From Desulfovibrio sp. UCD-KL4C (GTDB lineage: Bacteria; Desulfobacterota; Desulfovibrionia; Desulfovibrionales; Desulfovibrionaceae): a stretch of 64,000 nucleotides of DNA. The position numbers were made by a program, and so were the translations under genes. The stretch is taken from positions 248,001 through 312,000 of the forward strand of contig NZ_VCNC01000003.1 of assembly GCF_006210265.1 (NCBI RefSeq), given 5' to 3'. Positions 1 through 64,000 of this stretch are shown piece by piece; position 1 is the stretch's first letter; every line of letters begins with the position of its first letter. The notes under the pieces are model-generated. The model saw nothing but the letters and a program-made list of their open reading frames with translations. It searched no databases and had not been told where the DNA came from.

Positions 1-340
1 CTGAAATAATTAAGCCGAATATTAAAGTTTTCTTGTACATGATATTTCTCCGTGGCATACTATACCAGATTGTTTCGGGAATGACATCTTCTCTGTGACA
101 TCAAAAAGTGAACGTGCTTAATATATTACCTGTTAGTATCTTTTGACTTTTTAGAGATGGTTCTTACTTAATTTTTTGAATATTGATAATTGTTATGCTT
201 TTACGACAGTTCATAATGATTAATGCAAGCTGTGGTCCTAACCAGTTTAACCATCGGCAAAAGGGGCAATTATGTTCCTTGAACTCTTGCCGATTTCAGC
301 ATATACAGTCCCTTCTTAGAGATTGTTAGGAGATAAATAT
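1..340. other. Intergenic leader upstream of purM
   Basis: No convincing gene is visible in the first 340 bases. The stretch is AT-rich and contains a hairpin-forming inverted repeat (ATCGGCAA at 253-260 and TTGCCGAT at 287-294) about 47 bases before the purM start. The hairpin has no U-run, so it looks more like a leader-RNA element or an operator than a terminator. A weak Fur-like match lies near 179-197. The promoter of purM is presumably here, but I cannot place it with confidence. Confidence 0.4.
253..294 (+). promoter_or_regulatory. Inverted repeat in purM leader
   Basis: Perfect 8-base arms ATCGGCAA / TTGCCGAT enclose a 26-base loop that has a secondary AAGG/CCTT pairing. It lies between the presumed promoter and the purM ribosome binding site. 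It does not match a purine riboswitch that I recognise, and no U-run follows. Function unknown; it may be a protein operator or an mRNA leader structure. Confidence 0.3.
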
Positions 341-1387
341 ATGGCAAGTCGTTCAGATGCTTATAAGGCCGCCGGTGTTAATATCGAAGCGGCAAATGAT
401 TTTATAGGTCGCATTAAAGGTATGGTGGGCTCCACCTTCACCAAAGGTGTGGTCACGGACATCGGTGGTTTTGGCGGGCTTTTCAAGCTTGACCTTACCC
501 AGATGGAAGAGCCTGTTCTTGTTTCAGGAACAGACGGTGTTGGAACAAAACTAAAACTGGCTTTTGAGTTAAACAAGCACGATACAATCGGTATCGATCT
601 TGTTGCTATGAGCGTGAATGATATACTTGTTCAGGGCGCAAAGCCTTTGTTTTTCCTTGATTATTTTGCAACAGGAAAGCTGGAAGTAGGCGTAGCTGAA
701 ACAGTTCTTTCCGGAATTGTGGATGGTTGTAAAATGTCAGCATGTGCTCTCCTTGGCGGAGAAACCGCAGAAATGCCCGGTTTTTATGCTGATGGTGAAT
801 ATGACCTATCCGGCTTCTGTGTCGGAATAGTTGATAACGCAAATATTGTTGATGGTTCTTCCATTACATATGGTGATTCAATTATCGGTCTTGCATCCTC
901 TGGAGTGCATTCAAACGGATACTCTCTGGTTCGCAAGCTGTATAAAGAATCCGGCCTCGGAGCAGATGATCTTCTGCCCGGTACGGATGAAAAAGTCGGA
1001 GACGTTCTTATCGCTCCTACTAAAATTTATGCAGACGCTGTACGTAACATTATTCGTGAAATTGAAGTTAAAGGTATGGTTCATGTTACCGGTGGTGGTT
1101 TTTATGACAACCTGCCTAGAATCCTGCCTGATCAGGTAACTGCAAATATTGATTTCGGTTCATGGGAAGTTCTTCCTGTCTTTAACTGGATGAAAGAGCA
1201 GGGTAATCTAAGCTGGCCTGAAATGTTGCAGATTTTCAACTGCGGAATCGGCTACATTATGATTGTTAAAAAAGATAAAGAAGAAGATATTATCAACAGA
1301 CTTAATGGCATGGACATTAAATCTTGGAAAATTGGAGAAATTGTTGCCAGAGAGGACGACTCCGAACAGGTGACAGTTAATTTCTAA
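341..1387 (+). CDS. purM: Phosphoribosylformylglycinamidine cyclo-ligase (AIR synthetase)
   Basis: Catalyses the ATP-dependent ring closure of FGAM to 5-aminoimidazole ribonucleotide, step five of de novo purine synthesis, in the cytosol. The 348-residue product has the usual family length. It begins MASRSDAYKAAGVN and carries the glycine-rich nucleotide-binding segments typical of PurM (VSGTDGVGTKLKLA, GIDLVAMSVNDI, GGETAEMPG, VHVTGGGFYDNLPRIL). I start it at ATG 341 because TAGGAGA lies 7-13 bases upstream; an in-frame TTG at 323 would overlap that binding site. No other purine gene adjoins it. A strong terminator follows directly. Confidence 0.97.
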   Translation: MASRSDAYKAAGVNIEAANDFIGRIKGMVGSTFTKGVVTDIGGFGGLFKLDLTQMEEPVLVSGTDGVGTKLKLAFELNKHDTIGIDLVAMSVNDILVQGAKPLFFLDYFATGKLEVGVAETVLSGIVDGCKMSACALLGGETAEMPGFYADGEYDLSGFCVGIVDNANIVDGSSITYGDSIIGLASSGVHSNGYSLVRKLYKESGLGADDLLPGTDEKVGDVLIAPTKIYADAVRNIIREIEVKGMVHVTGGGFYDNLPRILPDQVTANIDFGSWEVLPVFNWMKEQGNLSWPEMLQIFNCGIGYIMIVKKDKEEDIINRLNGMDIKSWKIGEIVAREDDSEQVTVNF

Positions 1388-1410
1388 ATACTGATTAAAA
1401 TCTTGAATTA

Positions 1411-1445
1411 AAACCCCCTGAAATTTAAATTTCAGGGGGTTTTTT
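1411..1445. terminator. Bidirectional intrinsic terminator between purM and ydbL-like gene
   Basis: A perfect 32-base palindrome, with arms rich in CCCCCTG/CAGGGGG, ends in a T-run on the plus strand and has a TTTTAA tail on the minus strand. It sits between two convergent genes and should stop transcription from both sides. Confidence 0.9.
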
Positions 1446-1468
1446 GTAAGTAAAAGCTTAGTTGTTGA

Positions 1469-2071
1469 TTATTTTTTCTTCCAGTTGCCAGCTGCGTCTT
1501 GAATCCACCATCCTGCTGGAGCTTTTTTTTGCCACACTTCAGTGAATATATTTTCAACTTTTTGAATTTCACTTCCGGGGATGTTCATGGATGCGGCTAC
1601 TTCTTCGTAAAGCTCATCTCTTGTCTTGTTATCCTGCGCTATAAGCCGGCGTACTTTTGCCGTTGCCGCAATGGTCATACCGTCATTGTTTCTCAGTTCT
1701 ATGAAACCGCTTTTGTTGATGCCGATATTTCCTGATTCATAATATGGGATCAATTGCTGGTGATTGCTTGCAATTGTCTGCTTTAATCCTCTTATTGCGG
1801 AGTTGGACTGTTTAAGTCCTTCAATGTCAGATTCTGTAACACTCTGAGCATTTGCCGCGGTAGGCGTCATAAATGCTATAAAATTGGACAGAGAAGAGCT
1901 GTCTTTGTTCGTTTTAGCTGGTTGCTGAGCATCAGTTCCATAAATGTCATCAACTATATTTTCCGCAGCTTTTTCGACCTGTGCAGCAGGAAAATAAATG
2001 TTAACGGTAACGCAGGCGGCAACTGCTAAAAAAGTCATCAATGATAAAACCTGTGCGGTTTTTTTAAACAT
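1469..2071 (-). CDS. YnbE-YdbL-like fused lipoprotein (DUF1318)
   Basis: A 200-residue exported lipoprotein. The signal sequence ends in a lipobox with Cys20 (LAVAAC). Residues 20-45 (CVTVNIYFPAAQ, then KAAENIVDDIYG) look like the small YnbE lipoprotein, a low-complexity linker runs to about residue 75, and residues 76-200 match YdbL/DUF1318 (conserved IN..G, ARVRRLIA-like, AGWWIQDAAGNWK ending). In E. coli, YdbH, YnbE and YdbL are separate proteins; YdbH and YnbE form an inner-to-outer membrane bridge for phospholipids and YdbL modulates YnbE. Here the last two seem to be fused. It is encoded directly after the ydbH-like gene with a 20-base gap and has its own AGGAGA site. Confidence 0.8.
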   Translation of the reverse strand: MFKKTAQVLSLMTFLAVAACVTVNIYFPAAQVEKAAENIVDDIYGTDAQQPAKTNKDSSSLSNFIAFMTPTAANAQSVTESDIEGLKQSNSAIRGLKQTIASNHQQLIPYYESGNIGINKSGFIELRNNDGMTIAATAKVRRLIAQDNKTRDELYEEVAASMNIPGSEIQKVENIFTEVWQKKAPAGWWIQDAAGNWKKK

Positions 2072-2091
2072 AATTATCTCCTGTTATGAAA

Positions 2092-4206
2092 TTAACGCGA
2101 CCCTGAAATCCTTTTTAACCTTTTAAGCATGTCCGAGAAACTGATAAGATTTTTAGGATTGCTGTTGATAACATTTATACCAAATAATAGTGGTTTTTTT
2201 ATTATGTACTCGATTCCGTCCTCTCTTATCAAGCCTCGTATCATAAACAAGTCGTGGTCCAGAGTACATTCAAGGCCTATCCCAGCATAACTGAATTCTT
2301 TGAAAAACTCTGAAAACATGCCAACACCAACTCCGGTAAGTCCTGATCCTGTTCCAATGACGGATAAGGTATTCACGGCCTTGAGACTTATGACCTGATT
2401 TGAATTAGAATCAGGAATGGTAATAATACGAAGTTTAAATTTTGCTGGCTGATCATAAGCGATTATCAGATCGTTAAGATCTAAGTTTATTCTGCCCGTG
2501 ATTCGTCCTATATTAAGCGCTTCACTGAGCGGCTGGATTTTAAGATCTCTAATTTTAAAATCCGCACCATATTGCCGTGATTTAGTAAACGGATTCTCGG
2601 CAAATATTTCTGATATGGTGATTTTACCACCGTAAACCTCGCCGGATAAATTTCCACTTGTAGAAAGATCGTTTTTTAGTAGCCAGAATTCTATATTCCC
2701 ACCGATTTTTCCGTCTATCGGTAACGATGGTGGTGAAAGCGGTAACATATTAATTTCATGAGCATTCATTTTCCCGTGTAGAGTGAAGTCGCTGGAAAAA
2801 GGATTATCGACAACAAGCTCGGAAAGCTGAATGGTTCCATCTCCAAGAGGTATTATACTTAACTGTCCGAAAACAGCTTTATTTGAAGATAGAGTTATCG
2901 GGATATTGCAATCTGTTAACGTCAGTTTGTCCGTCTTTAAACTGCCTATGCTGATTAAACCTTGCTTTGGTGCAACTAAGTTTTTGTTTATTTTCGGGAG
3001 CATATTTGGGTCAAGCGAGGCAGAAAAAGGAAGGATTGCTGTTATTGACTTTGAAGTAATAGAAGGGGAATTAAATCCGCCGTTTACCAGATTTATTTTT
3101 CCGGCTAAAACGGTGTTATCTAAATTACCTTTAAAGCTGTATACAACTCCGAGTGAGCCGTTGGCGGATAGTGTCCCAAGTGAGAAGGGTTCTACTGCAA
3201 AAGTTTTAAAAGGTGTAGCTAGAGCCGGAATTTGAATGTTTGCATTGCCGGAATAAGTATATGTTTTTTTAGTTTTTTTGATAAGTGCTGTTGCTGTTAA
3301 ATTACCCATTCCTGTCCACTGTGTATCTATTTGCGAAGATATTTCATTTGATTTATCAGCCACGGTTGAATGCAGGGTTGCTTTCAGTGGATGCTTATTC
3401 ATATTTAAATATACAGTGTTTAAGAGTGCTTCCCCTGAATTAATTTGTAAGTTTGCCTTTATCTGTGGTTTATCGATCGGGGCGGAACATTCTAATGATC
3501 CTGAAGACTTGTCTATTAAATAAAATCCGTCAGGCGAGGCCACTGAAAGTTCTTTAAAATTGAGCAGAGCTATGGACTCCGGAGCAGAGTTAATTTTGCG
3601 CAGTACAAGTGAAAGGTCAACTTGTCCTTGTTTCTCCCAGTCAGTTCCAACACCTTTAAGAAACTTAGCTGCTATGATTTGCAGCAACGGAAGCGGGTCG
3701 ATGATTTTTAACGCCAGAGTTCCATCAGATTTAGGCGAGTAATTTAAATCTGTATTTATAAGTGGTAGGTTGCCTACTGCTATAGATAAATTTTGAAATT
3801 CAGCAGAACCGTTTTGGGTAATGAATCGGCCGCTACCTTTAATTGATATGTCTGGATTTATAATTTCGAGTGCGGGGACGCTTATTCCAAGTTTAGTAAT
3901 GCTGATCTGTGAATTATTAAAGTAAATACTTCCATCATCTAGTCGGATATCAGTGTTAATTGTAATTTGACCGACTTTCAGCGGACTTTTCTTCGTTATA
4001 AACTCACCGCTGAAGCGGAAATCCTTATTTTTAATATGTTCTATATTTCCTGCTAAAACACCGGATAGACCTGCTTGAGACAGATTCACTGCAAACTGCC
4101 AATGAACGTTGAACGTGCCTGATTTATCGGCATAAGAATTGTTTGGTATGGCTAATATCAGCACTATTAGTGTACTGACTAACAATGATAGTAGGCGGCG
4201 TTTCAT
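2092..4206 (-). CDS. YdbH-like AsmA-superfamily intermembrane lipid transport protein
   Basis: About 704 residues beginning with an N-terminal signal/anchor (MKRRLLSLLVSTLIVLILA) and followed by a long beta-rich body with repeated short strands, as in YdbH and other AsmA-like bridge proteins. The C-terminal part (QVISLKAVNTLSVIGTGSG, then FKEFSYAGIGLECTL) resembles the conserved end of the YdbH/'dicarboxylate transport' family. The predicted role is movement of phospholipid between inner and outer membrane. I prefer ATG 4206 because the signal peptide begins there; a GTG at 4221 adds five residues, and neither start has a strong ribosome binding site. It forms an operon with the downstream YnbE-YdbL-like gene, which supports the assignment. 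Confidence 0.75.
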   Translation of the reverse strand: MKRRLLSLLVSTLIVLILAIPNNSYADKSGTFNVHWQFAVNLSQAGLSGVLAGNIEHIKNKDFRFSGEFITKKSPLKVGQITINTDIRLDDGSIYFNNSQISITKLGISVPALEIINPDISIKGSGRFITQNGSAEFQNLSIAVGNLPLINTDLNYSPKSDGTLALKIIDPLPLLQIIAAKFLKGVGTDWEKQGQVDLSLVLRKINSAPESIALLNFKELSVASPDGFYLIDKSSGSLECSAPIDKPQIKANLQINSGEALLNTVYLNMNKHPLKATLHSTVADKSNEISSQIDTQWTGMGNLTATALIKKTKKTYTYSGNANIQIPALATPFKTFAVEPFSLGTLSANGSLGVVYSFKGNLDNTVLAGKINLVNGGFNSPSITSKSITAILPFSASLDPNMLPKINKNLVAPKQGLISIGSLKTDKLTLTDCNIPITLSSNKAVFGQLSIIPLGDGTIQLSELVVDNPFSSDFTLHGKMNAHEINMLPLSPPSLPIDGKIGGNIEFWLLKNDLSTSGNLSGEVYGGKITISEIFAENPFTKSRQYGADFKIRDLKIQPLSEALNIGRITGRINLDLNDLIIAYDQPAKFKLRIITIPDSNSNQVISLKAVNTLSVIGTGSGLTGVGVGMFSEFFKEFSYAGIGLECTLDHDLFMIRGLIREDGIEYIIKKPLLFGINVINSNPKNLISFSDMLKRLKRISGSR

Positions 4207-4314
4207 TTCTATCTTATACACTTCAGCTGGATTCGTGGAAAGGGAAGCGTCATTAGATTTGTTGATTAGTCTCTATAGAATAAAAATAAATTAATAAGTA
4301 TTTAATTATTAAGA

Positions 4315-4347
4315 AGCCGTCAAAAAACGATTTGTTTTTTGACGGCT
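4315..4347 (-). terminator. Intrinsic terminator after radical SAM gene
   Basis: The 14-base arms AGCCGTCAAAAAAC and GTTTTTTGACGGCT pair perfectly around a 5-base loop. On the minus strand the hairpin lies 31 bases after the radical SAM stop codon and is followed by TTCTTAAT, a broken T-run. It also separates this gene from the ydbH start region. Confidence 0.75.
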
Positions 4348-4378
4348 GGTATATCTGGAGAATAGATTTTTTAAGCGT

Positions 4379-5647
4379 TTAGGATTCGCCGAGGTAAGGA
4401 TTGAAATATCCGAAACCAAGCCAAGGACATTCTTTTAAAACTCTTTTACGGAAGTTGATGAAGCCCATAGCCGGACCGAAGTCATTTCCTTCAACTAGCT
4501 CCATATAGAGGTCTGGGTCGATGTTTAGGTTACGAAGCTGAATAAAGTCTAATTTTGATTCGGTGGCGACTTTAATAAGCTCAGCTACTTCATTTTCAGT
4601 GTCATTTACGCCCGGGAAAAACAGGTAGTTCAGCGAGACATGAAGTCCAAGCTCTTTTGCTGTCTTGATGGTGGCGATGACATCATCAAACTTATACCCC
4701 TTAGGGTTGTAGTATGCGTTGTATACAGGTTCAAGGAAGCTGTTCACGCTTACTCTGATAGATGTAAGTCCCGCTTCGCGCAGAGGTTTCATTGTCGCTG
4801 TTAAGGAGCCGTTGGTGTTTATATTAATGGTTCCTTTGCCGCCTTCACTACGATATTTTTGTACAGCTTCACAAATCAATTTTGCTTCAGTCAGCGGTTC
4901 GCCTTCACAGCCCTGCCCGAAAGAAAAAATCGGTTTTTGCTCACGCTTGGCGTGGTAGTGCATGATTTCCGTGATTTCTTTTGCGGTCGGTGTAAATTTG
5001 ATGCGTTCCTGCGTTGAAGGAAATGCAGATGATTCTGGCTGTTCTGAAATACAACCTATACAGCGGGCATTACAGGTTTGCGCGGTAGGAAGCGGAGCCT
5101 CAAATCTGCCTAGAGAGAAGTTTTTAGCTGCCGGGCAACCGTAAGTCAGCGCACAGTTTGTAAGGTGTCTTACTAAGCGGTTTTCTGGCATTTCCTTCAT
5201 AGCTCTTTTGGCGCCAGAATCAATTTTTTGTTGCGGAATTTTAGTAAAAATTTGGCGTTTATCTTCATCAACAACTTTGGCTGTAATCCAGAATTTGCCG
5301 TTTGCATAACCTACAGCACCGTAAGCGAACATTGGTAAAATTGGGGCATCTTCCGTATTTCCGTATGCTGCAAGTCCAGTCAAGGTATGACCGGGGCAGG
5401 CAAAAGCGGCTACAGCTAGTCCTTCAACTTCTTCAACTTCACCTGTCTCGGAGTTCAGTCCAAGAGGGATTCTTCCGGGGAGCAAGAAAAATTCGCTGTC
5501 AGGAGGAAGCGGGATATATTCTTCCGGTTTAGGTTGAGCAAGCTCATCCCCTCTGCGGCAGATCATTTCGAATTCGGGGTGGTCGAATATTTGACCGTCT
5601 TTATCCGCGTATACTAGTAGAGGGCGCGGTTTTTTTTTAGAAGGCAT
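4379..5647 (-). CDS. Radical SAM protein of unknown substrate
   Basis: A 422-residue cytosolic enzyme. The [4Fe-4S]/SAM motif is C192-x3-C196-x2-C199 (CNARCIGC), followed by a TIM-barrel region with GQGCEGEPL (a GGEPL-like segment), ININTNG and SIRVSVNSF. A long N-terminal extension of about 185 residues precedes the radical SAM core and contains extra cysteines (C165, C171) that could hold another cluster. The late segment LNYLFFPGVNDTENEV resembles PflA/MoaA-type enzymes. It has its own AGGAA site and stands alone between unrelated genes. The substrate cannot be inferred. Confidence 0.85.
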   Translation of the reverse strand: MPSKKKPRPLLVYADKDGQIFDHPEFEMICRRGDELAQPKPEEYIPLPPDSEFFLLPGRIPLGLNSETGEVEEVEGLAVAAFACPGHTLTGLAAYGNTEDAPILPMFAYGAVGYANGKFWITAKVVDEDKRQIFTKIPQQKIDSGAKRAMKEMPENRLVRHLTNCALTYGCPAAKNFSLGRFEAPLPTAQTCNARCIGCISEQPESSAFPSTQERIKFTPTAKEITEIMHYHAKREQKPIFSFGQGCEGEPLTEAKLICEAVQKYRSEGGKGTININTNGSLTATMKPLREAGLTSIRVSVNSFLEPVYNAYYNPKGYKFDDVIATIKTAKELGLHVSLNYLFFPGVNDTENEVAELIKVATESKLDFIQLRNLNIDPDLYMELVEGNDFGPAMGFINFRKRVLKECPWLGFGYFNPYLGES

Positions 5648-5668
5648 TAAATTAATTCCTGTTCAAAT

Positions 5669-7078
5669 TTATGAAGGTTTTGGGAGAGTTGTTGTCAGAG
5701 ATGTTCCATGGTTACGAGAGGTTGTAAAAGATATGTCTCCGCCTGAGACTTTGGCGATAAGTTTTGCGCTGTATGTGCCAAGGCCTGTCCCATTTTTTTT
5801 GCCATGGGTTGCATAACGATCAAAAAAACTATTTTTAATTGAGCTTGGCACTTCTCCGAAATTATGAATTTCTGTGATAATGGAATGGTTCGTGTCGCTA
5901 AGGCGGATTGTTACTGTCGAAAAATCGGGAGCAGCTTCCGCAGCGTTTTTTATTAAATTTGAAAACATGGTGATAATTAGAGAAGCTTCGCCATAGCAAA
6001 CAAGCGGGCATTCATCTTGAATAAGGTCATCATCTAAAAAACATTGAATTTCAAGTTTTTTTTCTTCAACTAACTGACTCACATCGCCTATCGCTGCTGT
6101 AATTGCTCCAAAAAGGTTGAATGGATGTGAGTCTGTAACTAGAGAACCTGTTTCAAGTCTGATTAGTGTTAAAGATGTATCAATTTGGCGGATCATCCTT
6201 TCACTTGTTTTACGTATGATTTCTGCAAGTTGTTTGTAGTCACTATCCAGATTAGCTTCAGTTTCAAGAATGCGGGACATACCGACAATTGTGGCTGTCG
6301 GAGATCTTAGATCATGTCTCGCAATGCGTTCCATTTCTTCCCTGAGCTGTAGTTGTTTGCGCTGTTCTGTTACATCAAGTGCCAGCAGTAAGAAAACAGA
6401 AGGAGCGACTTGCTCAAAAGTTAGATCCCAGAACTTGTCATATGCACAAACTGATTTAAGGGAATGAGTGCGATATGTTTTTTGATCTGTGAAAAGGTTA
6501 TTTTGAACATCTTCAGACAGAAAAGAGATAAAAGGTATGGTGGATTCAGAATTTATAATAGGTAAGTTTTCAAGAGCTGCTTTATTAGCTAAAATAGTTT
6601 CATCATTGCAGGAGCAAACTAAAAGCGCTGGGAATGGAAGTCCCTGAAGAATTAAATCGTATAGTTTTGAGTTCTGCGTAGATTGTTTTTTACGAATAAT
6701 AGATTTATGAAATTCTGAAATTTTTGAAATGATGCTTTCGGTTGTAGCCGTGGTTGGTATAAATGAAATGTTATGAAAATCAAAAAGAGATTCAAATGAT
6801 TTTGGATTATCAACATCAATAACAAAGAGGGCTTCAGCTTCAGGGTTAATTTCGCGAATAGCTTCAAATGTACTGTAGGTACTTTCAAAGTCAGAAAATA
6901 TTATCAAGTCCGGTTGCTGACTGGCGTAGACGAAAAGAGTTTCGTGTGGAATTTTAGTAATAGAAATTGAATGTCCGAGGTTATGAAGTTCGAGCATTAC
7001 AGAATGTAGGAGCGGATTACTTCCTGTGATGAGTATGTTTAGTCTTTTCTGGTATTCGTCATAACAATCTTTTTTCAT
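5669..7078 (-). CDS. Soluble PAS-like sensor histidine kinase with degenerate receiver-like N-terminus
   Basis: A 469-residue protein without membrane segments. Residues about 12-130 look like a receiver fold, but the phospho-acceptor position reads DLIIFSD instead of the usual DLVLLD, so it may not be phosphorylated. A PAS-like segment with VTEQRKQLQLREEMERIA follows. The H-box is RHDLRSPTATIVG near residue 265, and the ATPase domain has NLIKNAAEA and GTGLGTYSAKLIA. It therefore autophosphorylates on His and passes the phosphate to an unidentified partner. A GGAGGG site precedes the start. It is encoded 24 bases downstream of the EAL-HDOD gene in the same orientation, and the pair probably forms a signalling module. 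Confidence 0.88.
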   Translation of the reverse strand: MKKDCYDEYQKRLNILITGSNPLLHSVMLELHNLGHSISITKIPHETLFVYASQQPDLIIFSDFESTYSTFEAIREINPEAEALFVIDVDNPKSFESLFDFHNISFIPTTATTESIISKISEFHKSIIRKKQSTQNSKLYDLILQGLPFPALLVCSCNDETILANKAALENLPIINSESTIPFISFLSEDVQNNLFTDQKTYRTHSLKSVCAYDKFWDLTFEQVAPSVFLLLALDVTEQRKQLQLREEMERIARHDLRSPTATIVGMSRILETEANLDSDYKQLAEIIRKTSERMIRQIDTSLTLIRLETGSLVTDSHPFNLFGAITAAIGDVSQLVEEKKLEIQCFLDDDLIQDECPLVCYGEASLIITMFSNLIKNAAEAAPDFSTVTIRLSDTNHSIITEIHNFGEVPSSIKNSFFDRYATHGKKNGTGLGTYSAKLIAKVSGGDISFTTSRNHGTSLTTTLPKPS

Positions 7079-7102
7079 ATTCCCTCCAACGTTCTTAATT
7101 GA

Positions 7103-8341
7103 TCATGTTGTTTGGAAAAAACTGTTTGTCCAGCGCATGGAATCATAATAGTTGCGTGATACTGATACAGGAGTGAGCCCAAGCTCAAGAATTGTGTCTT
7201 CGAGTTGATCCCATTGAGCTTCTTCAAAATAGCTAATCAAATCAAGATGGGTTTTATAAATATTCTCTTCACCGCATAATGCCGCTTTTAGTTCCTTATC
7301 AATAGGCAGATATTGAGTGACGGATGCCATAGGCATGTCAAACATCGCATCTAAAAGTGAGAATAAGCCGAATAAGAACATGGATTGTGGGCTAAGGTTC
7401 TGTTTTGAATCGAGCGTAATAAGTTCAAGAAATTTTGCGCGTTGAGTTGCAAGTTGAGGCAGTTCAGTGCTTTTTCTGTCTGACGTCAAATCTGTTAAAA
7501 GTATAACTCGAAGCCAGTTTTTAGTGAGCCTCCAGCCTGCAAGAACAATTGCCTGTTTTATTGAAGTGATTTTTTGTGAGAACCCGAATGTCGGGGAGTT
7601 AAGCAAAGTAAGCAGTCTGTAGCAAATTGAAACATCATTTTGTAGAGAATCTGCTAACGTTTCAAAATCCTGAGTAGGGTCTTCAATAAGTTTGAAAAGT
7701 TTAAGTTTAACAATTTCGGTTGGGCGTAATTTCCTTCCGGATATGTTTTCAGGTCGCTTAAAATAAAAACCTTGGAATAAATCAAAACCTGATTCTTGAG
7801 CCATTATGAAATGACTCATGTCTTCAACTCTTTTTGCTAGTAATTTTACACCGGATTCTTCTGCAATGTCTTTTATCTGCTTAAGCTTATCTTCATCTGT
7901 CTCTTTAATGTCGACAATTAGGAGATCAGCATATTCAAGTAAAATGGTTCCTTGCCTGCTTCCTGTAAAATCATCGATGGCAATAGTATAGCCATCTTTA
8001 GAAAGTTCTTGAAGTTCAGTTATAAGATTAGGAGTAGGAGGTGTCATCTCAGGGATTTGAACGACAGTGTTTCTGGCCGGCAGAGAATAGGGTATTTTTT
8101 CGATGATGGACTTGTGAGAAAAATTGATAACAAGTTTTACATCATGTGGAATTTTTTCTCCCTGAATTGAGCAGGAGTCGGACGCAACGATTAAAGTCGC
8201 CTCATAATCATCAGTAATAATGGCAGTTGTCGCAGAACTGCTATTACGAAAAAAAAGTTCGTATCCCCATAAAGTTTGATCCGGTAGTAAAATCGGTTGC
8301 CGAGCAAAGAACATATTATCGTATAATGGGGCGCTTCTCAT
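7103..8341 (-). CDS. EAL-HDOD signalling protein (YuxH-like)
   Basis: A 412-residue cytosolic protein. The N-terminal half (about 10-205) is an EAL-type fold: FARQPIL, GYELFFRN, IAIDDFTGS, ADLLIVDIKE and LFQGFYFKRP. The usual AEGVE reads AKRVED, so a catalytic glutamate is gone and c-di-GMP hydrolysis is unlikely; it may bind a ligand or act as a scaffold. The C-terminal half (about 210-400) is an HDOD domain (DVSICYRLLTLLNSP, ITSIKQAIVLAGWR), a non-catalytic relative of HD hydrolases common in signalling. An internal ATG at 8314 is an alternative start. The histidine kinase gene follows at once. Confidence 0.88.
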   Translation of the reverse strand: MRSAPLYDNMFFARQPILLPDQTLWGYELFFRNSSSATTAIITDDYEATLIVASDSCSIQGEKIPHDVKLVINFSHKSIIEKIPYSLPARNTVVQIPEMTPPTPNLITELQELSKDGYTIAIDDFTGSRQGTILLEYADLLIVDIKETDEDKLKQIKDIAEESGVKLLAKRVEDMSHFIMAQESGFDLFQGFYFKRPENISGRKLRPTEIVKLKLFKLIEDPTQDFETLADSLQNDVSICYRLLTLLNSPTFGFSQKITSIKQAIVLAGWRLTKNWLRVILLTDLTSDRKSTELPQLATQRAKFLELITLDSKQNLSPQSMFLFGLFSLLDAMFDMPMASVTQYLPIDKELKAALCGEENIYKTHLDLISYFEEAQWDQLEDTILELGLTPVSVSRNYYDSMRWTNSFFQTT

Positions 8342-8540
8342 GGTAATTATTCACTGCTGTTTGTTTATTTGTCTAAGGTCTTTAATAAGTAAATATAATT
8401 TTTATTTGAGAATGACCAGTGCTTAATGGTGATGATATTAATTATCTTTAATTAAAGTAGGTAATTATAAGGGGAATATAGGCGTTTAAGTATGCAGGAG
8501 AGAAGGCTATAGAGAGTGATAAATGTTGCGTTTTGCAAGC

Positions 8541-8573
8541 AAAAAAGGCGGAATCGTAAATACGATTCCGCCT
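8541..8573 (-). terminator. Intrinsic terminator of the rplM-rpsI operon
   Basis: On the minus strand, 13-base arms (AGGCGGAATCGTA / TACGATTCCGCCT) form a GC-rich hairpin followed by six T residues, 33 bases after the rpsI stop codon. Confidence 0.93.
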
Positions 8574-8605
8574 GAATAAATCCAAATATAAGTCGTAAGA
8601 TCGAC

Positions 8606-8998
8606 TTAACGTTTTGAATACTGGAACTTTGCGCGAGCGCCTGGCTGACCAGGTTTTTTACGTTCTTTCTTACGAGCGTCACGAGTCAGAAGACCTGCGC
8701 GTTTAAGAAGAGTGCGAAGTTCTGGATCCATAGCGAGAAGTGCGCGAGAAATACCGTGTCTGACAGCCTGTGCCTGACCTGCTACTCCGCCACCGTCTGC
8801 GGTTACTTTAATATCAAACTTACCAATGTTTTTAGTAAGTTTAAGAGGCTGCTGAACAATCATCTGGAGAGTTTTACGAGGAAAATAATCTTCGTAAGCT
8901 CTGCCGTTGACTGTGATTACGCCTGTGCCTGCATAAAGGCGTGTACGTGCTACAGCATTCTTTCTTTTGCCAGTACCGTAATTGAAATCTTGGCTCAT
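8606..8998 (-). CDS. rpsI: 30S ribosomal protein S9
   Basis: A 130-residue ribosomal protein of the small subunit head, whose C-terminal tail reaches the P-site tRNA. It shows the classic start YGTGKRKNAVARTRL, the middle GGGVAGQAQAVRHGISRAL, and the end GQPGARAKFQYSKR. A GGTGGAG site lies upstream. It follows rplM with a 20-base gap, the usual conserved pair. Confidence 0.98.
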   Translation of the reverse strand: MSQDFNYGTGKRKNAVARTRLYAGTGVITVNGRAYEDYFPRKTLQMIVQQPLKLTKNIGKFDIKVTADGGGVAGQAQAVRHGISRALLAMDPELRTLLKRAGLLTRDARKKERKKPGQPGARAKFQYSKR

Positions 8999-9018
8999 TT
9001 TAGTGCTCCACCCTGTAA

Positions 9019-9447
9019 TTAAAATTCGAAAGTCTTAGGCTGCTGAGCTTCATGCGGATGCTCTGTGCCTGTGTATATTTTAAGCTTCTTGAGCATCTGT
9101 CTGCCGAGGCTACTTTTAGGAAGCATACCGCGTACAGCTATTTCAAGAACAGCTTCAGGTTTCTTTTCAAGCATAACTTTCAAAGTCCTGGATTTGATTC
9201 CGCCAGGGTGGTTGGTGTGCTTGTAGTAAGTCTTCTGTTCCAGCTTGTTGCCGGTAACTTTAATTTTGTCAGCGTTCAAAACGATGACGAAATCGCCTGT
9301 GTCACTGTGAGGTGTGAACATAGCTTTGTCCTTACCTCTGAGCTTTGTGGCGATTCTTGTTGCCAAGCGACCAAGTACCATGTCGGTTGCATCAACTACG
9401 TACCATTCGCGGTTGATGTCCTCATCTTTTGGGATATATGTTTTCAT
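9019..9447 (-). CDS. rplM: 50S ribosomal protein L13
   Basis: A 142-residue large-subunit protein, the same length as E. coli L13. Diagnostic stretches are [42 protein letters not shown] and [14 protein letters not shown] start it at ATG 9447, where AGGAG lies 7 bases upstream; a longer frame reaching 9528 would extend across the promoter. It is the first gene of the rplM-rpsI unit and has its own sigma-70-like promoter just behind alaS. Confidence 0.98.
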
Positions 9448-9483
9448 TTTGAAATGCTCCTTACGTAGAATCTGAGAATGGGA

Positions 9484-9513
9484 CTTATACATATAATGTT
9501 GATTTACTGTCAA
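9484..9513 (-). promoter_or_regulatory. rplM promoter with palindrome over the -35 box
   Basis: On the minus strand a perfect TTGACA (9508-9513) is followed after 18 bases by TATAAG (9484-9489), about 37 bases before the rplM start. A perfect inverted repeat, GATTTACT at 9501-9508 and AGTAAATC at 9514-9521, straddles the -35 box and could be an operator. It lies only 20-28 bases from the end of alaS. Confidence 0.7.
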
Positions 9514-9540
9514 GAGTAAATCGCCCATTTCGTGTTTTTA

Positions 9541-12183
9541 TTATGACTCAGCAATTATCTTTTTCAGGGTTGCCAAAGCCTTGTCAATTCCTTTGGGGTC
9601 GGTACCACCGGCTTGAGCCATATCTGGCCTGCCGCCGCCACCTCCGCCTACCTTAGCTGCAACGGGTTTGATCAGCGCACCGGCTTTGAACCTGCTTGTC
9701 AGGTCTTTAGTCACTGCAATGATCAAGGAAACTTTATTATCTTCAACCTCAGCTATCAAGCAGATGATTCCTGAATCCAGTTTGGATTTTAGTGCGTCTG
9801 TCTGATCGCGCAATGCTTTCACATTGGTCATGTCAAGCTTGGCAGCAAGAACTTTTATTCCTGCGATCTCTTCGACAGAGTTCATCAGGTTTGCTCCTGT
9901 GCCGGAAGCAAGCTTGGCTTGAAGGTGTTCATTTTGGCGAGTCAGCTCTTTAGTCTGAGCTATGAGTGCTGCTATTTTGTCAGTAACCTGCCCGGGGGCT
10001 GCCCTGAGCAGATCTTGCGATTTGCTTATTTCGTCGCGTTGTTTTTGCAGGAATGCAAGTGCATTCAATCCGGTTGCCGCTTCAATGCGGCGAATTCCTG
10101 CCGCAACGCCTGATTCGGACAAGATTACAAAGGTTCCGGCCTCTCCTGTTGATCTTAGGTGAGTACCGCCGCAAAGTTCCATGCTTTCGCCGGGGATATC
10201 GACAACTCTTACAATATCTCCGTACTTTTCACCGAACAATGCGGTCGCGCCTTTTTCGGCAGCTTCTTTGCTGCTTAATTCTTGAACGTCAATCACAGTA
10301 GCTGTCAGAATAGCCCTGTTCACTTCATTTTCAACCTGCCTGATTTCTTCAGGAGTCATGGCCGCAATGTGAGTGAAGTCAAATCTGAGTCTGTTAGATC
10401 CAACCAGTGATCCAGACTGCTTTACATGGCTGCCGAGAATTTTTCTCAGCGCAGCATGGAGCAGGTGTGTAGATGTATGATTGCGCTCAGTGGCTAATCT
10501 TATTTCGTCATCAACTTCCAGTTTGGCTTCCTGGTCTATAAGAAGTTCACCTTCGTTGACAAAAATTTTGCAAGCAGTGAGCTCAGGAGATGCTTTTACT
10601 GACTCGAGTATATCGGCATTTCCTGTCAGAGTTCCCACTGAACCTGAGTCTCCTGTCTGTCCGCCTGATTCTCCGTAAAATGGAGTGGCAGCTGTAATAA
10701 TCCATCCACCTGATCCCTGAGAAATGCGGTCTAAATGTTCACCACTCTCAGACAGGAGGTTTACTATTCTGGATTCAGTCACCAGTTCACCATATCCAGT
10801 GAAGCGGTTTTTTAGTCCTGCTTCAAGAACGGAACGGAAGATGGTCGCGGTATCTTTTTCACCGGAGCCTTTCCACGCTTTTTTAGCACGTGTTTTTTGT
10901 TCCTGCATGGCGGCTTTAAAGCCTTCTTCATCAACAGTAAATCCGTGCTTTTCAGTAACATCGTTAACTATATCAAGCGGGAATCCGAAAGTGTCATAAA
11001 GCTTAAAAGCCAGCTCGCCGGAAATTATATTCTTGCCGTCTTTTTTAAGTCCTTCCATCTCATCTTCGAGAATTATAAGTCCTTTATCTAGAGTCTGGCT
11101 GAATCTTTCTTCTTCTTCTCGGACCATGCGGGCCATGAAGTCTTCATTATCTTTAAGTTCCGGGAACTGTCCGCCCATTTCTGCAACAACCATCCTGACT
11201 GTTTCATGAAGGAAAGGATCGGTCAGTCCTATTAAGCGTCCGAAGCGGAAAGCTCTTCTGATCAAACGGCGCAGCACATAACCACGACCTTCGTTTGATG
11301 GAAGAATCTGGTCGGTGATCAAGAATGCTATTGAACGGGAGTGGTCGGCAATAACCTGTAAGGCGGTGTCGATTTCTTCGTCATCCTGATATTTAACACC
11401 GGCTTTTTTGGCGATGGCCTGAATCATCGGCTGGAATAAATCTGTTTCATAGTTTGACTGTACGCCCTGACATACTGCGGCAATTCTTTCCAGGCCCATT
11501 CCTGTATCAATAGAAGGCCGAGGAAGCGGAACACGAGTACCATCCTGGCTCTGATTGTACTGCATGAAGACTAGATTCCATATTTCAAGGTAGCGGTCAC
11601 AGTCACACTTGCCGATCCCGCAATTGGGGCCGCAAGTCATGTTTTCGCCTTGATCTATATGTACTTCGGAGCACGGTCCGCATGGACCAGTATCACCCAT
11701 GGACCAGAAGTTGTCTTTGTCTCCAAGCTTGAAAATTCGATCACTCGGGATGTTTGCAATTTTTTTCCAGAGTTCTCCTGCTTCATCATCATCTTTATAT
11801 ATAGTGATATAAAGTTTTTCTTTGGGGAGTTTCAGCTCCTCAGTCAGGAATTTCCAGCAGAATTTGATGGCATCTTCTTTAAAGTAGTCACCAAATGAAA
11901 AGTTGCCGAGCATTTCAAAAAAAGTGTGATGACGGGCAGTGCGTCCAACATTTTCTAGGTCATTATGTTTTCCGCCTACACGTAAACATTTCTGAGAAGT
12001 TGTCGCGCGGTTATATGCCCGTTGTTCCTGTCCAAGGAAAGTTCTTTTGAACTGAACCATACCTGCATTTGTAAATAGCAGGGAAGGGTCGTCTTTAGGA
12101 ACTAAGGATGAACTGGTGACAATTTCATGTCCGTTCTTTTTGAAAAACTTAAGGAATCTTTCTCTGATTTCACTGGCCTTCAT
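9541..12183 (-). CDS. alaS: Alanyl-tRNA synthetase
   Basis: Charges tRNA-Ala with alanine in the cytosol. The 880-residue length is normal for bacterial AlaRS. The class II catalytic core is at the N-terminus ([47 protein letters not shown]). The editing domain has [12 protein letters not shown] and the zinc-binding [13 protein letters not shown], which remove mischarged serine or glycine. A C-terminal DHHA1 domain ends in [17 protein letters not shown]. It follows recA in the same direction with a 100-base gap, an order often kept in this bacterial group. Confidence 0.98.
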
Positions 12184-12283
12184 GGGCTGTCTCCGTAAAA
12201 AAACTCTAGTAGCGTGAATATTCTATGTACTTATATTAAAAACCCCGGGAGGCCGAGGCTATCAATCATCGGGATATTTGGCT

Positions 12284-13339
12284 CTACTCGTCAGAAGGCA
12301 AAGCGTCAACCTCAGTCGCAGGGCCTTCTTTCATGCCGAGATGAATGAGTATTTTGTCTTCAATATCCTTACGTAACTCAGGAGTATCAATTAGGAACTG
12401 GCGGACATTTTCTTTACCCTGTCCCAGTCTTTCAGAGCCGTAGGCATACCATGCACCACTTTTATCAATAATACCAAAATCAACACCTAGATCAATAATT
12501 TCGCCTTCGCGAGACATTCCTGTTCCATAAAGGATGTCTACAAGAGCTTCTCTGAAAGGCGGTGCAACTTTATTTTTAACTATTTTGATACGAGTCCGTG
12601 AACCATATACTTCCTCTTTGTCTTTGAGAGTCTGGATTCTGCGGATATCAAAACGTACTGATGCATAGAATTTTAGGGCATTACCACCGGATGTTGTTTC
12701 GGGGTTGCCGTATCCGGTCATACCGATTTTCATACGAATCTGGTTGATGAATAAAACAACCGCGTTCGATTTATGTATTGTTCCGGTAAGCTTTCTAAGA
12801 GCGTGAGACATAAGTCTAGCCTGTCCGCCAACCTGAGTTTCACCCATATTTCCTTCAAGCTCGGCTTGAGGAATGAGTGCGGCTACGGAGTCAACTATAA
12901 CTATATCAACAGCGCCGGAACGAACCAGAAGGTCTGTTATTTCCAGAGCCTGTTCGCCGTAGTCGGGCTGCGAAATAAGCAGTTCATCGGTGTTTACGCC
13001 GAGTCTCTGCGCATATTTAACGTCAAGGGCATGTTCAGCGTCGACAAATGCAGCTGTTCCGCCCATTTTCTGGCATTCTGCAATAACATGCAGGGCCAGT
13101 GTCGTCTTACCGGATGATTCCGGTCCGTATACTTCGGTTACTCTTCCTTTAGGAATGCCGCCGATACCCAAAGCTAAGTCAAGGCTTATAGAACCTGTCG
13201 GAATGACAGGGATAGCTTGTATGGCTCCTGAGTCGAGGCGCATGATTGAGCCTTTACCGAACTTGCGTTCAATTGTGGTAAGAGCTGTACTCAGGGCTTC
13301 TTTACGAAGGTCTTCGGGGCTAGCAGATTTTTTGCTCAT
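12284..13339 (-). CDS. recA: RecA recombinase
   Basis: ATP-dependent strand-exchange protein of homologous recombination and co-protease of the SOS response. The 351 residues include the Walker A motif [26 protein letters not shown]-like Walker B ([12 protein letters not shown]), loop L1/L2 stretches ([37 protein letters not shown]) and the acidic C-terminus. A perfect palindrome lies about 90 bases upstream of the start and could be an SOS operator. alaS follows. Confidence 0.98.
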
Positions 13340-13431
13340 GTATTCTCCTGTTTGATGTTGGACGTTTCAACGCATTTTTCTCCAGTGATTGTCACATGCA
13401 CAAGAAGCCTTTACGGCGGGATGCGGTGGTC

Positions 13432-13445
13432 TTCGTCCAGACGAA
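13432..13445. promoter_or_regulatory. Palindromic candidate operator upstream of recA
   Basis: TTCGTCCAGACGAA is a perfect inverted repeat (six-base arms, two-base centre) 93 bases upstream of the recA start codon. It does not match the LexA boxes of E. coli or Bacillus, but LexA sites differ between phyla. It may equally serve the divergent PP-loop gene. Function is inferred from position and symmetry only. Confidence 0.35.
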
Positions 13446-13632
13446 TCAAGCAACTGCTTCCGATACCAAATAGTACGTAATAACGCAATCTCTAACGTTC
13501 ATATTATTTATTGTTAGATTCTTAAATTTGGGTAAGAAAAAATGATGAATCAGTTATTTAAACGATTTTTTGTCAGCTTACAGTCCTTATTCGCCGGTTG
13601 CAGTTTAATTAAAATGAGGTTACAGCCGCCCG

Positions 13633-14739
13633 ATGAATAATAGATATGACGCTTTAGCCCTTTTTTCAGGGGGCCTCGATAGTATACTGGCATCCAAGGT
13701 TATACAGGATCAAGGACTAAAGGTTCTTGGGTTACATTTTATCACGCCTTTTTTCGGCAATCCAGAAAAAATTAAAGAATGGCAGGAACTTTACGGTGTA
13801 GAAATCCTTCCTGTTGATATAAGCCGTGAATACATACAAATGATGCTTGATGTTCCTGCTCATGGCATGGGTAAACTTGTTAATCCTTGTGTGGATTGCA
13901 AGATTATGATGCTTCGTCATGCTCGCAGCATGATGGAAGAATTTGGAGCAACATTTCTTATTTCCGGTGAAGTTTTAGGGCAAAGACCAATGTCTCAGCG
14001 CCAAGAATCACTTAATTCAATACGAAAAGATGCTGATGTTAAAGATATTTTGCTACGTCCTTTATGTGCTAAAACTCAATCAATTACTCCGTGTGAAGAA
14101 TCAGGTATTGTTGATAGAGAAAAGCTTCCACACATCAGTGGTCGCGGTCGCAAACAGCAGCTTTCAATGGCTAAGGGTTACGGTTTTAAAGTTATTCCTA
14201 CTCCTGCTGGAGGATGTAAGCTTACCGAACATGAAAATGCCGCCCGTTTTCTGCCGCTTCTCCGTAATCTTAAAGAACCGGATGTTAATTTTTTCAAACT
14301 TGCAACTGTGGGCCGTCAATACTGGGCTGGTAACAAGTTGCTCGCAATAGGTAGAAATCAGGACGATAATGAAAATATTGAAAAAATATTCAGGGACGGA
14401 GATTATGTTTTTGAGATAAAAGATTTTCCCGGCCCTTTCAGTCTGGGGCGGTCGCTTAACTCTGAAAACTGGACTGAGCAGGAAATCATGGACGGCGCAG
14501 CTATGACAGCATCGTTTTCTCCTAAAGCTCGTAATTTGGGTGCTGAAGTGGTTGTTAATGTCACAGGCCCAAGTGGTAAAAGAGAAGTTTGTGTTCTTCC
14601 ATCGCGTGAGACGCAGACTGGTTTTGTCGGTCCGAATCTTGATGGACTTAAAGAATGGAAAATTGAGCGTGGAAACTTTAGACTTGAAAAAATTAAACGT
14701 GAAAGTTTTAAAGCAGATGATTCGGTGCTGGAAAAATAA
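13633..14739 (+). CDS. PP-loop ATPase, tRNA thiolation (ThiI/TrmU)-like
   Basis: A 368-residue cytosolic protein. The N-terminus has the adenylating P-loop signature ALFSGGLDSILAS, as in ThiI, MnmA/TrmU and related ATP pyrophosphatases that activate tRNA uridines for sulfur transfer. NPCVDCKIMMLRHA gives a CxxC pair of the kind used for sulfur or a cluster. A second Cys segment is GGCKLTEHENAARF near residue 195. The C-terminal 150 residues are not recognised. It is read divergently from recA. The family is often annotated as tRNA methyl/thiouridylase-like; the exact base is unknown. Confidence 0.8.
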   Translation: MNNRYDALALFSGGLDSILASKVIQDQGLKVLGLHFITPFFGNPEKIKEWQELYGVEILPVDISREYIQMMLDVPAHGMGKLVNPCVDCKIMMLRHARSMMEEFGATFLISGEVLGQRPMSQRQESLNSIRKDADVKDILLRPLCAKTQSITPCEESGIVDREKLPHISGRGRKQQLSMAKGYGFKVIPTPAGGCKLTEHENAARFLPLLRNLKEPDVNFFKLATVGRQYWAGNKLLAIGRNQDDNENIEKIFRDGDYVFEIKDFPGPFSLGRSLNSENWTEQEIMDGAAMTASFSPKARNLGAEVVVNVTGPSGKREVCVLPSRETQTGFVGPNLDGLKEWKIERGNFRLEKIKRESFKADDSVLEK

Positions 14740-14786
14740 TATTAACCTGAGTATGGTAAATACTTATTCCAATACCGGAGGCTCTA

Positions 14787-15728
14787 ATGGTTTCTAATGC
14801 GATATATTTTATTATCAGTATTTTTTTGCTTTGGTTCGGTGCGGACTGGATTGTTGATTCTGCATCAAAAATTGCTAAAAAATATGAAGTTTCAGACCTT
14901 GTCATCGGTCTGACTATAGTAGCTTTCGGGACATCTGCTCCTGAATTTCTGGTTACGGCGACTGCGGCCTTTAAGGGGCTTTCTGATTTATCTTTATCTA
15001 ATGTTGTCGGTTCTAATATTTTTAACCTTGGTTTTATTTTAGGACTTATGGCTCTGATTAAGCCCCTTCCTACAACAAGGGCATTGGCTTTTCGTGATGC
15101 CCCGTTATTGCTTGCTACTACAGTTCTTATTCTAGGGCTTGCTTATTTCGGTAATTTAGGGCGCGGAGCCGGAGTATTACTGATATCAATTCTGATCGGA
15201 TATATTGTTTATCTTATTGTGCACAGTAAACGAGCTTCTAAAGCTCTTTCAGGTATTTCTCACGCTGATAAAGAAGTTTGCGAAATCCGCATAATGGATT
15301 GGACAAAGTTAGTTGCAGGGTTTGTAGGAATTGCGGTTGGCGGTGATTTTATGGTCGAATCTGCCTCCGCCATTGCTACTCACTTCGGGGTATCCAACTG
15401 GGTTATCGGTATGACCATTGTGGCGGCCGGTACATCTTTGCCTGAGCTGGCAACATGTCTTGCCGCATCACTGAAAGGGCGTAACGAAATGCTGCTTGGT
15501 AATCTTATCGGCAGTGATTTCTTTAACTTTGCAGGGGTTCTAGGGCTGACATGTATCATGAAACCGCTCAATGTCTCACCCGAGGCAATGTCCGGTCTCA
15601 CAATACTTGTTGCTATGGTCGCATTGGTTCTTTTGTTTATCCGCACCGGCTGGAAAGTCTCACGCACTGAAGGGGCTATTCTTATTTTGCTGAGTATACT
15701 GCGCTGGGTTCAGGACTTTATGATTTAG
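14787..15728 (+). CDS. CaCA-family cation (Na+/Ca2+) antiporter, YrbG-like
   Basis: A 313-residue inner-membrane protein with about ten hydrophobic segments. The two alpha-repeats that form the ion site are clear: GLTIVAFGTSAPEF with NVVGSNIFNLG in the first half and GMTIVAAGTSLPEL with NLIGSDFFNFAG in the second. They show the internal duplication of this exchanger family. GGAGG lies a few bases before the start. It follows the PP-loop gene by 47 bases and ends before a strong terminator. Whether it moves Ca2+, Na+ or K+ cannot be told from the sequence. Confidence 0.92.
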   Translation: MVSNAIYFIISIFLLWFGADWIVDSASKIAKKYEVSDLVIGLTIVAFGTSAPEFLVTATAAFKGLSDLSLSNVVGSNIFNLGFILGLMALIKPLPTTRALAFRDAPLLLATTVLILGLAYFGNLGRGAGVLLISILIGYIVYLIVHSKRASKALSGISHADKEVCEIRIMDWTKLVAGFVGIAVGGDFMVESASAIATHFGVSNWVIGMTIVAAGTSLPELATCLAASLKGRNEMLLGNLIGSDFFNFAGVLGLTCIMKPLNVSPEAMSGLTILVAMVALVLLFIRTGWKVSRTEGAILILLSILRWVQDFMI

Positions 15729-15762
15729 TTATGACTTTTAAATTTGAGTTTGAGTTAATAAA

Positions 15763-15796
15763 AATCCTCCGCCGGAATATTCTGGCGGAGGATTTA
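15763..15796 (+). terminator. Intrinsic terminator after the antiporter gene
   Basis: Arms AATCCTCCGCC and GGCGGAGGATT (15763-15773, 15784-15794) form a long GC-rich hairpin with a further palindromic loop, followed by TTATTTC. It lies between convergent genes and may work in both directions. Confidence 0.85.
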
Positions 15797-15837
15797 TTTC
15801 ATTATTACTTAGCTGTGTAGCTAAACGATAATGTGTG

Positions 15838-16047
15838 TTAGTCTTTAGCTACCATAACGCTTGTTGCTTTGATCATAGCATTAATTTTGTCACCTTTTTT
15901 AAGTCCCATTCTATCAACTGAGCTTTTTGTGATGACAGAAACGATTTCTACGCCTGCTGAAATTTCAATAACTACTTCAGCGTTTACCATACCAACAGTG
16001 ATTTCTTTGATTGTTCCGGGGATAAGATTACGTGCGCTAAGTTGCAT
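15838..16047 (-). CDS. Molbindin-like Mop/TOBE domain protein
   Basis: A 69-residue single Mop domain: SARNLIPGTIKEITVG, MVNAEVVIEISAG, and ITKSSVDRMGLKKGDKI then AMIKATSVMVAKD. Molbindins of this size form hexamers that bind and buffer molybdate or tungstate in the cytosol, important in sulfate reducers with many molybdo- and tungstoenzymes. An AAGGAAA site precedes the start. No modABC genes adjoin it. A hairpin lies in the leader. Confidence 0.92.
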   Translation of the reverse strand: MQLSARNLIPGTIKEITVGMVNAEVVIEISAGVEIVSVITKSSVDRMGLKKGDKINAMIKATSVMVAKD

Positions 16048-16548
16048 AGTATTTTCCTTTTAATATTATAGTTATAAGGTAATGAAGCCATTGCGGAACA
16101 ATGGCTTCGTAAATTCTTCATACAATAAGTAGAGCTATGTTATTTTGAAAGTCAATAGATTTATATAAAATTAAAAAGAATTAAAATTTGGGGTTTAATA
16201 TTTCTAAATAATTTATTCGGGCCAATTGCTTTATACCTTTGTAAAATTTCATAAGGGTGTGCATTTTAAATTATCAGTCGTATAAATTATTAAAATTGAT
16301 TCTGACTATAGCTGGTAATGTCTATTTTTTAGACTTTGCAGTTAAAAAAAAATACAAAAATAACCACTATTAAAGGGTTATAAAAAAGTACTCACCTAAA
16401 AGTCTTGCCTGTTTAGCAGAAGGTGACTATCTTTAAGAGAACGAAACCCGTTAAATATGAGTGGCGTTTGTTAGATGCAGCTATAAAAGGCTGTAAACTG
16501 AGACTCTGCTCGACTTAGTAGATGAAAAATAATTGTGAGGAGAAAATT
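16048..16548. other. Long intergenic region between molbindin and BI-1 genes
   Basis: About 500 bases hold no gene I can support. They must contain divergent promoters for the molbindin gene and the BI-1 gene. Two structured parts are visible: a perfect hairpin at 16084-16108 and a stretch from about 16388 to 16520 with several short stems (TCACCT/AGGTGA at 16393-16398 and 16421-16426, CAGC/GCTG near 16480-16495). The second part would lie in the BI-1 mRNA leader. No known riboswitch was recognised. Confidence 0.5.
16084..16108 (-). promoter_or_regulatory. Hairpin in the molbindin gene leader
   Basis: Perfect ten-base arms GAAGCCATTG and CAATGGCTTC around a five-base loop, 37 bases upstream of the molbindin start. 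There is no T-run, so it is not a standard terminator. It could be an operator for a molybdate regulator or an mRNA leader stem. Confidence 0.35.
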
Positions 16549-17283
16549 ATGAGTAAATTTGGTTCTGCCGGTGCAGTGAGATCTAAACCGGAAATCCTTA
16601 ATGCCTTCATGCGCGGAGTTTATAACTGGATGAGTTTGGGCCTTTTGATGACAGCCGCAGTTGCGTGGTTTGCCGCATCAACTCCTGCTGTCATGAATCT
16701 GGTTTTCGCTCAGAATATGGAAACCGGAGCATACGGACCGACCATGTTATTCTGGATTGCTCTTGTAGGTGAAGTAGGACTTGTTTTTTACCTAAGTGCT
16801 CGGATCAGATCCCTTTCTGCAAGCGCTGCAACTGGTCTTTTTATGGCTTACAGCGGACTTAACGGTCTGACTTTGTCTGTTTTGTTGATGGCATACACAG
16901 CTTCTTCCATCTTTCAGACTTTCCTTGTTACCGCAGGGATGTTTGCTGCTTTGAGCCTTTACGGTATGACTACTAAAAAAGATCTCACTGGAATGGGCTC
17001 TTTCATGTTCATGGGACTTATCGGTATTATTATCGCTTCAGTCGTGAATATGTTTATGCACAGTTCTGCTATGGAATTTGTAATTTCAGTTATCGGAGTA
17101 ATCGTTTTCGCAGGTTTGACCGCTTACGATTCTCAGAAGCTTAGAGATATGGGTGAAATGGTTCCATCAGGTGATGAGACTGCGCTTAGACGCGGAACAA
17201 TTATGGGTGCTTTGACCCTCTATCTTGATTTTATCAACTTGTTCCTTTTCCTTTTAAGATTTATGGGAGCTGCTCGCGATTAA
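16549..17283 (+). CDS. Bax inhibitor-1 (BI-1/YccA) family membrane protein
   Basis: A 244-residue inner-membrane protein with seven hydrophobic segments. Family features are the N-terminal AFMRGVYNWMSLGLL, the middle MTTKKDLTGMGSFMFMGL, and the end FAGLTAYDSQKLRDMGE followed by LYLDFINLFLFLLRF. BI-1 relatives act as pH-sensitive Ca2+ leak channels or modulate the FtsH protease. I start it at ATG 16549 because GAGGAGA lies 6-12 bases upstream; an in-frame ATG at 16522 would overlap this site. It is monocistronic with a strong terminator. Confidence 0.93.
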   Translation: MSKFGSAGAVRSKPEILNAFMRGVYNWMSLGLLMTAAVAWFAASTPAVMNLVFAQNMETGAYGPTMLFWIALVGEVGLVFYLSARIRSLSASAATGLFMAYSGLNGLTLSVLLMAYTASSIFQTFLVTAGMFAALSLYGMTTKKDLTGMGSFMFMGLIGIIIASVVNMFMHSSAMEFVISVIGVIVFAGLTAYDSQKLRDMGEMVPSGDETALRRGTIMGALTLYLDFINLFLFLLRFMGAARD

Positions 17284-17339
17284 TCATGAATCTTTTATTA
17301 ATGTAGCTGTTTACAGCTTACTTGGATCAATAATATTAT

Positions 17340-17371
17340 CAAGGGGAACCGTCAGGTTCCCCTTGATTTTT
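17340..17371 (+). terminator. Intrinsic terminator after the BI-1 gene
   Basis: Eleven-base arms CAAGGGGAACC and GGTTCCCCTTG enclose a GTCA tetraloop and are followed by ATTTTT. lpxK begins only 15 bases later, so lpxK needs readthrough or a promoter overlapping the hairpin. Confidence 0.92.
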
Positions 17372-17385
17372 CAGGTGATGAAATA

Positions 17386-18486
17386 ATGGCCCTGTTACGC
17401 TCCGCTCAAAATATTCTAAGCCCTGTTCTAGCGCCTGCCGGTTATGTTTACAGCTCGGTGATGGCTTGTCGTGCCAAACTTTACAATAAGGACTCCCTTG
17501 TCCGTTTTAAACCTGCATGCCCGTGCATATCTGTCGGCAATATAGGGTCCGGGGGAAGTGGTAAAACACCTGTGTCCGGTTGGCTATTGGCTTGGGCTGA
17601 AAGGCAGGGAATGCATTCTGTTCTTCTAAGTCGCGGTTACGGGGCTAATCCTTCAAAACTCCCTTATCTGGTTACTGCTGAAAGCCCTGTAGAAGAATCC
17701 GGCGACGAACCTTTGATGCTTGCAACTGAAAATCCGTATGCAAGGGTTGTTGTTGATCCTGTGCGTAAACGTTCCGGTAAATGGGCTACTGATCAGTTTA
17801 AGCCTGATTTAATGGTGCTTGATGACGGATTTCAGCACATGGCTGTACAGCGTGATCTGGACTTTGTTTTAATGACTCCTGATGATTTTACAGATGGTTG
17901 GAATAAGGTCATTCCACGGGGAACATGGCGTGAAGGTAAAAACGGACTTAAACGGGCAGATGTCTTTTTTGTTAAGAGTCCGGTTGATGATTTCAATTCG
18001 ATGAAAGATCTTATAAAAGACAGACTCGGTAAATATAAAAAACCTGTTTTCCAATTCAATTTGAAAGCCGAGGGTCTTAAATTTCTAAATGGTGGCGAAA
18101 CTCTTCAGTTCGGCAATGAAAAATATATGCTGGTTTCAGGCATAGGAAAGCCTGAGCAGTTCAGCAGAGACTGTATGAATTTTATGGGGCAAAAGCCTTG
18201 TGAGCATATGATTTTTAAAGACCATCATCCCTATAGTTCACAGGATGTAAGTTCGATCAGGGAAAAGAGTGAAAAGGTCGGTGCTGCGAAAATAATATGT
18301 ACTCCTAAAGATGCAGTAAAGCTTCGCAGGCTCGGATGTGACGATTTTTATACAATTGATCTATGTGTAGAATTTAAAGAGTCCATCTTTTTTGATGGAA
18401 CTGAGCCTTGCAATTTTGAACGCTGGTGGAGCTGCGATAGGCTTGAACTGGCTTATAAAAGTAGAAATAAAAATTCCAAATTATAA
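17386..18486 (+). CDS. lpxK: Tetraacyldisaccharide 4'-kinase
   Basis: Phosphorylates the 4' position of the lipid A disaccharide precursor at the inner membrane, giving lipid IVA. The 366 residues have an N-terminal hydrophobic patch, the family P-loop CISVGNIGSGGSGKTP near residues 50-65, LLSRGYG, and DDGFQHMAVQRDLDFVLM. These are the LpxK hallmarks. Presence of the gene shows a lipopolysaccharide-bearing outer membrane. rnr follows in the same direction 85 bases later. Confidence 0.96.
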   Translation: MALLRSAQNILSPVLAPAGYVYSSVMACRAKLYNKDSLVRFKPACPCISVGNIGSGGSGKTPVSGWLLAWAERQGMHSVLLSRGYGANPSKLPYLVTAESPVEESGDEPLMLATENPYARVVVDPVRKRSGKWATDQFKPDLMVLDDGFQHMAVQRDLDFVLMTPDDFTDGWNKVIPRGTWREGKNGLKRADVFFVKSPVDDFNSMKDLIKDRLGKYKKPVFQFNLKAEGLKFLNGGETLQFGNEKYMLVSGIGKPEQFSRDCMNFMGQKPCEHMIFKDHHPYSSQDVSSIREKSEKVGAAKIICTPKDAVKLRRLGCDDFYTIDLCVEFKESIFFDGTEPCNFERWWSCDRLELAYKSRNKNSKL

Positions 18487-18571
18487 TTAACTAACTAAAT
18501 CAATTCAATAACAGCAGCCGAATGAGCTGCATAATTAAATCTAAATATTTTAGAATCAGGATAAATATATC

Positions 18572-20839
18572 ATGGGTAAAAAGAAACATTCCAAAAATCC
18601 AGGCGTAATTAAGCCGTATGAAGTACTTAAAATTTTGCGTTCCAGTGCTAAGCCTCTTTCAGGCGGCGAAATACAGAAAAGACTGGGCTTAACCAAACGC
18701 CACCGTAAATTTGTAAAACAACTGCTGGTTGAACTGTTAGATGAAGGGAAAATAGTTAAGGCTGGAAGCGCCTACGGACTTCTCGAAAAGATGAATATGA
18801 TTACCGGTAAGCTTCAAGTTCAAAGATCAGGTGCTGCCTTTGTTCTGCCTGACGATAAAGGTAGTAAAGATATCTTTATTCGTCCGCGCTCAATGAATGA
18901 AGCATGGCACGGGGATAGGGTTTCCGTAGCACTTTTGGGTAACAGCAGTAACGGTAAGAATCCAGAAGGGCGTATTCTAAGTGTGCTTGAAAGAGGGAAG
19001 CAGGTCTTCCCTGTGAGAGTTATCCGGCCCACAGGAGCAACTGCTTTGCTTTGTACTCCTACAGATCCTAAACTTGATTTCGGAATTGTTGTTGAACCGA
19101 GTGAGGCCGTGCAAACTCATTCGGTGGCTGGTGGAAAGTTTAAAAAATCAGACTATAAAAAAGCTAATATTGACTCAAGCGTATCTGGTTCAAGCGAAGT
19201 TGCTTTTGATTATTCGAAGGTTGCGCGCGGGGATATATTGTTAGTTGCTCCCGGCGATAGGATTCATCCTAATTTATGGAAAGGTAAAATCCTTAAGTAT
19301 CTTGGACGGGAAGATGATGTCCTTGTTCAGGAGGCTATAGTAAAAGCTAATAACGGAGTTCCTACTGAATTTCCTGAAAGTGCGCTTGAAGAGGCGGCTG
19401 CTTTGCCGAATCGTCCCAGCAAGGAAGATTTTAATTCTCGCGAAGATATGCGTGAAATACCGTTTGTTACAATCGATGGTGAGACTGCAAAAGATTTTGA
19501 TGATGCAATTTATGTTGAAACAACTCCGAAAGGATACAGATTAAGAGTCGCAATTGCTGATGTAAGTCACTATGTTGCAATGAATTCTCCCATGGACCGT
19601 GAAGCTGGAAAACGTGGTAATTCATATTATTTCCCGAAATCTGTCGAACCAATGTTTCCAGAAGCTCTCAGTAACGGACTTTGCAGTCTTAATCCTGACG
19701 TTGAACGGCTTGCTATGAACGCGACTATTGAGTTTAATAAAGCCGGAAAACCTTTATCCTCTAAGTTCGCTTCGGTGGTCATTCGCAGTCATGCCCGCTT
19801 GACCTATAATCAGGTTTACAAAGCAATTATTCAGGGTGATGAAGAAGAACGTGCAAAGATTCAAGACGTTGTTCCAATGCTTGAAATTGCAGAAAAACTG
19901 GCCCGCCAAATCAATGCTCGGAGACAGGATCGGGGTAGTCTTAATTTTGATCTTCCGGAACCGGAAATTATATTCAATTTGCAGGGAGAAACGACAGATA
20001 TCTGCCCGAGAACTCGCAACTTTGCACATCAAATGATTGAAGAGTTTATGATAGCAGCCAACGAGGCTGTCGCTGAATTTTTGACAGAGCGTGAAATGCC
20101 TTGTCTTTACCGTGTACATCCCGGCCCTGACTCAATGAAGCTTACTAATTTCTTTAAGATACTTAAGAAAATGGGTATTGCTGGAGAAGTTCCTGAGCCA
20201 GTTACTCCGCAATCATTGCAGCAGGTTCTCAATAGTGCTGAAGGAGCAGATCAGGAGTTTCTTGTTAACAGGATGCTGATAAGGTCTATGAAACAGGCTA
20301 AGTATGAACCTGGTAATGAAGGACATTTCGGGTTGGCCTCAGAGTGTTACTGCCACTTTACTTCACCTATCAGGCGTTATGCTGACCTTACGGTGCATAG
20401 AGCTTTAAAGGTTGCACTTGGTGATGAACATCAGGCCATGCATGCAGAAAAGCATCTTGTCGGACTTGGTGCCCATTTAAGCGGCCGCGAGCGTGTAGCT
20501 ATGGAAGCAGAACGTGAAATACTTAAACGACTGACTATTATCTTCTTAAAAGATAAAGTAGGTGAGCAGTTTACCGGAATTATTTCCTCAATGGCTGAAT
20601 TTGGATTCTGGGTAGAACTTCAGGAAGTTATGGCAGAAGGAATGATCAGGCTGGCTAATTTAAGTGATGATTATTATACTTTTTGGGCTGATAGGCAGAT
20701 GATTGTCGGTGAACGTTCCGGCAAGGCATTTAGATTGGGACAGAAGATTGTGGTAAAACTTGATTCGGTGAGCCTTGATATGCTTGAAGCCAACTTATCT
20801 GTAGTTAAAGGCGGAGAAGATTTTAAAAAATATGTTTAG
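18572..20839 (+). CDS. rnr: Ribonuclease R
   Basis: A processive 3'-5' exoribonuclease that degrades structured RNA. The 755 residues comprise an N-terminal winged-helix region, cold-shock-like domains (LQVQRSGAAFVLPDD), the RNB catalytic domain (TIDGETAKDFDDAIYVE, with the Mg2+-binding Asp cluster, and HFTSPIRRYADLTVHR), and a C-terminal S1 domain (GEQFTGIISSMAEFGFWVEL). The lysine-rich tail common in enterobacterial RNase R is absent; basic residues are at the N-terminus instead (MGKKKHSKNP). The 3' end overlaps the next convergent gene by four bases. Confidence 0.96.
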   Translation: MGKKKHSKNPGVIKPYEVLKILRSSAKPLSGGEIQKRLGLTKRHRKFVKQLLVELLDEGKIVKAGSAYGLLEKMNMITGKLQVQRSGAAFVLPDDKGSKDIFIRPRSMNEAWHGDRVSVALLGNSSNGKNPEGRILSVLERGKQVFPVRVIRPTGATALLCTPTDPKLDFGIVVEPSEAVQTHSVAGGKFKKSDYKKANIDSSVSGSSEVAFDYSKVARGDILLVAPGDRIHPNLWKGKILKYLGREDDVLVQEAIVKANNGVPTEFPESALEEAAALPNRPSKEDFNSREDMREIPFVTIDGETAKDFDDAIYVETTPKGYRLRVAIADVSHYVAMNSPMDREAGKRGNSYYFPKSVEPMFPEALSNGLCSLNPDVERLAMNATIEFNKAGKPLSSKFASVVIRSHARLTYNQVYKAIIQGDEEERAKIQDVVPMLEIAEKLARQINARRQDRGSLNFDLPEPEIIFNLQGETTDICPRTRNFAHQMIEEFMIAANEAVAEFLTEREMPCLYRVHPGPDSMKLTNFFKILKKMGIAGEVPEPVTPQSLQQVLNSAEGADQEFLVNRMLIRSMKQAKYEPGNEGHFGLASECYCHFTSPIRRYADLTVHRALKVALGDEHQAMHAEKHLVGLGAHLSGRERVAMEAEREILKRLTIIFLKDKVGEQFTGIISSMAEFGFWVELQEVMAEGMIRLANLSDDYYTFWADRQMIVGERSGKAFRLGQKIVVKLDSVSLDMLEANLSVVKGGEDFKKYV

Positions 20840-21132
20840 CGATCATTAATTTTTATTAAATATTTGATTATATTGCAAAAAATAGATAGTGGACAGACTT
20901 TTTCATCTATTTCACAACTGAATATATCATCAGCTTCGGATATCGTATTTAGGCTTTCATATACTTTAACAAGAGATTCTTGAGTATTATCGCCTAGCAC
21001 GTCCTTGATCATGCTCAGTAGTTCTGGCGGGGCTTCTTCAGATAGAGTCAGGACAATCCCTGAATCTCCGAAGTCAAAGTCGAAACAGCTTGCGTATTCA
21101 GCTGCAAGGGCTTGCACGTTATCATCTGTCAT
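20836..21132 (-). CDS. Small acidic hypothetical protein
   Basis: A 98-residue acidic soluble protein that I do not recognise. The first 70 residues are predicted alpha/beta with ALAAEYASCFDFDFGDSG and LTLSEEAPPELLSMIKDVLG, and four cysteines are spread along it. A GGAGC site lies 8 bases before ATG 21132. It converges on rnr with a four-base overlap of the stop codons, which leaves no room for a terminator. The reading frame is plausible because it has a proper start site and its own upstream intergenic region. Confidence 0.7.
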   Translation of the reverse strand: MTDDNVQALAAEYASCFDFDFGDSGIVLTLSEEAPPELLSMIKDVLGDNTQESLVKVYESLNTISEADDIFSCEIDEKVCPLSIFCNIIKYLIKINDR

Positions 21133-21294
21133 GAAATAAGCTCCAAATAAGTGTCCTCGTGATAAAATACGACTTTACTACAAGCTAAGATATTTGAAAA
21201 GAGTTCTATTCTTATAAAATGGTTGCGATATTTTCTCGCCTAAGTTAATCATAAGTGAACTTGTGTGTTAAACTTTGATTGATTTGAGGACGTA

Positions 21295-21951
21295 ATGCAA
21301 ACGAAAGATTTTGATTCCTTTTTTGAAAGGCTATGCGAGCAGACAGATATTTCAACTCAAGCCCAGTTAGCTCGTGAACTCGGTGTCGGGCGTGCAGCTA
21401 TTTCATTAGTCAAAAAGAAAGGGGCTGTTCCTCCGCGTTGGATTTTGGATTTATCCGTCCGCTACGATATTGATTCAACGTGGCTTGAATCCGGGGTAGG
21501 ATTGCCTCACCCCGAAGAAAGCGCAGAGGCTTTTGCTGGTGATTTCACACGAATTCCAAAAGTTGCAGCTAGGCTTTCAGCTGGTGGTGGCTCATTTGAA
21601 ACTGGCGGAACTGTCGAAAGTTATTATGCTTTTCAAAAAAGCTGGGTAAGCTCAAAAGGTAATCCGGCTAATATGGTCTTGATGGAAGTTTATGGCAACA
21701 GCATGGAACCTGAGCTTAAAGCAGGTGATATTGTGTTGGTTGATCAGTCTAAAAACAATGTTTTGGCTGGTGGAATTTATGCAATTGGTGTTGAGGATAC
21801 TGTTATGGTTAAGCGTGTTGAGAAACGTCCTGGACAGGTAGTTCTACACAGTGACAACACTGATTATTCGCCGATTTTTCTTGGTGGAGATGAACTTGCT
21901 AATGTGAGAGTGCTTGGTCAGGTCGTATGGGTTTCACGCGAATACCAATAG
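21295..21951 (+). CDS. S24-family (CI/LexA-like) transcriptional repressor
   Basis: A 218-residue DNA-binding protein. Residues 8-65 form a CI-type helix-turn-helix (TQAQLARELGVGRAAISLVK). Residues about 90-215 are the S24 peptidase-like domain, with an Ala96-Gly97 pair (RLSAGGG) as the likely self-cleavage site, Ser136 in GNSMEPELKAGD and Lys173 in VMVKRVEK as the Ser-Lys dyad. It should respond to DNA damage or another RecA-linked signal, or act as a stress regulator. No phage genes lie nearby, so this is probably a chromosomal regulator. A strong terminator follows. Confidence 0.88.
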   Translation: MQTKDFDSFFERLCEQTDISTQAQLARELGVGRAAISLVKKKGAVPPRWILDLSVRYDIDSTWLESGVGLPHPEESAEAFAGDFTRIPKVAARLSAGGGSFETGGTVESYYAFQKSWVSSKGNPANMVLMEVYGNSMEPELKAGDIVLVDQSKNNVLAGGIYAIGVEDTVMVKRVEKRPGQVVLHSDNTDYSPIFLGGDELANVRVLGQVVWVSREYQ

Positions 21952-21980
21952 ATAAACATACTTTTTAGAGATTTGTTTAT

Positions 21981-22021
21981 GCGAGATTACACAAGGTAAG
22001 AGTGTAATCTCGCTTTTTTTG
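21981..22021 (+). terminator. Intrinsic terminator after the S24 repressor gene
   Basis: Twelve-base perfect arms GCGAGATTACAC and GTGTAATCTCGC with a nine-base loop, followed by eight T residues. A textbook terminator 30 bases after the stop codon. Confidence 0.95.
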
Positions 22022-22148
22022 TTTATAATGTTTATTTTTAGTTGACATGCATGTTGTGTTATGGTTGATTTGAGTCGTCACATGTCAAGAGGTTTGGCGA
22101 GAGGGTGTCCCCTTCTTATTCGAAAAGACCAAGGTCAGGAGAACTGTC

Positions 22149-22316
22149 ATGCAGGAAAGATATTGCAAGTGCGGAAATCAGGTTATCGTTCAGTATTCAA
22201 ATAAAAGATCTGATGATTGGTTTACGCGTTTCTGGATAATGGGAGCGACTTTTGGAAAGACCGTAAGGGTTTGTCCGCACTGTGGCAGTCTTTTAGATAT
22301 TGACAGCTTAAAATGA
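22149..22316 (+). CDS. Small zinc-ribbon-like protein (55 aa)
   Basis: A 55-residue ORF with a good AGGAGA site six bases before ATG 22149. It reads MQERYCKCGNQVIVQY at the start and has RVCPHCGSLLDID near the end, so two C-x-C/C-x2-C knuckles could hold one zinc. The middle is rich in aromatic and basic residues (DDWFTRFWIMGATFGK). A TTGACA sits about 100 bases upstream. Function unknown. Small zinc-ribbon proteins often bind nucleic acid or a larger partner. Confidence 0.75.
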   Translation: MQERYCKCGNQVIVQYSNKRSDDWFTRFWIMGATFGKTVRVCPHCGSLLDIDSLK

Positions 22317-22435
22317 TATTTCCATTTAATGTATATAATTTAAAAAATTTCGGTAAACGTCTCCCCTGTTGTTTGCCGGGAAAGTGACTTCTAACCACAC
22401 ACTTCTTTACACATCTGTTTTATTTTCTTTCTGAT

Positions 22436-22464
22436 TAATATGCCGCCGTTCTGGCGGCATATTA
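22436..22464 (+). terminator. Hairpin terminator before the UPF0489 gene
   Basis: Twelve-base arms TAATATGCCGCC and GGCGGCATATTA around the loop GTTCT form a perfect GC-rich hairpin, followed by ATTTGTC. It probably ends the small zinc-ribbon transcript. Confidence 0.75.
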
Positions 22465-22583
22465 ATTTGTCACAGGCTAAATAGCTTTCACGTTTTTATC
22501 TAAACCAGAAACAGCAATCCCTTTCCTTTTCAATTCAGCAAATGTATAAGCAGATCGTTGCAAATATTAGCTTGGAGGAAAAT

Positions 22584-23294
22584 ATGGGTGAGTGGGTAGT
22601 TGATTTTAAGGGACGTAATCATTCAACTGCAATTAATCTTAATTTTTTGTGGAAAGAGCGGAATGTTTTTATAATGGATAATCATCGGGCTGCGCTTTGG
22701 TGCTGGGTTTCAAGTTTAAAGCAAAACTCTGATATAGGATTGTTTCACGTTGATAGGCATTACGATGCTTTGTTTTCTGATAAAGATTATGCTCATTTTC
22801 CTCATAGCAGTTTCAGCTCTTTACCCATCGAAGAGTATCTTTCTTGCGGATATGATAATGATTATTTTTCAGTAACTCCGCTTTTCAGGTGGGATAATTA
22901 CCTAGGTCTGTTTATTGAAAAGTATCGTAAACAAGTTAAAGAGTGGGCTTTTGCAACTCATGGCAAAGGTTCTGCTCCAAAGGATATCCGCTACGCAGCA
23001 TATGATCCATGGGAGTTTCCTGCTGCCCTTGGTGAGTTGGAAGGGAAATGGATTTTTAATCTTGATCTTGACTATTTCTTCGGAAGAATGAGTAGCGGGG
23101 AGATGGAAAAAATGTTCACCGATACGTATATTATTGATTTCGTAAAGGGAATACGCGCTTGCCTTGATTCAGGAGTAATTGCTGTTTTGACGGTGAGTCT
23201 AAGCCCTGAATGTACAGGTGGATGGCAAGGTGCCGAGTCCGTTCTTCAGTTGGTTACTGATGGACTCGGAATTGATTTTAAATTGCCTGCCTAG
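22584..23294 (+). CDS. UPF0489 / peptide-arginase-like protein
   Basis: A 236-residue cytosolic protein that resembles the UPF0489 (C5orf22/peptide arginase) family. Arginase-type metal-binding segments are visible: FIMDNHRAALWCW, LFHVDRHYDAL, WIFNLDLDYFF and VSLSPECTGGW. Members that act on ribosomal peptides convert arginine residues to ornithine; other members have no known substrate. I start at ATG 22584, where TGGAGGA lies five bases upstream, not at 22542. No precursor peptide or RiPP maturase adjoins it, so a RiPP role is not supported here. Confidence 0.75.
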   Translation: MGEWVVDFKGRNHSTAINLNFLWKERNVFIMDNHRAALWCWVSSLKQNSDIGLFHVDRHYDALFSDKDYAHFPHSSFSSLPIEEYLSCGYDNDYFSVTPLFRWDNYLGLFIEKYRKQVKEWAFATHGKGSAPKDIRYAAYDPWEFPAALGELEGKWIFNLDLDYFFGRMSSGEMEKMFTDTYIIDFVKGIRACLDSGVIAVLTVSLSPECTGGWQGAESVLQLVTDGLGIDFKLPA

Positions 23295-23311
23295 GGTCTT
23301 ACGGTGACAGC

Positions 23312-23650
23312 TTAGTCTTTGTTCCAAACTTTGAACTTATGATTAGCGAAAAATTCATTGTAAAGTTTTTCAGCTTTTGCTTTGAACTTTTTATCGTGCA
23401 TAATTAAAACACTTAGAGCTTCATATTTAAAGTAGGCAACAACGTCTTCCCAGTCGATTTCGTCTCCGTTTTCTTTGCGTCTGAACCCTTCAAGTGCTGG
23501 TTCAACTAATTTTTGCTTCATGGGGTCATCGACACCAGCATCTTTGAAAAAGTCGCAGATTTCTTTTTTTACATTTTCAGGCCAATTGGTATCGCCGAGC
23601 GGGATAAGGTCTTGAAATTTATTATCCTGTCCTTTTTTTAGTATATACAT
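23312..23650 (-). CDS. Hypothetical soluble protein
   Basis: A 112-residue charged, mostly helical protein that I do not recognise. It begins MYILKKGQDNKFQDLIPL and has DWEDVVAYFKYEALSVLIMHD in the second half. I start it at ATG 23650 because GGAGC lies seven bases upstream; the frame stays open to 23719 but that part has no start signal. It faces the UPF0489 gene tail to tail. Confidence 0.65.
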   Translation of the reverse strand: MYILKKGQDNKFQDLIPLGDTNWPENVKKEICDFFKDAGVDDPMKQKLVEPALEGFRRKENGDEIDWEDVVAYFKYEALSVLIMHDKKFKAKAEKLYNEFFANHKFKVWNKD

Positions 23651-23764
23651 GGTGCAGCTCCGATTTAAAATTAACGTTTGATCTTGTATGTCAGTATCTC
23701 CTAAAAAAAAATAATTCACAAGAAGTTAGAGTCTCTTAGAGTGGTTTTTCAAAAAAAATAGCCA

Positions 23765-24328
23765 TTATTTAATTCTTTTGAACCTACCAATTATATGTCC
23801 TGTGGAGGGCATTATTCTCTCATCATCAAATTCTGTTTTTAAGAATGTAAGAGCTGATAAATCAGGGCTGAAAACTAATGTTCGCACTTGAGAATTGCCG
23901 CCGCCTTCTTTATAATTAATAATATCGGTAATATAAATTGTATCACCTGAGATTGTTACAGTTCTCAGTATCTTAATTCCATCCAGCTCCCATGCGTATT
24001 CTGTATATGATCCTTTGGCTGGTATAACATAGTAGTTGTAATGGCTTTTGCTTATGTTTTTAATGTTAGAGTCAATCGTCAGTCGGGCTGTAGTTGTAAC
24101 CAGCTTTTGGGTGTAATGAACGGTAACAGTTCCTTGAAATACTCCAGCAAAGCGTGAGTTATTAATTTTTTTAATCGTTCTAGTAAACGCCTGTTCAGAC
24201 TTAGTTTCAGACGTACGAAAATTGAATTCAGGTCTTTTAAGATTATTAAGGGAAGAACTTTCTTTACCGTATATAGTTGAAACAGAGAGTGCTATTATTG
24301 ACAGTGTTACAAGTATTATTTTTTGCAT
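23765..24328 (-). CDS. Hypothetical exported protein
   Basis: A 187-residue protein with a signal peptide (MQKIILVTLSIIALSVSTIYG). The mature part is predicted beta-rich, with repeated strands such as GVFQGTVTVHYTQKL, TARLTIDSNIK and VTISGDTIYITDI, suggesting a lipocalin- or sandwich-like periplasmic fold. No cysteines in the mature part and no catalytic motif are seen. It is read divergently from the next gene. Function unknown. Confidence 0.65.
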   Translation of the reverse strand: MQKIILVTLSIIALSVSTIYGKESSSLNNLKRPEFNFRTSETKSEQAFTRTIKKINNSRFAGVFQGTVTVHYTQKLVTTTARLTIDSNIKNISKSHYNYYVIPAKGSYTEYAWELDGIKILRTVTISGDTIYITDIINYKEGGGNSQVRTLVFSPDLSALTFLKTEFDDERIMPSTGHIIGRFKRIK

Positions 24329-24402
24329 GTGTAGAGACCTGTTCGTTTTACTAGTATGATGTTTCCGATTAATATATAAAAGTATTTTAAAAGGAGAGTA
24401 GC

Positions 24403-24900
24403 ATGAATTACCTTACCAGGAAAATATTTCCTTTAGGGTTAATTTTGTTAGCTTTTATTTATGCGCAAGATTTATCCGCAGATATGAAAATAATTTTGAA
24501 AGATGGAAAAGTTCTAACTGGTCCTATCCCTCGTGATGATGCTAAATCTATCGAACGCAGCAAGACGACTACTCCTGGTGAGTTAACCCTTTCCAGTAGT
24601 AATAAAACGCAACTCGTTTATCGTGAAGATTCTATCTTAATAGAGAGTGCAAAATATGGAAATGTAAGCTTTGAATTAGGAAATAAACTGGGATACAAAC
24701 AATATTTTTGTAATGCAAAAGAAGCTTTATCCGAAATGTGCGATGGGGATAAAGCCTGTCAAATCATAGTAGGAAGCCAGATTTGCGGAGACCCATATCC
24801 CGGAAAAGGAAAATATTTATATGTAGAATATTCATGCGGAGGCAAAATCAAAAGAGTTAAAAATTCTCAGACTGAAATTATGAAACTAAAGTGTCCCTAA
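24403..24900 (+). CDS. Exported protein with SUEL/rhamnose-binding-lectin-like domain
   Basis: A 165-residue protein with a signal peptide ending near residue 26. Residues about 76-145 look like the SUEL (Gal_lectin) fold: SAKYGNVSF corresponds to the family's ANYGR stretch, and then C103, C113, C119, C128 and the hallmark GDPYPGKGKYLYVEYSC (C144). A last cysteine is C164. SUEL domains bind galactose or rhamnose and are common in animals and rare in bacteria. An AAGGAGAG site precedes the ATG. The N-terminal 50 residues of the mature part have ILKDGKVLTGPI, an SH3-like strand pair. The assignment rests on motif spacing only. Confidence 0.6.
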   Translation: MNYLTRKIFPLGLILLAFIYAQDLSADMKIILKDGKVLTGPIPRDDAKSIERSKTTTPGELTLSSSNKTQLVYREDSILIESAKYGNVSFELGNKLGYKQYFCNAKEALSEMCDGDKACQIIVGSQICGDPYPGKGKYLYVEYSCGGKIKRVKNSQTEIMKLKCP

Positions 24901-24980
24901 AGGTAAGAAATTTGCTTCGTCGGGTTCATTTTTTGCATTAAAAGGCAGATGAGAAAAATAATCCCTATCGGAGTTTGTAG

Positions 24981-25151
24981 ATGCAGAAGATTTTGGCTTT
25001 GGTTTTAGTTATTATAAGCGGTGTTATGTTGTTTCATTCTGGTATGGAAGTTTATTGCTCCATGAATTCAAAAAAAATTGTTGAGCCGCAGGTTGTTAAA
25101 CTTGATAGGATTGAAGGCAAGTATTGCCCATTATATTTTCCAACGGAATAA
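24981..25151 (+). CDS. Small membrane-anchored or exported peptide (56 aa)
   Basis: A 56-residue ORF with CGGAG eight bases before the ATG. The first 20 residues are hydrophobic (MQKILALVLVIISGVMLF) and could be a signal or a membrane anchor. The tail has two cysteines (VYCSMNS, KYCPLYFPTE), which might pair in the periplasm. It lies 80 bases after the lectin-like gene in the same direction. Function unknown; coding status is likely but not certain. Confidence 0.5.
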   Translation: MQKILALVLVIISGVMLFHSGMEVYCSMNSKKIVEPQVVKLDRIEGKYCPLYFPTE

Positions 25152-25178
25152 AAGAATAATGAATTTATGTTGAAATTT

Positions 25179-25961
25179 TTAATTCAATTCAATGATTTTA
25201 TTTTCTACTATAAAAGCGTTGAAATCAGCTAAGAAGTCAAGCTTGTCTCGTTTTATCAGCAAATGTAAATAGTATTCGTAAAGAGGTTTTTCAATCAGCC
25301 TGAAATCTTTTTTCGAATATTTAGTTCTACCCATCAGTGTTGGTAAGGTGCGCTTATTACATATTGCTCCATCAACTCTTCCCGCGACCAGCAGTTTAAA
25401 AAATTGCGATGTGCGATATACAGCCTGTTTACGTATTATTCCTTTTGAGAAATATACATCCAATGGGCCATAACTATTGCCATGCAACACTGCTAATTTC
25501 TTGCCACTCAGTTTTTCAATATTTGATTCCTTAATATTTGAATTTACCTTTACTAATAAATGGTCACTTATCTTCCATAAGGGGGCAGAGTGAACGTATT
25601 TATTTTGTATTTCTTTGGATAAAAACATCGGATTAGATAAAGCGAAACAGTCTGCTTTTTCTTCAGTTAAGACTTTATTAATTCGTTCGCGCGGAAGACA
25701 TTTGTATTCAATTTCATATTGTGGATGGCTCTTTGCAAACTTTTCTAATATATCTATGAAAAGACCTTTAAATCGAGGATGTGTTTCGCTTTTGCTGGTA
25801 ATAGAGTAAAATGGCGGAAACCTATGACCAAATAGAATAGTAATTTTTTCTTTGTGAACTTCTTGGGCAGAAAGATATCCTGCAGAGCTCATCGACAGTA
25901 TTACCGTAATAAATATGATTTTATTAATTAGTCTGAATATTTTAAAACTAAATGTAGGCAT
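25179..25961 (-). CDS. Periplasmic solute-binding protein, SBP_bac_3 family
   Basis: A 260-residue exported protein with a signal peptide of about 32 residues. The mature part has the type II binding-protein pattern: FGHRFPPFYSI, KGLFIDILEKF, AVLHGNSYG near the hinge, and VDGAICNKRTLP. These proteins bind amino acids or similar ligands for ABC transport or sensing. No ABC permease or ATPase adjoins it, so it may be an orphan or feed a sensor. It is divergent from the EEP gene with only 35 bases between. Confidence 0.8.
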   Translation of the reverse strand: MPTFSFKIFRLINKIIFITVILSMSSAGYLSAQEVHKEKITILFGHRFPPFYSITSKSETHPRFKGLFIDILEKFAKSHPQYEIEYKCLPRERINKVLTEEKADCFALSNPMFLSKEIQNKYVHSAPLWKISDHLLVKVNSNIKESNIEKLSGKKLAVLHGNSYGPLDVYFSKGIIRKQAVYRTSQFFKLLVAGRVDGAICNKRTLPTLMGRTKYSKKDFRLIEKPLYEYYLHLLIKRDKLDFLADFNAFIVENKIIELN

Positions 25962-25996
25962 CTGACCTTATTTTAAATACAGGTTAAGGGGTTATA

Positions 25997-27043
25997 ATGA
26001 AGATCTTTTATACTTTTTTAAAACCATTTGTAATTATTTTAATTATTTTATTGTGCGTTGTAATTCTATGGTTTCTTTATAGGTGGATTAATGATCCTGA
26101 ATACAAAATCAGTAATGTTCAAGAAGGTCTGGTTCTGAATTTAAATGAAAGCGTAGAAGGATTAGACTTAAAAAACAATTCGCTAACAGTTATAAGCTAC
26201 AATCTTGGTTTTGCTGCAGGACCTATGCAGAAAACTCTGGCGGATGAGCATCCTGTATCTTTTTTTTCGCAGAATCTTGATAATTTTATCAGTTTGGTTA
26301 AAGAGAAAAATGCCGACATTCTATTGTTACAAGAAGTCGATTTAAACTCAAAACGATCTGGTTATGTTAATCAGTTGGAATACATAATGAATCGTCTTGG
26401 TTGGAATTATGCAGCTCCAGTTATAGACTGGGATTTTTATTTTCCATTTCGTAAAGAACATCAAATTGTTAAATCTACAGTTGTTATCTCAAAATTCCCC
26501 ATAATTTCTAATAAGTACACTCTTACTTCATGCAAACCTAATTTTGAGAATAAGCTATTAGATATTTTTTATTATCCATTACTTTGGAAGTCTACTATGC
26601 AGCAAGTTAGAGTCCTTGCTGGTAAAAATACAATCTCATTCTATAATGTTCATTTATGTGTATGGAACAGGGCTGCCAGATTGGAACAGATTAAGTATTT
26701 ATCTAAAATGATCAGGAATGATGATAATTCTGATGGTTTTATTATTGGAGGAGATTTTAATTTTCAAGCATACATAAGGGGTACGCCTGTTCCTACAGAT
26801 GACATGGTTAAATATCCTGTACTTAGAGCATTATGGAATGATTTACCAGAAATTCGCGAAATAATTATTGATAAATCGTCAAGCACCGAAGATATTCATA
26901 AGCATTTTACATTTCCAGAACGAAAACATCGGTATGATTTCTTATTTTATTCAAAAAAAATTAATATTGAAAGTGTGGAAATTATAGAAGACCTTCAATC
27001 TTCAGATCATCTTCCACTTATTGGCGTTTTTAAAATACTATAA
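25997..27043 (+). CDS. Membrane-anchored endonuclease/exonuclease/phosphatase (EEP) family protein
   Basis: A 348-residue protein with one N-terminal membrane segment (about residues 8-30) and an outside EEP domain. The metal and catalytic residues are in LLLQEVD, FYNVHLCVW, IIGGDFNFQ and the final SSDHLPLIGVF. Family members cleave phosphodiesters of DNA, RNA, lipids or nucleotides; the membrane anchor suggests an envelope substrate such as a phospholipid or an extracellular nucleic acid. AAGGGG lies a few bases before the start. Confidence 0.85.
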   Translation: MKIFYTFLKPFVIILIILLCVVILWFLYRWINDPEYKISNVQEGLVLNLNESVEGLDLKNNSLTVISYNLGFAAGPMQKTLADEHPVSFFSQNLDNFISLVKEKNADILLLQEVDLNSKRSGYVNQLEYIMNRLGWNYAAPVIDWDFYFPFRKEHQIVKSTVVISKFPIISNKYTLTSCKPNFENKLLDIFYYPLLWKSTMQQVRVLAGKNTISFYNVHLCVWNRAARLEQIKYLSKMIRNDDNSDGFIIGGDFNFQAYIRGTPVPTDDMVKYPVLRALWNDLPEIREIIIDKSSSTEDIHKHFTFPERKHRYDFLFYSKKINIESVEIIEDLQSSDHLPLIGVFKIL

Positions 27044-27189
27044 AGTAGATATGTTGGGTTTGTTTATTGTTTGAATAATTTGTTTAGATGCATGTTTGTC
27101 TTTTTAATGTTCGGAAAAATGCTATATTACACCTTCATTACGGGGCGAGTAAGGGGAATTTCCATTCAATTTTGGAATGTGGAGCGTGC

Positions 27190-28244
27190 ATGCGTAAATT
27201 ATCTATTTTTAGTCTTGCAGTTGGTTTTTTTTTTATTTTCACGTGTTTAACAGCTTTTGCTGAGAATAGTGAAATAAAGAAAATATTTATTGTGAGTAGC
27301 TATTCTGGCAAGGATCTTTGCGGTTTTCCACAATACCAAGGCGTACTTGAAGCAGTCGCCAAAGCCGGATTCAAAGATGGAAAGAATATAAAAATTTATA
27401 CTTATGCAATGGATTCAAAAAAAACTAATAATACTCCCCCATTAATTAAATCACAGGCTGGTATTGTTTTAGCTAAAATTAGAGATGTTCATCCGGATGT
27501 AGTCGTTGTTGTGGATGATAATGCTTTCGGAGCTGTCGGGTTGAAACTTTTAGATTCTGATATTTCAGTAGTTTTTTCTGGGATGAACGGACAGCCTGAA
27601 GATTATAATGATACTGTAAAATGGATGAATTCAAGGCAGAAACCAGGGCATAATATTACTGGAATTGTCGAAAAATTACATTTTGTTGAAGCTTTTAAGG
27701 TTCAAAAAAAATAATACCGGGGCTGACCAAAGCAGTTGTTATTTGTGATAATTCTTTTACAGGCAAGGCTGTGTTAAAGCAGATACAGCGTGAATTGTCT
27801 GAAGAGCCTGTTGATATTGTTTTTGACTTTAAAATTGCGCAGTCATGGGAGAGTTATAAGAAGCTGATTTTTAAACTTTCTTCTGATCCAAGTGTAGGAA
27901 CAATATATCCTGCAGCGACTCTGTTAAAAGATGAGAACGGTGTGACTCATGCGACAACTGAAATTATCAAGTGGACAGTTAAAAATAGTCGTAAACCTGA
28001 AATCCCGATAAATTACTCCTTTGCGCAGCTTGGTATGCTTGGCGGAGCAGGGGTGGACTTTATTTCAATGGGACGGCAGGCAGGGACGCTTGTATCTTTG
28101 ATTTTAAATGGGCACAAAGCAGGGGATCTTCCTATTGAAGATGCTAAGCGGTATGCCTTTGTTTTTAACCTTAACAGAGCCAAAGAGCTGGGGATAACAA
28201 TTCCCAGTGATATTTTAATGGCTGCAGATGTCATTTATAGGTAA
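27190..28244 (+). pseudogene. TrpX-like ABC substrate-binding protein, split by a frameshift at an A8 tract
   Basis: The reading frame from ATG 27190 encodes a signal peptide (MRKLSIFSLAVGFFFIF) and the first half of a periplasmic binding protein (KKIFIVSSYSGKDLC, DVVVVVDDNAFG, VVFSGMNGQPEDY). It stops at TAA 27712-27714 directly after eight A residues. The second half continues in the -1 frame to 28244 (PINYSFAQLGMLGGAGVDF, GRQAGTLVSLILNG). Adding one A, or slipping back one base at the A-AAA-AAA run, joins the halves seamlessly. So the gene is either disrupted, mis-sequenced in the homopolymer, or expressed by slippage. It overlaps the next hybrid kinase gene by 17 bases, so it probably is that kinase's ligand partner. 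Confidence 0.75.
27704..27711 (+). other. A8 slippery homopolymer at the frame break
   Basis: Eight A residues precede the stop TAA in the binding-protein gene. In the zero frame this reads CAA AAA AAA TAA; a -1 shift reads on as ATA ATA CCG. Such runs are known sites of polymerase slippage and of ribosomal -1 frameshifting. Confidence 0.5.
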
Positions 28245-31200
28245 TCAATTGTTTAGCTTGGGTAATAGCATAGAAAGTAGAAATCGTTACCGATTGTCTA
28301 CTCTAATGGTTGCATCTATCTGCGGTATTGCGCTTATTTCTGCTCTCTCTTTTGGTGGAGTTCTTTCTTACAGTTATATTAAGAGCTTAAAAGTAGAGTT
28401 TTATGATCGCGTCAATGCTGAAGGTGAAGGGCATAGCTTAGAAGTTTACAGTTTTTTAAATAGAGCTATGGCCCGTCTCGACGAGCTTAGTAGAGATAAT
28501 TCAATTAGAGTTACAATGATGCTCGGCGTTGATTATCCCCTTGCTGAAAAATTATCTGAATATGATCAGATTCCTCATGGCGTGGATTATTTTATCTTGC
28601 GTAAAGGTGATGATAAAATATTTTCGTCTACATCACAAAAGTATGATGAGAAAGTTGTTAGAGAAGCTCTTAATCATGCTCCTTCCCTCAGTATTTTATG
28701 CCATTCTTCGAATGGTAATTTCATTACGGTTTTTTCCGTCCCAATTCGTAGTAGGAATCAAATTGTAGGTAGTGCTGCTTGTGTTGTTGATCTCGCCAGA
28801 TCAGGGCTAGCTTCTGCTCTTGACTCCCGCGGTGGCAAGCTCCTTTTGTTTACCTCCGGCAAAGCTTTTGATTTGATGTCCGGTAAAACCCAAGAATTTA
28901 AAATGGGCGATGCTATTTCGGATAAAATGTTGCTAGCCAGTCTTGGCCGCAATCGTGGCGGTGTACTTTATCGCAGCACTCTAGTCCCCGGACTTTCTTA
29001 TTTTACATCTGATACTAGGCTTAACAAATCCATAACAAGAGCTTTTTTGCTTTCTTTGCCGTTTTTAGCAATCGTGACATCTCTTTGTTTTATTATTGTT
29101 TTAATCCTCAGCAATAAACTGGGTAAGCCTCTGCGTGTTATCAGTGATGCTGCTGAAGATATTTCAAAGGGGTTGGATTTAGATATTCAGACCAAAGGTA
29201 GTTGCATTTATGAAATAAGTGTTCTTGAGAAATCATTATCTTCAATGCTCGAAAATCTGCGCAAAACAAAAGATTTGGAAGAATATCAGTTCTTTTTTGA
29301 TAATGTTGGAGACCTTGTCTGCATTACTGATTTAGACGGTCTTTTTTGGGAAACAAATGGACAGGTTATTACGTTACTGGGGTACTCGCGTGAGGAGTTA
29401 CTAGGGAAAACTATTTTTGAGCTTATTCCTGCTTATGAACGATCATCTATGCGTACTGTTTTGCATGATATTTTAAGTGGCGGAGCAATTGATAGCTTTG
29501 AGTGTTCTATGGTGACTAAAGCCGGTCTGACAATTCATTGTGAAGTTCGTTCTAGGAAAATTGTATACCGCGGAGCAAATGTTCTTTTAAGTGTAGTGCG
29601 TGATGTTACGGATCGAAAGATCAATGAAGAAGAATTGCAACGCTATGCTGCAGAATTACTTAGCGCAAAAGAAGTTGAAGAACATAATTCAGCGCATCTT
29701 TCTGAAACATTGAAACAGCTTGAAGAAGCTATTACGCGCGCGGAAGTTGCGAATCAGATAAAAAGTGAATTTCTTGCACAGATGAGTCATGAGATCAGGA
29801 CCCCCATGAACTCAATTATGGGTATGGCAGATATGCTTAGAGACACAGCTCTTTCTTCTGAACAGAAAAGTTATGTCACTATTTTTAGTGATTCAGGCAA
29901 GGCTCTTTTGACGTTGATCGACGGTATTCTGGACTTGTCAAAAATAGAGTCAGGGAAATTGACTTTAGAAAAAGCTCAGTTCAATTTAGATAATCTGGTA
30001 GATGAAGTCTCTGGAATATTGTCTGTAACTGCGTGGAAGAAAAACCTTATATTCGCCTGCCATATTGATCCAGCCACCCCTGCGCTTATGATTGGTGATT
30101 CTACCAGAATCAAACAAATTATAGCTAATCTGTTAAGCAATGCAATTAAGTTTACCTCTGAAGGAACTGTATGTCTGGATATCTCAAGCCATGCAGGGGA
30201 TGATGGACTTCTTGTTCTATCTATCAAAGTTACTGATACTGGTATTGGTATATCAGAGGATAAAGTGGAAGTTATTTTTGATAACTTTACACAGGCGGAC
30301 TCTTCTACAACCCGTAAGTACGGAGGAACGGGGCTTGGTCTAGCTATTACCAGGAATCTTGTAACACTAATGGATGGTAATATTAAGGCTCAAAACATTG
30401 AGTCAGGCGGAGCCCTTTTCTCCGCTGAAATTACTGTTGATAAATTTGAAAAAGATGACCCTCTTGATGATAAAATCAGAAAAGTAATGCAGGGAAAAAA
30501 TGTTCTGGTAGTCGAGAAAAGTTTTGTTGTTCGTAGTTATATTTGCAAGTGTTTATCTAGTTGGGGTGGAAATTGTGTTCATGTTGAAAACAGTTTTCTT
30601 GCGTTAGATTCACTTAGGGGCAGCAACAAGGTCGACCTTGTTATTATTTCTGAAAAACTTGAAGAAGATGGGCTCGGTGAAGTTGAAGCCATTAATGATG
30701 TGTTGGAATCACCGTGTCCAGCAGTCTGCTTACTTTCTTCTTCTCCTGGAGACAGTAGCAATAGACCAGAAATCAATAAACTCTTCGGGGTACGCGGTAG
30801 TGCTCGCTGGCCTCTTACCCGCGGAGTTTTGCTTAACGCTATGCTTAATCTCTTTGACCCTGTAGATCCGGAATATGCAGAATCTGCGGCTGAAAAAGAG
30901 CTCCTGCCGACGAGAATTTTGCTTGCTGAAGATTCGGAATCAAATAGGGCGCTGGTCGAATTTTTTCTTAAAGATACTCCGTTCAGAATTACTTTTGCAG
31001 TGGATGGCGCAGAAGCGGTAGCAATGTATAAAAAACATAATTATGATTTAGTATTAATGGATATTAAGATGCCTAATCTTAATGGGTATGAAGCAACTAA
31101 AGAAATACGTACTTATGAAAAGACGAATGGGTATCCTGAAACTCCTATAGTTGCTTTGACTGCAAATGATTCAGCTCATGATTTTCAGCTCAGCCTTGAT

Positions 31201-31278
31201 GCTGGGTGTAGCGGTTATTTATCTAAACCTATTAAGAAGATTACACTGATTAAAAATATTTTAAAATATATTTCTTAG
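28228..31278 (+). CDS. Membrane hybrid sensor histidine kinase
   Basis: A 1016-residue inner-membrane kinase. TM1 near 28-50 and TM2 near 272-296 flank a periplasmic sensor domain. Then come a HAMP segment, a PAS domain (about 355-470), HisKA with MSHEIRTPMNSIMG, the ATPase domain with NLLSNAIKFTSEG and GTGLGLAITRNLV, and two receivers. The first receiver (about 764-880) reads VDLVIISEKLE where the acceptor Asp should be, so it is degenerate; the second has LVLMDIKMPNLNG with Asp near 945 and is intact. It overlaps the split binding-protein gene, whose product could deliver a ligand. No output regulator is adjacent. Confidence 0.92.
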   Translation: MSFIGNQLFSLGNSIESRNRYRLSTLMVASICGIALISALSFGGVLSYSYIKSLKVEFYDRVNAEGEGHSLEVYSFLNRAMARLDELSRDNSIRVTMMLGVDYPLAEKLSEYDQIPHGVDYFILRKGDDKIFSSTSQKYDEKVVREALNHAPSLSILCHSSNGNFITVFSVPIRSRNQIVGSAACVVDLARSGLASALDSRGGKLLLFTSGKAFDLMSGKTQEFKMGDAISDKMLLASLGRNRGGVLYRSTLVPGLSYFTSDTRLNKSITRAFLLSLPFLAIVTSLCFIIVLILSNKLGKPLRVISDAAEDISKGLDLDIQTKGSCIYEISVLEKSLSSMLENLRKTKDLEEYQFFFDNVGDLVCITDLDGLFWETNGQVITLLGYSREELLGKTIFELIPAYERSSMRTVLHDILSGGAIDSFECSMVTKAGLTIHCEVRSRKIVYRGANVLLSVVRDVTDRKINEEELQRYAAELLSAKEVEEHNSAHLSETLKQLEEAITRAEVANQIKSEFLAQMSHEIRTPMNSIMGMADMLRDTALSSEQKSYVTIFSDSGKALLTLIDGILDLSKIESGKLTLEKAQFNLDNLVDEVSGILSVTAWKKNLIFACHIDPATPALMIGDSTRIKQIIANLLSNAIKFTSEGTVCLDISSHAGDDGLLVLSIKVTDTGIGISEDKVEVIFDNFTQADSSTTRKYGGTGLGLAITRNLVTLMDGNIKAQNIESGGALFSAEITVDKFEKDDPLDDKIRKVMQGKNVLVVEKSFVVRSYICKCLSSWGGNCVHVENSFLALDSLRGSNKVDLVIISEKLEEDGLGEVEAINDVLESPCPAVCLLSSSPGDSSNRPEINKLFGVRGSARWPLTRGVLLNAMLNLFDPVDPEYAESAAEKELLPTRILLAEDSESNRALVEFFLKDTPFRITFAVDGAEAVAMYKKHNYDLVLMDIKMPNLNGYEATKEIRTYEKTNGYPETPIVALTANDSAHDFQLSLDAGCSGYLSKPIKKITLIKNILKYIS

Positions 31279-31300
31279 ATACTTTTTGTAAAAATATGAA

Positions 31301-31333
31301 TAAACCCCGTTTTTTTTTTTAAATCGGGGTTTA
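31301..31333. terminator. Intrinsic terminator between hybrid kinase and NifU-like genes
   Basis: TAAACCCCG and CGGGGTTTA pair around a T-rich loop between two convergent genes. The hairpin is followed by ACTTTAAG on the plus strand and preceded by a run that gives T-rich tails on the minus strand, so it may serve both genes. Confidence 0.7.
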
Positions 31334-31361
31334 ACTTTAAGTAAAGCTGAATTTATAAAGA

Positions 31362-31799
31362 CTATCCTTTTTTACTCCTCTCCAGCCATACTCCCAAAGC
31401 TTCCTGTAAAGCTGAAGATGCTAGGTGAGCACAGTGTTTCTTATCTTCCGGGACTTTGCCGAGAGTTTTGATAATATCTTCGCCATCAATTTCAGACGCC
31501 TCATCAATTGTTTTTCCCGTGGATAGTTCGCAAACTGCGTCCGCGCTTACGATGCTGGCCCCGCAACCGGTTGTATAAAATGATGCTTTACATATTCTGT
31601 TGCCATCAAATTTGAGAAATATTTTTATATTGTCAGTACAACTTCCTGTCATTTCTCCAACTGAATCAGGTTGTTCCATAATTGCTGCAAATGAAGGGTT
31701 TTTCCATCTGGCAGTAGTTTCCGCGCCGAACATATCTACAGCAGCGTTGTCACATTCATGCTGTATATCTGAAAGTAAACAGTCTAAAGGATCAATCAT
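31362..31799 (-). CDS. NifU/IscU-like iron-sulfur scaffold protein
   Basis: A 145-residue protein with the three conserved cysteines of the IscU/NifU N-terminal family: C54 in GSCTDNI (with Asp56 at the stabilising position), C79 in TTGCGAS and C123 in KHCAHLASSAL. Together they assemble a transient cluster for transfer to apo-proteins. The usual cysteine desulfurase partner is not in this window, so it may be a specialised scaffold. A plausible but weak start site precedes ATG 31799. Confidence 0.85.
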   Translation of the reverse strand: MIDPLDCLLSDIQHECDNAAVDMFGAETTARWKNPSFAAIMEQPDSVGEMTGSCTDNIKIFLKFDGNRICKASFYTTGCGASIVSADAVCELSTGKTIDEASEIDGEDIIKTLGKVPEDKKHCAHLASSALQEALGVWLERSKKG

Positions 31800-32026
31800 T
31801 TTGTTCTCCGTGTTTGTTTGCTAGTTAGCAAAAAAAAATAGTAATATCCATTAACTGGGCTGGGCTAAATTTGCGTTCTTTCGCTTATAATTTGTATTTG
31901 ATAATATTAGTTGTAGAATGAGTGCATAAAGTCGAAATGCAAATTGTGTAGCATTGATTTATTTAAGAATATTATAAAAAATATCCAAATTTTAAACTAT
32001 ATATTGCGTACTGGGTGTATAAAAAG

Positions 32027-32923
32027 ATGGAACTAAGACAGTTAATATACTTTGTTGCAGTAGCCGAAGAGCTGCATTTCGGTCGCGCTGCCAAGCGAGT
32101 TCATATTGCGCAACCACCTTTTTCTCAGCAGATTAAATCACTTGAAGAAGAAGTGGGGTCAAAGCTGCTTGAGAGGAATAGTCGTAACGTTCGGTTAACA
32201 GTAGAAGGGCAATATTTTTATGAACAGGCTGTTCTAATTTTAGAGAGGATAGATCTGGCAGCTTCAACTGTTGGGAGAATGGCAAAAGGTGAAACCGGAA
32301 GAGTTAGAGTCGGTTTTATGGAGATTGCCATGGATAGCTTGGTTCCTGAAGCTATCAGAGCTTTCCGCAGCAGATATTCTGACGTATCGATTCTTATAAG
32401 TCAGCTTGGCGCCAGGGTTCAGCTCAAACGTATTCGCTCAGGAGATCTTGATGTGGGATTTACTACTGTGTTTATGCATGGGATGGAGGGACTTGAGTCA
32501 CTAAGACTGTTTTCTAAAAAGCATGTACTTGCCGTGCCAGATGATCATTTTTTTATACATAAGAAAAAATTGACTCTTAAGGACATTGCGAAGGAGAAAT
32601 TGATTATGTTTCCGCGGGCAGGACAGCCTGATTTATATGACTCTATGATGGAAACATTCAGTAAAAAAGGATTAGTGCCGATAATAAGTCAGGAGGTTGC
32701 AGGTCTTTCCGGGGCAGCTACATTGATTTCTTCCGGTATGGGAGTCGCCTTTTTACCGGATAATAGTCATGTCTCTCGTAAAGGAATCACTCTGATTCCG
32801 TTAGAGGAAGATTTTCCCTTAATGGATATTTATATGGTATGGAACAAGGATTCCTGTTCTAATACAGTTAAGATTTTTATGGAAAGTGTTGCTGAATATT
32901 TTGCGGTATCTAACAATATTTAA
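32027..32923 (+). CDS. LysR-family transcriptional regulator
   Basis: A regulator of about 298 residues. The N-terminal winged helix is typical (MELRQLIYFVAVAEELHFGRAAKRVH, shown here in part, then QPPFSQQIKSLEEEVG and LLERNSRNVRLT). The C-terminal co-inducer domain has GLEGLRL-like and SGMGVAFLPDNS segments. A GTG at 32015 adds four residues; neither start has a clear ribosome binding site, and I prefer the common MELRQL start. It is divergent from the NifU-like gene and just upstream of the FemAB-like gene, a possible target. Confidence 0.92.
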   Translation: MELRQLIYFVAVAEELHFGRAAKRVHIAQPPFSQQIKSLEEEVGSKLLERNSRNVRLTVEGQYFYEQAVLILERIDLAASTVGRMAKGETGRVRVGFMEIAMDSLVPEAIRAFRSRYSDVSILISQLGARVQLKRIRSGDLDVGFTTVFMHGMEGLESLRLFSKKHVLAVPDDHFFIHKKKLTLKDIAKEKLIMFPRAGQPDLYDSMMETFSKKGLVPIISQEVAGLSGAATLISSGMGVAFLPDNSHVSRKGITLIPLEEDFPLMDIYMVWNKDSCSNTVKIFMESVAEYFAVSNNI

Positions 32924-32972
32924 TGTCTTAAACTAATGAACTAAGGTTACGGGTTGTGTTAAAGGTCGAACA

Positions 32973-34142
32973 ATGACTGATATTCTTAATGGTTATGAAG
33001 TATCTTGGGCTGAATCCATTTTGCGGGTGGACAAAGAAGAATGGAACGATCTTGCGAGTCTGATAAATTTTCCATTTCTGGAGTGGGACTGGCTGCGTCT
33101 TCTTGAAGAAAGTGGATGTGTTTGTCTTGCTACGGGTTGGCTTACTGCGCATATGCTTGTTCGCTACGAAGGACGGTTGGTTGCTGCGGTCCCTTTATAT
33201 GTGCGAGATCAAAGTGATGGAGAGTTTATATTTGACCGTGTTTGGTTTGAGGTTGCTCAGAAAGGTGGCATTACTTATTACCCCAAATTAGTGGGGATGA
33301 GCCCGTATACACCCGCTTCAGGATATCGTTTTTTGATAGCACCTGATGTTAATGCCGGAAATATTATGCGTCTTGTATGCCAGACTCTAGATAGGTTTTG
33401 TGCGGTTAATAATCTTGGGAGCAGTGCGTTTAATTTTGTTGATCCAAACTGGACAGCAGAAATGGAAACTTACGGGTACGCAACATGGCAGCATCAGGGT
33501 TATCTCTGGGGAAACCATGATTATAAAAATTTTGAGCAATGGTTGGGGACACTTAACGGAAACCGCAGAAAAACTATTCGGCGAGAACGTAAAGCATTGA
33601 AAGCAGAAAAAGTTAGGGTTGAAATTTTGGTGGGTGATGAAATCCCTGATGAATACTTTTCTTTGATGTATAAATGCTATGCTTCAACTAATGATAAATT
33701 TGGGGTCTGGAGTTGTAAGTATCTTAATGAATCTTTTTTTAATGGGTTAAGTAAATCAATGCGTAAAAATTTACTTTTTTCCGTTGCCTTTAGAGAAGGT
33801 CACGAAGAACCTATTGCTATGTCTATGTTTGTATTTTCAGGGGATCAGATTTGGGGAAGATATTGGGGATGCTTTGAAGAGGTTCGGTTTTTACATTTTG
33901 AACTTTGCTATTATGCCCCGATAGAGTGGGCTATTGACAATAATATTAATTTTTATGACCCTGGAATGGGCGGAGAGCACAAAGCTCGGCGTGGATTTTT
34001 ATCGTCTCCGTGCTATAGTCTGCATAGATTTAGTGATTCTTCTATGGACTTAACTTTTAAGACTTATATCCTTGAAGTTAACACCCTTGAAAATGGCTAT
34101 ATAAATGAAATGAATGATATGATGCCGATTGTTAAAAGTTAG
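32973..34142 (+). CDS. FemAB-like GNAT acyltransferase (peptidoglycan recognition/biosynthesis family)
   Basis: A 389-residue cytosolic protein of the FemAB/GNAT-like (DUF482) type. Typical segments are FPFLEWDWLRLLEESG, AAVPLYVRDQ, the basic GNRRKTIRRERKAL, and the end YDPGMGGEHKARRGFL. Family members transfer amino acids or acyl groups, but the biological substrate is unknown. It follows the LysR gene by about 50 bases in the same direction. The stop overlaps the convergent esterase gene by four bases. Confidence 0.8.
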   Translation: MTDILNGYEVSWAESILRVDKEEWNDLASLINFPFLEWDWLRLLEESGCVCLATGWLTAHMLVRYEGRLVAAVPLYVRDQSDGEFIFDRVWFEVAQKGGITYYPKLVGMSPYTPASGYRFLIAPDVNAGNIMRLVCQTLDRFCAVNNLGSSAFNFVDPNWTAEMETYGYATWQHQGYLWGNHDYKNFEQWLGTLNGNRRKTIRRERKALKAEKVRVEILVGDEIPDEYFSLMYKCYASTNDKFGVWSCKYLNESFFNGLSKSMRKNLLFSVAFREGHEEPIAMSMFVFSGDQIWGRYWGCFEEVRFLHFELCYYAPIEWAIDNNINFYDPGMGGEHKARRGFLSSPCYSLHRFSDSSMDLTFKTYILEVNTLENGYINEMNDMMPIVKS

Positions 34143-34738
34143 TTATCAAGCAGAAAACTTCGTACTTTCTGATTGGTTTCTGTAACGTTATCGTATCCTT
34201 CAAAGTGGTGATCTGTTTCAAAAGAAACTACTTCAATATTTAATTTCCCAAGTATTTTTTTCATTTCTATTTGATCCAATACTTCATCCTGTTCACCGAG
34301 AAGAGCCAGCACTTTACCTTTTGCAGAAAATCCATTGTGAATGGCTTTTTCTATTTCTTTTTCAACTTCAGCAAATTTTTTAACATGCTGGGATGTGATA
34401 AGAATAGTTTTTCCATTCCCGAAGTCGTATACTTCGCCTAGACGTTTTTGCACAAGAAATGAAGGTGCAAGAGCTGGATTAATAAGCAAAGCAGGTATGT
34501 TGTGGCGAATATGCATAACCAAAGCATAAAGTCCTCCCATAGACGATCCTTGCAGTACTAGTGGGGAGTTGGAATTTTCTGCAATGATCTCTTCAAGAAG
34601 ATCAAGGCATTCTTCCGGATCTGCCGGAAAATCAGGACTGATAAGTTTATAGTCTGGAAAAGAACTTGTAAGAGCTGCAGCTTTTGAGTTGTTCCCAGAA
34701 GAGCCGAAACCGTGGATATTTAAAAAAATATTTTTCAT
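34139..34738 (-). CDS. YqiA-like alpha/beta-hydrolase esterase
   Basis: A 199-residue cytosolic alpha/beta hydrolase of the YqiA/UPF0227 type. The start NIFLNIHGFGSSGNN gives the oxyanion strand, QGSSMGGLYAL carries the nucleophile Ser, LLGEQDEVLD the acidic residue, and FETDHHFEGYDN the His. Substrate unknown; E. coli YqiA hydrolyses short-chain esters. It converges on the FemAB-like gene with a four-base overlap. Confidence 0.87.
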   Translation of the reverse strand: MKNIFLNIHGFGSSGNNSKAAALTSSFPDYKLISPDFPADPEECLDLLEEIIAENSNSPLVLQGSSMGGLYALVMHIRHNIPALLINPALAPSFLVQKRLGEVYDFGNGKTILITSQHVKKFAEVEKEIEKAIHNGFSAKGKVLALLGEQDEVLDQIEMKKILGKLNIEVVSFETDHHFEGYDNVTETNQKVRSFLLDN

Positions 34739-34972
34739 TGTATTGTAATCTAAAGTATATGTGATAAATGGTTGAATATGTTTTTCTAAGCTGTAAGAGA
34801 AATTATGACAAGGTGGCTTTTAAAGTCAAAGGATAATTCAAGGAACTGATTTTATGGCTGTAGACGGGGATTTGATTTGAAGGCATACTTCTTTACAGGT
34901 AAATAAATTCATGCAAAAAGTCTTTTTTTCAGTCTGTATAGCTTTATATTATTTCGTTACAAGGAGACCGGA

Positions 34973-36112
34973 GTGGAGAAGGATCATCCAGGAATAGTTT
35001 TTTTCAGCGGAGGGACAGCTCTTGCCGGTCTTTCTGGGCAACTCGCTGAAGTTAATCCTGAATGCTCATATATTATAACTACTTTTGATTCAGGAGGTAG
35101 TTCAGCTAAGCTTAGGAATATTTTTGATATGCCTGCTGTAGGTGATATTAGAAACAGACTGATATCTATTGCAGACACCAGTGATCCAGAAAAAGCTAGT
35201 ATTGTTAAATTGTTGAATACCCGTTTTCCCAAATATGGTGATAAAGAGGATTTAACAGGAGAATTGCAACACCTTGCCAATGGAACTCATCCTCTGATGG
35301 AAGATTTTTCAGATGTAGTTCGCAAAATTCTTTCGGATCTTTTTGCTCTTTTTCTTGAGTTGTCCGCAGATGAGTTTGACCCAGCGAAAGCCTGCTTGGG
35401 AAATATCCTTCTAGCTGCCGGATTTATGGTTCATAAGCGTGTACTTGCTCCACCTATTGCGCAATTTTCTAGACTTGTCAGAGCGAGGGGAATTGTTCGG
35501 GCTGCATCACTTGATAGTGGTCATTTGGCAGTGCGTCTGCAAAATGGTGAAATCATCGCCGGGCAACATCTTTTTACGGGTAAGGAAGTTCCGCCTGTTC
35601 CTTCGCCTATCGACGGTATGTGGACTTGCTCGGATATTGATGATCCGTGGCCGCGCTCAGTACATGCCTCATCACTGGCAATGATGCTTATCAAAGAAGC
35701 AAATTTGATTGTTTATCCAATGGGAAGTTTTTATTCCAGCATTCTTGCTTCGCTGATTCCAAAAGGCATGGGCCAAGCTGTTTCAAGAAATTCATGTCCT
35801 AAAATTTTTATTCCTAATCTTGGGTATGACCCTGAACTTTTCGGGCATAATGTCCCTTTGCAGATAGAAAAACTTTTAGAAGTATTACGAATGGATAATC
35901 CTGCAGAGATAAAAAAAGAATCTGTTTTAAGTGCTGTCTTGATTGATTCCGCGAACGGTGATTATCAGGATGGTCTGAATTTAGATATTCTGAAAACTCT
36001 TGGTATTAAGATATTCGATTGTAACCTTGTTTCCGAAAAGTCTGATGGGCTTATTGATCCGGATTTACTGGCCCCAGTACTTATGAAGCTTGCCATACAG
36101 GAAGAGCTTTAG
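34973..36112 (+). CDS. Solitary CofD-like protein (GAK-type paralogue)
   Basis: A 379-residue protein of the CofD/YvcK superfamily. It begins GIVFFSGGTALAGLSG and has IITTFDSGGSSAKLRN, FDMPAVGDIRNRLISIAD, CLGNILLAAGF and VYPMGSFYSSILASLIP. True CofD joins phospholactate to the F420 precursor; YvcK relatives regulate cell-wall metabolism. This protein is a clear paralogue of the GAK operon member at 42.8-44.0 kb, with the same DSGGSSA and PAVGDIRNRL segments. The GTG start at 34973 is supported by AAGGAG six bases upstream. It stands apart from the GAK operon, upstream of nfo. The substrate is unknown. Confidence 0.85.
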   Translation: MEKDHPGIVFFSGGTALAGLSGQLAEVNPECSYIITTFDSGGSSAKLRNIFDMPAVGDIRNRLISIADTSDPEKASIVKLLNTRFPKYGDKEDLTGELQHLANGTHPLMEDFSDVVRKILSDLFALFLELSADEFDPAKACLGNILLAAGFMVHKRVLAPPIAQFSRLVRARGIVRAASLDSGHLAVRLQNGEIIAGQHLFTGKEVPPVPSPIDGMWTCSDIDDPWPRSVHASSLAMMLIKEANLIVYPMGSFYSSILASLIPKGMGQAVSRNSCPKIFIPNLGYDPELFGHNVPLQIEKLLEVLRMDNPAEIKKESVLSAVLIDSANGDYQDGLNLDILKTLGIKIFDCNLVSEKSDGLIDPDLLAPVLMKLAIQEEL

Positions 36113-36167
36113 AATAAAATCTATCTGTTTCTCCAATTAATTATTTATAAATAAGGGTTACATTTTT

Positions 36168-37022
36168 ATGTATATAGGCGCTCACATGCCCATTACCGGG
36201 GGTATTGATAAAGCAGTAGAAAGAATAATGTCTATAAACGGAACCGCTTTACAGATTTTTACTCATAATCAGAGGCAGTGGAAGGTTAATCCTTTAGACG
36301 CTGAAGCTATAAATTCTTTCAAAAAGTGTCGCGAAGAGTGGGGCAATTATCCTGTTTCTGTGCATGACTCATATTTAATAAATCTAGCATCTCCAAAATT
36401 GGATAGTGCTTTAAAGTCTGTAAAAGGTTTTGCACAGGAACTAGCGAGAACAGAAGAACTTGGCATTGAGTATGTTGTTACTCATCCTGGGTCGCATTTA
36501 GGGGCAGGTAAAGCTGAAGGCTTGGAACGTTACGTGGCAAACCTTGACCTTGCGATATCTATGTCTGAAACAGAAAAAGTACACGTTCTTATTGAAAATA
36601 CTGCTGGGCAAGGTACAAATTTAGGTAGCAGATTCGTCGAAATTGCCGCTATTTTTGAAAATTCAGCCTGTTCCGACAGGCTAGGCGTTTGTTTTGATAC
36701 TTGCCATGCCTTCGCCGCGGGTTATGATCTGCGCACCCCCGAAACTTATAATCAGGTTTTTGAGCGGTTTAATCAGCTTATCGGGCTTGATTATATCCGT
36801 TTCTTTCACCTTAATGATTGTAAAGAAGATTTCGGTTCACACAAAGATCGCCATGAAAATATAGGCAAAGGTAAAATCGGTATTGAAGGCTTTAAAAACC
36901 TGATTAACGATATACGCTTTTCAACTGTTCCTAAAGTGATTGAAACTCCGAAGGGGGACGATTTAAATTTTGAGTCAGATAAGATTAATTTAGATCTTCT
37001 CCGGTCGCTTCGTCACGCGTGA
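36168..37022 (+). CDS. nfo: Endonuclease IV (AP endonuclease)
   Basis: A 284-residue zinc-dependent AP endonuclease for base-excision repair. Family motifs are YIGAHMPITGGIDKA, QIFTHNQRQWK, VTHPGSHLGAG, VLIENTAGQGTNLG, GVCFDTCHAFAAGYDL and FHLNDCKEDFGSHKDRHENIG; the His, Glu and Asp residues bind three zinc ions. It lies 55 bases after the CofD-like gene. Confidence 0.96.
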   Translation: MYIGAHMPITGGIDKAVERIMSINGTALQIFTHNQRQWKVNPLDAEAINSFKKCREEWGNYPVSVHDSYLINLASPKLDSALKSVKGFAQELARTEELGIEYVVTHPGSHLGAGKAEGLERYVANLDLAISMSETEKVHVLIENTAGQGTNLGSRFVEIAAIFENSACSDRLGVCFDTCHAFAAGYDLRTPETYNQVFERFNQLIGLDYIRFFHLNDCKEDFGSHKDRHENIGKGKIGIEGFKNLINDIRFSTVPKVIETPKGDDLNFESDKINLDLLRSLRHA

Positions 37023-37030
37023 AAATAATT

Positions 37031-37306
37031 TTATAATTTTTCAAGACAGCTTTTTAAGGTTGAAACTCCACATGAATGAAACATGTGCAGGGGAATATTG
37101 TTTGCTTTTGTATATTTTACGATATCAATTTTAGCGGCGTGTGAGATCTGATTTGTAAAAATAATTACGTGATCTGCACTTCCGAGCATCGCAGATACTT
37201 TATTTTCCTTGCCTGTAAAAACTTTAAGTTTGACACCTTTTTGTTTTGCTGAAGTAATGTAATTCCGCTTGAGTCTATCCATTCCACCTATAAGAGCTGC
37301 GCACAT
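37031..37306 (-). CDS. DUF2325 protein
   Basis: A 91-residue protein of the DUF2325 type: ALIGGMDRLKRNYITSA at the start, GSADHVIIFTNQISHAAK in the middle, and HMFHSCGVSTLKSC at the end. Function unknown. A near-consensus Fur box lies 45 bases upstream, suggesting iron-dependent expression. It converges on nfo with an eight-base gap. Confidence 0.85.
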   Translation of the reverse strand: MCAALIGGMDRLKRNYITSAKQKGVKLKVFTGKENKVSAMLGSADHVIIFTNQISHAAKIDIVKYTKANNIPLHMFHSCGVSTLKSCLEKL

Positions 37307-37350
37307 AGTGTTTCTCCTTAATAGTTGTGATCTGTTAAGTATGTCTTATT

Positions 37351-37369
37351 GAAAATGAAAATCAATGTC
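37351..37369. promoter_or_regulatory. Fur-box-like site upstream of DUF2325 gene
   Basis: GAAAATGAAAATCAATGTC agrees with the E. coli-type Fur consensus GATAATGATAATCATTATC at 15 of 19 positions. It is 45-63 bases upstream of the DUF2325 start on the minus strand, a normal place for a repressor site. The region is AT-rich, so the match needs testing. Confidence 0.5.
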
Positions 37370-37586
37370 AATAGGTTTTTTGGATTTAAAAAATTATTTG
37401 GTATATAAATAAAAGATGATTTTTAGTTACGACATAGACGTGCTTGGTCTTTCATTTTACGATTAAGACGATCTTTTCGAAGCTCCTTTGAAATGGTAAA
37501 GAAGGATGAAATGGCGGCTTATTGCCAAAAAATGGAGATGTTTTAACCATATCTTACTAAAATAAAAAAATGAGCTGATTTAAAAT

Positions 37587-40500
37587 ATGGATCAAGATTT
37601 TACTCACGTTGAAGATGCTCCGAATAATTTCCGCTTTCGTCTGATTTTTATCAGTGCGGTTATCATTTTCGCAGCGCTCATTGGGTACGTCCTTTGGACC
37701 AGTTATTGTTCGCAGCTGCAGGTCAGGAAGACTGCTCGCTCTTTTTTTATCGGGGAATCAACCAAAAGAGCTATGGCTGTTGGATTTTTCTTTTCTGGTA
37801 GGCTTCGTGAGCTTAACAGGCTTAGTTCCAGTGCTGCTATGCAGTCTTTTATATCACTGCAAAATTCCCCGGATTTTGATCTTGCTGACCAGAGCTGTTT
37901 ATCTGCATTTAATAGTATCTATCGCGCAATATCAGATGCTGTTTCCATCAGATACCACGGACAGGATCAGCCTTTTTCAAGAATAGCTGTTCTGGACAAA
38001 AATGGTGAGTTACTTGCCGATACTGACAGTGAATGTATATTAATCAGAGACAATGATTCTTACGCAAAATACGTGGTAAAAAATAATGTTCCGCAGTTCA
38101 GTGTCAGGCATTCAAGTGGAGATCTTTCCATAATTATTGGGGTACAGTGTGTTGGAACTGGCGGAGATTTTGCAACAATTCTTGGATGGGTGAGTCCTGA
38201 TAGCCTGTTTGAGAGTCTTAATGACCTCACTGCAGTGCCTGCCGTTGGTAGTGATTTCCTTGTAATAGGGCACACTGTTCTTGCTCTCACCGATAATTCA
38301 GCCAGTGAAAGCGGACAATTATTGCTTATGGATGCTCTTGATGGAGGATGGAGCGGAGTAACACGGCTTGAGGCTGGTAAGTCCGGTCGAAAAGTAAATT
38401 ATTTAGCCCTTTCTTCACCTGTTAAAGGTACTTCGTTGCATATAATAAGTCTGGTTGAAGAACAAAAACTTTATGGTTTGTTAGGGCCTCAATTGCTGCT
38501 TTCTTTTTCAATTATATTATTTTTAGTTGTTCTTGCCGGATGCTATTATTTAGTCAGGTCTACAATTATGCGGCAAATATACGATACTGATATAGCTGAT
38601 GCGGCAAGGCGTGAAGATGCAATAAATGGTCAGCGTCTGGAACTTGAGCGCGAAATTGAGGAAAGAAAGCTTGCAGATTATTTGAGGATTAAGGCTGAAA
38701 GCCGGTATAGAGATATTTTTGATAATGCTCCTTTGGGAATTTTTCAAATTGATATGAATGGCGATTATATGACTGTAAACACTGCATATGCTTCACTTTT
38801 GAGGTATGCTGATACAGATGAATTACTTTCTTTAGGTTTGGATGCTCAAAATAAAATTTATTATAATCCTGATGATATTCATAATGTTGTGAATCAACTT
38901 AATATTTCAGGTAAAGTCGCTGGGTACGAGGCCTTGTGCGTGTGTAAAGATGGCTCACTTGTTTGGACAAGTCGAGATTTCAGGCTTGTTGATTCAGATT
39001 TTGGTGTCCCCAGCTATATTGAAGGGTTTGTTATTGATATTACCGCCCGCAAAAAAGCTGAAGAAAAGCTGCTTAGTAATCAAAGCCGGCTCAGCTCTAT
39101 TTTTGAAAATTCTCCTGTTGCATTGTGGGAACTAGATTTGTCTATTTTGAAGGATAAGTTTGATTCTTACGGTGAATTTACTGTTGAAAATCTTCGTGAA
39201 AACGTTCTTAAAAATCAAAAAAATACTCATGAATGTGTCGAGATGATCAAGATTACCGCTGCAAATAATCTTGCTGTTGATTTTATCGGAGCTAAATCTT
39301 GCGAAGAACTTATTGCTTCGGGTTTTTCTTCATATGTTCAGAAAAAATCATGGAAATATTTTAGGTCTATTCTTCTTGATTTTGCGTCAGGTGTGTTGCG
39401 GCATAAAAGTGAATTTTACTTTGTTCGTGAGGATGGAAAGGAGCAGTTTTTTATAGTTAATTGCACTATTGACCCGAGCATGGAAGGTTCATGGGGTCGA
39501 GTTTTAGCTACTGTAGAAGATATTTCTGAACTCAAAAGAATTGAAAAAGAATTACGGCTCAGCAAAGAAGAGGCGCAAAAAGCCAATGCGGCTAAAGGAC
39601 AATTTCTTGCCAATATGAGTCATGAATTCAGAACTCCTATGAATGCTATCAAGGGCATGGTTCAGCTCATTCAGGCGACAGAATTAACTGCCGAGCAGAA
39701 TGAAAATTTGCGGCTTATCAAGTCTTCAGTGGAAAGCTTGCTTGTTATTGCAAATGATATTTTAGATTTTTCTAAAATTGATTCAGGCCATATGGAATTG
39801 CAAATTGATTTTCTTGATCTGCCACTCTTTTTAAAAGAGATTCGTGATGTTATGGATATAGGTGCAATGAACAAGGATCTGGAAGTAGTTCTTAAGACAG
39901 AAAATATTCCGGTTTGCATTGAAGTTGATAGCATGAGGCTCAGGCAGGTATTGGTCAATTTACTTGGAAATGCGGTTAAATTTACCAGTTCCGGCCAAGT
40001 TGTACTTACTGCTGAATTAATGACGGATATCGACTCGGGAAGAAAAAAGAAAATTTATTTTGAAGTTTCTGATACCGGTATAGGACTTCCCGAAGGTGGA
40101 GCAGAGCATCTTTTTAAATCATTTGTGCAGGCAGATACTTCGATTACCCGTAAATACGGTGGAACTGGTCTGGGATTGGCTATCTGCCACAAACTTGTAA
40201 AGCTTATGGGCGGAGAACTTAATGGCGGCAATAATCCTGATGGGGGCGCTGTATTTTCTTTTGTTTTGCCCGTGTTGGAATGCCTTGTCGGTGCTAATGA
40301 TGAGCACGCAAAAACAGCTACAGGTGATATAGATACAAATTACGATTTTTCAAAAATCAAAGTGCTTGTTGCAGAAGACAGTAAAATGAACCAGATTCTG
40401 CTACGCAAAATTTTTGAAAAGAACGGAGTGAAAAATTTTACTATTGTGGACAACGGTAAAGAAGCTGTGGATGCTATTACTGAGTCGGAAGATTTCGATA

Positions 40501-40712
40501 TAGTTTTTATGGATATCCAGATGCCTATCATGGATGGATTCGAGGCGGCACGGGCTATTCGTAAACTCCATTCACATGTAAGAATTGTAGCTCTTACGGC
40601 AAACAGTGACTTAGAGTATTGGCAACGGTGTAAGGAGTGCGGTATGGATATACGTATCACCAAGCCTTTTAATATTGAGGATCTTCTTACTGAACTTAAG
40701 AAGGTCTCATGA
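37587..40712 (+). CDS. Membrane hybrid sensor histidine kinase with two PAS domains
   Basis: A 1041-residue inner-membrane kinase. TM1 is near 23-42 and TM2 near 300-322 with a periplasmic sensor domain between. Two PAS domains follow (about 375-495 and 497-650, the first starting at DIFDNAPLGIFQIDMNG). Then HisKA with MSHEFRTPMNAIKG, the ATPase with NLLGNAVKFTSSG and GTGLGLAICHKLV, and a C-terminal receiver with VFMDIQMPIMDGF. The receiver seems intact. The target regulator is not encoded next to it. A small membrane-protein gene follows at once. Confidence 0.93.
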   Translation: MDQDFTHVEDAPNNFRFRLIFISAVIIFAALIGYVLWTSYCSQLQVRKTARSFFIGESTKRAMAVGFFFSGRLRELNRLSSSAAMQSFISLQNSPDFDLADQSCLSAFNSIYRAISDAVSIRYHGQDQPFSRIAVLDKNGELLADTDSECILIRDNDSYAKYVVKNNVPQFSVRHSSGDLSIIIGVQCVGTGGDFATILGWVSPDSLFESLNDLTAVPAVGSDFLVIGHTVLALTDNSASESGQLLLMDALDGGWSGVTRLEAGKSGRKVNYLALSSPVKGTSLHIISLVEEQKLYGLLGPQLLLSFSIILFLVVLAGCYYLVRSTIMRQIYDTDIADAARREDAINGQRLELEREIEERKLADYLRIKAESRYRDIFDNAPLGIFQIDMNGDYMTVNTAYASLLRYADTDELLSLGLDAQNKIYYNPDDIHNVVNQLNISGKVAGYEALCVCKDGSLVWTSRDFRLVDSDFGVPSYIEGFVIDITARKKAEEKLLSNQSRLSSIFENSPVALWELDLSILKDKFDSYGEFTVENLRENVLKNQKNTHECVEMIKITAANNLAVDFIGAKSCEELIASGFSSYVQKKSWKYFRSILLDFASGVLRHKSEFYFVREDGKEQFFIVNCTIDPSMEGSWGRVLATVEDISELKRIEKELRLSKEEAQKANAAKGQFLANMSHEFRTPMNAIKGMVQLIQATELTAEQNENLRLIKSSVESLLVIANDILDFSKIDSGHMELQIDFLDLPLFLKEIRDVMDIGAMNKDLEVVLKTENIPVCIEVDSMRLRQVLVNLLGNAVKFTSSGQVVLTAELMTDIDSGRKKKIYFEVSDTGIGLPEGGAEHLFKSFVQADTSITRKYGGTGLGLAICHKLVKLMGGELNGGNNPDGGAVFSFVLPVLECLVGANDEHAKTATGDIDTNYDFSKIKVLVAEDSKMNQILLRKIFEKNGVKNFTIVDNGKEAVDAITESEDFDIVFMDIQMPIMDGFEAARAIRKLHSHVRIVALTANSDLEYWQRCKECGMDIRITKPFNIEDLLTELKKVS

Positions 40713-40734
40713 TTATTTTTTTCGGTAAATTTTG

Positions 40735-41235
40735 ATGTTAAGAACTTTTGCATTAAGACATAATAATTATTTGCGGGTGGCCCCTTTACCACACTTCGTC
40801 CTTGGGCTGTGTCTTGGCATGATAGTTACTCTCGGCTGGCTGGCCGCTGAATTTTACCGGGATGGGCATCATTTTGGATTTTTAACTTCTGTTGCGATTG
40901 GTTTGAGCTGGATAACAGGAGTCTTTTTTTCAGTGGCGGACATTGTCAGCAGGTATAGAGAGTATTTGCGGATAAAGGCGATGCTTGCTGATAAGGGGTA
41001 CAGCGATAAAATCTTTAAGGCTGTAGCCTCATCGCGTTGTCAGCGAGATGCTGCAATCTGGGCGGCTAAGCAGTCCGGGTACGGCTCTTTGGCAAAAAAG
41101 GTCTACCACCGTTTAGGGTACCGCTGGTATCATGTTATGCCGGATGTTTTGGTAAAAAATCCATTTCGTATTTTCACTCCGTCTTTTTTGTGGACAGCTT
41201 TTCGTCCCGGCAAAAAAATCAAAAGTGAACAGTAA
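40735..41235 (+). CDS. Hypothetical membrane protein
   Basis: A 166-residue protein with two hydrophobic segments (about 22-40 and 47-68) near the N-terminus and a basic cytosolic C-terminal domain (CQRDAAIWAAKQSGYG, YHRLGYRWYHVMPDVLVKNP). ATG 40735 is the likely start, 22 bases after the hybrid kinase stop. I do not recognise the family. The tight spacing suggests co-transcription with the kinase. A strong terminator follows directly. Confidence 0.75.
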   Translation: MLRTFALRHNNYLRVAPLPHFVLGLCLGMIVTLGWLAAEFYRDGHHFGFLTSVAIGLSWITGVFFSVADIVSRYREYLRIKAMLADKGYSDKIFKAVASSRCQRDAAIWAAKQSGYGSLAKKVYHRLGYRWYHVMPDVLVKNPFRIFTPSFLWTAFRPGKKIKSEQ

Positions 41236-41237
41236 AG

Positions 41238-41272
41238 AGCCTCCGGTTAATTAGACCGGAGGCTTCTTTTTT
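41238..41272 (+). terminator. Intrinsic terminator after the hypothetical membrane protein
   Basis: Ten-base arms AGCCTCCGGT and ACCGGAGGCT with a seven-base loop, followed by TCTTTTTT. It overlaps the end of the convergent nitroreductase gene. Confidence 0.92.
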
Positions 41273-42137
41273 AACTATGCTCGTTTTTTCGTGCAGGGAA
41301 AATAAATCCTGCGTCTGATTTTTCACCGACAGCTTTATGCCTAGGCGGTGTGTTGCGGTATTTTACTGCAGGGTGGCCAAGTAGCAAGGCCCCGTGAATG
41401 ATATGCTGGTCAGGGATATTCAAAAATGTTCTGATCGGCTCACTATATTTAGCTGCTGCCATTAAATAACCGGCCCAGCAGACTCCCAGACCTTTAGCGT
41501 GCGCTGCAAGTTCAAGGTGAGTTGCAGATACAATTGCATCCACATCAGGGGTTATTCCGATGCTCGGCGCCCAGTTCACAGCCAGTGCCGGAGCTTCGCG
41601 GCAGATCAGGTCTATTCCGCTTTTAAAGGCTCTTGTAATGCCTGCAAGAAATAATTTTTCTGCCAGAGGATTCTTTTGAGCAACAAGTTCGTTCATCCAA
41701 TCCACGACAAGGGAAGCCAGTTCTTGAACTTTTTCAGGCTGATTCAGAACAGTCCATGAAACAGGCTGAGCATTATGCCCGGAAGGGGCATAGGCAGACA
41801 GGTGGATCAGGTCAGAAATTTCATCAATTGAAAGAGGTTTCTTTTTGAATTTGCGAATAGAACGCCTGGTTTTTAAAAACATCTCAATTGATTCATAGTC
41901 AGCAATTTTATCAGATTCAAGCGGAGAAGAATTTTGATCTGCAAATGCGGTCAGTGTTATAGCGTTTGTTGGACAAACAGCCATACAGTGACCACAGTTA
42001 ATACAGTATCTTGCTTTTCTGGGGCTTACAACCGGAGCTTGGCCTTTTTCGACCATTTTAAGAACGCCTAGCGGGCATTCTCGTACGCAAAGTTCGTCAA
42101 ATTTACATAGATCAGTATTAATGGTTACTGGAGTCAT
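41271..42137 (-). CDS. Ferredoxin-fused nitroreductase-family protein
   Basis: A 288-residue cytosolic protein. The N-terminal 60 residues form a ferredoxin domain; the second cluster has a full CINCGHCMAVCPT motif, but the first reads C-x2-D-x2-C-x3-C-P (CKFDELCVRECP), with Asp in place of the second Cys. Desulfovibrio africanus ferredoxin III uses a similar Asp for a cluster that cycles between 3Fe and 4Fe forms. The rest is an FMN nitroreductase fold (TRRSIRKFKKKPLS, SAYAPSGHNAQPVSW, AKGLGVCWAGYL). Start ATG 42137 has AGGACA upstream; a longer frame reaches 42179. Confidence 0.88.
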   Translation of the reverse strand: MTPVTINTDLCKFDELCVRECPLGVLKMVEKGQAPVVSPRKARYCINCGHCMAVCPTNAITLTAFADQNSSPLESDKIADYESIEMFLKTRRSIRKFKKKPLSIDEISDLIHLSAYAPSGHNAQPVSWTVLNQPEKVQELASLVVDWMNELVAQKNPLAEKLFLAGITRAFKSGIDLICREAPALAVNWAPSIGITPDVDAIVSATHLELAAHAKGLGVCWAGYLMAAAKYSEPIRTFLNIPDQHIIHGALLLGHPAVKYRNTPPRHKAVGEKSDAGFIFPARKNEHS

Positions 42138-42363
42138 TTTGTGTCCTGTACACTCAGTTAATGCTCTGGGGTGCGTCATCGAGCTAACCCCATTTGTAAG
42201 TTTAGTTGAGCATTTTGCGAAGGTTAGAATTATTTAAATCTGGGTTACTAAATGTTAAGTGTAAATAGTAAGACATTATTGGCTATTGGCTAGTACAAAT
42301 TGTTAAAAAAAGGCCACTTATTTCTATGAGCAGCCTTTAGTGTGGAGTTTGTAATTGCGAAAC

Positions 42364-42400
42364 AAAAAAAGTCTCCGCAAGAAAAGCTTGCGGAGACTTT
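42364..42400 (-). terminator. Intrinsic terminator of the GAK operon
   Basis: On the minus strand, AAAGTCTCCGCAAG pairs with CTTGCGGAGACTTT and is followed by seven T residues. It lies 29 bases after the last operon stop codon. Confidence 0.95.
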
Positions 42401-42429
42401 AATAATATTAACGTGTTTAGTTTATGGGA

Positions 42430-42729
42430 TTAGTCAGCGTTTTCTGAATCGTTATCTGATTTCTCTGTACTGATGCTCAGTTCGTCATTTTCAGGTTGTT
42501 GATCTTGCCATGAAAACTTCATACTGAATTTAGTCTTACCTTTCTTACTACCTGCTTTAAGCTCAAAATTAATCTCCTCAGAAGGATTAAGGGTAACACT
42601 GTCTTCAGCATTGTTTATAATAAGCTGTCCGGCTTTAAAACTTTTAAGAAGGTCTTCAAGATATGTCACAACTCCGTCTTGTGTCAGAGTTTGTTTAACA
42701 GTAATTTTATTCTTTTTATCTTTGCTCAT
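42430..42729 (-). CDS. GAK-associated amphi-Trp domain protein (operon-distal copy)
   Basis: A 99-residue soluble protein of the amphi-Trp type. It has a helical stretch (VVTYLEDLLKSFKAGQLIIN), a strand with DSVTLNPSEEINFELKAGS, and an alternating amphipathic strand ending in the conserved Trp (TKFSMKFSWQDQ). The tail is acidic and disordered. Amphi-Trp proteins often accompany the GAK system but their role is unknown; they may carry or be modified by the kinase and ligase products of the operon. It is the last gene, 34 bases after the CofD-like gene. Confidence 0.82.
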   Translation of the reverse strand: MSKDKKNKITVKQTLTQDGVVTYLEDLLKSFKAGQLIINNAEDSVTLNPSEEINFELKAGSKKGKTKFSMKFSWQDQQPENDELSISTEKSDNDSENAD

Positions 42730-42763
42730 GAATTACCTGCCTGAGTTTGCGGAAATGATTTGA

Positions 42764-43951
42764 TCAAGTAAGTGAAAGTAACGCTTTAGACAGGAGAGAA
42801 GCATCCAGATGGGGAGTGCTTTCTTTGCTGATAAGGTTACAGTCTATGATCTGAATTCCCAGTTTATTTATTTTTTCTTTATCAACGCCACCGGGGTAAA
42901 TTCCATTATTTGAATCTACAAGAATAAAATTTAAAACTTCGTCTACTTTTATATTATCAGGATCGTCCTTTTGTAGATAGTGTAAAAGACGTTCCACTTG
43001 GTGAGTTAATGTATGCCCTTTTAGCTCTAAATCCACACCTGTGTTAGGAGTGAAAATTTTGGGGCATCTGGTTTTCATAATAGCTGTTCCTACACCGTGA
43101 GGAAGAAGATTTGCGATGACACTTGAATAAAAACTTCCAAGTGGATAACAAATTAATTCGGCACTTTGTATTAAATCACTCAGCTTAGTACGAATTTTTG
43201 CTTTACATGGCTCATTACAGTTTAAATTATTTGTCAACCAGATATCTTCAATAGGAGATATTATGGGATTTTCTTCTTTTCCGGTCAGCAGATGTTGCCC
43301 CACAATTGTTGTTCCGTCTTCAAGTCTTGCAGCAAGGTGGAGGTCCTTGTTTATGGATGGGCGTACAATTCCACGCACTTCAACAAGTTTGGAAAATAGG
43401 AAAATAACTGGATCTAAGTGACGTCTGTTTGCAAGATATCCGGCTGTAAGGATAATATTGCCTATGCTCGCTCCGCGTAAATCAAAGTCATCCATGATAT
43501 CTGAAAACTGGCGAAAATGATTACGGATAATCTTACGCATGGGCGCAGGAATATTCATAATCAGTGGATGTTTACCAGATTCAAGCTGGTAAAGTTCCTT
43601 TTTTAGAAACTTATCAGTGCTGTTTTTGGGAAGTCTGTAAGCAAAAAGTGCGTAAATTTGAGGGTTGCCCAGTACCGATTGATCTGCAAGAGCCATGAGT
43701 CTGTTTCGGATATCTCCCACAGCAGGCATCTTGAATTTTTTTCGGATAACCGCTGAACTGCCGCCTGAATCAAACGGAGTGATAATATGAATTGAATTGT
43801 GAGTATACTGCGTAAGTTCTGATGAAATTTTTTTTAAGGCTGTCCCTCCGCTGAAGAATAGAATTTTCGGGCCCAAGTCCGGTGTTCTTTTGTATCGTTC
43901 AAGTTTTATGTTGTCGGGGAGATTTACTTCTTTCTCAATTTTTATACGCAT
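42764..43951 (-). CDS. GAK-system CofD-like protein
   Basis: A 395-residue protein of the CofD/YvcK superfamily. Conserved segments are ILFFSGGTALKKISSEL, ITPFDSGGSSAVIR, MPAVGDIRNRLMALAD, SIGNIILTAGYLANRR and CYPLGSFYSSVIANLLPHG. In F420 makers CofD moves a phospholactyl or similar group; this organism shows no F420 genes in the window, so another phospho-transfer product is likely. It lies 44 bases after the HprK-like gene. The solitary gene at 34973-36112 is its paralogue. Confidence 0.88.
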   Translation of the reverse strand: MRIKIEKEVNLPDNIKLERYKRTPDLGPKILFFSGGTALKKISSELTQYTHNSIHIITPFDSGGSSAVIRKKFKMPAVGDIRNRLMALADQSVLGNPQIYALFAYRLPKNSTDKFLKKELYQLESGKHPLIMNIPAPMRKIIRNHFRQFSDIMDDFDLRGASIGNIILTAGYLANRRHLDPVIFLFSKLVEVRGIVRPSINKDLHLAARLEDGTTIVGQHLLTGKEENPIISPIEDIWLTNNLNCNEPCKAKIRTKLSDLIQSAELICYPLGSFYSSVIANLLPHGVGTAIMKTRCPKIFTPNTGVDLELKGHTLTHQVERLLHYLQKDDPDNIKVDEVLNFILVDSNNGIYPGGVDKEKINKLGIQIIDCNLISKESTPHLDASLLSKALLSLT

Positions 43952-43995
43952 AAAATTTCTCTATAGAAAAGCAGTAAAATGTGACGTAAATGTTG

Positions 43996-45084
43996 CTAAA
44001 GTGTGCCTAAATCCATGAATTTTAGGCATGCGTTAGTCGCTTTATCAAAATCCACACCACCGCTGATTTCAATGAGTGTCGTCTTAGAAAGTATTGCTGC
44101 GTAGTGATCAATGTCAGGATCTTCTATTTTGTCACTCGAATCCGGCAGGTAGAATAGTCCTGTGCTTTTCATGAAAGCTGGGAGCAGATCTTTACGTTCT
44201 ATAGGATCGACAATTTTAATGACAGTTTCGCTGTTATCCCTCTGCCAGTTTAAAATTACCAATCCATTTAGCGGTCCGCGCAAAATAAATTTGTTTTTCC
44301 CGTAACATTCATCAATCAGGGCATCATACTTATGCTCAAGGTTCCATAACTCTGTTTGCGTAAGGGACAGGAATTTTTCTTTATCATTTTCAGCAATAAT
44401 GCGTGCAAGATCGGGGTTATTTAAGGCTGTTCCCGGGTTGATTCTTGGCTGTTTTGCAACTCCGTAGACAGTTACTTGAGAGTCATTGTCTTCGATCATA
44501 ACTCTGTCATTGCTGATAAAGGTAGTTCCCTTGCTCATTAAATGGAGGGCTAGAGTTGATTTTCCCATTCCTGAGAATCCCGCAATAGCAATCCCCCGAC
44601 CGTTTTTTATAACGCCGGCAGCATGGCCTAGTAGACAACCCTGATTGAGCTTATATTCAATAAAGCGGTTGTTGATGAAATTGATGACCTGATTGGAATT
44701 TTCAATGCATGGACCTAGAGCAATATTACCGCCGCGTCCGAAAGCGAAGATCATTCCAGTCAATCGTTTGTAGACAACTCGTCCATCTGCAAGATCTGCG
44801 TGCTCTTCTTTTATTTTTACTTTGCCTTGGTCAGGCTCTTTAACGATATATTTAAGTCCAAGGTCAGCGGGAGGGCATTCGTGTGCCGTGATAAGTATAT
44901 CGCCCTTTGTTCCTGCTATCAGGAATTCTTTAAAATAATTTTTGAGGTCTGCAAGCAGATCTTCACTGTTAACTTTTGTTTCAATAACGCAGCCGCCGAA
45001 ATCAATGAAAAGAGATTTTGCTGCTGGAAATTCTTTGCGATATTTTTCAACTATTTCAGTTTGTGTTAAACTATTTTTATTCAT
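43996..45084 (-). CDS. GAK-system HprK-related kinase
   Basis: A 362-residue protein of the HprK-related kinase B type. The P-loop GFSGMGKSTLALHLMS is at about 169-184, preceded by GHAAGVIKNGRGIAI and followed by FISNDRVMIED, as in HPr kinase. It should phosphorylate a protein or small-molecule partner; no HPr gene is seen here, so the partner is probably another product of this operon. Its start codon overlaps the stop codon of the ATP-grasp gene, which indicates translational coupling. Confidence 0.87.
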   Translation of the reverse strand: MNKNSLTQTEIVEKYRKEFPAAKSLFIDFGGCVIETKVNSEDLLADLKNYFKEFLIAGTKGDILITAHECPPADLGLKYIVKEPDQGKVKIKEEHADLADGRVVYKRLTGMIFAFGRGGNIALGPCIENSNQVINFINNRFIEYKLNQGCLLGHAAGVIKNGRGIAIAGFSGMGKSTLALHLMSKGTTFISNDRVMIEDNDSQVTVYGVAKQPRINPGTALNNPDLARIIAENDKEKFLSLTQTELWNLEHKYDALIDECYGKNKFILRGPLNGLVILNWQRDNSETVIKIVDPIERKDLLPAFMKSTGLFYLPDSSDKIEDPDIDHYAAILSKTTLIEISGGVDFDKATNACLKFMDLGTL

Positions 45085-45956
45085 TATTTTACCTTCTTAA
45101 TTACATAATCTGCGTACATGGACGCAGCGTCTATCCCACGCGCATCAAGCAATCCTCTGAATCCTCCGAAGGCCGAAACTTCGAAGATGAAAGGCCCGTC
45201 GTCTGTTAAGGCTACATCAACGCAGGTAAAGTCCAGATTGAACAGAGATTGAGCCTTGTGGGCAAGTTTTATTATTTCTTGTGGTGGATCAAAGGGAGCG
45301 TATTTTCCACCGTTTATTGTAGTGGTGTTCCATGCATTGTTTGTTTTACAGCGAGCATATGTTGTCACATATTTTCCGCCTAAGAAAACGATCCCGAGAT
45401 CACTGTCTTTGAGATCGATAGTTTTCTGGATGTACATGGTTTTATATTTTTTGCTGTATTTTTCGATAGTCTCGCGGGCTTGCGGGTTTGGTTTAAGCAC
45501 AAACATGCCGCGGGCCTTGGTGCTGTAGAGTGGTTTAAAAACGGCTTCACCGTATTCGTCCACTGCAGCAAGGGCATGGTCGACATCTTCGGTGATAGTT
45601 GTAGGCGGCATGGGGATATCGCCAAGTTGTAATGATATTGTGCAAGTCAGTCTGTCCAGTACCCTTAATATGCTATAAGGGGATGAGAATATTTTAACTC
45701 CACGTCCTTCGAGCATGCGAAGCATTTCAAGACGATCAAGCAGGTCTGGTGAATATTGTTTGCCGATTTTTTTTATGATGATTGCGTCAAGTTCTGCAAG
45801 ATTAACTCCGTCGACAACAGCCTTACCGGAAGGAAGGTCAAGTCGCACATCCTTCATCTCGAAGAGCATTCTGTCCTGACCTGTTTTTTGGGAGACAGCA
45901 TCAGCCAGTTGCTCTGAAGACCAAGCTCCCTTAAGCCCGATTACTCCTATTTTCAT
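45084..45956 (-). CDS. GAK-system ATP-grasp ligase
   Basis: A 290-residue ATP-grasp enzyme related to RimK. The N-terminal domain is MKIGVIGLKGAWSSEQLADA; the nucleotide-binding and grasp segments are EAVFKPLYSTKARGMFVL, YIQKTIDLKDSDLG and LDFTCVDVALTDDGPFIFEVSAFGG, shown in part, with the Glu/Asn-type metal site near FIFEVSA. RimK-like enzymes join a carboxylate to an amine through an acyl-phosphate, so amino acids or peptides may be added to an operon protein. I start at ATG 45956, where AAGGATA lies seven bases upstream; an alternative ATG at 45977 overlaps the preceding stop codon. Confidence 0.87.
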   Translation of the reverse strand: MKIGVIGLKGAWSSEQLADAVSQKTGQDRMLFEMKDVRLDLPSGKAVVDGVNLAELDAIIIKKIGKQYSPDLLDRLEMLRMLEGRGVKIFSSPYSILRVLDRLTCTISLQLGDIPMPPTTITEDVDHALAAVDEYGEAVFKPLYSTKARGMFVLKPNPQARETIEKYSKKYKTMYIQKTIDLKDSDLGIVFLGGKYVTTYARCKTNNAWNTTTINGGKYAPFDPPQEIIKLAHKAQSLFNLDFTCVDVALTDDGPFIFEVSAFGGFRGLLDARGIDAASMYADYVIKKVK

Positions 45957-45976
45957 AGTATATCCTTTATGTTGCA

Positions 45977-47629
45977 TTAATAATGAAGAATGTCTTCAGG
46001 CAGTGTGAAATTATCCCAACTTCCGCTGTAACGGTTAATTTTTTCAAGGAGAAACATTGAGCGATTAAACATCTCTTTTGCAAATCCGTAATTAAATTCA
46101 AAACGAGTTGAAGTGTAAAAGGATCGAACCAGTGCGAGCGTCAGCCTTGCCTTCCATGTGGGGTCGTTGTTCTCAGCCGCAAACTCTTCCGCAAAGCTGT
46201 AGAATCTGGAGATTACCACGTTTATTTTATTCCGTATCGGCCTGTCGAATATGGGCATGCGGAAGCACGATACTAGAAAAACAGAGATGTCCTGAATGTA
46301 ATCAAAGTTTCGGGATCTGTAGAGATCAATAAATCTGATCCGTTCATCTGCATTGCTGTAAACAACATTATTGCAGTTGAAGTCCCCATGGATAAAAACA
46401 GTGAATGGAGCTGGCAGACCATGTTCAGCAGATATTGCTTCATCAATAAGCTCCGCTGAGGATATTATTTCTGATGATCCAAGTGATCTGGCATGACGGT
46501 TAAACTCGGGATGAACCTGCAGTACACCGGCCTGACGGGATTTAAGCTGTTCCATATAGTTGGTTACAAATGGGCCTTTTTTGATGGTCGTTGTCCAAAT
46601 ATTTCGCAGTGACTGTTCAAGTGTGAAAAGACCGTTTTCAAGGTCCACATCGTCAGAGGTGAGGATCATTGTATCCAATGTACAGCCCGGTAAAAATTCT
46701 ACCAGCATTGAGGCTTTATTTTCCGCAGGGGTTTCGTGGTAACCGAAGATGTCAGGAACTCTTCCGGGAAACATTTTGTTCCAAAGCTTGAGGTTGTCAC
46801 GCTCAGCCTTAATTTTTGCAAGATTGCCTTCTTTATAGATGCTTCCTTGCGCAACCGGAGGTCCGTTTTCCTTGTCTTTTGCCTGTACATGTCCAATTCT
46901 GCATCCTGAGCGGGAGCCCCATATTCCTTGAAAATCGATGTCTGAAAAGGAACCGTCAAAGCCTGAAACAGTCAGAGTATGTTGTAGTGATTCAAATTGT
47001 TCAATCTTGATACGTTCGCCCAAAATGGAGAATATGATTGCTTCGCCTATGTTAAGAAGTGAGTCTCCGATTCTTTCAAGATAGCGGAATATAAATAAGA
47101 CTGTAACTAAATCAGGAATATTTTTACCGCTTCCCATTTCAGCCATAATACGGTTGAAATTGTCTTTATAAAGGGAATCGAGGTTATATTCGGATTTACA
47201 GATTGCAAGGGCTAAGGGCATGTCCTTGTCATCAAATCCTTTCTCTATTGAGGCCGTCGTTGTTTCTATTATATCAAAAGCTTCAGGGCTTTCGAATCTG
47301 TTAACAAAAGATTTATCCTCAAGGTAAGCCATCTGGTTAACTATGTTGACACAGTAGTCACCGATTCGTTCAAGATTGACGGATGCTAATTGTATGGCTC
47401 TTATTTTGTTAAGAGTATTGTCGTCGAGTTGAGTATCTTTGTTTATACGGGAATAAGTTTTGTTTTCGATGATTGTTTTTAAGTTATCAATATAATCGTC
47501 ACGTGAAGTGATCTTACGGAAGAGTGAACGCGATGGGGAATTGACAAAATTTCGAGTCGCAGCAATCTGATTTTTAACTTCAAGCACAAGAAATTTAAAA
47601 TTTTCGTCTAAACCTTCAAATGTCAGCAT
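45977..47629 (-). CDS. GAK-operon PhoU-aminoglycoside-phosphotransferase-like fusion protein
   Basis: A 550-residue cytosolic fusion. Residues 1-215 are a PhoU-like helical domain with two matching repeats, LERIGDYCVNIVNQM near 86 and LERIGDSLLNIGEAI near 184, carrying the ExxxD metal motifs. Residues about 235-550 are an APH/choline-kinase fold with the catalytic loop FIHGDFNCNNVV (414-421) and metal Asp in RFIDLYRSRNFDY. PhoU domains bind metal and regulate phosphate uptake; APH domains phosphorylate small molecules or proteins. The start lies two bases after the amphi-Trp stop, and the stop overlaps an ATG of the next gene. Confidence 0.85.
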   Translation of the reverse strand: MLTFEGLDENFKFLVLEVKNQIAATRNFVNSPSRSLFRKITSRDDYIDNLKTIIENKTYSRINKDTQLDDNTLNKIRAIQLASVNLERIGDYCVNIVNQMAYLEDKSFVNRFESPEAFDIIETTTASIEKGFDDKDMPLALAICKSEYNLDSLYKDNFNRIMAEMGSGKNIPDLVTVLFIFRYLERIGDSLLNIGEAIIFSILGERIKIEQFESLQHTLTVSGFDGSFSDIDFQGIWGSRSGCRIGHVQAKDKENGPPVAQGSIYKEGNLAKIKAERDNLKLWNKMFPGRVPDIFGYHETPAENKASMLVEFLPGCTLDTMILTSDDVDLENGLFTLEQSLRNIWTTTIKKGPFVTNYMEQLKSRQAGVLQVHPEFNRHARSLGSSEIISSAELIDEAISAEHGLPAPFTVFIHGDFNCNNVVYSNADERIRFIDLYRSRNFDYIQDISVFLVSCFRMPIFDRPIRNKINVVISRFYSFAEEFAAENNDPTWKARLTLALVRSFYTSTRFEFNYGFAKEMFNRSMFLLEKINRYSGSWDNFTLPEDILHY

Positions 47630-47631
47630 AA

Positions 47632-47904
47632 TTAAGAGTTTATGTTTAGGGTTTTAGTTGAAGCTTTTTCATTAGTTTCTGCGTCTTTCCATTCAATTTT
47701 GATAGCAATTTTGTTGTTTTCACCTTTTGTTTTGGCTTTTACTGCAAAATTTAAAAGCCCATGGGGAGTTAATTGAATTTGATCCCCGTTGGTTGAAAGG
47801 TCTATTTTTCCTGACTCAAATCCATCAATAAGGGATTTTAAAAAATTACCGATTGTTTCAGAATCTTGTAGTGATTCAAATAGAAACTTCTTTTCAACTG
47901 TCAT
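47632..47904 (-). CDS. GAK-associated amphi-Trp domain protein (operon-proximal copy)
   Basis: A 90-residue soluble protein. It shows the amphi-Trp pattern: helix TIGNFLKSLIDGFESGKI, strand DQIQLTPHGLLNFAVKAK, and the amphipathic strand ending at Trp (NKIAIKIEWKDAE). It is a paralogue of the distal amphi-Trp protein and shares the N-terminal fold of the XXXCH protein. It lies two bases before the PhoU-APH fusion gene. A long inverted repeat precedes it. Confidence 0.82.
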   Translation of the reverse strand: MTVEKKFLFESLQDSETIGNFLKSLIDGFESGKIDLSTNGDQIQLTPHGLLNFAVKAKTKGENNKIAIKIEWKDAETNEKASTKTLNINS

Positions 47905-47970
47905 CTAATGGCTCCGTTATGCATTGTGCTGTGAATCTTGTTTGCTGAAATATAGTGATGAGATAATCAT

Positions 47971-48009
47971 CTACTTTAACAGTGATGCACTTTATCAATG
48001 TTAAAGTAG
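47971..48009 (-). promoter_or_regulatory. Inverted repeat inside the GAK operon
   Basis: Perfect 11-base arms CTACTTTAACA and TGTTAAAGTAG enclose a 17-base loop in the 150-base gap between the PHP-like gene and the amphi-Trp gene. It is AT-rich and without a T-run, so it may be an operator, an mRNA processing or stability element, or an internal promoter's site. Confidence 0.4.
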
Positions 48010-48055
48010 TACTTCTTTGCAGTTACATGATGTTTCGGTTACAAAGATGAAAATG

Positions 48056-49198
48056 TCATCCTGCTAATCTTGCTCTGTATTCATTAATCACAGACTGCCT
48101 GTTTATTCCGGCTATGATTAATTTTTTTCTGATATTAAGATCGTTCCAAGCTGGTTGCAGGCCAATTTCACGAGCTGCTTTTGCAGGGTCCTGTGTTTCG
48201 ATTGGTTTTGTTTTTTCACTCATGTGGCAGTCGTCACCCATGAAAATTAAAATTTCTTTGTTGCCTGAGTTACGGTTAATGTTCTGCTCGTTTACAACCG
48301 AAATAAGGAAGTCCGTATACCGTTGCGACTGAGGATTCCAGACTTCAATTCCATCCACATCATATTTAGCAAGCAGTATAGGCCAGAATTCTTCGGGGTG
48401 AGGAATTACGACACATCCACCGAGGGACCTCGTTTCTTCAATTATTTCAGTAGCTCTATAGAAAAATTTCAAGGAAAAGTCTGTTTTTACAAGCGATTTA
48501 ATTGCTTTCAGGTAGGATTGAATCCTATTAATGACAGTATTTCCAAATTTTGGACGCAGTGCATCAAAATAGTTTTTAATAAGCTTGTTTTTAACTGATG
48601 CTTTTGGAACATCGGCCCAGTTTTCATCAAGCATGGTTTTAATTTTAGTTACATAAATTTTTACTAATTCAACCAGTTCCTTATCCGCACCAGTCTCACG
48701 GGCGGCTTCATGGACTTTTTTTTCATCCGGTCTGGTAATGGAATCCATAAATTCAAACAATTGTGATGTGCGGTACTTGAATGTGTGAGCCAGCATAGAC
48801 TTCAGAACGTGGGCATTTTCAACTTTTTTGTTTTCAAAATGAAGCAGCAACTGGACTTTCTGGTTGAACCCACTGGCGTAGCAATCAACTTCAACCCCTG
48901 TGTATGGGCCGTAGCTCATAAGCTCATTATGTTGTGTTGGGATCAGCAGTTCATCTTCCATGTTAGGGAACATGGTTTCTATCCGTTTTGAAATAAGGTT
49001 CATGGGAACAAATTCAGGATGCCAGTGCACTGCAAGAATTTTTTCCTGTCTGTGGCAGATTTGAGAAGGGGTCACTATTTGCTTAATCTGCCAATCCGCA
49101 AGTTTTACGGAAATGACGGAGGCGAATATAGCACGATCTTCATCTGTTATTTCCGGGGTAACTTTAAGTTCTTTAAGACTTACATGTTTTGTATTCAT
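48056..49198 (-). CDS. GAK-operon PHP-type metal-dependent hydrolase
   Basis: A 380-residue cytosolic protein. Metal-ligand patterns of PHP phosphoesterases are present: AVHWHPEF (H58-x-H60), TQHNELMSYG (H90), VIPHPEEFWP, and MGDDCHMSEK (D-x-H). It should hydrolyse a phosphate ester, possibly a product of the operon's kinases. An insertion of about 140 helical residues separates the second and third motifs, so the fold is larger than the bare PHP domain. It follows the XXXCH gene by 11 bases. Confidence 0.75.
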   Translation of the reverse strand: MNTKHVSLKELKVTPEITDEDRAIFASVISVKLADWQIKQIVTPSQICHRQEKILAVHWHPEFVPMNLISKRIETMFPNMEDELLIPTQHNELMSYGPYTGVEVDCYASGFNQKVQLLLHFENKKVENAHVLKSMLAHTFKYRTSQLFEFMDSITRPDEKKVHEAARETGADKELVELVKIYVTKIKTMLDENWADVPKASVKNKLIKNYFDALRPKFGNTVINRIQSYLKAIKSLVKTDFSLKFFYRATEIIEETRSLGGCVVIPHPEEFWPILLAKYDVDGIEVWNPQSQRYTDFLISVVNEQNINRNSGNKEILIFMGDDCHMSEKTKPIETQDPAKAAREIGLQPAWNDLNIRKKLIIAGINRQSVINEYRARLAG

Positions 49199-49209
49199 TT
49201 TAATTTTCT

Positions 49210-49740
49210 CTATTTATGTTGAGAATGGCAGTGGGCTTTAATGCTGTTTAAATTATCACATGCTTTGTGAGCTTCTTCAAGATTATTGTCGTCAATGGCC
49301 GTTTTAAATGTTTCGCACGCGTCAATATATTCTGCATAATATTCGTCGCCATAACCTTCGTAAGTGACCATTAATTTTGAATCAGCAAGAAACAGGCTGA
49401 CAGCTTCTTCCGGAGGGAGTGATCCTGCGTGAATGGCTTTAAATATGATTTTGAAGCTGTCCTTCATTCTTTTCTTTAAGCTGGAGTATTTCATCTTTTG
49501 CGGGAGACCGTCAGATGTATTCTGTTTTTCAGTTTGTTTAGCCGATTTTGCTTTAATTTTGATAGTTGTCTGTTCCGAATTATGACTGATATTAATTTTA
49601 AGTTTTTTAAATCCGGCTATAACTCCGAAGTAGGGCATGTCTTCCGATTCACCGTTTTCAATAGCTTCTGCCATTTTCCGTAGAAAATCTGGAAGTTCTT
49701 CCGGTTTTATAAATTTTTCAATTTTGCTTTCGTTGTCCAT
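49210..49740 (-). CDS. GAK-system XXXCH protein
   Basis: A 176-residue protein, first gene of the operon. The N-terminal half (PEELPDFLRKMAEAIENGE, then INISHNSEQTTIKIKAKSA) resembles the amphi-Trp fold without the final Trp. The C-terminal half is helical (EEAVSLFLADSKLMV, EYIDACETFKTAIDDNNL) and ends in KAHC171H172SQHK. That end is laid out like the heme-binding tail of a cytochrome c' helix bundle, but lacks the first Cys of CxxCH, hence the name XXXCH. There is no signal peptide, so it is cytosolic and unlikely to be heme-loaded in the usual way. It may be a modified substrate of the operon's enzymes. Confidence 0.82.
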   Translation of the reverse strand: MDNESKIEKFIKPEELPDFLRKMAEAIENGESEDMPYFGVIAGFKKLKINISHNSEQTTIKIKAKSAKQTEKQNTSDGLPQKMKYSSLKKRMKDSFKIIFKAIHAGSLPPEEAVSLFLADSKLMVTYEGYGDEYYAEYIDACETFKTAIDDNNLEEAHKACDNLNSIKAHCHSQHK

Positions 49741-50049
49741 ATATCGTCTCCAGTTTTTTATTGCGGGTAATTCTGTCTGTTAATTGTCTCCAAGACTATA
49801 GCTTATAGAGTAGCATTGTCCGATAAATATTTCGGTAATGTTACAATCGTGTGACTGATGAGATGTTTTTAAGGAAAGCCGTGATAAGATTAAACAGAAA
49901 CAGGCAGTATTTGCTATCCTTAATATTATGGCCGTCAGTCATAATTCTTGCTATAGAGTAAATAAAAACGACCTGATTCTTTTGGGAAGATTCAGGTCGT
50001 TAAAGATAGATTTAAATCTATAAATTTAGTCCCTTGTGATTAAAAAGGT
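49741..50049. other. Intergenic region upstream of the GAK operon
   Basis: About 310 bases without a gene. It holds the terminator of the HD-domain gene at its right end and must carry the GAK promoter. An imperfect dyad (CCGATAAATATTTCGG at 49820-49835) lies about 80 bases upstream of the XXXCH start, with TATAAG/TATAGT-like sequences between on the minus strand. I cannot fix the promoter with confidence. Confidence 0.4.
49964..50001 (-). terminator. Intrinsic terminator after HD-domain gene
   Basis: Fifteen-base arms AACGACCTGATTCTT and AAGATTCAGGTCGTT pair with one mismatch and are followed on the minus strand by TTTTTATTT. It lies about 50 bases after the stop codon. Confidence 0.88.
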
Positions 50050-50586
50050 TTAATTATCTGCAATAGCGAGTTCTTCCAGATTCTTTTCTGTTTCACGTTC
50101 AAGTGCCGTTTTTATCTTCATAGCAATTTCTTTTTTGCGTTTAAGATCAGCCACTTCTTGAGGGTTATCTTTAGCGGCTTTGATTTTAAGGTCATATTTA
50201 TAAGCAACGCTGATAATCTGATCTTTTTCAACCAATTTTGTTGCAATAAAAACTATTTCTTTTTCAGAAACATGTTGTTCGCCTGAAAAATCGAAGTCTA
50301 AGTGCGCTTCAACAATATCGGCTATTTCGGGGTATCCTTGTTTTCTAAGTGCTGCTCCTGCCAGTTGTTCATGATCTGGACCATGACCGGCAACGTTGCT
50401 CAGTAATGCGCCAGCCCTTATCAGGGCAATGTTCGGTCCGCTGTCGCGTAACCACTTTAAGTCGCGGCCTATTCGTAAAGCAACTGTGCTGATAAGTTCG
50501 GCGTTTATAAGCTGGTCTTCCGGAAGTTTAAAAACTTCTGTCAGTAATCTTTCGCATTCTTCTGCATTCGGAATATTGGTATTCAT
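50050..50586 (-). CDS. HD-like domain protein with degenerate metal site
   Basis: A 178-residue cytosolic protein. The helical core resembles an HD phosphohydrolase: IRAGALLSNVAGHGPDHEQLAG, then LRKQGYPEIADIVEAHLDFDF. The place of the hallmark His-Asp in ALLHDIG is Ser-Asn (ALLSNVAG), so the canonical metal pair is missing while later His residues remain. It may be a regulator or a non-hydrolytic binder. I start at ATG 50586, where AAGGTGG lies six bases upstream; the frame stays open to 50643. It has its own terminator and is divergent from the vWA operon. Confidence 0.75.
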   Translation of the reverse strand: MNTNIPNAEECERLLTEVFKLPEDQLINAELISTVALRIGRDLKWLRDSGPNIALIRAGALLSNVAGHGPDHEQLAGAALRKQGYPEIADIVEAHLDFDFSGEQHVSEKEIVFIATKLVEKDQIISVAYKYDLKIKAAKDNPQEVADLKRKKEIAMKIKTALERETEKNLEELAIADN

Positions 50587-50958
50587 GTTCCACCTTAAGT
50601 TTTTGATTGAGTGCAGATTCTCAGAATTACTGCTTTGTATCAAGCAAATTAAGTCATTATGGAGGGAATAGTAAATAAAGTTTTGAATTAGAACTATAAA
50701 TTTGTAGACTGATCAGTAGCTAGTCGTAATTTTTATTCTTATGTCTGGATAATTTTGGCTAGTTGATTTTTTTGGCACTAATATATAGTATAATCTATAA
50801 ATAAAAATTGATTATTTTAAGTTGACCTAATGTTTAATTGATAATATTACGCTATACAAATAATATGTTAGTTTATTAAGTTGTAATTTCAGCATTATTT
50901 ATGGATTTTAACAACTCATATAGGTTTAACGTTATAAAGAGGTTGTGTGGGGAGAAGG
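50587..50958. other. Divergent intergenic region between HD gene and vWA operon
   Basis: About 370 very AT-rich bases without a gene. They hold a candidate promoter for the vWA-tubulin operon (50822-50850) and a leader of about 100 bases before the vWA start. No clear hairpin or operator is seen. Confidence 0.5.
50822..50850 (+). promoter_or_regulatory. Candidate sigma-70 promoter of the vWA-tubulin operon
   Basis: TTGACC (50822-50827) and TATTAC (50845-50850) are separated by 17 bases, about 110 bases upstream of the vWA start. The -35 box is strong and the -10 box is moderate; the AT-rich context allows chance matches. Confidence 0.4.
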
Positions 50959-53613
50959 ATGAATTCAAGAAAATTTCATACATGTTTGCTCTTGCTTATA
51001 ATTGTCTTAGGGGTTGCATGTCCCGTACAGGCGCGAGTTGTAACTGTTGTTTATGATGATTCTAAAAGTATGTTTGGCGGTTTCACTCTTAATAAATTTC
51101 ATTCAAAGGTCACCGATCGATGGGTATACGCCAATTACGCTCTTCAAACTCTTGCAGCCCTTATGCACAAGGAAGATAAATTATATGTTGTAAGAATGAA
51201 TGCCTTTAATGGGAAATCTAAGTCAGAAAAGAAATCTGCAAAGGTTGTAAAGTATTTGGGAACAGAAGTGCCAGAAGCTCTGAGCGATATTATGAGTTAT
51301 GGATGCGGACTATCTACACCGTATGGATCCGTTCGTTTTGCTGTTGATTGTTTTCTTAATGCTACAGATAAAACAAATAATAAAGGTAAATTCAATGATA
51401 CTCCGCTGAGAAGAGTTAAAGAGAAACGTAAGGATTGGTTGATCATAATTACTGATGGATCGTTTGATAGAATGTCTAGTAATCTTTCTCAAAAAAAGGA
51501 TCATTTTTTAAAAGATATTGCTGAAGATGTTGAAAAATATAAAGAAAAAACAGGAAAAGATAGCAGGGTAATTTTTTTACTTATCGGATCAAAACCGGAT
51601 AAAAGTCTTTACAATAAATGGAGAAAAGTCGTTGGCGGGCATGTGGAGGAACTAATAACTGTACAGGCCGCAGAAGGTGGTAATGGTATTCTTGATGCAA
51701 TGAAAAAAGTTGCAGCTATAATTGAAGGGCGCGATGCTGCCGAAGATAAGTTTCGGCCTAATTTTTCCGGTGATATATTTGAATTTGATTCACCATATCC
51801 ACTGCGTCGCGTCAGTGTTCAGCAGCAAGCCGATGGTATTAAGAATTTTTCAAAGCCTTATATTCTTATATTACCGGACGGAAGCGAAATTTCTTTTAGC
51901 CACTTCGAAATTGAAAGTCCCCATAAAACTAAAATAGTAACATTATTCGGTCAGAAGCTTGAAGAACGTAAAGCTCTTGATATAACGGGGGTTATTTCCA
52001 CAGCGGGCAGCAATGAAAAAGTTATGGGAGCTGGAATTTATCAAATATATTGTCCGGGTAATTTTACAGATTATACAATTAAAAATCTTCTAATTGAAAC
52101 ATCAGTAAATTTTAAACCTATGTTGGAAGTTAAAGGTATTGGAGCTAAAGATGAAAATAAAATCAATGGTAGCTATGATCTGTGCAGAGATGATGAAATC
52201 AGGTTTCATGTAAAATTTTCAGATTATAAAAGTAAACAGACTTTGACTTTTAATGAGGATCAAGCTGCGAAAATTGATGTTTATATTCTAGACAGTGATA
52301 TGAAAAAGCTTGGGGGATCATTTGTCTATGATGCTAGAACAAATGAGTTTATTTCAAATTGGCAAAGTGTTTCATCTATAAAAGGAACTCCTGATCTAAA
52401 AGAAATTTCAATCAGAGCTGTATCCCATGGATATTTTGATCTGAAATCAGATATATTCAAAATTAAAGCACAGAAACACACACGTAATGTTACTGCAACG
52501 TTAACTCCTTCAGCGATTAATGTTATATATAATTATTGCGATACACCTAAAGAAGTGGCTTCAGTTTCTGTGAATTTATCTAATGTACGGAACAAAAGCA
52601 GAGTAAAGTTTATTGCCAGAGATATTCCAGAAGGAATAACTATAAGTTCACAAAAAAAATCAGCTTCAACAGGTTACTCCGCTGAGGCGATGTATTCAAC
52701 AGAATCTCCAGTTACTATTTATTTGTATAGAGATAAGCATTTTATCCTTCCTGCTCCTGCTGAATTTTCCTTAGATATTCAGTTCCCCGATGACTCCGCA
52801 TTAAGAATTACTAACGCGAATACAAGAATTAAGATTATACCGCAAAAACGAAATATTAAGTTTGTACCTGATAGAACGGCTTGGAATTGCAGTGTTGTTG
52901 CCACGCAAAGTGTTTCTCCACTGATTTTGCGGCTTAGTGAAAATGGTAATCCTGTCGATTTAAATAAAGAAAATTGGTCAGCTAATACGCACTCGAATGG
53001 AGATGCTGTTTTCTTATTAAGTCATAATCCTGATCTAGGCGGAGCTTATGCCTTGACGCCTGATTTCGGTTCACTTGTCCCTCCATTACCGGCATCAGCT
53101 GGGGAATTTCCTGTTCAAATTAACTGGCTAGGACCGTTTCCAGGTGAAAAGTTTTCATCAACAGTGGTGTTGTCAATGCTCGATACTGATTTGTGGACTA
53201 AATATAAGTGGTTTGCAGTTTTGGTTTTAATATTTTTTTGCGTGGTTTGGTTCCTCTGGAGGTTATTTACGAAGAGAAGATTTTCAAGGAATGCCCAAAT
53301 TAAGTTTAAAACAATTCGTAGCGGTGTACCTCCCCGAGTCCAAACAACTTTTTTGAGGAAGAAAGGGATTGGTATTTTTTTAAGCAGATGGCTTTGGCCG
53401 TCAACCTCAGAAAAAATTAATGTCAGGGGAGTGAGTTTTAAAGCAGGAGATAATTCTGCAAGCATTATTATCGCTAGAGGCAGTCAAAAGAAGACTATGT
53501 ACATGCACGGTGTTCCTCTGGATTCTCCAGGGCAAAGAGACCAAAGCCTGACGCGCGGTTCCGCTATTGAAGATCGCGGAGACTATGTAATTAAAGAATA
53601 CTATTACAAATAG
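50959..53613 (+). CDS. Exported single-pass von Willebrand factor A protein
   Basis: An 884-residue protein. A signal peptide (MNSRKFHTCLLLLIIVLG, cut near residue 25) is followed by a vWA domain of about 210 residues with the metal-site pattern DDSKS (VVYDDSKSMFGG) and IIITDGSFDRMSS. Residues about 250-740 are beta-rich and probably Ig-like. One membrane segment (WFAVLVLIFFCVVWFLW) lies near 751-770, with a basic 114-residue cytosolic tail. So the vWA domain is periplasmic and the tail can contact the cytosolic partners. Start ATG 50959 has GGGGAG upstream. It is first in a four-gene operon, 18 bases before the tubulin-like gene. Confidence 0.85.
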   Translation: MNSRKFHTCLLLLIIVLGVACPVQARVVTVVYDDSKSMFGGFTLNKFHSKVTDRWVYANYALQTLAALMHKEDKLYVVRMNAFNGKSKSEKKSAKVVKYLGTEVPEALSDIMSYGCGLSTPYGSVRFAVDCFLNATDKTNNKGKFNDTPLRRVKEKRKDWLIIITDGSFDRMSSNLSQKKDHFLKDIAEDVEKYKEKTGKDSRVIFLLIGSKPDKSLYNKWRKVVGGHVEELITVQAAEGGNGILDAMKKVAAIIEGRDAAEDKFRPNFSGDIFEFDSPYPLRRVSVQQQADGIKNFSKPYILILPDGSEISFSHFEIESPHKTKIVTLFGQKLEERKALDITGVISTAGSNEKVMGAGIYQIYCPGNFTDYTIKNLLIETSVNFKPMLEVKGIGAKDENKINGSYDLCRDDEIRFHVKFSDYKSKQTLTFNEDQAAKIDVYILDSDMKKLGGSFVYDARTNEFISNWQSVSSIKGTPDLKEISIRAVSHGYFDLKSDIFKIKAQKHTRNVTATLTPSAINVIYNYCDTPKEVASVSVNLSNVRNKSRVKFIARDIPEGITISSQKKSASTGYSAEAMYSTESPVTIYLYRDKHFILPAPAEFSLDIQFPDDSALRITNANTRIKIIPQKRNIKFVPDRTAWNCSVVATQSVSPLILRLSENGNPVDLNKENWSANTHSNGDAVFLLSHNPDLGGAYALTPDFGSLVPPLPASAGEFPVQINWLGPFPGEKFSSTVVLSMLDTDLWTKYKWFAVLVLIFFCVVWFLWRLFTKRRFSRNAQIKFKTIRSGVPPRVQTTFLRKKGIGIFLSRWLWPSTSEKINVRGVSFKAGDNSASIIIARGSQKKTMYMHGVPLDSPGQRDQSLTRGSAIEDRGDYVIKEYYYK

Positions 53614-53631
53614 GTAACTACGGAGGTTGAT

Positions 53632-56600
53632 GTGGATTTCAATACAGTTCCTACGCTTCTTATTGGTTTAGGCGGAATCGGTTCACAAGTCGTTGATATG
53701 ATCTATGGAAAAATTCCTTCGAGCATGCACGATAGAATTGCTGTTCATGCTTTTGATACCAATATTAATGATATTGAAAAATGTTTTAATTTGAGAAATT
53801 TAATTACGCAGACCAGCACGAACTGGACTGTTGGTAATTATTTAGAAATTGCTGATAGTTCAGTAAATGAATGGTTTCCAAGCGATATTAGAGAGCTTAA
53901 ACGTAAACTTTTAACTGATGGAGCAGGCCAGGTCCGATGTGTTTCTAGGTTGGCATATCGTGCTTCCATTGATGATGGTAAACTTGAGAAGCTTCGTTCG
54001 CAAATTCGAGATATTTTTCAGGCACGCGGCGACAGGGCTATGCCGAGCGTCAGAGTTATGATTGTAACCTCTTTAGGCGGAGGAACAGGGTCTGGTATTT
54101 TCTTGCAAACCGCTATGTATGTCCGCGATATTTTGACTCATGAATTTCACAAAAATGCAGTGCTGGTCCGCGGTGCTTTTTTGCTTCCAGATCCTCTGAT
54201 ACAGAGCGGAGTTCTCGATAAAAATCATCACGAAAACGTTCGTGCTAATGCTTATGCCAGTCTTAAGGAACTCAATGCCATAACGATTAATGCCGGTTCT
54301 GACAGTAACAAACATAACGGAGCTACTATTGAGCTTGAATATAAGCCTCGTCAGGTAGATATCAACGGTAGGCAGTCTCATGTTGTCACTGATATGAATC
54401 TCCCTTTTGATTTTTGTTTTTTATATGATTTTGAGAATGAAAGAGGAGAAAATCTCAAATATCTGGATAATTATATTAATCAGATGGTCAAAACTATTCA
54501 TCTTCAGCTTTTTTCTCCTATCAGCGGTCCTTCATTTTCCGAAGAAGATAACTTCATTCTTGGATTGGTTAGCGAAAACGGGCTTAATCGTTACTGTGGA
54601 GCAGGTGTTGCTTCACTCGTTTATCCTTACGATAAACTTGTCAGATATTGCGCTCTGCGTTGGGCTGATGAAAGCTTTACCAGCGAATGGCTGAGGCTTG
54701 ATAAAGAGTACGACGAAGAGCTTGAGCAATACGAAAGAGACAGGCAAGCCGGGGTAAACGGTGAGCGTCCTAAAATTGGAAAGAGATATATCTCTCTTGT
54801 TGATAATTATGCAAAGGACAATAATCCTGATCCATTCTTTTTAAGTATACATGATGCTGTTCATATTCCAGGTGCGAGAGCAGTAGATATAAAGCCCCGT
54901 TCACAGTTATTTCTTGAGAATGTAGAGAAGCTGATTGAGCAGATTGTTAAGGATGATGTGGATCTTAATTATATGGAGCAGGAATGTATCCTTGATGATG
55001 GCCGACTTAAAAAAATCGATGATGCTGTCTCTGAAGTTGAGGATATGGAGGGACATCTTCTAGCTTATCAGCGTCAGGTTTTTGTTTCAGTACGTAGTCA
55101 TAAAAGTTTCATTATCAATCAAGCTATAAGAAGTGGATATGATAAAGTAAGTACTTCAGAATATAATCTGAGTTATTGGATGCTCAAACGACCGACGCCT
55201 CTTCATCCAGTTGCAGTACGTTATGTCTTGTACAGTTTGGAGGATAAGCTGGATTCCAATCTGAAAAAAATTCGTGAAGAAATCAGTGCTGTTGAAAAAA
55301 GTATCGATAACTATAAACAAGCTTATAATCTGAGTTCCAGAAGAGATGTTGTTGAAACAATTGAAGACAGGTTCATGGCTATTGAAAAAGGGTCGTGGTT
55401 TTCAAGAGTCTTCGGTGGCAAGTTAAAACTTTTAATTAATGAGTACAAAGAAAAGTCCTCCAGACAGCTCAATGCGCTTAATGTATATAGATTAATAAAG
55501 CTTAAGGAACTGGTTTATGAAGAGTTATTAAGCTGTGTGCGTGATCTTTTAAGAGACTGGAAAGATTATTTTGATCAGTTGCGCTCTATTAGAATCGGTT
55601 TGCAAAAAGAACTTAGAGATTGTGCGAATGAGAATGAACGTAATCAAGATTCAATGAATGTTTATATACTTGCATCTGTAGAAGATAAGGAAAGTATGTG
55701 GAATGAATTACGTACTTCAGTTGCAAGAAGCAGTGAGTTGCCTCCTGATTTCCTAGAGAAAATTTATGACGATAGGTACAAAAGATTTTGTGATAATCAT
55801 TTCGGTGCGAACCGGGAAAGATACTCTAGAGGCAAAAATTTCGGAGAAGAGATTGTCTCATGGTGTGAAACTGAAATCAAAAGGTCAGGCCGCTTAAGCT
55901 ATAACATCCTCGACGCCATTACTGAAGAAGCCCGCTCCAGAAATATTGATAATGATGCCCATTTAAAAGAACGGATTGCAACTTTGGGTCGCCTTGCTTC
56001 GCCTTTCGTGCCTGAAATTTCAAAAGGACAAGTTCAAAATCAGGAGTATTGGGGAATTAATTCCAGTACGCTCAGCAGCTATTCAGAAGATTGGATTAAA
56101 GACAATTTCGGAGGAGTCAGCAGGCTTGTGCGTGACGATTCTTTTTCAGAAACTGAACTGATTAGGTACACTGCTAGATATGGCTACCTAGCCTCTGATT
56201 TTACCAAATTTAAAGCTTCTGCACCGGGGTCAAGTATGGGAGATGGTTCATACCATACGGCCTATATGCGTAGAATTAAAAAGATTGTTGCCGGTGGAGA
56301 AGCTGTTACCCCACATTTAGATAAACGTTGGCATCTCCCTGCATACATGACTGATCTTAATAGTATTACAGGAGAAGGTGATCTTAAGATGAGCGATGAA
56401 GCGTTCTTGCTCGGGTTAGTCTTTAAGCGCTTTGTAAATCGGACTGAAGGTCGAAGATCACTATGGGAATGTCATACAGAAGATAGTGTTGGAAATGAGA
56501 CTATTAAGCTGGTTTACAAGGGGGGGGCACCTGTCGTCGGCGGTTTGTATGATTTATATGAGGCTCTCCCCCATAACCCTGGATTGGTTAATTCGATATC

Positions 56601-57006
56601 AGATTGGGCTAATGCAGAAATAATCAAACTTCCTTCCGAACGTTCAAAAAATAATGGGGAAATTTCTTTCAGTAAACGAAATGTCCAAATCGGCAAAAAG
56701 AAAGTCACTATTCTGGATGCTATAGCAAGTTTTGTAAGTGAAAGGCCCACAATGGCTGAAGCTGAGCTTGAAAAAATAACCGTAAACCTTATCGGTATCC
56801 TGTTTGATTTGATTCTAAATGCAAAAGAATCCAAGAACGGCAAAACATCCCAACTCAAAAATGCGTCAGAAACTCTACAGGAAATTAATGATCTTTTACT
56901 AAACTCATCAATTTACTCTGAGTTTATATCTGATGGTACTCGTCTAGCTCGAAACTGGAATGTAAAGGTTCAAAGTTATGAGAAAAGTTTAGAGAACTTC
57001 CTTTAG
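53632..57006 (+). CDS. Large tubulin/FtsZ-like GTPase (Tubulin_2 type)
   Basis: A 1124-residue cytosolic protein. The N-terminal domain has LLIGLGGIGSQVVDMIYG (nucleotide-binding loop) and the tubulin signature SLGGGTGSGIF at 148-157. The rest (about 300-1124) is alpha-helical, with coiled-coil stretches near 520-640, and is far longer than FtsZ. It probably forms GTP-dependent filaments or an oligomer. The GTG start at 53632 has GGAGG upstream. It lies between the vWA and two-TM genes and is probably the cytosolic organising protein of the operon. Not FtsZ or TubZ, since it lacks their compact two-domain layout. Confidence 0.82.
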   Translation: MDFNTVPTLLIGLGGIGSQVVDMIYGKIPSSMHDRIAVHAFDTNINDIEKCFNLRNLITQTSTNWTVGNYLEIADSSVNEWFPSDIRELKRKLLTDGAGQVRCVSRLAYRASIDDGKLEKLRSQIRDIFQARGDRAMPSVRVMIVTSLGGGTGSGIFLQTAMYVRDILTHEFHKNAVLVRGAFLLPDPLIQSGVLDKNHHENVRANAYASLKELNAITINAGSDSNKHNGATIELEYKPRQVDINGRQSHVVTDMNLPFDFCFLYDFENERGENLKYLDNYINQMVKTIHLQLFSPISGPSFSEEDNFILGLVSENGLNRYCGAGVASLVYPYDKLVRYCALRWADESFTSEWLRLDKEYDEELEQYERDRQAGVNGERPKIGKRYISLVDNYAKDNNPDPFFLSIHDAVHIPGARAVDIKPRSQLFLENVEKLIEQIVKDDVDLNYMEQECILDDGRLKKIDDAVSEVEDMEGHLLAYQRQVFVSVRSHKSFIINQAIRSGYDKVSTSEYNLSYWMLKRPTPLHPVAVRYVLYSLEDKLDSNLKKIREEISAVEKSIDNYKQAYNLSSRRDVVETIEDRFMAIEKGSWFSRVFGGKLKLLINEYKEKSSRQLNALNVYRLIKLKELVYEELLSCVRDLLRDWKDYFDQLRSIRIGLQKELRDCANENERNQDSMNVYILASVEDKESMWNELRTSVARSSELPPDFLEKIYDDRYKRFCDNHFGANRERYSRGKNFGEEIVSWCETEIKRSGRLSYNILDAITEEARSRNIDNDAHLKERIATLGRLASPFVPEISKGQVQNQEYWGINSSTLSSYSEDWIKDNFGGVSRLVRDDSFSETELIRYTARYGYLASDFTKFKASAPGSSMGDGSYHTAYMRRIKKIVAGGEAVTPHLDKRWHLPAYMTDLNSITGEGDLKMSDEAFLLGLVFKRFVNRTEGRRSLWECHTEDSVGNETIKLVYKGGAPVVGGLYDLYEALPHNPGLVNSISDWANAEIIKLPSERSKNNGEISFSKRNVQIGKKKVTILDAIASFVSERPTMAEAELEKITVNLIGILFDLILNAKESKNGKTSQLKNASETLQEINDLLLNSSIYSEFISDGTRLARNWNVKVQSYEKSLENFL

Positions 57007-57067
57007 CGCTGATATTTGTTTGGGCTTATATACAAGACATCTTATTCAAGAATAAAGGGGACTGTCT

Positions 57068-59212
57068 GTGCATACTGTTGTGCTTGATTTGTATGGTGAG
57101 ATACCATCTATGGCTGAATTCAAACCCTTTTTGTATCCGTTATTGTCTTCCAAAGAACTTAAATTGTTTTGGGAAGAACGTAACTCTGAAAACCCAGTTA
57201 ACTACGAACTCAGCTATAGAAAGCTCTTGCAGCATTTGCGCAGGTTCTCTGTAAATAATTGGCATCTGATAATTGTGCTTGGTGTTTCGGAAGAGACTAG
57301 CAGTTATGATGAAAACGAGAATTTATGTGCAGGCTCACTTGCTGACCAAATTACAAAAGTTCAAAACTCTTTGATTGCGCGTCTCAGCGGTAAAATGGTC
57401 CCTATGCGTGTAAGTTATATTGTCGTTGACCCTCTCAGTCGTCAGGGACATACAAATGCTCCTATTGATAAGAAAGATAAGTCCTATCTGCATTGGGAAA
57501 TGGATACTTGCGGTTACACTTCATCAAATAATATTCCATGTACTTTTCGTGAGCAGGACATCAAGGATCTTGAAGAATTAAAAGCTGATATAGATTTTAG
57601 TAAAGAGACAACAAGTGAAGGTTTTGGAGGGCTGAGCAGTGATTTGCGAGATACGCTAACAGCTTGTTGTGAAAAATATATTGAGTGTGTTTCTTCTGCT
57701 GTCTGCAGGGTCGCTTGTGAGTTGGAAGATCAGTTGGCAGCAAGTCGGGGTGTGAATATATATTCACGCGATAAAGAATATCTATCCATTAAAAAAGCGT
57801 TAGCTATTGAGACTAATTTTGAAGAAACTCTCTGGTCCAGAATACAACTTGATCCTGAATCTGTGAACAGTCTCAGGCCGGAAATAATCTTTAAAGAGCT
57901 TTTATATGATTATTATAGTGTTAACGGAATTATGAATGAAAGAAGTTGCTGTGTCAGAGTACGGCAGGCTGATTTTAGTGCTCCACGGCATGATTCAATA
58001 CAGTTTAGAGTTGGAATTATGATTCTTCTGCTTCATGAAATAGGGGATGACGGCAACATGCTGGGTGCAAAAAGTTTTCTCGCTTTAGGAAATAGTATTG
58101 ATGTTAACACTGAATTGGCCGGCAATATGATTGATCGCTACTTGCATGCGCTCGAAGTCGCTAAGGACTCAGTAAAAATTGATAGTACGCGTGCTATACA
58201 GGGAAGCTTCACTTTGCAGCGTACTCCTGAAGTTCATTTGGAAGAACCTAAAGTTCTAGAGCTTCCTGTATTCCCCACAACTATTTCTTTCGTGGATTGG
58301 AAGGCTTGGTGGGAAGAAGTAAATTCTTCTTTAGCCTATGAGAAGGATCAATATAAAAAATTAGATAAGGAAAATGTTTTTTTACTTAAACGAGCTAATA
58401 AAAATATTGAAACGGTGGATATTGATAATATTGAAACCGCTTTGGAGAAATTCAAAGAAGATAGTGAGGCTATGAAGAAGGTCGTAGCTAATAAGGAGTA
58501 TTTAGATTTTAGTGTGAGCTGGAGGGCGGATACAAAAGACTTAATCGATAAGTTGAAATATAGAATAGAGATTTTTTCAGGAAAAAGATTACTTTTTTAT
58601 TATGGGTCTATTGCTACTTTTTTTGTCATACTTATGCTTTTTTTGGGTGGAGGAGGTGGGTATCAGTATTACATGCTTAGCTGGGGAGTCCTTTCGCTTT
58701 TGACCATGGGCATTTGCTTGTTAGGTGCTAAAATAAAATTAAAGCGTGTTCAGGATGCGTTAAAAGCAAAAGCAAGTGCTTGTAAGAATGATTTAAGCAA
58801 AATTTTAAAGGGGAATACAGAACATTTGAAAAAGCAGTGTGAGTTTTCAGCTGTTGCCAATAATTATCGTAAACTTTCTAAAGAAGTTAATCACGAGCTC
58901 CGCTTGAAAAGTTTAATTTTGTATCATGCTAATAAAATTGCTGATCATATTGAATTAATGCGTCCTTTGGCTGAGATATGGAAGGCAGAGGAACCTATTC
59001 TTAATTCAGATGAATTTGCAGATAAAATTTTCTATGATCGCCCTGTTATTGACAATTTAATATATTCACCATCCACCTTTATTCCTGATGCTGCTTCATA
59101 TCGTTTGGTGGTTAAACATGGACTTACGAATCCTTCTGTAACTTATTTCCCGTTCGAGTTGGTTGAGCTGGAAGAAGACGGGATGTTTGAAGGAGGAAGA
59201 AAAGATGTATAA
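57068..59212 (+). CDS. Large hypothetical protein with two membrane segments and coiled coil
   Basis: A 714-residue protein that I do not recognise. The N-terminal 500 residues are soluble and start MHTVVLDLYGEIPSMAEF, with a predicted alpha/beta part (HLIIVLGVSEETSS, VSYIVVDPLSRQGH) and a helical part up to 500. Two membrane segments (about 508-526 and 535-554) are joined by a short glycine-rich loop. The C-terminal 150 residues are charged and helical, then a beta-rich end (VVKHGLTNPSVTYFPFEL). A GTG start has AGGGGA upstream. It overlaps the next gene by eight bases. Confidence 0.72.
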   Translation: MHTVVLDLYGEIPSMAEFKPFLYPLLSSKELKLFWEERNSENPVNYELSYRKLLQHLRRFSVNNWHLIIVLGVSEETSSYDENENLCAGSLADQITKVQNSLIARLSGKMVPMRVSYIVVDPLSRQGHTNAPIDKKDKSYLHWEMDTCGYTSSNNIPCTFREQDIKDLEELKADIDFSKETTSEGFGGLSSDLRDTLTACCEKYIECVSSAVCRVACELEDQLAASRGVNIYSRDKEYLSIKKALAIETNFEETLWSRIQLDPESVNSLRPEIIFKELLYDYYSVNGIMNERSCCVRVRQADFSAPRHDSIQFRVGIMILLLHEIGDDGNMLGAKSFLALGNSIDVNTELAGNMIDRYLHALEVAKDSVKIDSTRAIQGSFTLQRTPEVHLEEPKVLELPVFPTTISFVDWKAWWEEVNSSLAYEKDQYKKLDKENVFLLKRANKNIETVDIDNIETALEKFKEDSEAMKKVVANKEYLDFSVSWRADTKDLIDKLKYRIEIFSGKRLLFYYGSIATFFVILMLFLGGGGGYQYYMLSWGVLSLLTMGICLLGAKIKLKRVQDALKAKASACKNDLSKILKGNTEHLKKQCEFSAVANNYRKLSKEVNHELRLKSLILYHANKIADHIELMRPLAEIWKAEEPILNSDEFADKIFYDRPVIDNLIYSPSTFIPDAASYRLVVKHGLTNPSVTYFPFELVELEEDGMFEGGRKDV

Positions 59213-62200
59213 TTTTTTACCGTTTATTATTGGTTTTGTGGGGCTTGTAGCCGTGTGGGCTTTTTCTTTACCACGCAATAGGCGTTATAGAATGCGCCCA
59301 TTAGTATATCTCATTTTGGGAATTACAGTCTTTTTTTATGCCTTTCTGAGAATTTTTCCCGAAATTTTAAGTAACTTAGAAGAAGTACTCGGAGATAATT
59401 TTCAGAGTAAACAGATTCTTATTTTGTATTTTAATGCCGGTTTTATCGTAATCTTTGCTGCGTTTATGGCTTTTGCAAGAGCTGGTGGCTGGGCATGCCG
59501 TAGAGTTATACGTTCTCAGAAAAAGTCGCTAATCTTTATAAAGTTAAAAAAAATATGTCTAAATGACGCATTCACTGATGACTATTCGCGGTCAAAAGAA
59601 AAAAGAATTCCTTTTGGATACAGAAAAGGGCTTCAAAATAAAATTCTGATGAATCCTGAATTTAAAATATGGGGAATATTTCTTAACACTCTGGCTCTCT
59701 TTTTTATTATAGCATCAGTTGTTGCACAAATAGTTTCCACGCAGGGGCTGCTTGAGTCTACGGTCCTTAAGTATCCTGTCCTATTGACTTTAACATTCAT
59801 GATTACCGGACTTTATTTTTCAGGAACCAGTAAAGAGAATCGCACAAAGTTTACAAGTGAGGATGGTTCAGGCGGACTTTCCGGTAAATGCGGGGAACTG
59901 TATGACTCAATCGGTAAAGTTTTCCGAAGTAGTATTCTATTTGCAAGTGGCTTAACTAGCAGTAAATCCAAGTATTTTGCAGACCAGTCTTCACTGATAA
60001 CTGATCAGCGTTTGGTTGCAATCATAAGAACTACAAAAGAATATTTTCCATGTGGATTCAGTGAAATGCATAGAAAGTTGCTTGAGGCTTTATGGAGGGG
60101 GGAAGATTTGCTTGTTGTATCTGGAATGTATGATGAAATATCTCCCATCCTTTTTTCAGGTGTTCAGTATGATATACAACGGCTTAATCGGATTGTTGTC
60201 TTTACCAGCTCTCTACATGGCTCTAGGCAACGGCAGGAGGAAGAAGCATGGCTGAGCCGTTGGCTTGAAGATGGTTCTGTTTATTCCAAGAATGCAATTG
60301 CAATGGTCGGATTTGAAAATTTTACTGGTCAGGAAGATGTTCTAATAACCAGTCCGCATGAACTCCTGCTGAAACGCTTAGATTCTGAAACTGTAAAGGA
60401 ATGGGTCGAGCAGGTTAGTAAGATTATAGTGCTCAATATAGATGAAAGTGTTTTTTCTAATATTCTTCCTGCCGCATCAATTCTTAGAATTCTTCGTGAT
60501 ATTTGCGGAGAAGATTTACAGATGATTTACCTTACAGACGATTATGATGCTTCAGTGAAAGTTGTTGCCAGAGCTTACCTTGGCGGACATCCTGAAAAAT
60601 ATACCTTCAGGGGTAAAAAACCTAAATCATACTGCTATAGGTTTTTTGATCAAAATGATTCCAGTAATTATCTTACAGCTCATGGAGGGGTAAGTGATTA
60701 CGTAGCCCCGGAAAACAGTCTTGCCGCATTTATGTTGGCTTCAGGCGTACATTCAGTTCAGCTGCAAGGACTCAACAACACGGCATGGAATGAGTTTGTC
60801 AGTCGCATGGATGATGTTGAAACGGGGAGCCTAAACAGAGGGGCATACAGCAGTAAGGTGAGAATAAGGACTAGGCCCATGCTTGGTAAAATAAGTGATG
60901 CGGCTATCATTGTTTCACGTGATGATTCGTATAATTTACCTTTGGCTCTTAGTAAGACTCTGGAGGGTGCAAATGATCATCTGATGGCTAATATTTTCAG
61001 TCCCCGTTATTTGCTGCGCGATTATTTCCTTGAATATTTGGATTTTTTTCTGGATAACCCTTTGCAAAAATTAGCTCCTTTACTTAGCAGAGATAAGACA
61101 GGAGTGGCTCTGCTTGTATATGAACGCCTTTTAGTGGAAGAAATGGATGAAAAAAGTATTCGCCAGTTTGTGGATTCATTTTTTTATGCTGATCAATTAT
61201 CTGGAGCTACTGTTGATGACAATCTTCGAGCCGTTTTTGATTATGCATATAATAAAAAGTCAGATATTTCTTCATATTTTACCATCAGGGATGAAATGGT
61301 TTTTGATGATGATGCAAATGATTTCATCCCAGTTGCAAAGTATAAAATTTCACGTCAAATGTCTGAAGACTGGGCAATGGCTCATCGGCTTACTTTTAAA
61401 TTTAAAGATCCCTCAGGAAAAACTATTAAAAAAGTTTTTGGGCATCAGATCGTGCAAAATTGTCTGCCCGGACAGGTCCATTGTTATAATGGAGAGGCAT
61501 ACAGAATATCTTCGATCAATAGAGCTGGTAAATTTGTAAATGTTGAATATGTCCTGCCTGATGACGAAAGAAGCTATCGACATAAAGTTAAAATTGAGTG
61601 TCATGGCTGTAACGAAGTACTTGCTCGTGAAAATGATGGGAAGAGTGCTGGGAGTTATTATCTGAACAGTACTATTGAAGATTGTTTTTATTCCATAAAA
61701 ACAGAAGGTTATTTTGAGTTTAGTGACGGTGTTAATCTTGGAGATAATAAATATAAATACATTCCGATAAGTGATCCATTAACACGCACCATGATTCATG
61801 GCAGACGTTTGCGTTGGGAAATTTCATCGGTTGAGTCACTGCCTCTTGATGTAGACTCAAGAATATCTTTTACATTTGCAATTTTGGTTAAAGAGATGTT
61901 GCAGACTATGTTTCCTGATTTACATCAGTATCTGCATGTTATCCCAGTCCGTCCTCCTGAATTTGTCGATGATCATGTTGCTGAAAATTTACAGTTGGCA
62001 ACTCGTGTATCCGCTTTGCCTGAAGTGGAAGACGTAAATAAAGTCGGTGGTAATTTAGGGGTAGGGATTGAAATTTTTGAAGATTCTATTGTTGATATGG
62101 GACTCTGCAGAGCTCTTGAAGCCAGTAAGTCTCACCTTTTTGAGCTGATAGAAGATTATCTGTTATGGTATGAGAATATTGAGGATAAATCGGATTGTTT

Positions 62201-62972
62201 TTTATGGTATGGGCAGGAGTCAGAGCCTGAAGTGTTTAAGCTTAAGGAATTACGTGAAATTATTTCATCGCTTATTGAGACGCGTCATCAAACAATACGT
62301 AAACGCCGAGAAGCTTTTGCTCGGAGACCAATTGTAAGTGAGAGTGGTGATTCTAAATGTTGTTTCTGTGCATGTCCTGTTTCACCTGATCTTGTGTGGA
62401 AAGAAAAGGATGGCAGGAAATATTGTTATGAGTGCAAGCAGTCTACATGGGTTAGAGATAACGAATCTTACGAACAGCTTCTAGTCGATATTGCAAGTTG
62501 GATGTGCCGTCGGTTTAATTTAGATGGCATAATTGATTCTTGCCATGTTCACATCGTTAACCCTATGACTTTGGCAAAGTGTGTAGGAACGTTATATAAT
62601 CCATGCGTAAAGCTTACTCCGCGAAGTCTTGGCGCGGCTGTTAAAGAAGATAGTGGTGAAATAAAAATTTATATTGAAAACATGATGCCGGAATATATAG
62701 CCGTGTCTACAATTGTTCATGAACTAACGCATGTTTGGCAATATAATAAGCTTGGGGATTCATTAAGTGTTGTTCCGTTACCTGTGATTGAAGGTCATGC
62801 AACGTGGATGGAGATAGCCTATCTTACTGAGAAAGGTATGGGGCATTCCTATGTGCAGCGACTTGCTGGAGCAGATGATATATATGGCAAAGGGTATCAA
62901 CTGATTAAGCAAAAGTTAAACGGTCAGTATGGAGATCCGTTCGAGTATATTAGCAATTTAGTTAATGCATAA
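59205..62972 (+). CDS. Multi-TM protein with degenerate MrfA-type helicase body and DA1-like metallopeptidase tail
   Basis: A 1255-residue protein. Five membrane segments lie near 4-20, 33-50, 71-92, 155-176 and 187-206. Residues about 280-790 read like a decayed SF2 helicase of the MrfA/DUF1998 kind: DLLVVSGMYDEISPIL in place of the Walker A motif (no GKT), VLITSPHELL, IIVLNIDES for DEAH, IYLTDDYD for SAT, and PGQVHCYNGEAYRIS for the family's HPGAVYLHQG segment. A zinc ribbon (C1052-x2-C1055, C1074-x2-C1077) and a metallopeptidase site HELTH (1172-1176) with EGHATWMEI (Glu1196) form the tail, in the same order as LIM plus DA1-like peptidases. ATPase activity is doubtful. Start ATG 59205 has GGAGGAAG upstream. 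Confidence 0.75.
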   Translation: MYNFLPFIIGFVGLVAVWAFSLPRNRRYRMRPLVYLILGITVFFYAFLRIFPEILSNLEEVLGDNFQSKQILILYFNAGFIVIFAAFMAFARAGGWACRRVIRSQKKSLIFIKLKKICLNDAFTDDYSRSKEKRIPFGYRKGLQNKILMNPEFKIWGIFLNTLALFFIIASVVAQIVSTQGLLESTVLKYPVLLTLTFMITGLYFSGTSKENRTKFTSEDGSGGLSGKCGELYDSIGKVFRSSILFASGLTSSKSKYFADQSSLITDQRLVAIIRTTKEYFPCGFSEMHRKLLEALWRGEDLLVVSGMYDEISPILFSGVQYDIQRLNRIVVFTSSLHGSRQRQEEEAWLSRWLEDGSVYSKNAIAMVGFENFTGQEDVLITSPHELLLKRLDSETVKEWVEQVSKIIVLNIDESVFSNILPAASILRILRDICGEDLQMIYLTDDYDASVKVVARAYLGGHPEKYTFRGKKPKSYCYRFFDQNDSSNYLTAHGGVSDYVAPENSLAAFMLASGVHSVQLQGLNNTAWNEFVSRMDDVETGSLNRGAYSSKVRIRTRPMLGKISDAAIIVSRDDSYNLPLALSKTLEGANDHLMANIFSPRYLLRDYFLEYLDFFLDNPLQKLAPLLSRDKTGVALLVYERLLVEEMDEKSIRQFVDSFFYADQLSGATVDDNLRAVFDYAYNKKSDISSYFTIRDEMVFDDDANDFIPVAKYKISRQMSEDWAMAHRLTFKFKDPSGKTIKKVFGHQIVQNCLPGQVHCYNGEAYRISSINRAGKFVNVEYVLPDDERSYRHKVKIECHGCNEVLARENDGKSAGSYYLNSTIEDCFYSIKTEGYFEFSDGVNLGDNKYKYIPISDPLTRTMIHGRRLRWEISSVESLPLDVDSRISFTFAILVKEMLQTMFPDLHQYLHVIPVRPPEFVDDHVAENLQLATRVSALPEVEDVNKVGGNLGVGIEIFEDSIVDMGLCRALEASKSHLFELIEDYLLWYENIEDKSDCFLWYGQESEPEVFKLKELREIISSLIETRHQTIRKRREAFARRPIVSESGDSKCCFCACPVSPDLVWKEKDGRKYCYECKQSTWVRDNESYEQLLVDIASWMCRRFNLDGIIDSCHVHIVNPMTLAKCVGTLYNPCVKLTPRSLGAAVKEDSGEIKIYIENMMPEYIAVSTIVHELTHVWQYNKLGDSLSVVPLPVIEGHATWMEIAYLTEKGMGHSYVQRLAGADDIYGKGYQLIKQKLNGQYGDPFEYISNLVNA

Positions 62973-62993
62973 TAGGGTTGTTTGTATTGCAGA

Positions 62994-63021
62994 AAGGATC
63001 CAATTATATGATTGGGTCCTT
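62994..63021. terminator. Bidirectional terminator between the vWA operon and LysR gene
   Basis: Arms AAGGATCCAAT and ATTGGGTCCTT pair with one G-T wobble around a six-base loop between two convergent genes. The plus strand continues ATTCTTATA; it should serve both genes. Confidence 0.75.
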
Positions 63022-63049
63022 ATTCTTATAGCAAAATAGATAATTGAAC

Positions 63050-63937
63050 TTATACTCGTATATGCTCTTTATAAAACGTCAGAAAGTTTTCAACCAACGG
63101 TGTTACCCTGTCTGGACTCCAGACCATTGCTACTTCAAGCGGGGCTGATTCAGTTTCGATTTGTTTTAACACAACTCCTTCAGGCATAATGTGTTCTGAG
63201 CCGCAATCAACAAATGTCCATCCCATACCTGCAGCCACAAAAATTGTCTCAGTATGTTTACGCTGGAACTGCATTCCAAGTTTCAGCTTAAGTCCAGCCT
63301 CTTTAAATTTTTTTTGCACTTTTTCGACGCGCCTTTGGGAATAAGCTTCTCTGCTGCAAATATATGGAATAGTAGATAAGTCCTGCAGAGTCAGGACCTC
63401 TTTTTTTGCAAGGTCATGGCTGGCCGGTATTGCAGCGCATGAAAATGTACGCTGTACAATTACATGTGATAAGTCCTGAATGTCTGTAATATTCAGAGTG
63501 AGAAAGCCTACATGGCGCGTGCCATCAATTAAGTTAGTAATCTGTTGCAGGCTTGTCTCATCATGTAGAACTATATCCACTTGCGGAAACTTTTTCATAA
63601 AGTCTCCTACAATATCAGGGAAGGCAGAGGATAGAGTCAGATAGACAAAGCTGACATGAAGTTTTCCGGCTGTCCCTTCGCCCATGGCTTGAAGGGTCGT
63701 TCGAGCTCGTGAATCGTTTTTCAGTATTTCTTTAGCTTCACCTAGAAAATACTTTCCAGCATCGGTTAATTCCACCTTGCGGTTGTTGCGGTTAAACAGC
63801 TGCGTTCCAAGTTCTTCTTCTAATCTTTGAATTTGCCTGCTTAGTGGTGGTTGCTGAATGTGTAACCGCTCAGCAGCCTTACCAAAGTGCAGTTCTTCCG
63901 CCACTGCTTCAAAATAACGTAACTGACGCATTCTCAT
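63050..63937 (-). CDS. LysR-family transcriptional regulator
   Basis: A 295-residue regulator. The winged helix is MRMRQLRYFEAVAEELHFGKAA with ERLHIQQPPLSRQIQRLEEELG, and the co-inducer domain has TAGKLHVSFVYLTLSS and VAAGMGWTFVDCGSEH-like segments. It resembles the regulator at 32 kb but the two differ in the effector domain. It converges on the vWA operon, so it is not an obvious regulator of it. Target and ligand unknown. Confidence 0.9.
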   Translation of the reverse strand: MRMRQLRYFEAVAEELHFGKAAERLHIQQPPLSRQIQRLEEELGTQLFNRNNRKVELTDAGKYFLGEAKEILKNDSRARTTLQAMGEGTAGKLHVSFVYLTLSSAFPDIVGDFMKKFPQVDIVLHDETSLQQITNLIDGTRHVGFLTLNITDIQDLSHVIVQRTFSCAAIPASHDLAKKEVLTLQDLSTIPYICSREAYSQRRVEKVQKKFKEAGLKLKLGMQFQRKHTETIFVAAGMGWTFVDCGSEHIMPEGVVLKQIETESAPLEVAMVWSPDRVTPLVENFLTFYKEHIRV

Positions 63938-64000
63938 ATGATGCCTTTTAGGTATTAATAAGTCTTAAAATGGTATTGGATTTGTATTATTGCCTGCCAT

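Follow-up and report, generated by a model that had tools for sequence, protein, structure and literature searches.

Four adjoining genes of Desulfovibrio sp. UCD-KL4C recur together in distant bacteria and may encode one membrane-tethered accessory machine of the FtsZl1–vWA kind. We read it, at just under even odds, as a system for conflict (antiphage) or for envelope surveillance. The operon is a compact four-part form of an already known kind. The operon lies at positions 50959–62972 of the window, the 64,000-nucleotide stretch of DNA analysed here (Table 1).

Table 1. Features of the operon and its flanks (positions in the window).
Feature	Position	Strand	Basis or remark
Left flanking gene P0006, 178 aa	50053..50586	-	HD-like by eye; marks insertion site
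Conserved block upstream of operon, possible promoter/operator	50815..50866	+	Kept in G000, G014 and G005 amid diverging surroundings
Gene 1, vWA protein, 884 aa	50959..53613	+	MIDAS residues, hydropathy
Gene 2, Tubulin_2/FtsZl1 protein, 1124 aa	53632..57006	+	PF13809 match, SLGGGTGSG
Gene 3, two-TM protein, 714 aa	57068..59212	+	Hydropathy, predicted structure
Gene 4, putative membrane-anchored pseudohelicase-metallopeptidase, 1255 aa	59205..62972	+	Hydropathy, fold, motifs
Gene 4 membrane part	59214..59840	+	Four TM over 1.6, fifth at 1.52 (hydropathy)
Gene 4 MrfA/YprA-like predicted fold, residues about 226–1024	59880..62276	+	Without Walker A or motif VI
Gene 4 CxxC..CxxC zinc-finger-like motif	62358..62435	+	Motif
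Gene 4 gluzincin-type metallopeptidase region	62487..62969	+	HELTH 62718–62732, E1196 at 62790–62792
Terminator-like stem-loop 3' of operon	62994..63021	+	10 such sites in the stretch, 8.2 expected
Right flanking LysR-type regulator gene	63053..63937	-	Marks insertion site

The four plus-strand genes are separated by 18 bases (genes 1 and 2) and 61 bases (genes 2 and 3), while genes 3 and 4 overlap by 8 bases. A listing of open reading frames reproduced exactly the sizes and spacing given in an earlier note on this DNA, and also its statement that no gene lies between the four: the only other plus-strand frame of at least 100 aa, of 130 aa, is nested in gene 4. Genes 2 and 3 start with GTG and gene 4 with ATG. 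One promoter-like match was found at 50838–50866, in a scan whose total (43) was not above that in shuffled sequences (39.3). After the operon, stem-loops of different sequence stand at the same place in G014 and G005, as judged by eye. The GC content is 38.0% in the operon and 39.4% in the window upstream of it. Pfam models above cut-off were absent from genes 1, 3 and 4 and from P0006, and PADLOC, run on the four proteins with its 2023 library, which ARMADA postdates, gave no match, including to its DISARM and Druantia component models. Profile searches against solved structures returned nothing significant for the vWA protein, gene 3, or gene 4 and its peptidase part.

Gene 2 is, by its sequence, a member of the Tubulin_2/FtsZl1 family of tubulin-like GTPases. 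PF13809 matches it with 208.3 bits against a cut-off of 27 (E 2.6e-61), and the tubulin domain (residues 9–348) carries SLGGGTGSG, which fits the GTP-binding loop GGGTG(S/T)G and accounts for the tubulin signature read earlier. The usual context of FtsZl1 is a vWA gene in the same operon, and gene 1 provides it. Here the MIDAS residues D33, S35, S37, T120 and D166 are invariant among 27 aligned members, while Pfam VWA models stayed below cut-off in gene 1 and in both relatives scanned. Hydropathy marks a signal-peptide-like N-terminus (residues 10–28) and a C-terminal TM helix (745–763) followed by a tail of about 120 aa; the N-terminus fits the signal peptide proposed for gene 1. The vWA domain, with its intact metal-binding site, is predicted to lie outside and the tail inside.

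Gene 3 combines an N-terminal alpha/beta part, long helices and the two expected TM helices (508–526 and 536–554), and flanking charges would place both its ends inside. Together, hydropathy and charges support the suggested complex at the membrane, in which the vWA domain faces outward and the tubulin-like protein lies on the inner side. By predicted structure, gene 3 weakly resembles the tubulin superfamily. We dropped it as a clear tubulin, since only a second-look aligner favoured the relation and profiles showed none. Also set aside were the alphaproteobacterial proteins found in the gene 3 slot, whose similarity to gene 3 is undetectable, as is that between the Azospirillum and Rhizobiaceae proteins in this slot.

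Gene 4 is multi-TM with an HExxH tail, as first described, and at least five TM-like stretches occur in 25 of 30 long relatives. If the fifth helix (at 1.52) is counted, the large remaining part of the protein would be placed in the cytoplasm. In the predicted model, this part matches the MrfA/YprA helicase by Foldseek with an E value of 1e-22. The name helicase, used for gene 4 in the earlier note, thus fits the predicted fold but not the catalytic motifs. With motif places assigned from model topology, Walker A (the motif I place) and motif VI are missing in all 32 aligned members; Walker-A-like strings found by pattern in five of the 32 sit elsewhere than the motif I place. Sequence profiles left the MrfA relation unconfirmed (hhalign E 0.025 and 0.085), a pairwise alignment was equalled or outscored by 187 of 300 shuffles, and Pfam found no MZB (DUF1998) domain in gene 4. 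We regard gene 4 as a probable pseudohelicase, as judged from the model and the aligned motifs.

A rival reading makes gene 4 a membrane-tethered DNA-repair enzyme with both helicase and peptidase activity. In its favour, the fold matches, MrfA is a repair helicase, and the three copies from the window's genus keep a DE pair (NIDES or NLDES) near the motif II place. The other 29 aligned members lack this DE pair, the family-wide loss of Walker A speaks against an active helicase, and the window's genome encodes a separate MZB/DUF1998 helicase gene elsewhere. We consider this reading very improbable.

A zinc finger followed by an HExxH..E peptidase is usual after the pseudohelicase part. In gene 4, HELTH begins at residue 1172 and E1196 is invariant; in the set A6, whose 22 members were picked because they have HExxH, neither the motif nor the downstream E varies. 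Across the long gene 4 copies, HExxH occurs in 27 of 34. It is absent from those of A. ramasamyi, L042, L061 and L067, the copies of L071 and L075 stop at the locus edge, and in L053 and L068 it lies on a second ORF. The HExxH..E arrangement is common to DUF6782/BSP/DA1-like peptidases, and in DA1, as in gene 4, a zinc finger precedes the peptidase. Pfam scores are under the curated cut-offs. DA1 (PF12315) does not match the window protein and reaches 14.8 bits in L025 (cut-off 25); it matches three of 22 members at E <= 0.1 (best 7.7e-4).

The check proposed at the outset, recurrence of the four families together in distant bacteria, gave a positive answer: all four are present in 30 of 80 loci fetched with gene 2 and in all three new loci fetched with gene 4 instead. 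The trees of the families agree (r 0.90–0.96; one family comparison took in only the 25 loci where all four copies are long, together with three genus members). Three of 17 species in the window's genus carry the operon, as a clean 12.4-kb insertion. Two other species keep all four genes at the same site, with 53–90% protein identity, which argues that the operon is more than a chance assembly. Gene 4 as a single query against genome contigs gave no matches, whereas a gene 2 alignment did retrieve loci; in the Methylobrevis genome, profile A2 found no gene 4 match and an iterated profile reached E 0.0012 within the locus.

A phage-borne cassette was disfavoured, as 140 pattern-matching stretches of viral contigs held no tubulin relative. 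A 9.8-kb faecal record named Bacteriophage sp. has genes for vWA and tubulin proteins and breaks off within the tubulin gene; we assumed it to be bacterial DNA. No plasmid was found by tblastn of gene 4; a profile picked up the sole plasmid copy seen, which lies on a 645-kb plasmid of A. ramasamyi.

Outside the window's genus, the gene that follows the operon varies (Csm6, FtsK-like, RyR, transglutaminase-like), and in some Clostridia TIR genes cluster around it. This clustering, like some of the genes next to the operon, lends indirect support to a possible conflict role. The TIR signal is carried by eight genomes, six of them close kin (tubulin 78–99% identical). Nine of the 17 genomes scanned have no nearby TIR, and four of these nine have no TIR at all; the 17 represent 17 of 23 loci viewed and were picked after TIRs had appeared in several, hence not blindly. 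The count of 17 of 49 TIR matches by distance is a lower bound, with contig identity confirmed for the positives and not for the negatives L040, L050, L057 and L062. These distances were taken by hand, some matches share a gene, and two of the 49 are under the Pfam cut-off. A search for Csm1_B in four genomes, including both with a Csm6 neighbour, found none, which bears on that domain alone. A NACHT match among the neighbours is under its cut-off. In the window, no partner gene follows the operon and none of the Pfam-named neighbours is defence-like, with three of eight scanned flanking proteins lacking a Pfam match.

The commonest next genes, in Clostridia loci, are FtsK-like (8) and transglutaminase-like (6), and these fit an envelope role equally. 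They count in favour of the main rival, a membrane-remodelling or vesicle/compartment machine. In this reading, the tubulin-like protein would form polymers beneath the inner membrane, anchored and trimmed by the remaining parts. Makarova and Koonin reported vWA–FtsZl1 operons in 2010 and proposed membrane remodelling for them (PMC2875224), and three of the four proteins here have TM helices. Such a machine would leave the helicase-fold member unexplained, and the patchy, insertion-like distribution, the TIR clustering and the Csm6 and RyR neighbours speak against it; we hold it to be less likely than the conflict or surveillance reading. A reviewer of the same paper suggested transport or signalling. 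In an envelope-stress or nutrient relay of this type, the vWA domain would bind an outside ligand and the peptidase cleave a regulator inside. A TRAP solute-binding gene near the A. ramasamyi operon and a channel-like gene after the L069 operon (match under cut-off) point this way, but no transporter or anti-sigma gene is common to the listed neighbours, and the LysR gene that flanks the operon in the window also occurs where the operon is absent. This makes a relay more doubtful still.

Parts of the set have been described before. As presented in PMC2875224, FtsZl1–vWA operons share with ours the gene 2 family, an adjoining vWA gene, membrane-associated partners and a patchy bacterial spread, whereas the partners named there (OmpA proteins, protein kinases and a P-loop GTPase) are all missing from the window operon. 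The words helicase, peptidase, protease and zinc are absent from the main text of that paper; its supplement may list genes 3 and 4, without a domain name, among families A1–A2/B1–B9. Kaur et al. (2020; PMC7159879) described GAP1-N2 GTPase-centric conflict systems that include tubulin and vWA; these are alike in their coiled-coil tubulin proteins, extracellular vWA with TM, membrane setting and predicted conflict role. Their P-loop GTPase is unmatched in the four proteins and among Pfam-matched neighbours, and a linked GTPase with zinc ribbons was found neither in the four proteins nor in the eight flanking window proteins (three without a Pfam match). Genes 3 and 4 have no counterpart in the GAP1-N2 section covered, and the paper's main text contains neither DUF1998 nor YprA. 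The earlier statement that no system with this set is described is not fully supported, the tubulin–vWA pair having been reported in both papers.

YprA/MrfA helicases and the defence systems DISARM, Dpd, Druantia and ARMADA (PMC12458937) have, as described there, a fold like that predicted for the central part of gene 4, which differs in being membrane-anchored, in its lost Walker A and in a peptidase in the place of nucleases. Nowhere does the main text of that paper use the words tubulin, vWA, transmembrane or metallopeptidase; a BREX paper (PMC12839542) mentions neither tubulin nor FtsZ, and PMC11090510 does not mention tubulin. We recognised no description of the four-gene set in the literature covered, most subscription papers lying outside it.

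In the conflict or surveillance reading, which we prefer, the vWA protein would sense or bind something outside, such as an adsorbing phage or damaged envelope, and the tubulin-like protein would assemble under the membrane. The pseudohelicase, in the cytoplasm, may bind a partner protein, or nucleic acid that it does not unwind, and this binding could free the peptidase or activate the variable downstream partner where one exists. As no partner gene follows the window operon, the peptidase would be the effector there. A bolder version, possible yet less probable, is an undescribed class of membrane-anchored immune machine: the YprA-fold pseudohelicase would sense invading nucleic acid at the inner membrane, the tubulin-like GTPase assemble the response, the outside vWA domain gate it, and either the zinc metallopeptidase or an exchangeable partner (Csm6, FtsK-like, RyR or a NACHT-like TPR protein) execute it. 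Gene 3 would perhaps be a degenerate membrane-tethered tubulin paired with gene 2.

The role of FtsZl1 has been a prediction since 2010, and the four-part operon gives it a concrete handle even if it does not serve defence; at only 12 kb, it is directly testable. Its helicase-fold protein appears to have kept the shape and lost the motor, and is predicted to carry a protease and to sit in the membrane next to a tubulin relative. If the operon is antiphage, a single machine would bring together the tubulin superfamily and the YprA defence helicases.

The four-gene layout claimed in the earlier note was reproduced in full, with ORF places, lengths, gaps and overlap all as stated: gaps of 18 and 61 bases are followed by an 8-base overlap. 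At the post-operon site matching the window's, the two sister copies of the operon within the genus also carry stem-loops, of different sequence. Site counts in the promoter and terminator scan were close to the shuffled expectation, so conservation bears the argument for these signals. The four genes look like a single transcription unit.

Features of the operon and its flanking signals in the window
Feature	Position	Strand	Description
Gene 1 (vWA protein)	50959-53613	+	884 residues
Gene 2 (Tubulin_2/FtsZl1 protein)	53632-57006	+	1124 residues
Gene 3 (two-TM protein)	57068-59212	+	714 residues
Gene 4 (pseudohelicase-metallopeptidase)	59205-62972	+	1255 residues
Terminator-like stem-loop	62994-63021		3' of the operon
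Conserved upstream block	about 50815-50866		Kept in three copies; surroundings diverge

Gene 2 matched Pfam Tubulin_2 (2.6e-61), a family to which Makarova and Koonin gave the name FtsZl1 (2010, PMC2875224); genes 1, 3 and 4 had no match reaching the cut-off in Pfam, NCBIfam or PADLOC. Gene 1 is hydrophobic at its N-terminus and carries a C-terminal TM helix whose charged side faces inward; the MIDAS residues of its vWA domain (D33, S35, S37, T120, D166) are invariant in 27 members. The flanking charges of the two TM helices of gene 3 place both ends inside. In gene 4, four TM helices exceed a hydropathy of 1.6 and a fifth reaches 1.52; at a threshold of 1.4, five or more TM-like stretches are seen in 25 of its 30 long relatives. 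Given five helices, the large part of gene 4 (about 1040 residues) would lie inside. Two other loci (L053, 8066-12289; L068, 10147-14305) have gene 4 divided between two ORFs, and 2 TGA were counted within the gene-4 match of the L053 genome.

The earlier note had proposed checking whether the four families recur together in other genomes, and they do. Scanning genome contigs with a gene 2 alignment, with families called by iterated profiles (E 1e-4 or better), gave 80 loci, 30 with all four families. The others held vWA and tubulin with gene 4 (5) or gene 3 (4), vWA and tubulin (13), tubulin with genes 3 and 4 (1), tubulin and gene 4 (1) or tubulin alone (26); some incomplete loci stop at a contig edge. 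Four genomes with vWA and tubulin only (three of Ectobacillus, one of Bacillus sp. 165) gave no gene 4 match anywhere with profile A2, the gene-4 search profile; the system therefore also exists in a two-gene version. All 36 gene-3 hits lie directly 3' of gene 2, position not being a search criterion. The window's order, vWA-tubulin-gene 3-gene 4, is also that of Bacillaceae and nearly all listed Clostridia loci; L067 apparently holds two sets side by side. The vWA gene stands last in Azospirillum, Methylobrevis and a Rhizobiaceae MAG, where the gene 4 match is weak. In a search starting from gene 4, 6 of 391 Clostridia genomes gave a match. One was the centre and two were partial matches; each of the other three, whose loci were fetched, carries the full set of four. 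Tree distances of the four families correlated at 0.90-0.96 across 28 operons, values reached by none of 2000 permutations; host relatedness contributes to this correlation.

The operon is accessory in nature. It occurs in 3 of 17 species of the genus, where the left (P0006) and right (LysR) flanking genes lie 12.36-12.47 kb apart; this distance is 60-241 bases in 10 species lacking the operon and 1006 in one, and the remaining three had no close LysR orthologue. Up to the point of insertion, operon-bearing G005 and its relative G006 hardly differ in sequence. Sampling the class (297 genomes) turned up gene 4 only in the same three genus members, and sampling the family of genome G106 (100 genomes) in two, centre included. 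Three more same-genus species (G003, G010, G011; loci L016-L018) have different Tubulin_2 systems, whose other genes gave no BLAST match to window genes 1, 3 or 4. Near the operon, a minus-strand run (42764-47629) holds CofD-like, HPr-kinase-like (match just under the cut-off), ATP-grasp and PhoU-kinase-fusion genes, the last three retained in G014 and G005, the genomes with the sister copies.

A same-strand gene within range 3' of gene 4 was present at 27 loci, grouped by Pfam on one member each and BLAST for the others. It encodes a coiled-coil FtsK-like ATPase in eight, a transglutaminase-like membrane protein in six and Csm6 in two of three Bacillaceae loci. Eleven are single cases, including a RyR domain (G752), a Psychrobacter TPR protein with NACHT/NPHP3-like matches just under the cut-off and a possible RCK channel (L069, match under the cut-off); two of the eleven are the vWA gene of the operon itself or of an adjoining set. 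Twelve further loci had no next gene in range or ended too soon; L130 had no same-strand next gene after gene 4. The Csm6 genes (CARF-HEPN RNase) lie directly 3' of the operon (L025, 19509-20966; L027, 12121-13599), and neither of these two Bacillaceae genomes yielded a Csm1_B domain. Tubulin_2 occurs as two genes in tandem at three loci (L071, L075, L085); the first two of these loci also contain a gene-4 relative, which may tie the four-gene system to the GTPase systems with two tubulins described by Kaur et al. (2020).

Among 49 TIR_2 matches in 17 host genomes, picked from 23 inspected loci once TIRs had turned up in several of these, at least 17 lie within 15 kb of the operon, against 0.76 expected if evenly spaced. 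The nearby TIRs come from eight genomes, six of them close kin, or about three lineages; the other nine had no TIR_2 near the operon. In six Clostridia flanks (L039, L044, L048, L058, L060, L073), TIR, TIR-methyltransferase, KAP-NTPase-methyltransferase and squalene-cyclase-like toroid genes recur, as assigned by Pfam on L039 and L044 only. A different vWA and Tubulin_2 pair sits in a BREX-like defence locus on a Meiothermus taiwanensis plasmid (L021, 8297-16374), with an ATP-binding protein gene on one side and brxL on the other, and adjoining DUF1156 and Swt1-HEPN genes.

The tubulin-vWA core was already published in 2010 (Makarova and Koonin, PMC2875224), and a tubulin-vWA conflict class with GTPase in 2020 (PMC7159879), as far as the available text of each goes. 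The available main text of the former does not mention helicase, peptidase, protease or zinc, and tubulin, vWA, transmembrane and metallopeptidase are terms absent from that of a 2025 preprint (PMC12458937) about YprA helicases with defence roles. The literature searched yielded no description of the four-part set or of the pseudohelicase-peptidase; what is new here is this set around the published core. Membrane remodelling, proposed in 2010 for FtsZl1 operons, is the strongest rival reading of function but somewhat unlikely, and a relay serving envelope stress or transport, ranked third, is rather improbable. Our best reading, held tentatively, is that the operon encodes a membrane-tethered system for conflict or surveillance: its membrane helices, motif loss and predicted fold are seen or modelled, and it would act through a sensing, an assembly and an effector step.

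Follow-up and report, generated by a model that had tools for sequence, protein, structure and literature searches.

A four-gene cassette from Desulfovibrio that combines a vWA protein, an FtsZl1 tubulin and an apparent membrane pseudo-helicase with a DA1-like tail, possibly forming a trans-membrane complex

What could a bacterium use an operon for that places a vWA protein, a tubulin-like GTPase, a two-TM protein and a helicase-like protein with a metallopeptidase tail side by side? We approached this question in a window of 64,000 nt, the whole stretch of DNA analysed, from Desulfovibrio sp. UCD-KL4C (NZ_VCNC01000003.1, 248,001-312,000, forward strand); all coordinates are positions in this window (Table 1). 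A sequence-only reading had described four plus-strand genes, and their lengths, gaps and overlap all match the ORF list, with 18 bases between genes 1 and 2, 61 bases between genes 2 and 3, and an 8-base overlap of genes 3 and 4. The same reading had suggested a complex in the inner membrane, its vWA domain facing outward and its tubulin on the inner side, which fits the topology that we predict here. Taken as a whole, its interpretation is partly supported by what follows.

Table 1. Position of the four genes and of their main features in the window.
Feature	Position	Strand	Details and basis
Gene 1 (vWA)	50959..53613	+	884 aa from ATG; ORF opens at GTG 50947
MIDAS motif DDSKS, gene 1 residues 33-37	51055..51069	+	DxSxS in 10/10 homologues checked
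Gene 2 (Tubulin_2 / FtsZl1)	53632..57006	+	1124 aa; ORF list, Pfam
GTP-binding loop GGGTGSG, gene 2 residues 149-155	54076..54096	+	GGTG[ASGT]G in 119/120 homologues listed
Subfamily motif TPHLDKRWH, gene 2 residues 893-901, C-terminal region	56308..56334	+	Homologue comparison
Gene 3 (two-TM, coiled coil)	57068..59212	+	714 aa; hydrophobic segments, homologue alignment
Gene 4 (TM, MrfA-like pseudo-helicase, LIM-like, DA1-like)	59205..62972	+	1255 aa from ATG 59205; ORF opens at TTG 59163
Gene 4 pseudo-helicase region	59982..62264	+	Model residues 50-810
LIM-like zinc module, CxxC - 18 aa - CxxC	62358..62435	+	Conserved cysteines, profile comparison
HELTH active-site motif, then EGHA ~20 residues on	62718..62732	+	HExxH in 7/7 tail-bearing homologues checked
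Terminator-like hairpin	62994..63021	+	Directly 3' of gene 4; 12-pair stem; consensus match only

The gene set is more than a chance neighbourhood, because the whole set recurs in the same order elsewhere and because the cassette occupies, as one block, a site whose surroundings are syntenic. A Desulfobacca MAG carries the identical gene order (682-1125-714-1289 aa). The 12-kb cassette lies between core genes in 3 of 17 congeners, and in all six examined congeners without it the flanking genes are direct neighbours; it was inserted as a unit. Its GC content is close to that of the flank (0.380 vs 0.399), no integrase gene is present in the cassette block, and target-site repeats around it were searched for by eye only. 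All four families are also present in three of the four Bacteroidota genomes examined, yet not as one operon. A Rhodothermia MAG has gene 2, gene 3, a 186-aa product and gene 4 in succession and gene 1 on a separate contig, and in genomes G453 and G454, where all four are present, genes 3 and 4 are adjacent and genes 1 and 2 are elsewhere. In a sample of 345 Bacteroidota genomes, gene 1 is found in only two, which are also the only two with gene 2 and gene 4 at full length. Recurrence of the four families together in distant bacteria, which the sequence-only reading had put forward as its test, is thus seen in Desulfobacca and in Bacteroidota genomes.

A rearranged version of the set is found on an Azospirillum megaplasmid, where an IS630 transposase gene lies close by; of the six plasmid records with a gene 2 match, this is the one that spans 82% of the gene. 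A phage origin of the cassette was rejected, as no relative turned up when viral contigs were scanned with gene 2 and gene 4, in protein or alignment form, and with three relatives; such scans are not exhaustive because they need conserved short peptides. Phage records gave a single match, an UNVERIFIED gut scaffold that we read as cellular DNA.

Gene 2 is a member of the Tubulin_2/FtsZl1 family, residues 9-348 matching Pfam PF13809 (Tubulin_2) with an E of 2.6e-61. Its C-terminal region carries a motif that sets a subfamily apart: TPHx[DH][RK]xWH is present in 113 of the 120 gene 2 homologues listed, as well as in L101 and L102, and a looser version of the TPHxDRxWH pattern is found in none of ten other FtsZl1 proteins from ten loci. 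Judging by these sequences the subfamily is probably large, with 547 proteins retrieved at E<=1e-60, 120 of which underlie the figures given here. Our scan of genome contigs relied on a pair of strict peptide patterns, and the search at E<=1e-60 shows that it clearly misses members of the subfamily.

Outside the cassette, Pfam recognizes a vWA protein next to the tubulin in four of seven distant FtsZl1 loci with neighbours scanned (L027, L030, L031 and L032). Gene 1 is predicted to begin with a signal-peptide-like hydrophobic stretch, followed by a periplasmic vWA domain, a large ectodomain, one TM region and a cytoplasmic tail of ~110 aa. Pfam finds no vWA match in the window's own gene 1 at E<=1, and the Desulfobacca homologue matches VWA_2 (E 8.4e-9). 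Gene 3 is predicted to combine an alpha/beta N-terminal domain with a two-TM hairpin (~508-526 and ~536-554) and a long helix or coiled coil. The parts that had been assigned to these three genes from the letters alone, namely a signal peptide plus vWA, a GGGTGSG tubulin signature and a two-TM coiled-coil protein, correspond here to a signal-peptide-like start with a MIDAS motif, a Tubulin_2 domain with GGGTGSG and two hydrophobic segments.

Gene 3 homologues were absent from 18 other genomes, a set that included no positive control. Three proteins were discarded as candidates. A 710-aa Azospirillum protein has the place and length of gene 3 and a hydrophobic segment at 487-505; it gives no profile match and is only positionally equivalent. 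Neither a 739-aa gut protein nor the 728-aa protein of L030 matches gene 3 significantly.

Gene 4 had been described as a multi-TM protein with an HExxH tail, and we indeed see four hydrophobic segments and HELTH, the TM segments being N-terminal. In structure comparison of its model, the best fold match is MrfA, a DUF1998 helicase, over residues ~274-1034 (Foldseek E 6.8e-20), and the first four Foldseek matches are all MrfA (structures PDB 6znp, 6znq and 6zns). The earlier label of helicase is therefore right for the predicted fold but not for the catalytic motifs: the DEAH-type motif DE[AVIC][HD] is missing from 10 of 10 gene 4 homologues outside Azospirillum, and no Walker A stands at the expected place, the first strand-loop-helix of the fold, in any of 11 homologues. 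A loose GK[ST] match occurs once, far downstream at 742-823, in 4 of 10 homologues; the homologue from Azospirillum lacks GK[ST]. For want of the Walker A and DEAH-type motifs an active helicase was rejected, and because Walker A is missing from its expected place in all 11 homologues, gene 4 looks like a membrane-anchored pseudo-helicase, presumably one that has lost its ATPase activity. Despite the lost motifs this part is strongly constrained (dN/dS 0.066 and 0.072).

The C-terminal end of gene 4 behaves differently, being its fastest-evolving part (dN/dS 0.227 and 0.25) and missing in 4 of 11 homologues; the core occurs without it in Bacteroidota and Azospirillum. Sequence comparison identifies this tail as a LIM-like zinc module followed by a DA1-like metallopeptidase. 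Aligned with bacterial LIM-DA1 proteins it gives an hhalign probability of 99.4 (E 2.2e-21, 199 columns) with the C, H and E positions invariant, and all three bacterial LIM-DA1 proteins scanned match Pfam DA1-like and LIM. The link runs via these proteins, as the window's gene 4 itself has no match to Pfam DA1-like at E<=1. E-G-x-A-x-W is invariant across six aligned tails, and the HExxH, the downstream glutamate and the four cysteines are kept in the tail-bearing homologues checked, which suggests that the tail may be catalytic. A C-terminal cysteine cluster is a feature of DUF1998 helicases. In the tailed homologues both conserved CxxC pairs belong to the LIM-like module, and CxxC is absent altogether from L044, L045 and the Azospirillum homologue.

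How these parts might work together can be read in several ways. Membrane remodelling, or a vesicle machinery, would have the tubulin bend or organise the inner membrane, with the other three genes as membrane anchors and regulators. Remodelling was proposed for FtsZl1 operons in 2010 (PMC2875224), and it would suit the family of gene 2 and the TM segments in three of the four proteins; however, as the text of that paper presents it, the proposal came from gene context alone and was disputed by a reviewer. Nothing in these data points to membrane deformation, it is not obvious why such a process would need a peptidase or a pseudo-helicase, and we consider this explanation unlikely. A sensor of envelope or metal stress, with divalent metals or damage to the wall acting on the vWA domain and a tail peptidase that merely binds protein, would agree with a MIDAS motif that is intact in every homologue checked and with the cores that are kept without a peptidase. 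Yet the catalytic residues retained in the tailed homologues point towards proteolysis, and a sensor with no protease output seems distinctly improbable to us.

It is also tempting to speculate about conflict, either anti-phage or self-limiting, in which the vWA ectodomain or gene 4 would sense infection, the tubulin would set a threshold and the peptidase would be a variable effector. The patchy presence of the cassette among congeners, an effector-like tail that is gained or lost among homologues and evolves fast, the megaplasmid location and neighbouring transposase gene in Azospirillum, and the parallel with the GTPase-centric tubulin/vWA systems described in the main text of PMC7159879 are all in line with this. 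In contrast, PADLOC models match none of the four proteins at E<=1, neighbours scanned by Pfam include no obvious defence gene, and viral contigs yielded no relative in the pattern-limited scans. Similarly, none of the four cassette proteins has a Pfam match to a DO-GTPase or to GAP1 at E<=1, in a library whose coverage of both models is uncertain. On balance, we regard a role in conflict as quite unlikely.

The best reading, to which we give a little less than an even chance, is that the four gene products form one inner-membrane complex, a trans-membrane sensor and assembly device with an optional protease. The gene 1 protein would expose a metal-dependent vWA domain on the periplasmic side and keep a small conserved tail on the cytoplasmic side. 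A membrane platform would be built by genes 3 and 4, the former through its two-TM hairpin with long coiled coils and the latter through TM segments bearing a helicase fold unable to hydrolyse ATP. On this platform the GTP-binding tubulin would assemble once a ligand binds to, or leaves, the vWA domain. Where the tail is present, the LIM/DA1-like peptidase would be a latent protease that assembly switches on and that cleaves a partner protein. A broader version, namely that this represents widespread trans-envelope signalling from an extracellular vWA sensor to a tubulin on an ATPase-less helicase-fold membrane scaffold and on to activation of a DA1-type (LIM-metallopeptidase) protease, is rather unlikely. 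If true, it would amount to a cytoskeleton-controlled proteolytic switch in bacteria with modular outputs. It would be unusual for a helicase fold to have turned into a conserved scaffold of the membrane, and equally so for it to carry a DA1-type peptidase.

Whether such a set had been described before was addressed in the sequence-only reading, which knew of none. The pairing of vWA with FtsZl1 is in fact known: such operons have been in print since 2010, when they were reported by Makarova and Koonin (PMC2875224), and tubulin-vWA 'GTPase-centric' conflict systems were published in 2020 by Kaur et al. (PMC7159879). Of the four-part set we found no description in the literature searched, and the same search gave no assigned function for FtsZl1 tubulins. 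The operons of PMC2875224 share with the cassette a Tubulin_2 protein, a secreted, membrane-anchored MIDAS vWA protein and membrane proteins. As partners, the main text of that paper lists PKs, a GTPase and OmpA proteins, and the words helicase, peptidase and metallo are absent from it; the unnamed families in its Additional files 5 and 6 may include genes 3 and 4. The GAP1-N2 systems in the main text of PMC7159879 resemble the cassette in joining, at the membrane, a tubulin with a C-terminal coiled coil and an extracellular vWA protein with a TM segment. They differ in being centred on a GTPase and GAP1, with the tubulin theme reported in Firmicutes and Actinobacteria, and the words LIM, DA1 and DUF1998 do not appear in that main text.

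Our data tie members of one TPHxDRxWH tubulin subfamily to a definite partner set that is kept per genome even when its genes are scattered, and the least understood partner, gene 4, gains a fold and a possible output. Gene 4 has its fold in common with MrfA and differs from it by the missing Walker A and DEAH-type motifs and by its N-terminal TM segments. The tail, in turn, shares its CxxC pairs, HExxH and downstream glutamate with the DA1 peptidases of plants and with bacterial LIM-DA1 proteins. The bacterial LIM-DA1 proteins examined are short and stand-alone, whereas the module of gene 4 forms the end of what appears to be a membrane pseudo-helicase.

The four plus-strand genes that the sequence-only reading had grouped as an operon are borne out by the ORF listing in their sizes, gaps and overlap. 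They encode a periplasmic vWA protein (gene 1, 884 residues), a Tubulin_2/FtsZl1 protein (gene 2, 1124 residues; the tubulin), a two-TM coiled-coil protein (gene 3, 714 residues) and an apparent membrane MrfA-like pseudo-helicase (gene 4), separated by 18 and 61 bases and then overlapping by 8. The gene 4 ORF itself opens at a TTG, while the ATG downstream gives 1255 residues and the 8-base overlap with gene 3. The genome holding the cassette (G000) is 3.93 Mb, and the closest named protein relatives come from Desulfovibrio gilichinskyi and Maridesulfovibrio ferrireducens. Of the 17 genomes of the genus, three, G000 counted, carry a close homologue of gene 2; both other carriers have the four genes complete, in the same order and with the same ORFs upstream, and three further congeners have a distant FtsZl1 relative alone. 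A 380-aa gene upstream of the cassette is present in all 17 genomes. In 6/6 congeners examined, from the 14 that lack a close gene 2 homologue, the two genes flanking the cassette directly adjoin each other; thus, the cassette is gained or lost as a single 12-kb block. Its base composition carries no foreign mark (0.380 vs 0.399 in the flank).

Coordinates of the features in the window and at three related loci elsewhere
Feature	Location	Strand	Remark
CofD-like gene	window 34973-36112	+	2-phospho-L-lactate transferase family
Nitroreductase to PhoU-kinase cluster	window 41271-47629	-	
CofD-like gene	window 42764-43951	-	2-phospho-L-lactate transferase family; in the cluster
Upstream flanking gene	window 50050-50643		adjoins LysR gene at the empty site
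Four-gene cassette	window 50959-62972	+	
TPHxDRxWH	window 56308-56334		near-invariant motif of the tubulin subfamily; C-terminal region
TTG start of gene 4 ORF	window 59163	+	
ATG of gene 4	window 59205	+	
Terminator-like hairpin	window 62994-63021		12-pair stem; 3' of gene 4
LysR gene	window 63050-63937		
FtsZl1 locus of a congener	L024 6830-17358		
186-aa protein, Rhodothermia MAG	L034 5349-5909	+	between genes 3 and 4
TAXI TRAP gene and FtsZl1 operon, Azospirillum megaplasmid	L101 9277-15417		

The same families recur together in distant bacteria. A Desulfobacca MAG has all four genes in unchanged order (682-1125-714-1289 aa), with identities to genes 1-4 of about 24, 40, 22 and 24%, the gene 3 match being limited to the N-terminal part. 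A Rhodothermia MAG carries gene 2, gene 3, a 186-aa gene and gene 4 in a row on a contig that ends at gene 2, and its gene 1 lies in the interior of a separate contig. The 186-aa protein gave no match in a Pfam scan at E<=0.01; its SRPBCC-type look is an impression only. On an Azospirillum ramasamyi megaplasmid the row is tubulin, a 710-aa protein, a gene 4 homologue and a vWA protein (E 2.5e-6 for gene 4 and 2.8e-9 for vWA, scaled to a million sequences); the 710-aa protein has the place and size of gene 3, with no detectable similarity to it. A TAXI TRAP solute-binding gene adjoins this operon, the same neighbour that reviewer 1 remarked on beside a Polaromonas FtsZl1 operon (PMC2875224). 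A human-gut scaffold encodes a 739-aa protein, a vWA protein and the tubulin before it ends, and two further proteins (P0008, P0009) are more distant gene 4 relatives. Among four Bacteroidota genomes selected for having the tubulin, the Rhodothermia MAG included, gene 1 is found in all and genes 3 and 4 in three. In two of the others (G453, G454) the tubulin sits amid unrelated genes, genes 3 and 4 adjoin each other away from it, and a further contig holds gene 1; in G452, genes 1 and 2 are present, and a search for genes 3 and 4 found neither.

Co-occurrence was also counted in larger samples. In 345 Bacteroidota genomes (a sample drawn three times, apparently identically), gene 1, full-length gene 2 and the main part of gene 4 were each found in two, always G451 and G453. 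These were already known positives, and the informative part is the other 343, where each of the three scored 0/343, a distant FtsZl1 protein occurred in three genomes, and 12 had a free-standing protein related to the gene 4 tail, with nothing else of gene 4. In the window's own phylum, Tubulin_2 was found in 11/394 genomes (10 above the cut-off) and gene 4 in 2/395 (G000 and G132), both within those 11. Neither the gene 3 family nor the gene 1 family was found in any of 15 other genomes that have a distant match to Tubulin_2 or FtsZl1, or in two congeners lacking FtsZl1; the same gene 1 scan recovered gene 1 in G132, as expected. Of seven distant FtsZl1 loci with scanned neighbours, four (L027, L030, L031, L032) have a vWA gene alongside, in agreement with the 2010 description (PMC2875224).

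Of 7995 candidates scored with the tubulin profile, 547 proteins reached E<=1e-60; named sources among the 120 listed are Bacteroidota, Longimicrobium, Bacillus and Neobacillus and their kin, and Desulfovibrio and its kin. GGTGxG is retained in 119 of these 120, and TPHx[DH][RK]xWH is present in the C-terminal region of 113, against 0/10 other FtsZl1 proteins checked; the motif would serve well as a diagnostic marker. Another FtsZl1 locus in a congener (L024) encodes an FtsZl1 protein of 1545 aa, together with a protein of 758 aa whose start bears a tubulin-like glycine-rich loop (a weak, 22-residue match) and two proteins of ~600 aa that have several TM segments and a signal-peptide-like start; it is possibly a separate variant of the same theme.

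The C-terminal tail of gene 4 bears two CxxC motifs and HELTH...EGHA, and matches bacterial LIM-DA1 proteins (hhalign probability 99.4, E 2.2e-21; alignment of 9 of the 12 loci found), 3/3 of which, when scanned, match Pfam DA1-like and LIM. Burroughs et al. (2011) reportedly noted that LIM domains in prokaryotes occur next to membrane-associated peptidases. In plants, DA1 carries an HEMMH motif and is a latent peptidase, whose activity is abolished by a cysteine change in the LIM-like domain (PMC5322733). Because 7/11 gene 4 homologues keep the tail (four of them being the window's own copy and near relatives that share 70-92% identity with it) and four lack it (P0009, L044, L045 and Azospirillum), it looks like an optional output outside the core. 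The stand-alone multi-LIM DA1-like proteins (L046-L057, in 12/345 genomes of the Bacteroidota sample) are relatives of the plant growth regulator, and those inspected have signal-peptide-like starts. In gene 1, DxSxS and [TS]DG are conserved in 10/10 homologues and the TP position is invariant in an alignment of eight; a conserved tail of ~110 residues follows the TM segment. The predicted model of gene 3 (pLDDT 65.1) comprises an N-terminal alpha/beta domain, helices, a TM hairpin and, at ~532-637, a helix, and a fold search with it gave no convincing match.

The analysis shows the parts of the cassette and their association in the genomes examined. Makarova and Koonin reported vWA/FtsZl1 operons in which additional families, left unnamed, also take part, in a main text from which the words helicase, peptidase and metallo are absent (PMC2875224), and Kaur et al. 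outlined tubulin/vWA systems built around a GTPase and GAP1 (PMC7159879). Passages of two other papers mention FtsZ-like/Tubulin_2 proteins and the vWA link, and not these partners (PMC9871819, PMC5898192). Such two-part systems are already known; in the open literature, covered mostly by titles and abstract openings, we found no paper on the four-part set.

The predicted topology exposes a ligand- or metal-binding vWA domain on the outside, with the tubulin, the pseudo-helicase and the peptidase on the inner side. On our preferred reading the cassette would be a sensor coupled to an assembly platform, in which the tubulin would assemble on the products of genes 3 and 4 and its assembly state would be relayed to the protease, in lineages having one; we infer the assembly, the signalling and the proteolysis. 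Membrane remodelling, as proposed in 2010, is a live alternative. So is a conflict system like the tubulin/vWA systems of 2020, which fits the patchy distribution of the cassette and the gain and loss of the gene 4 tail; however, the four proteins have no PADLOC match, Pfam reveals no obvious defence gene among the neighbours scanned, and pattern-limited scans of viral contigs found no viral relatives.

Elsewhere in the window, a minus-strand cluster comprises nitroreductase/ferredoxin, CofD-like, weakly HPr-kinase-like and RimK-type ATP-grasp genes and a PhoU-kinase (EcKL/APH) fusion; a second CofD-like gene lies on the plus strand. In the congener stretches around the empty site, the ATP-grasp gene is present in 5/6, the sixth beginning too late, and the PhoU-kinase gene in 6/6.
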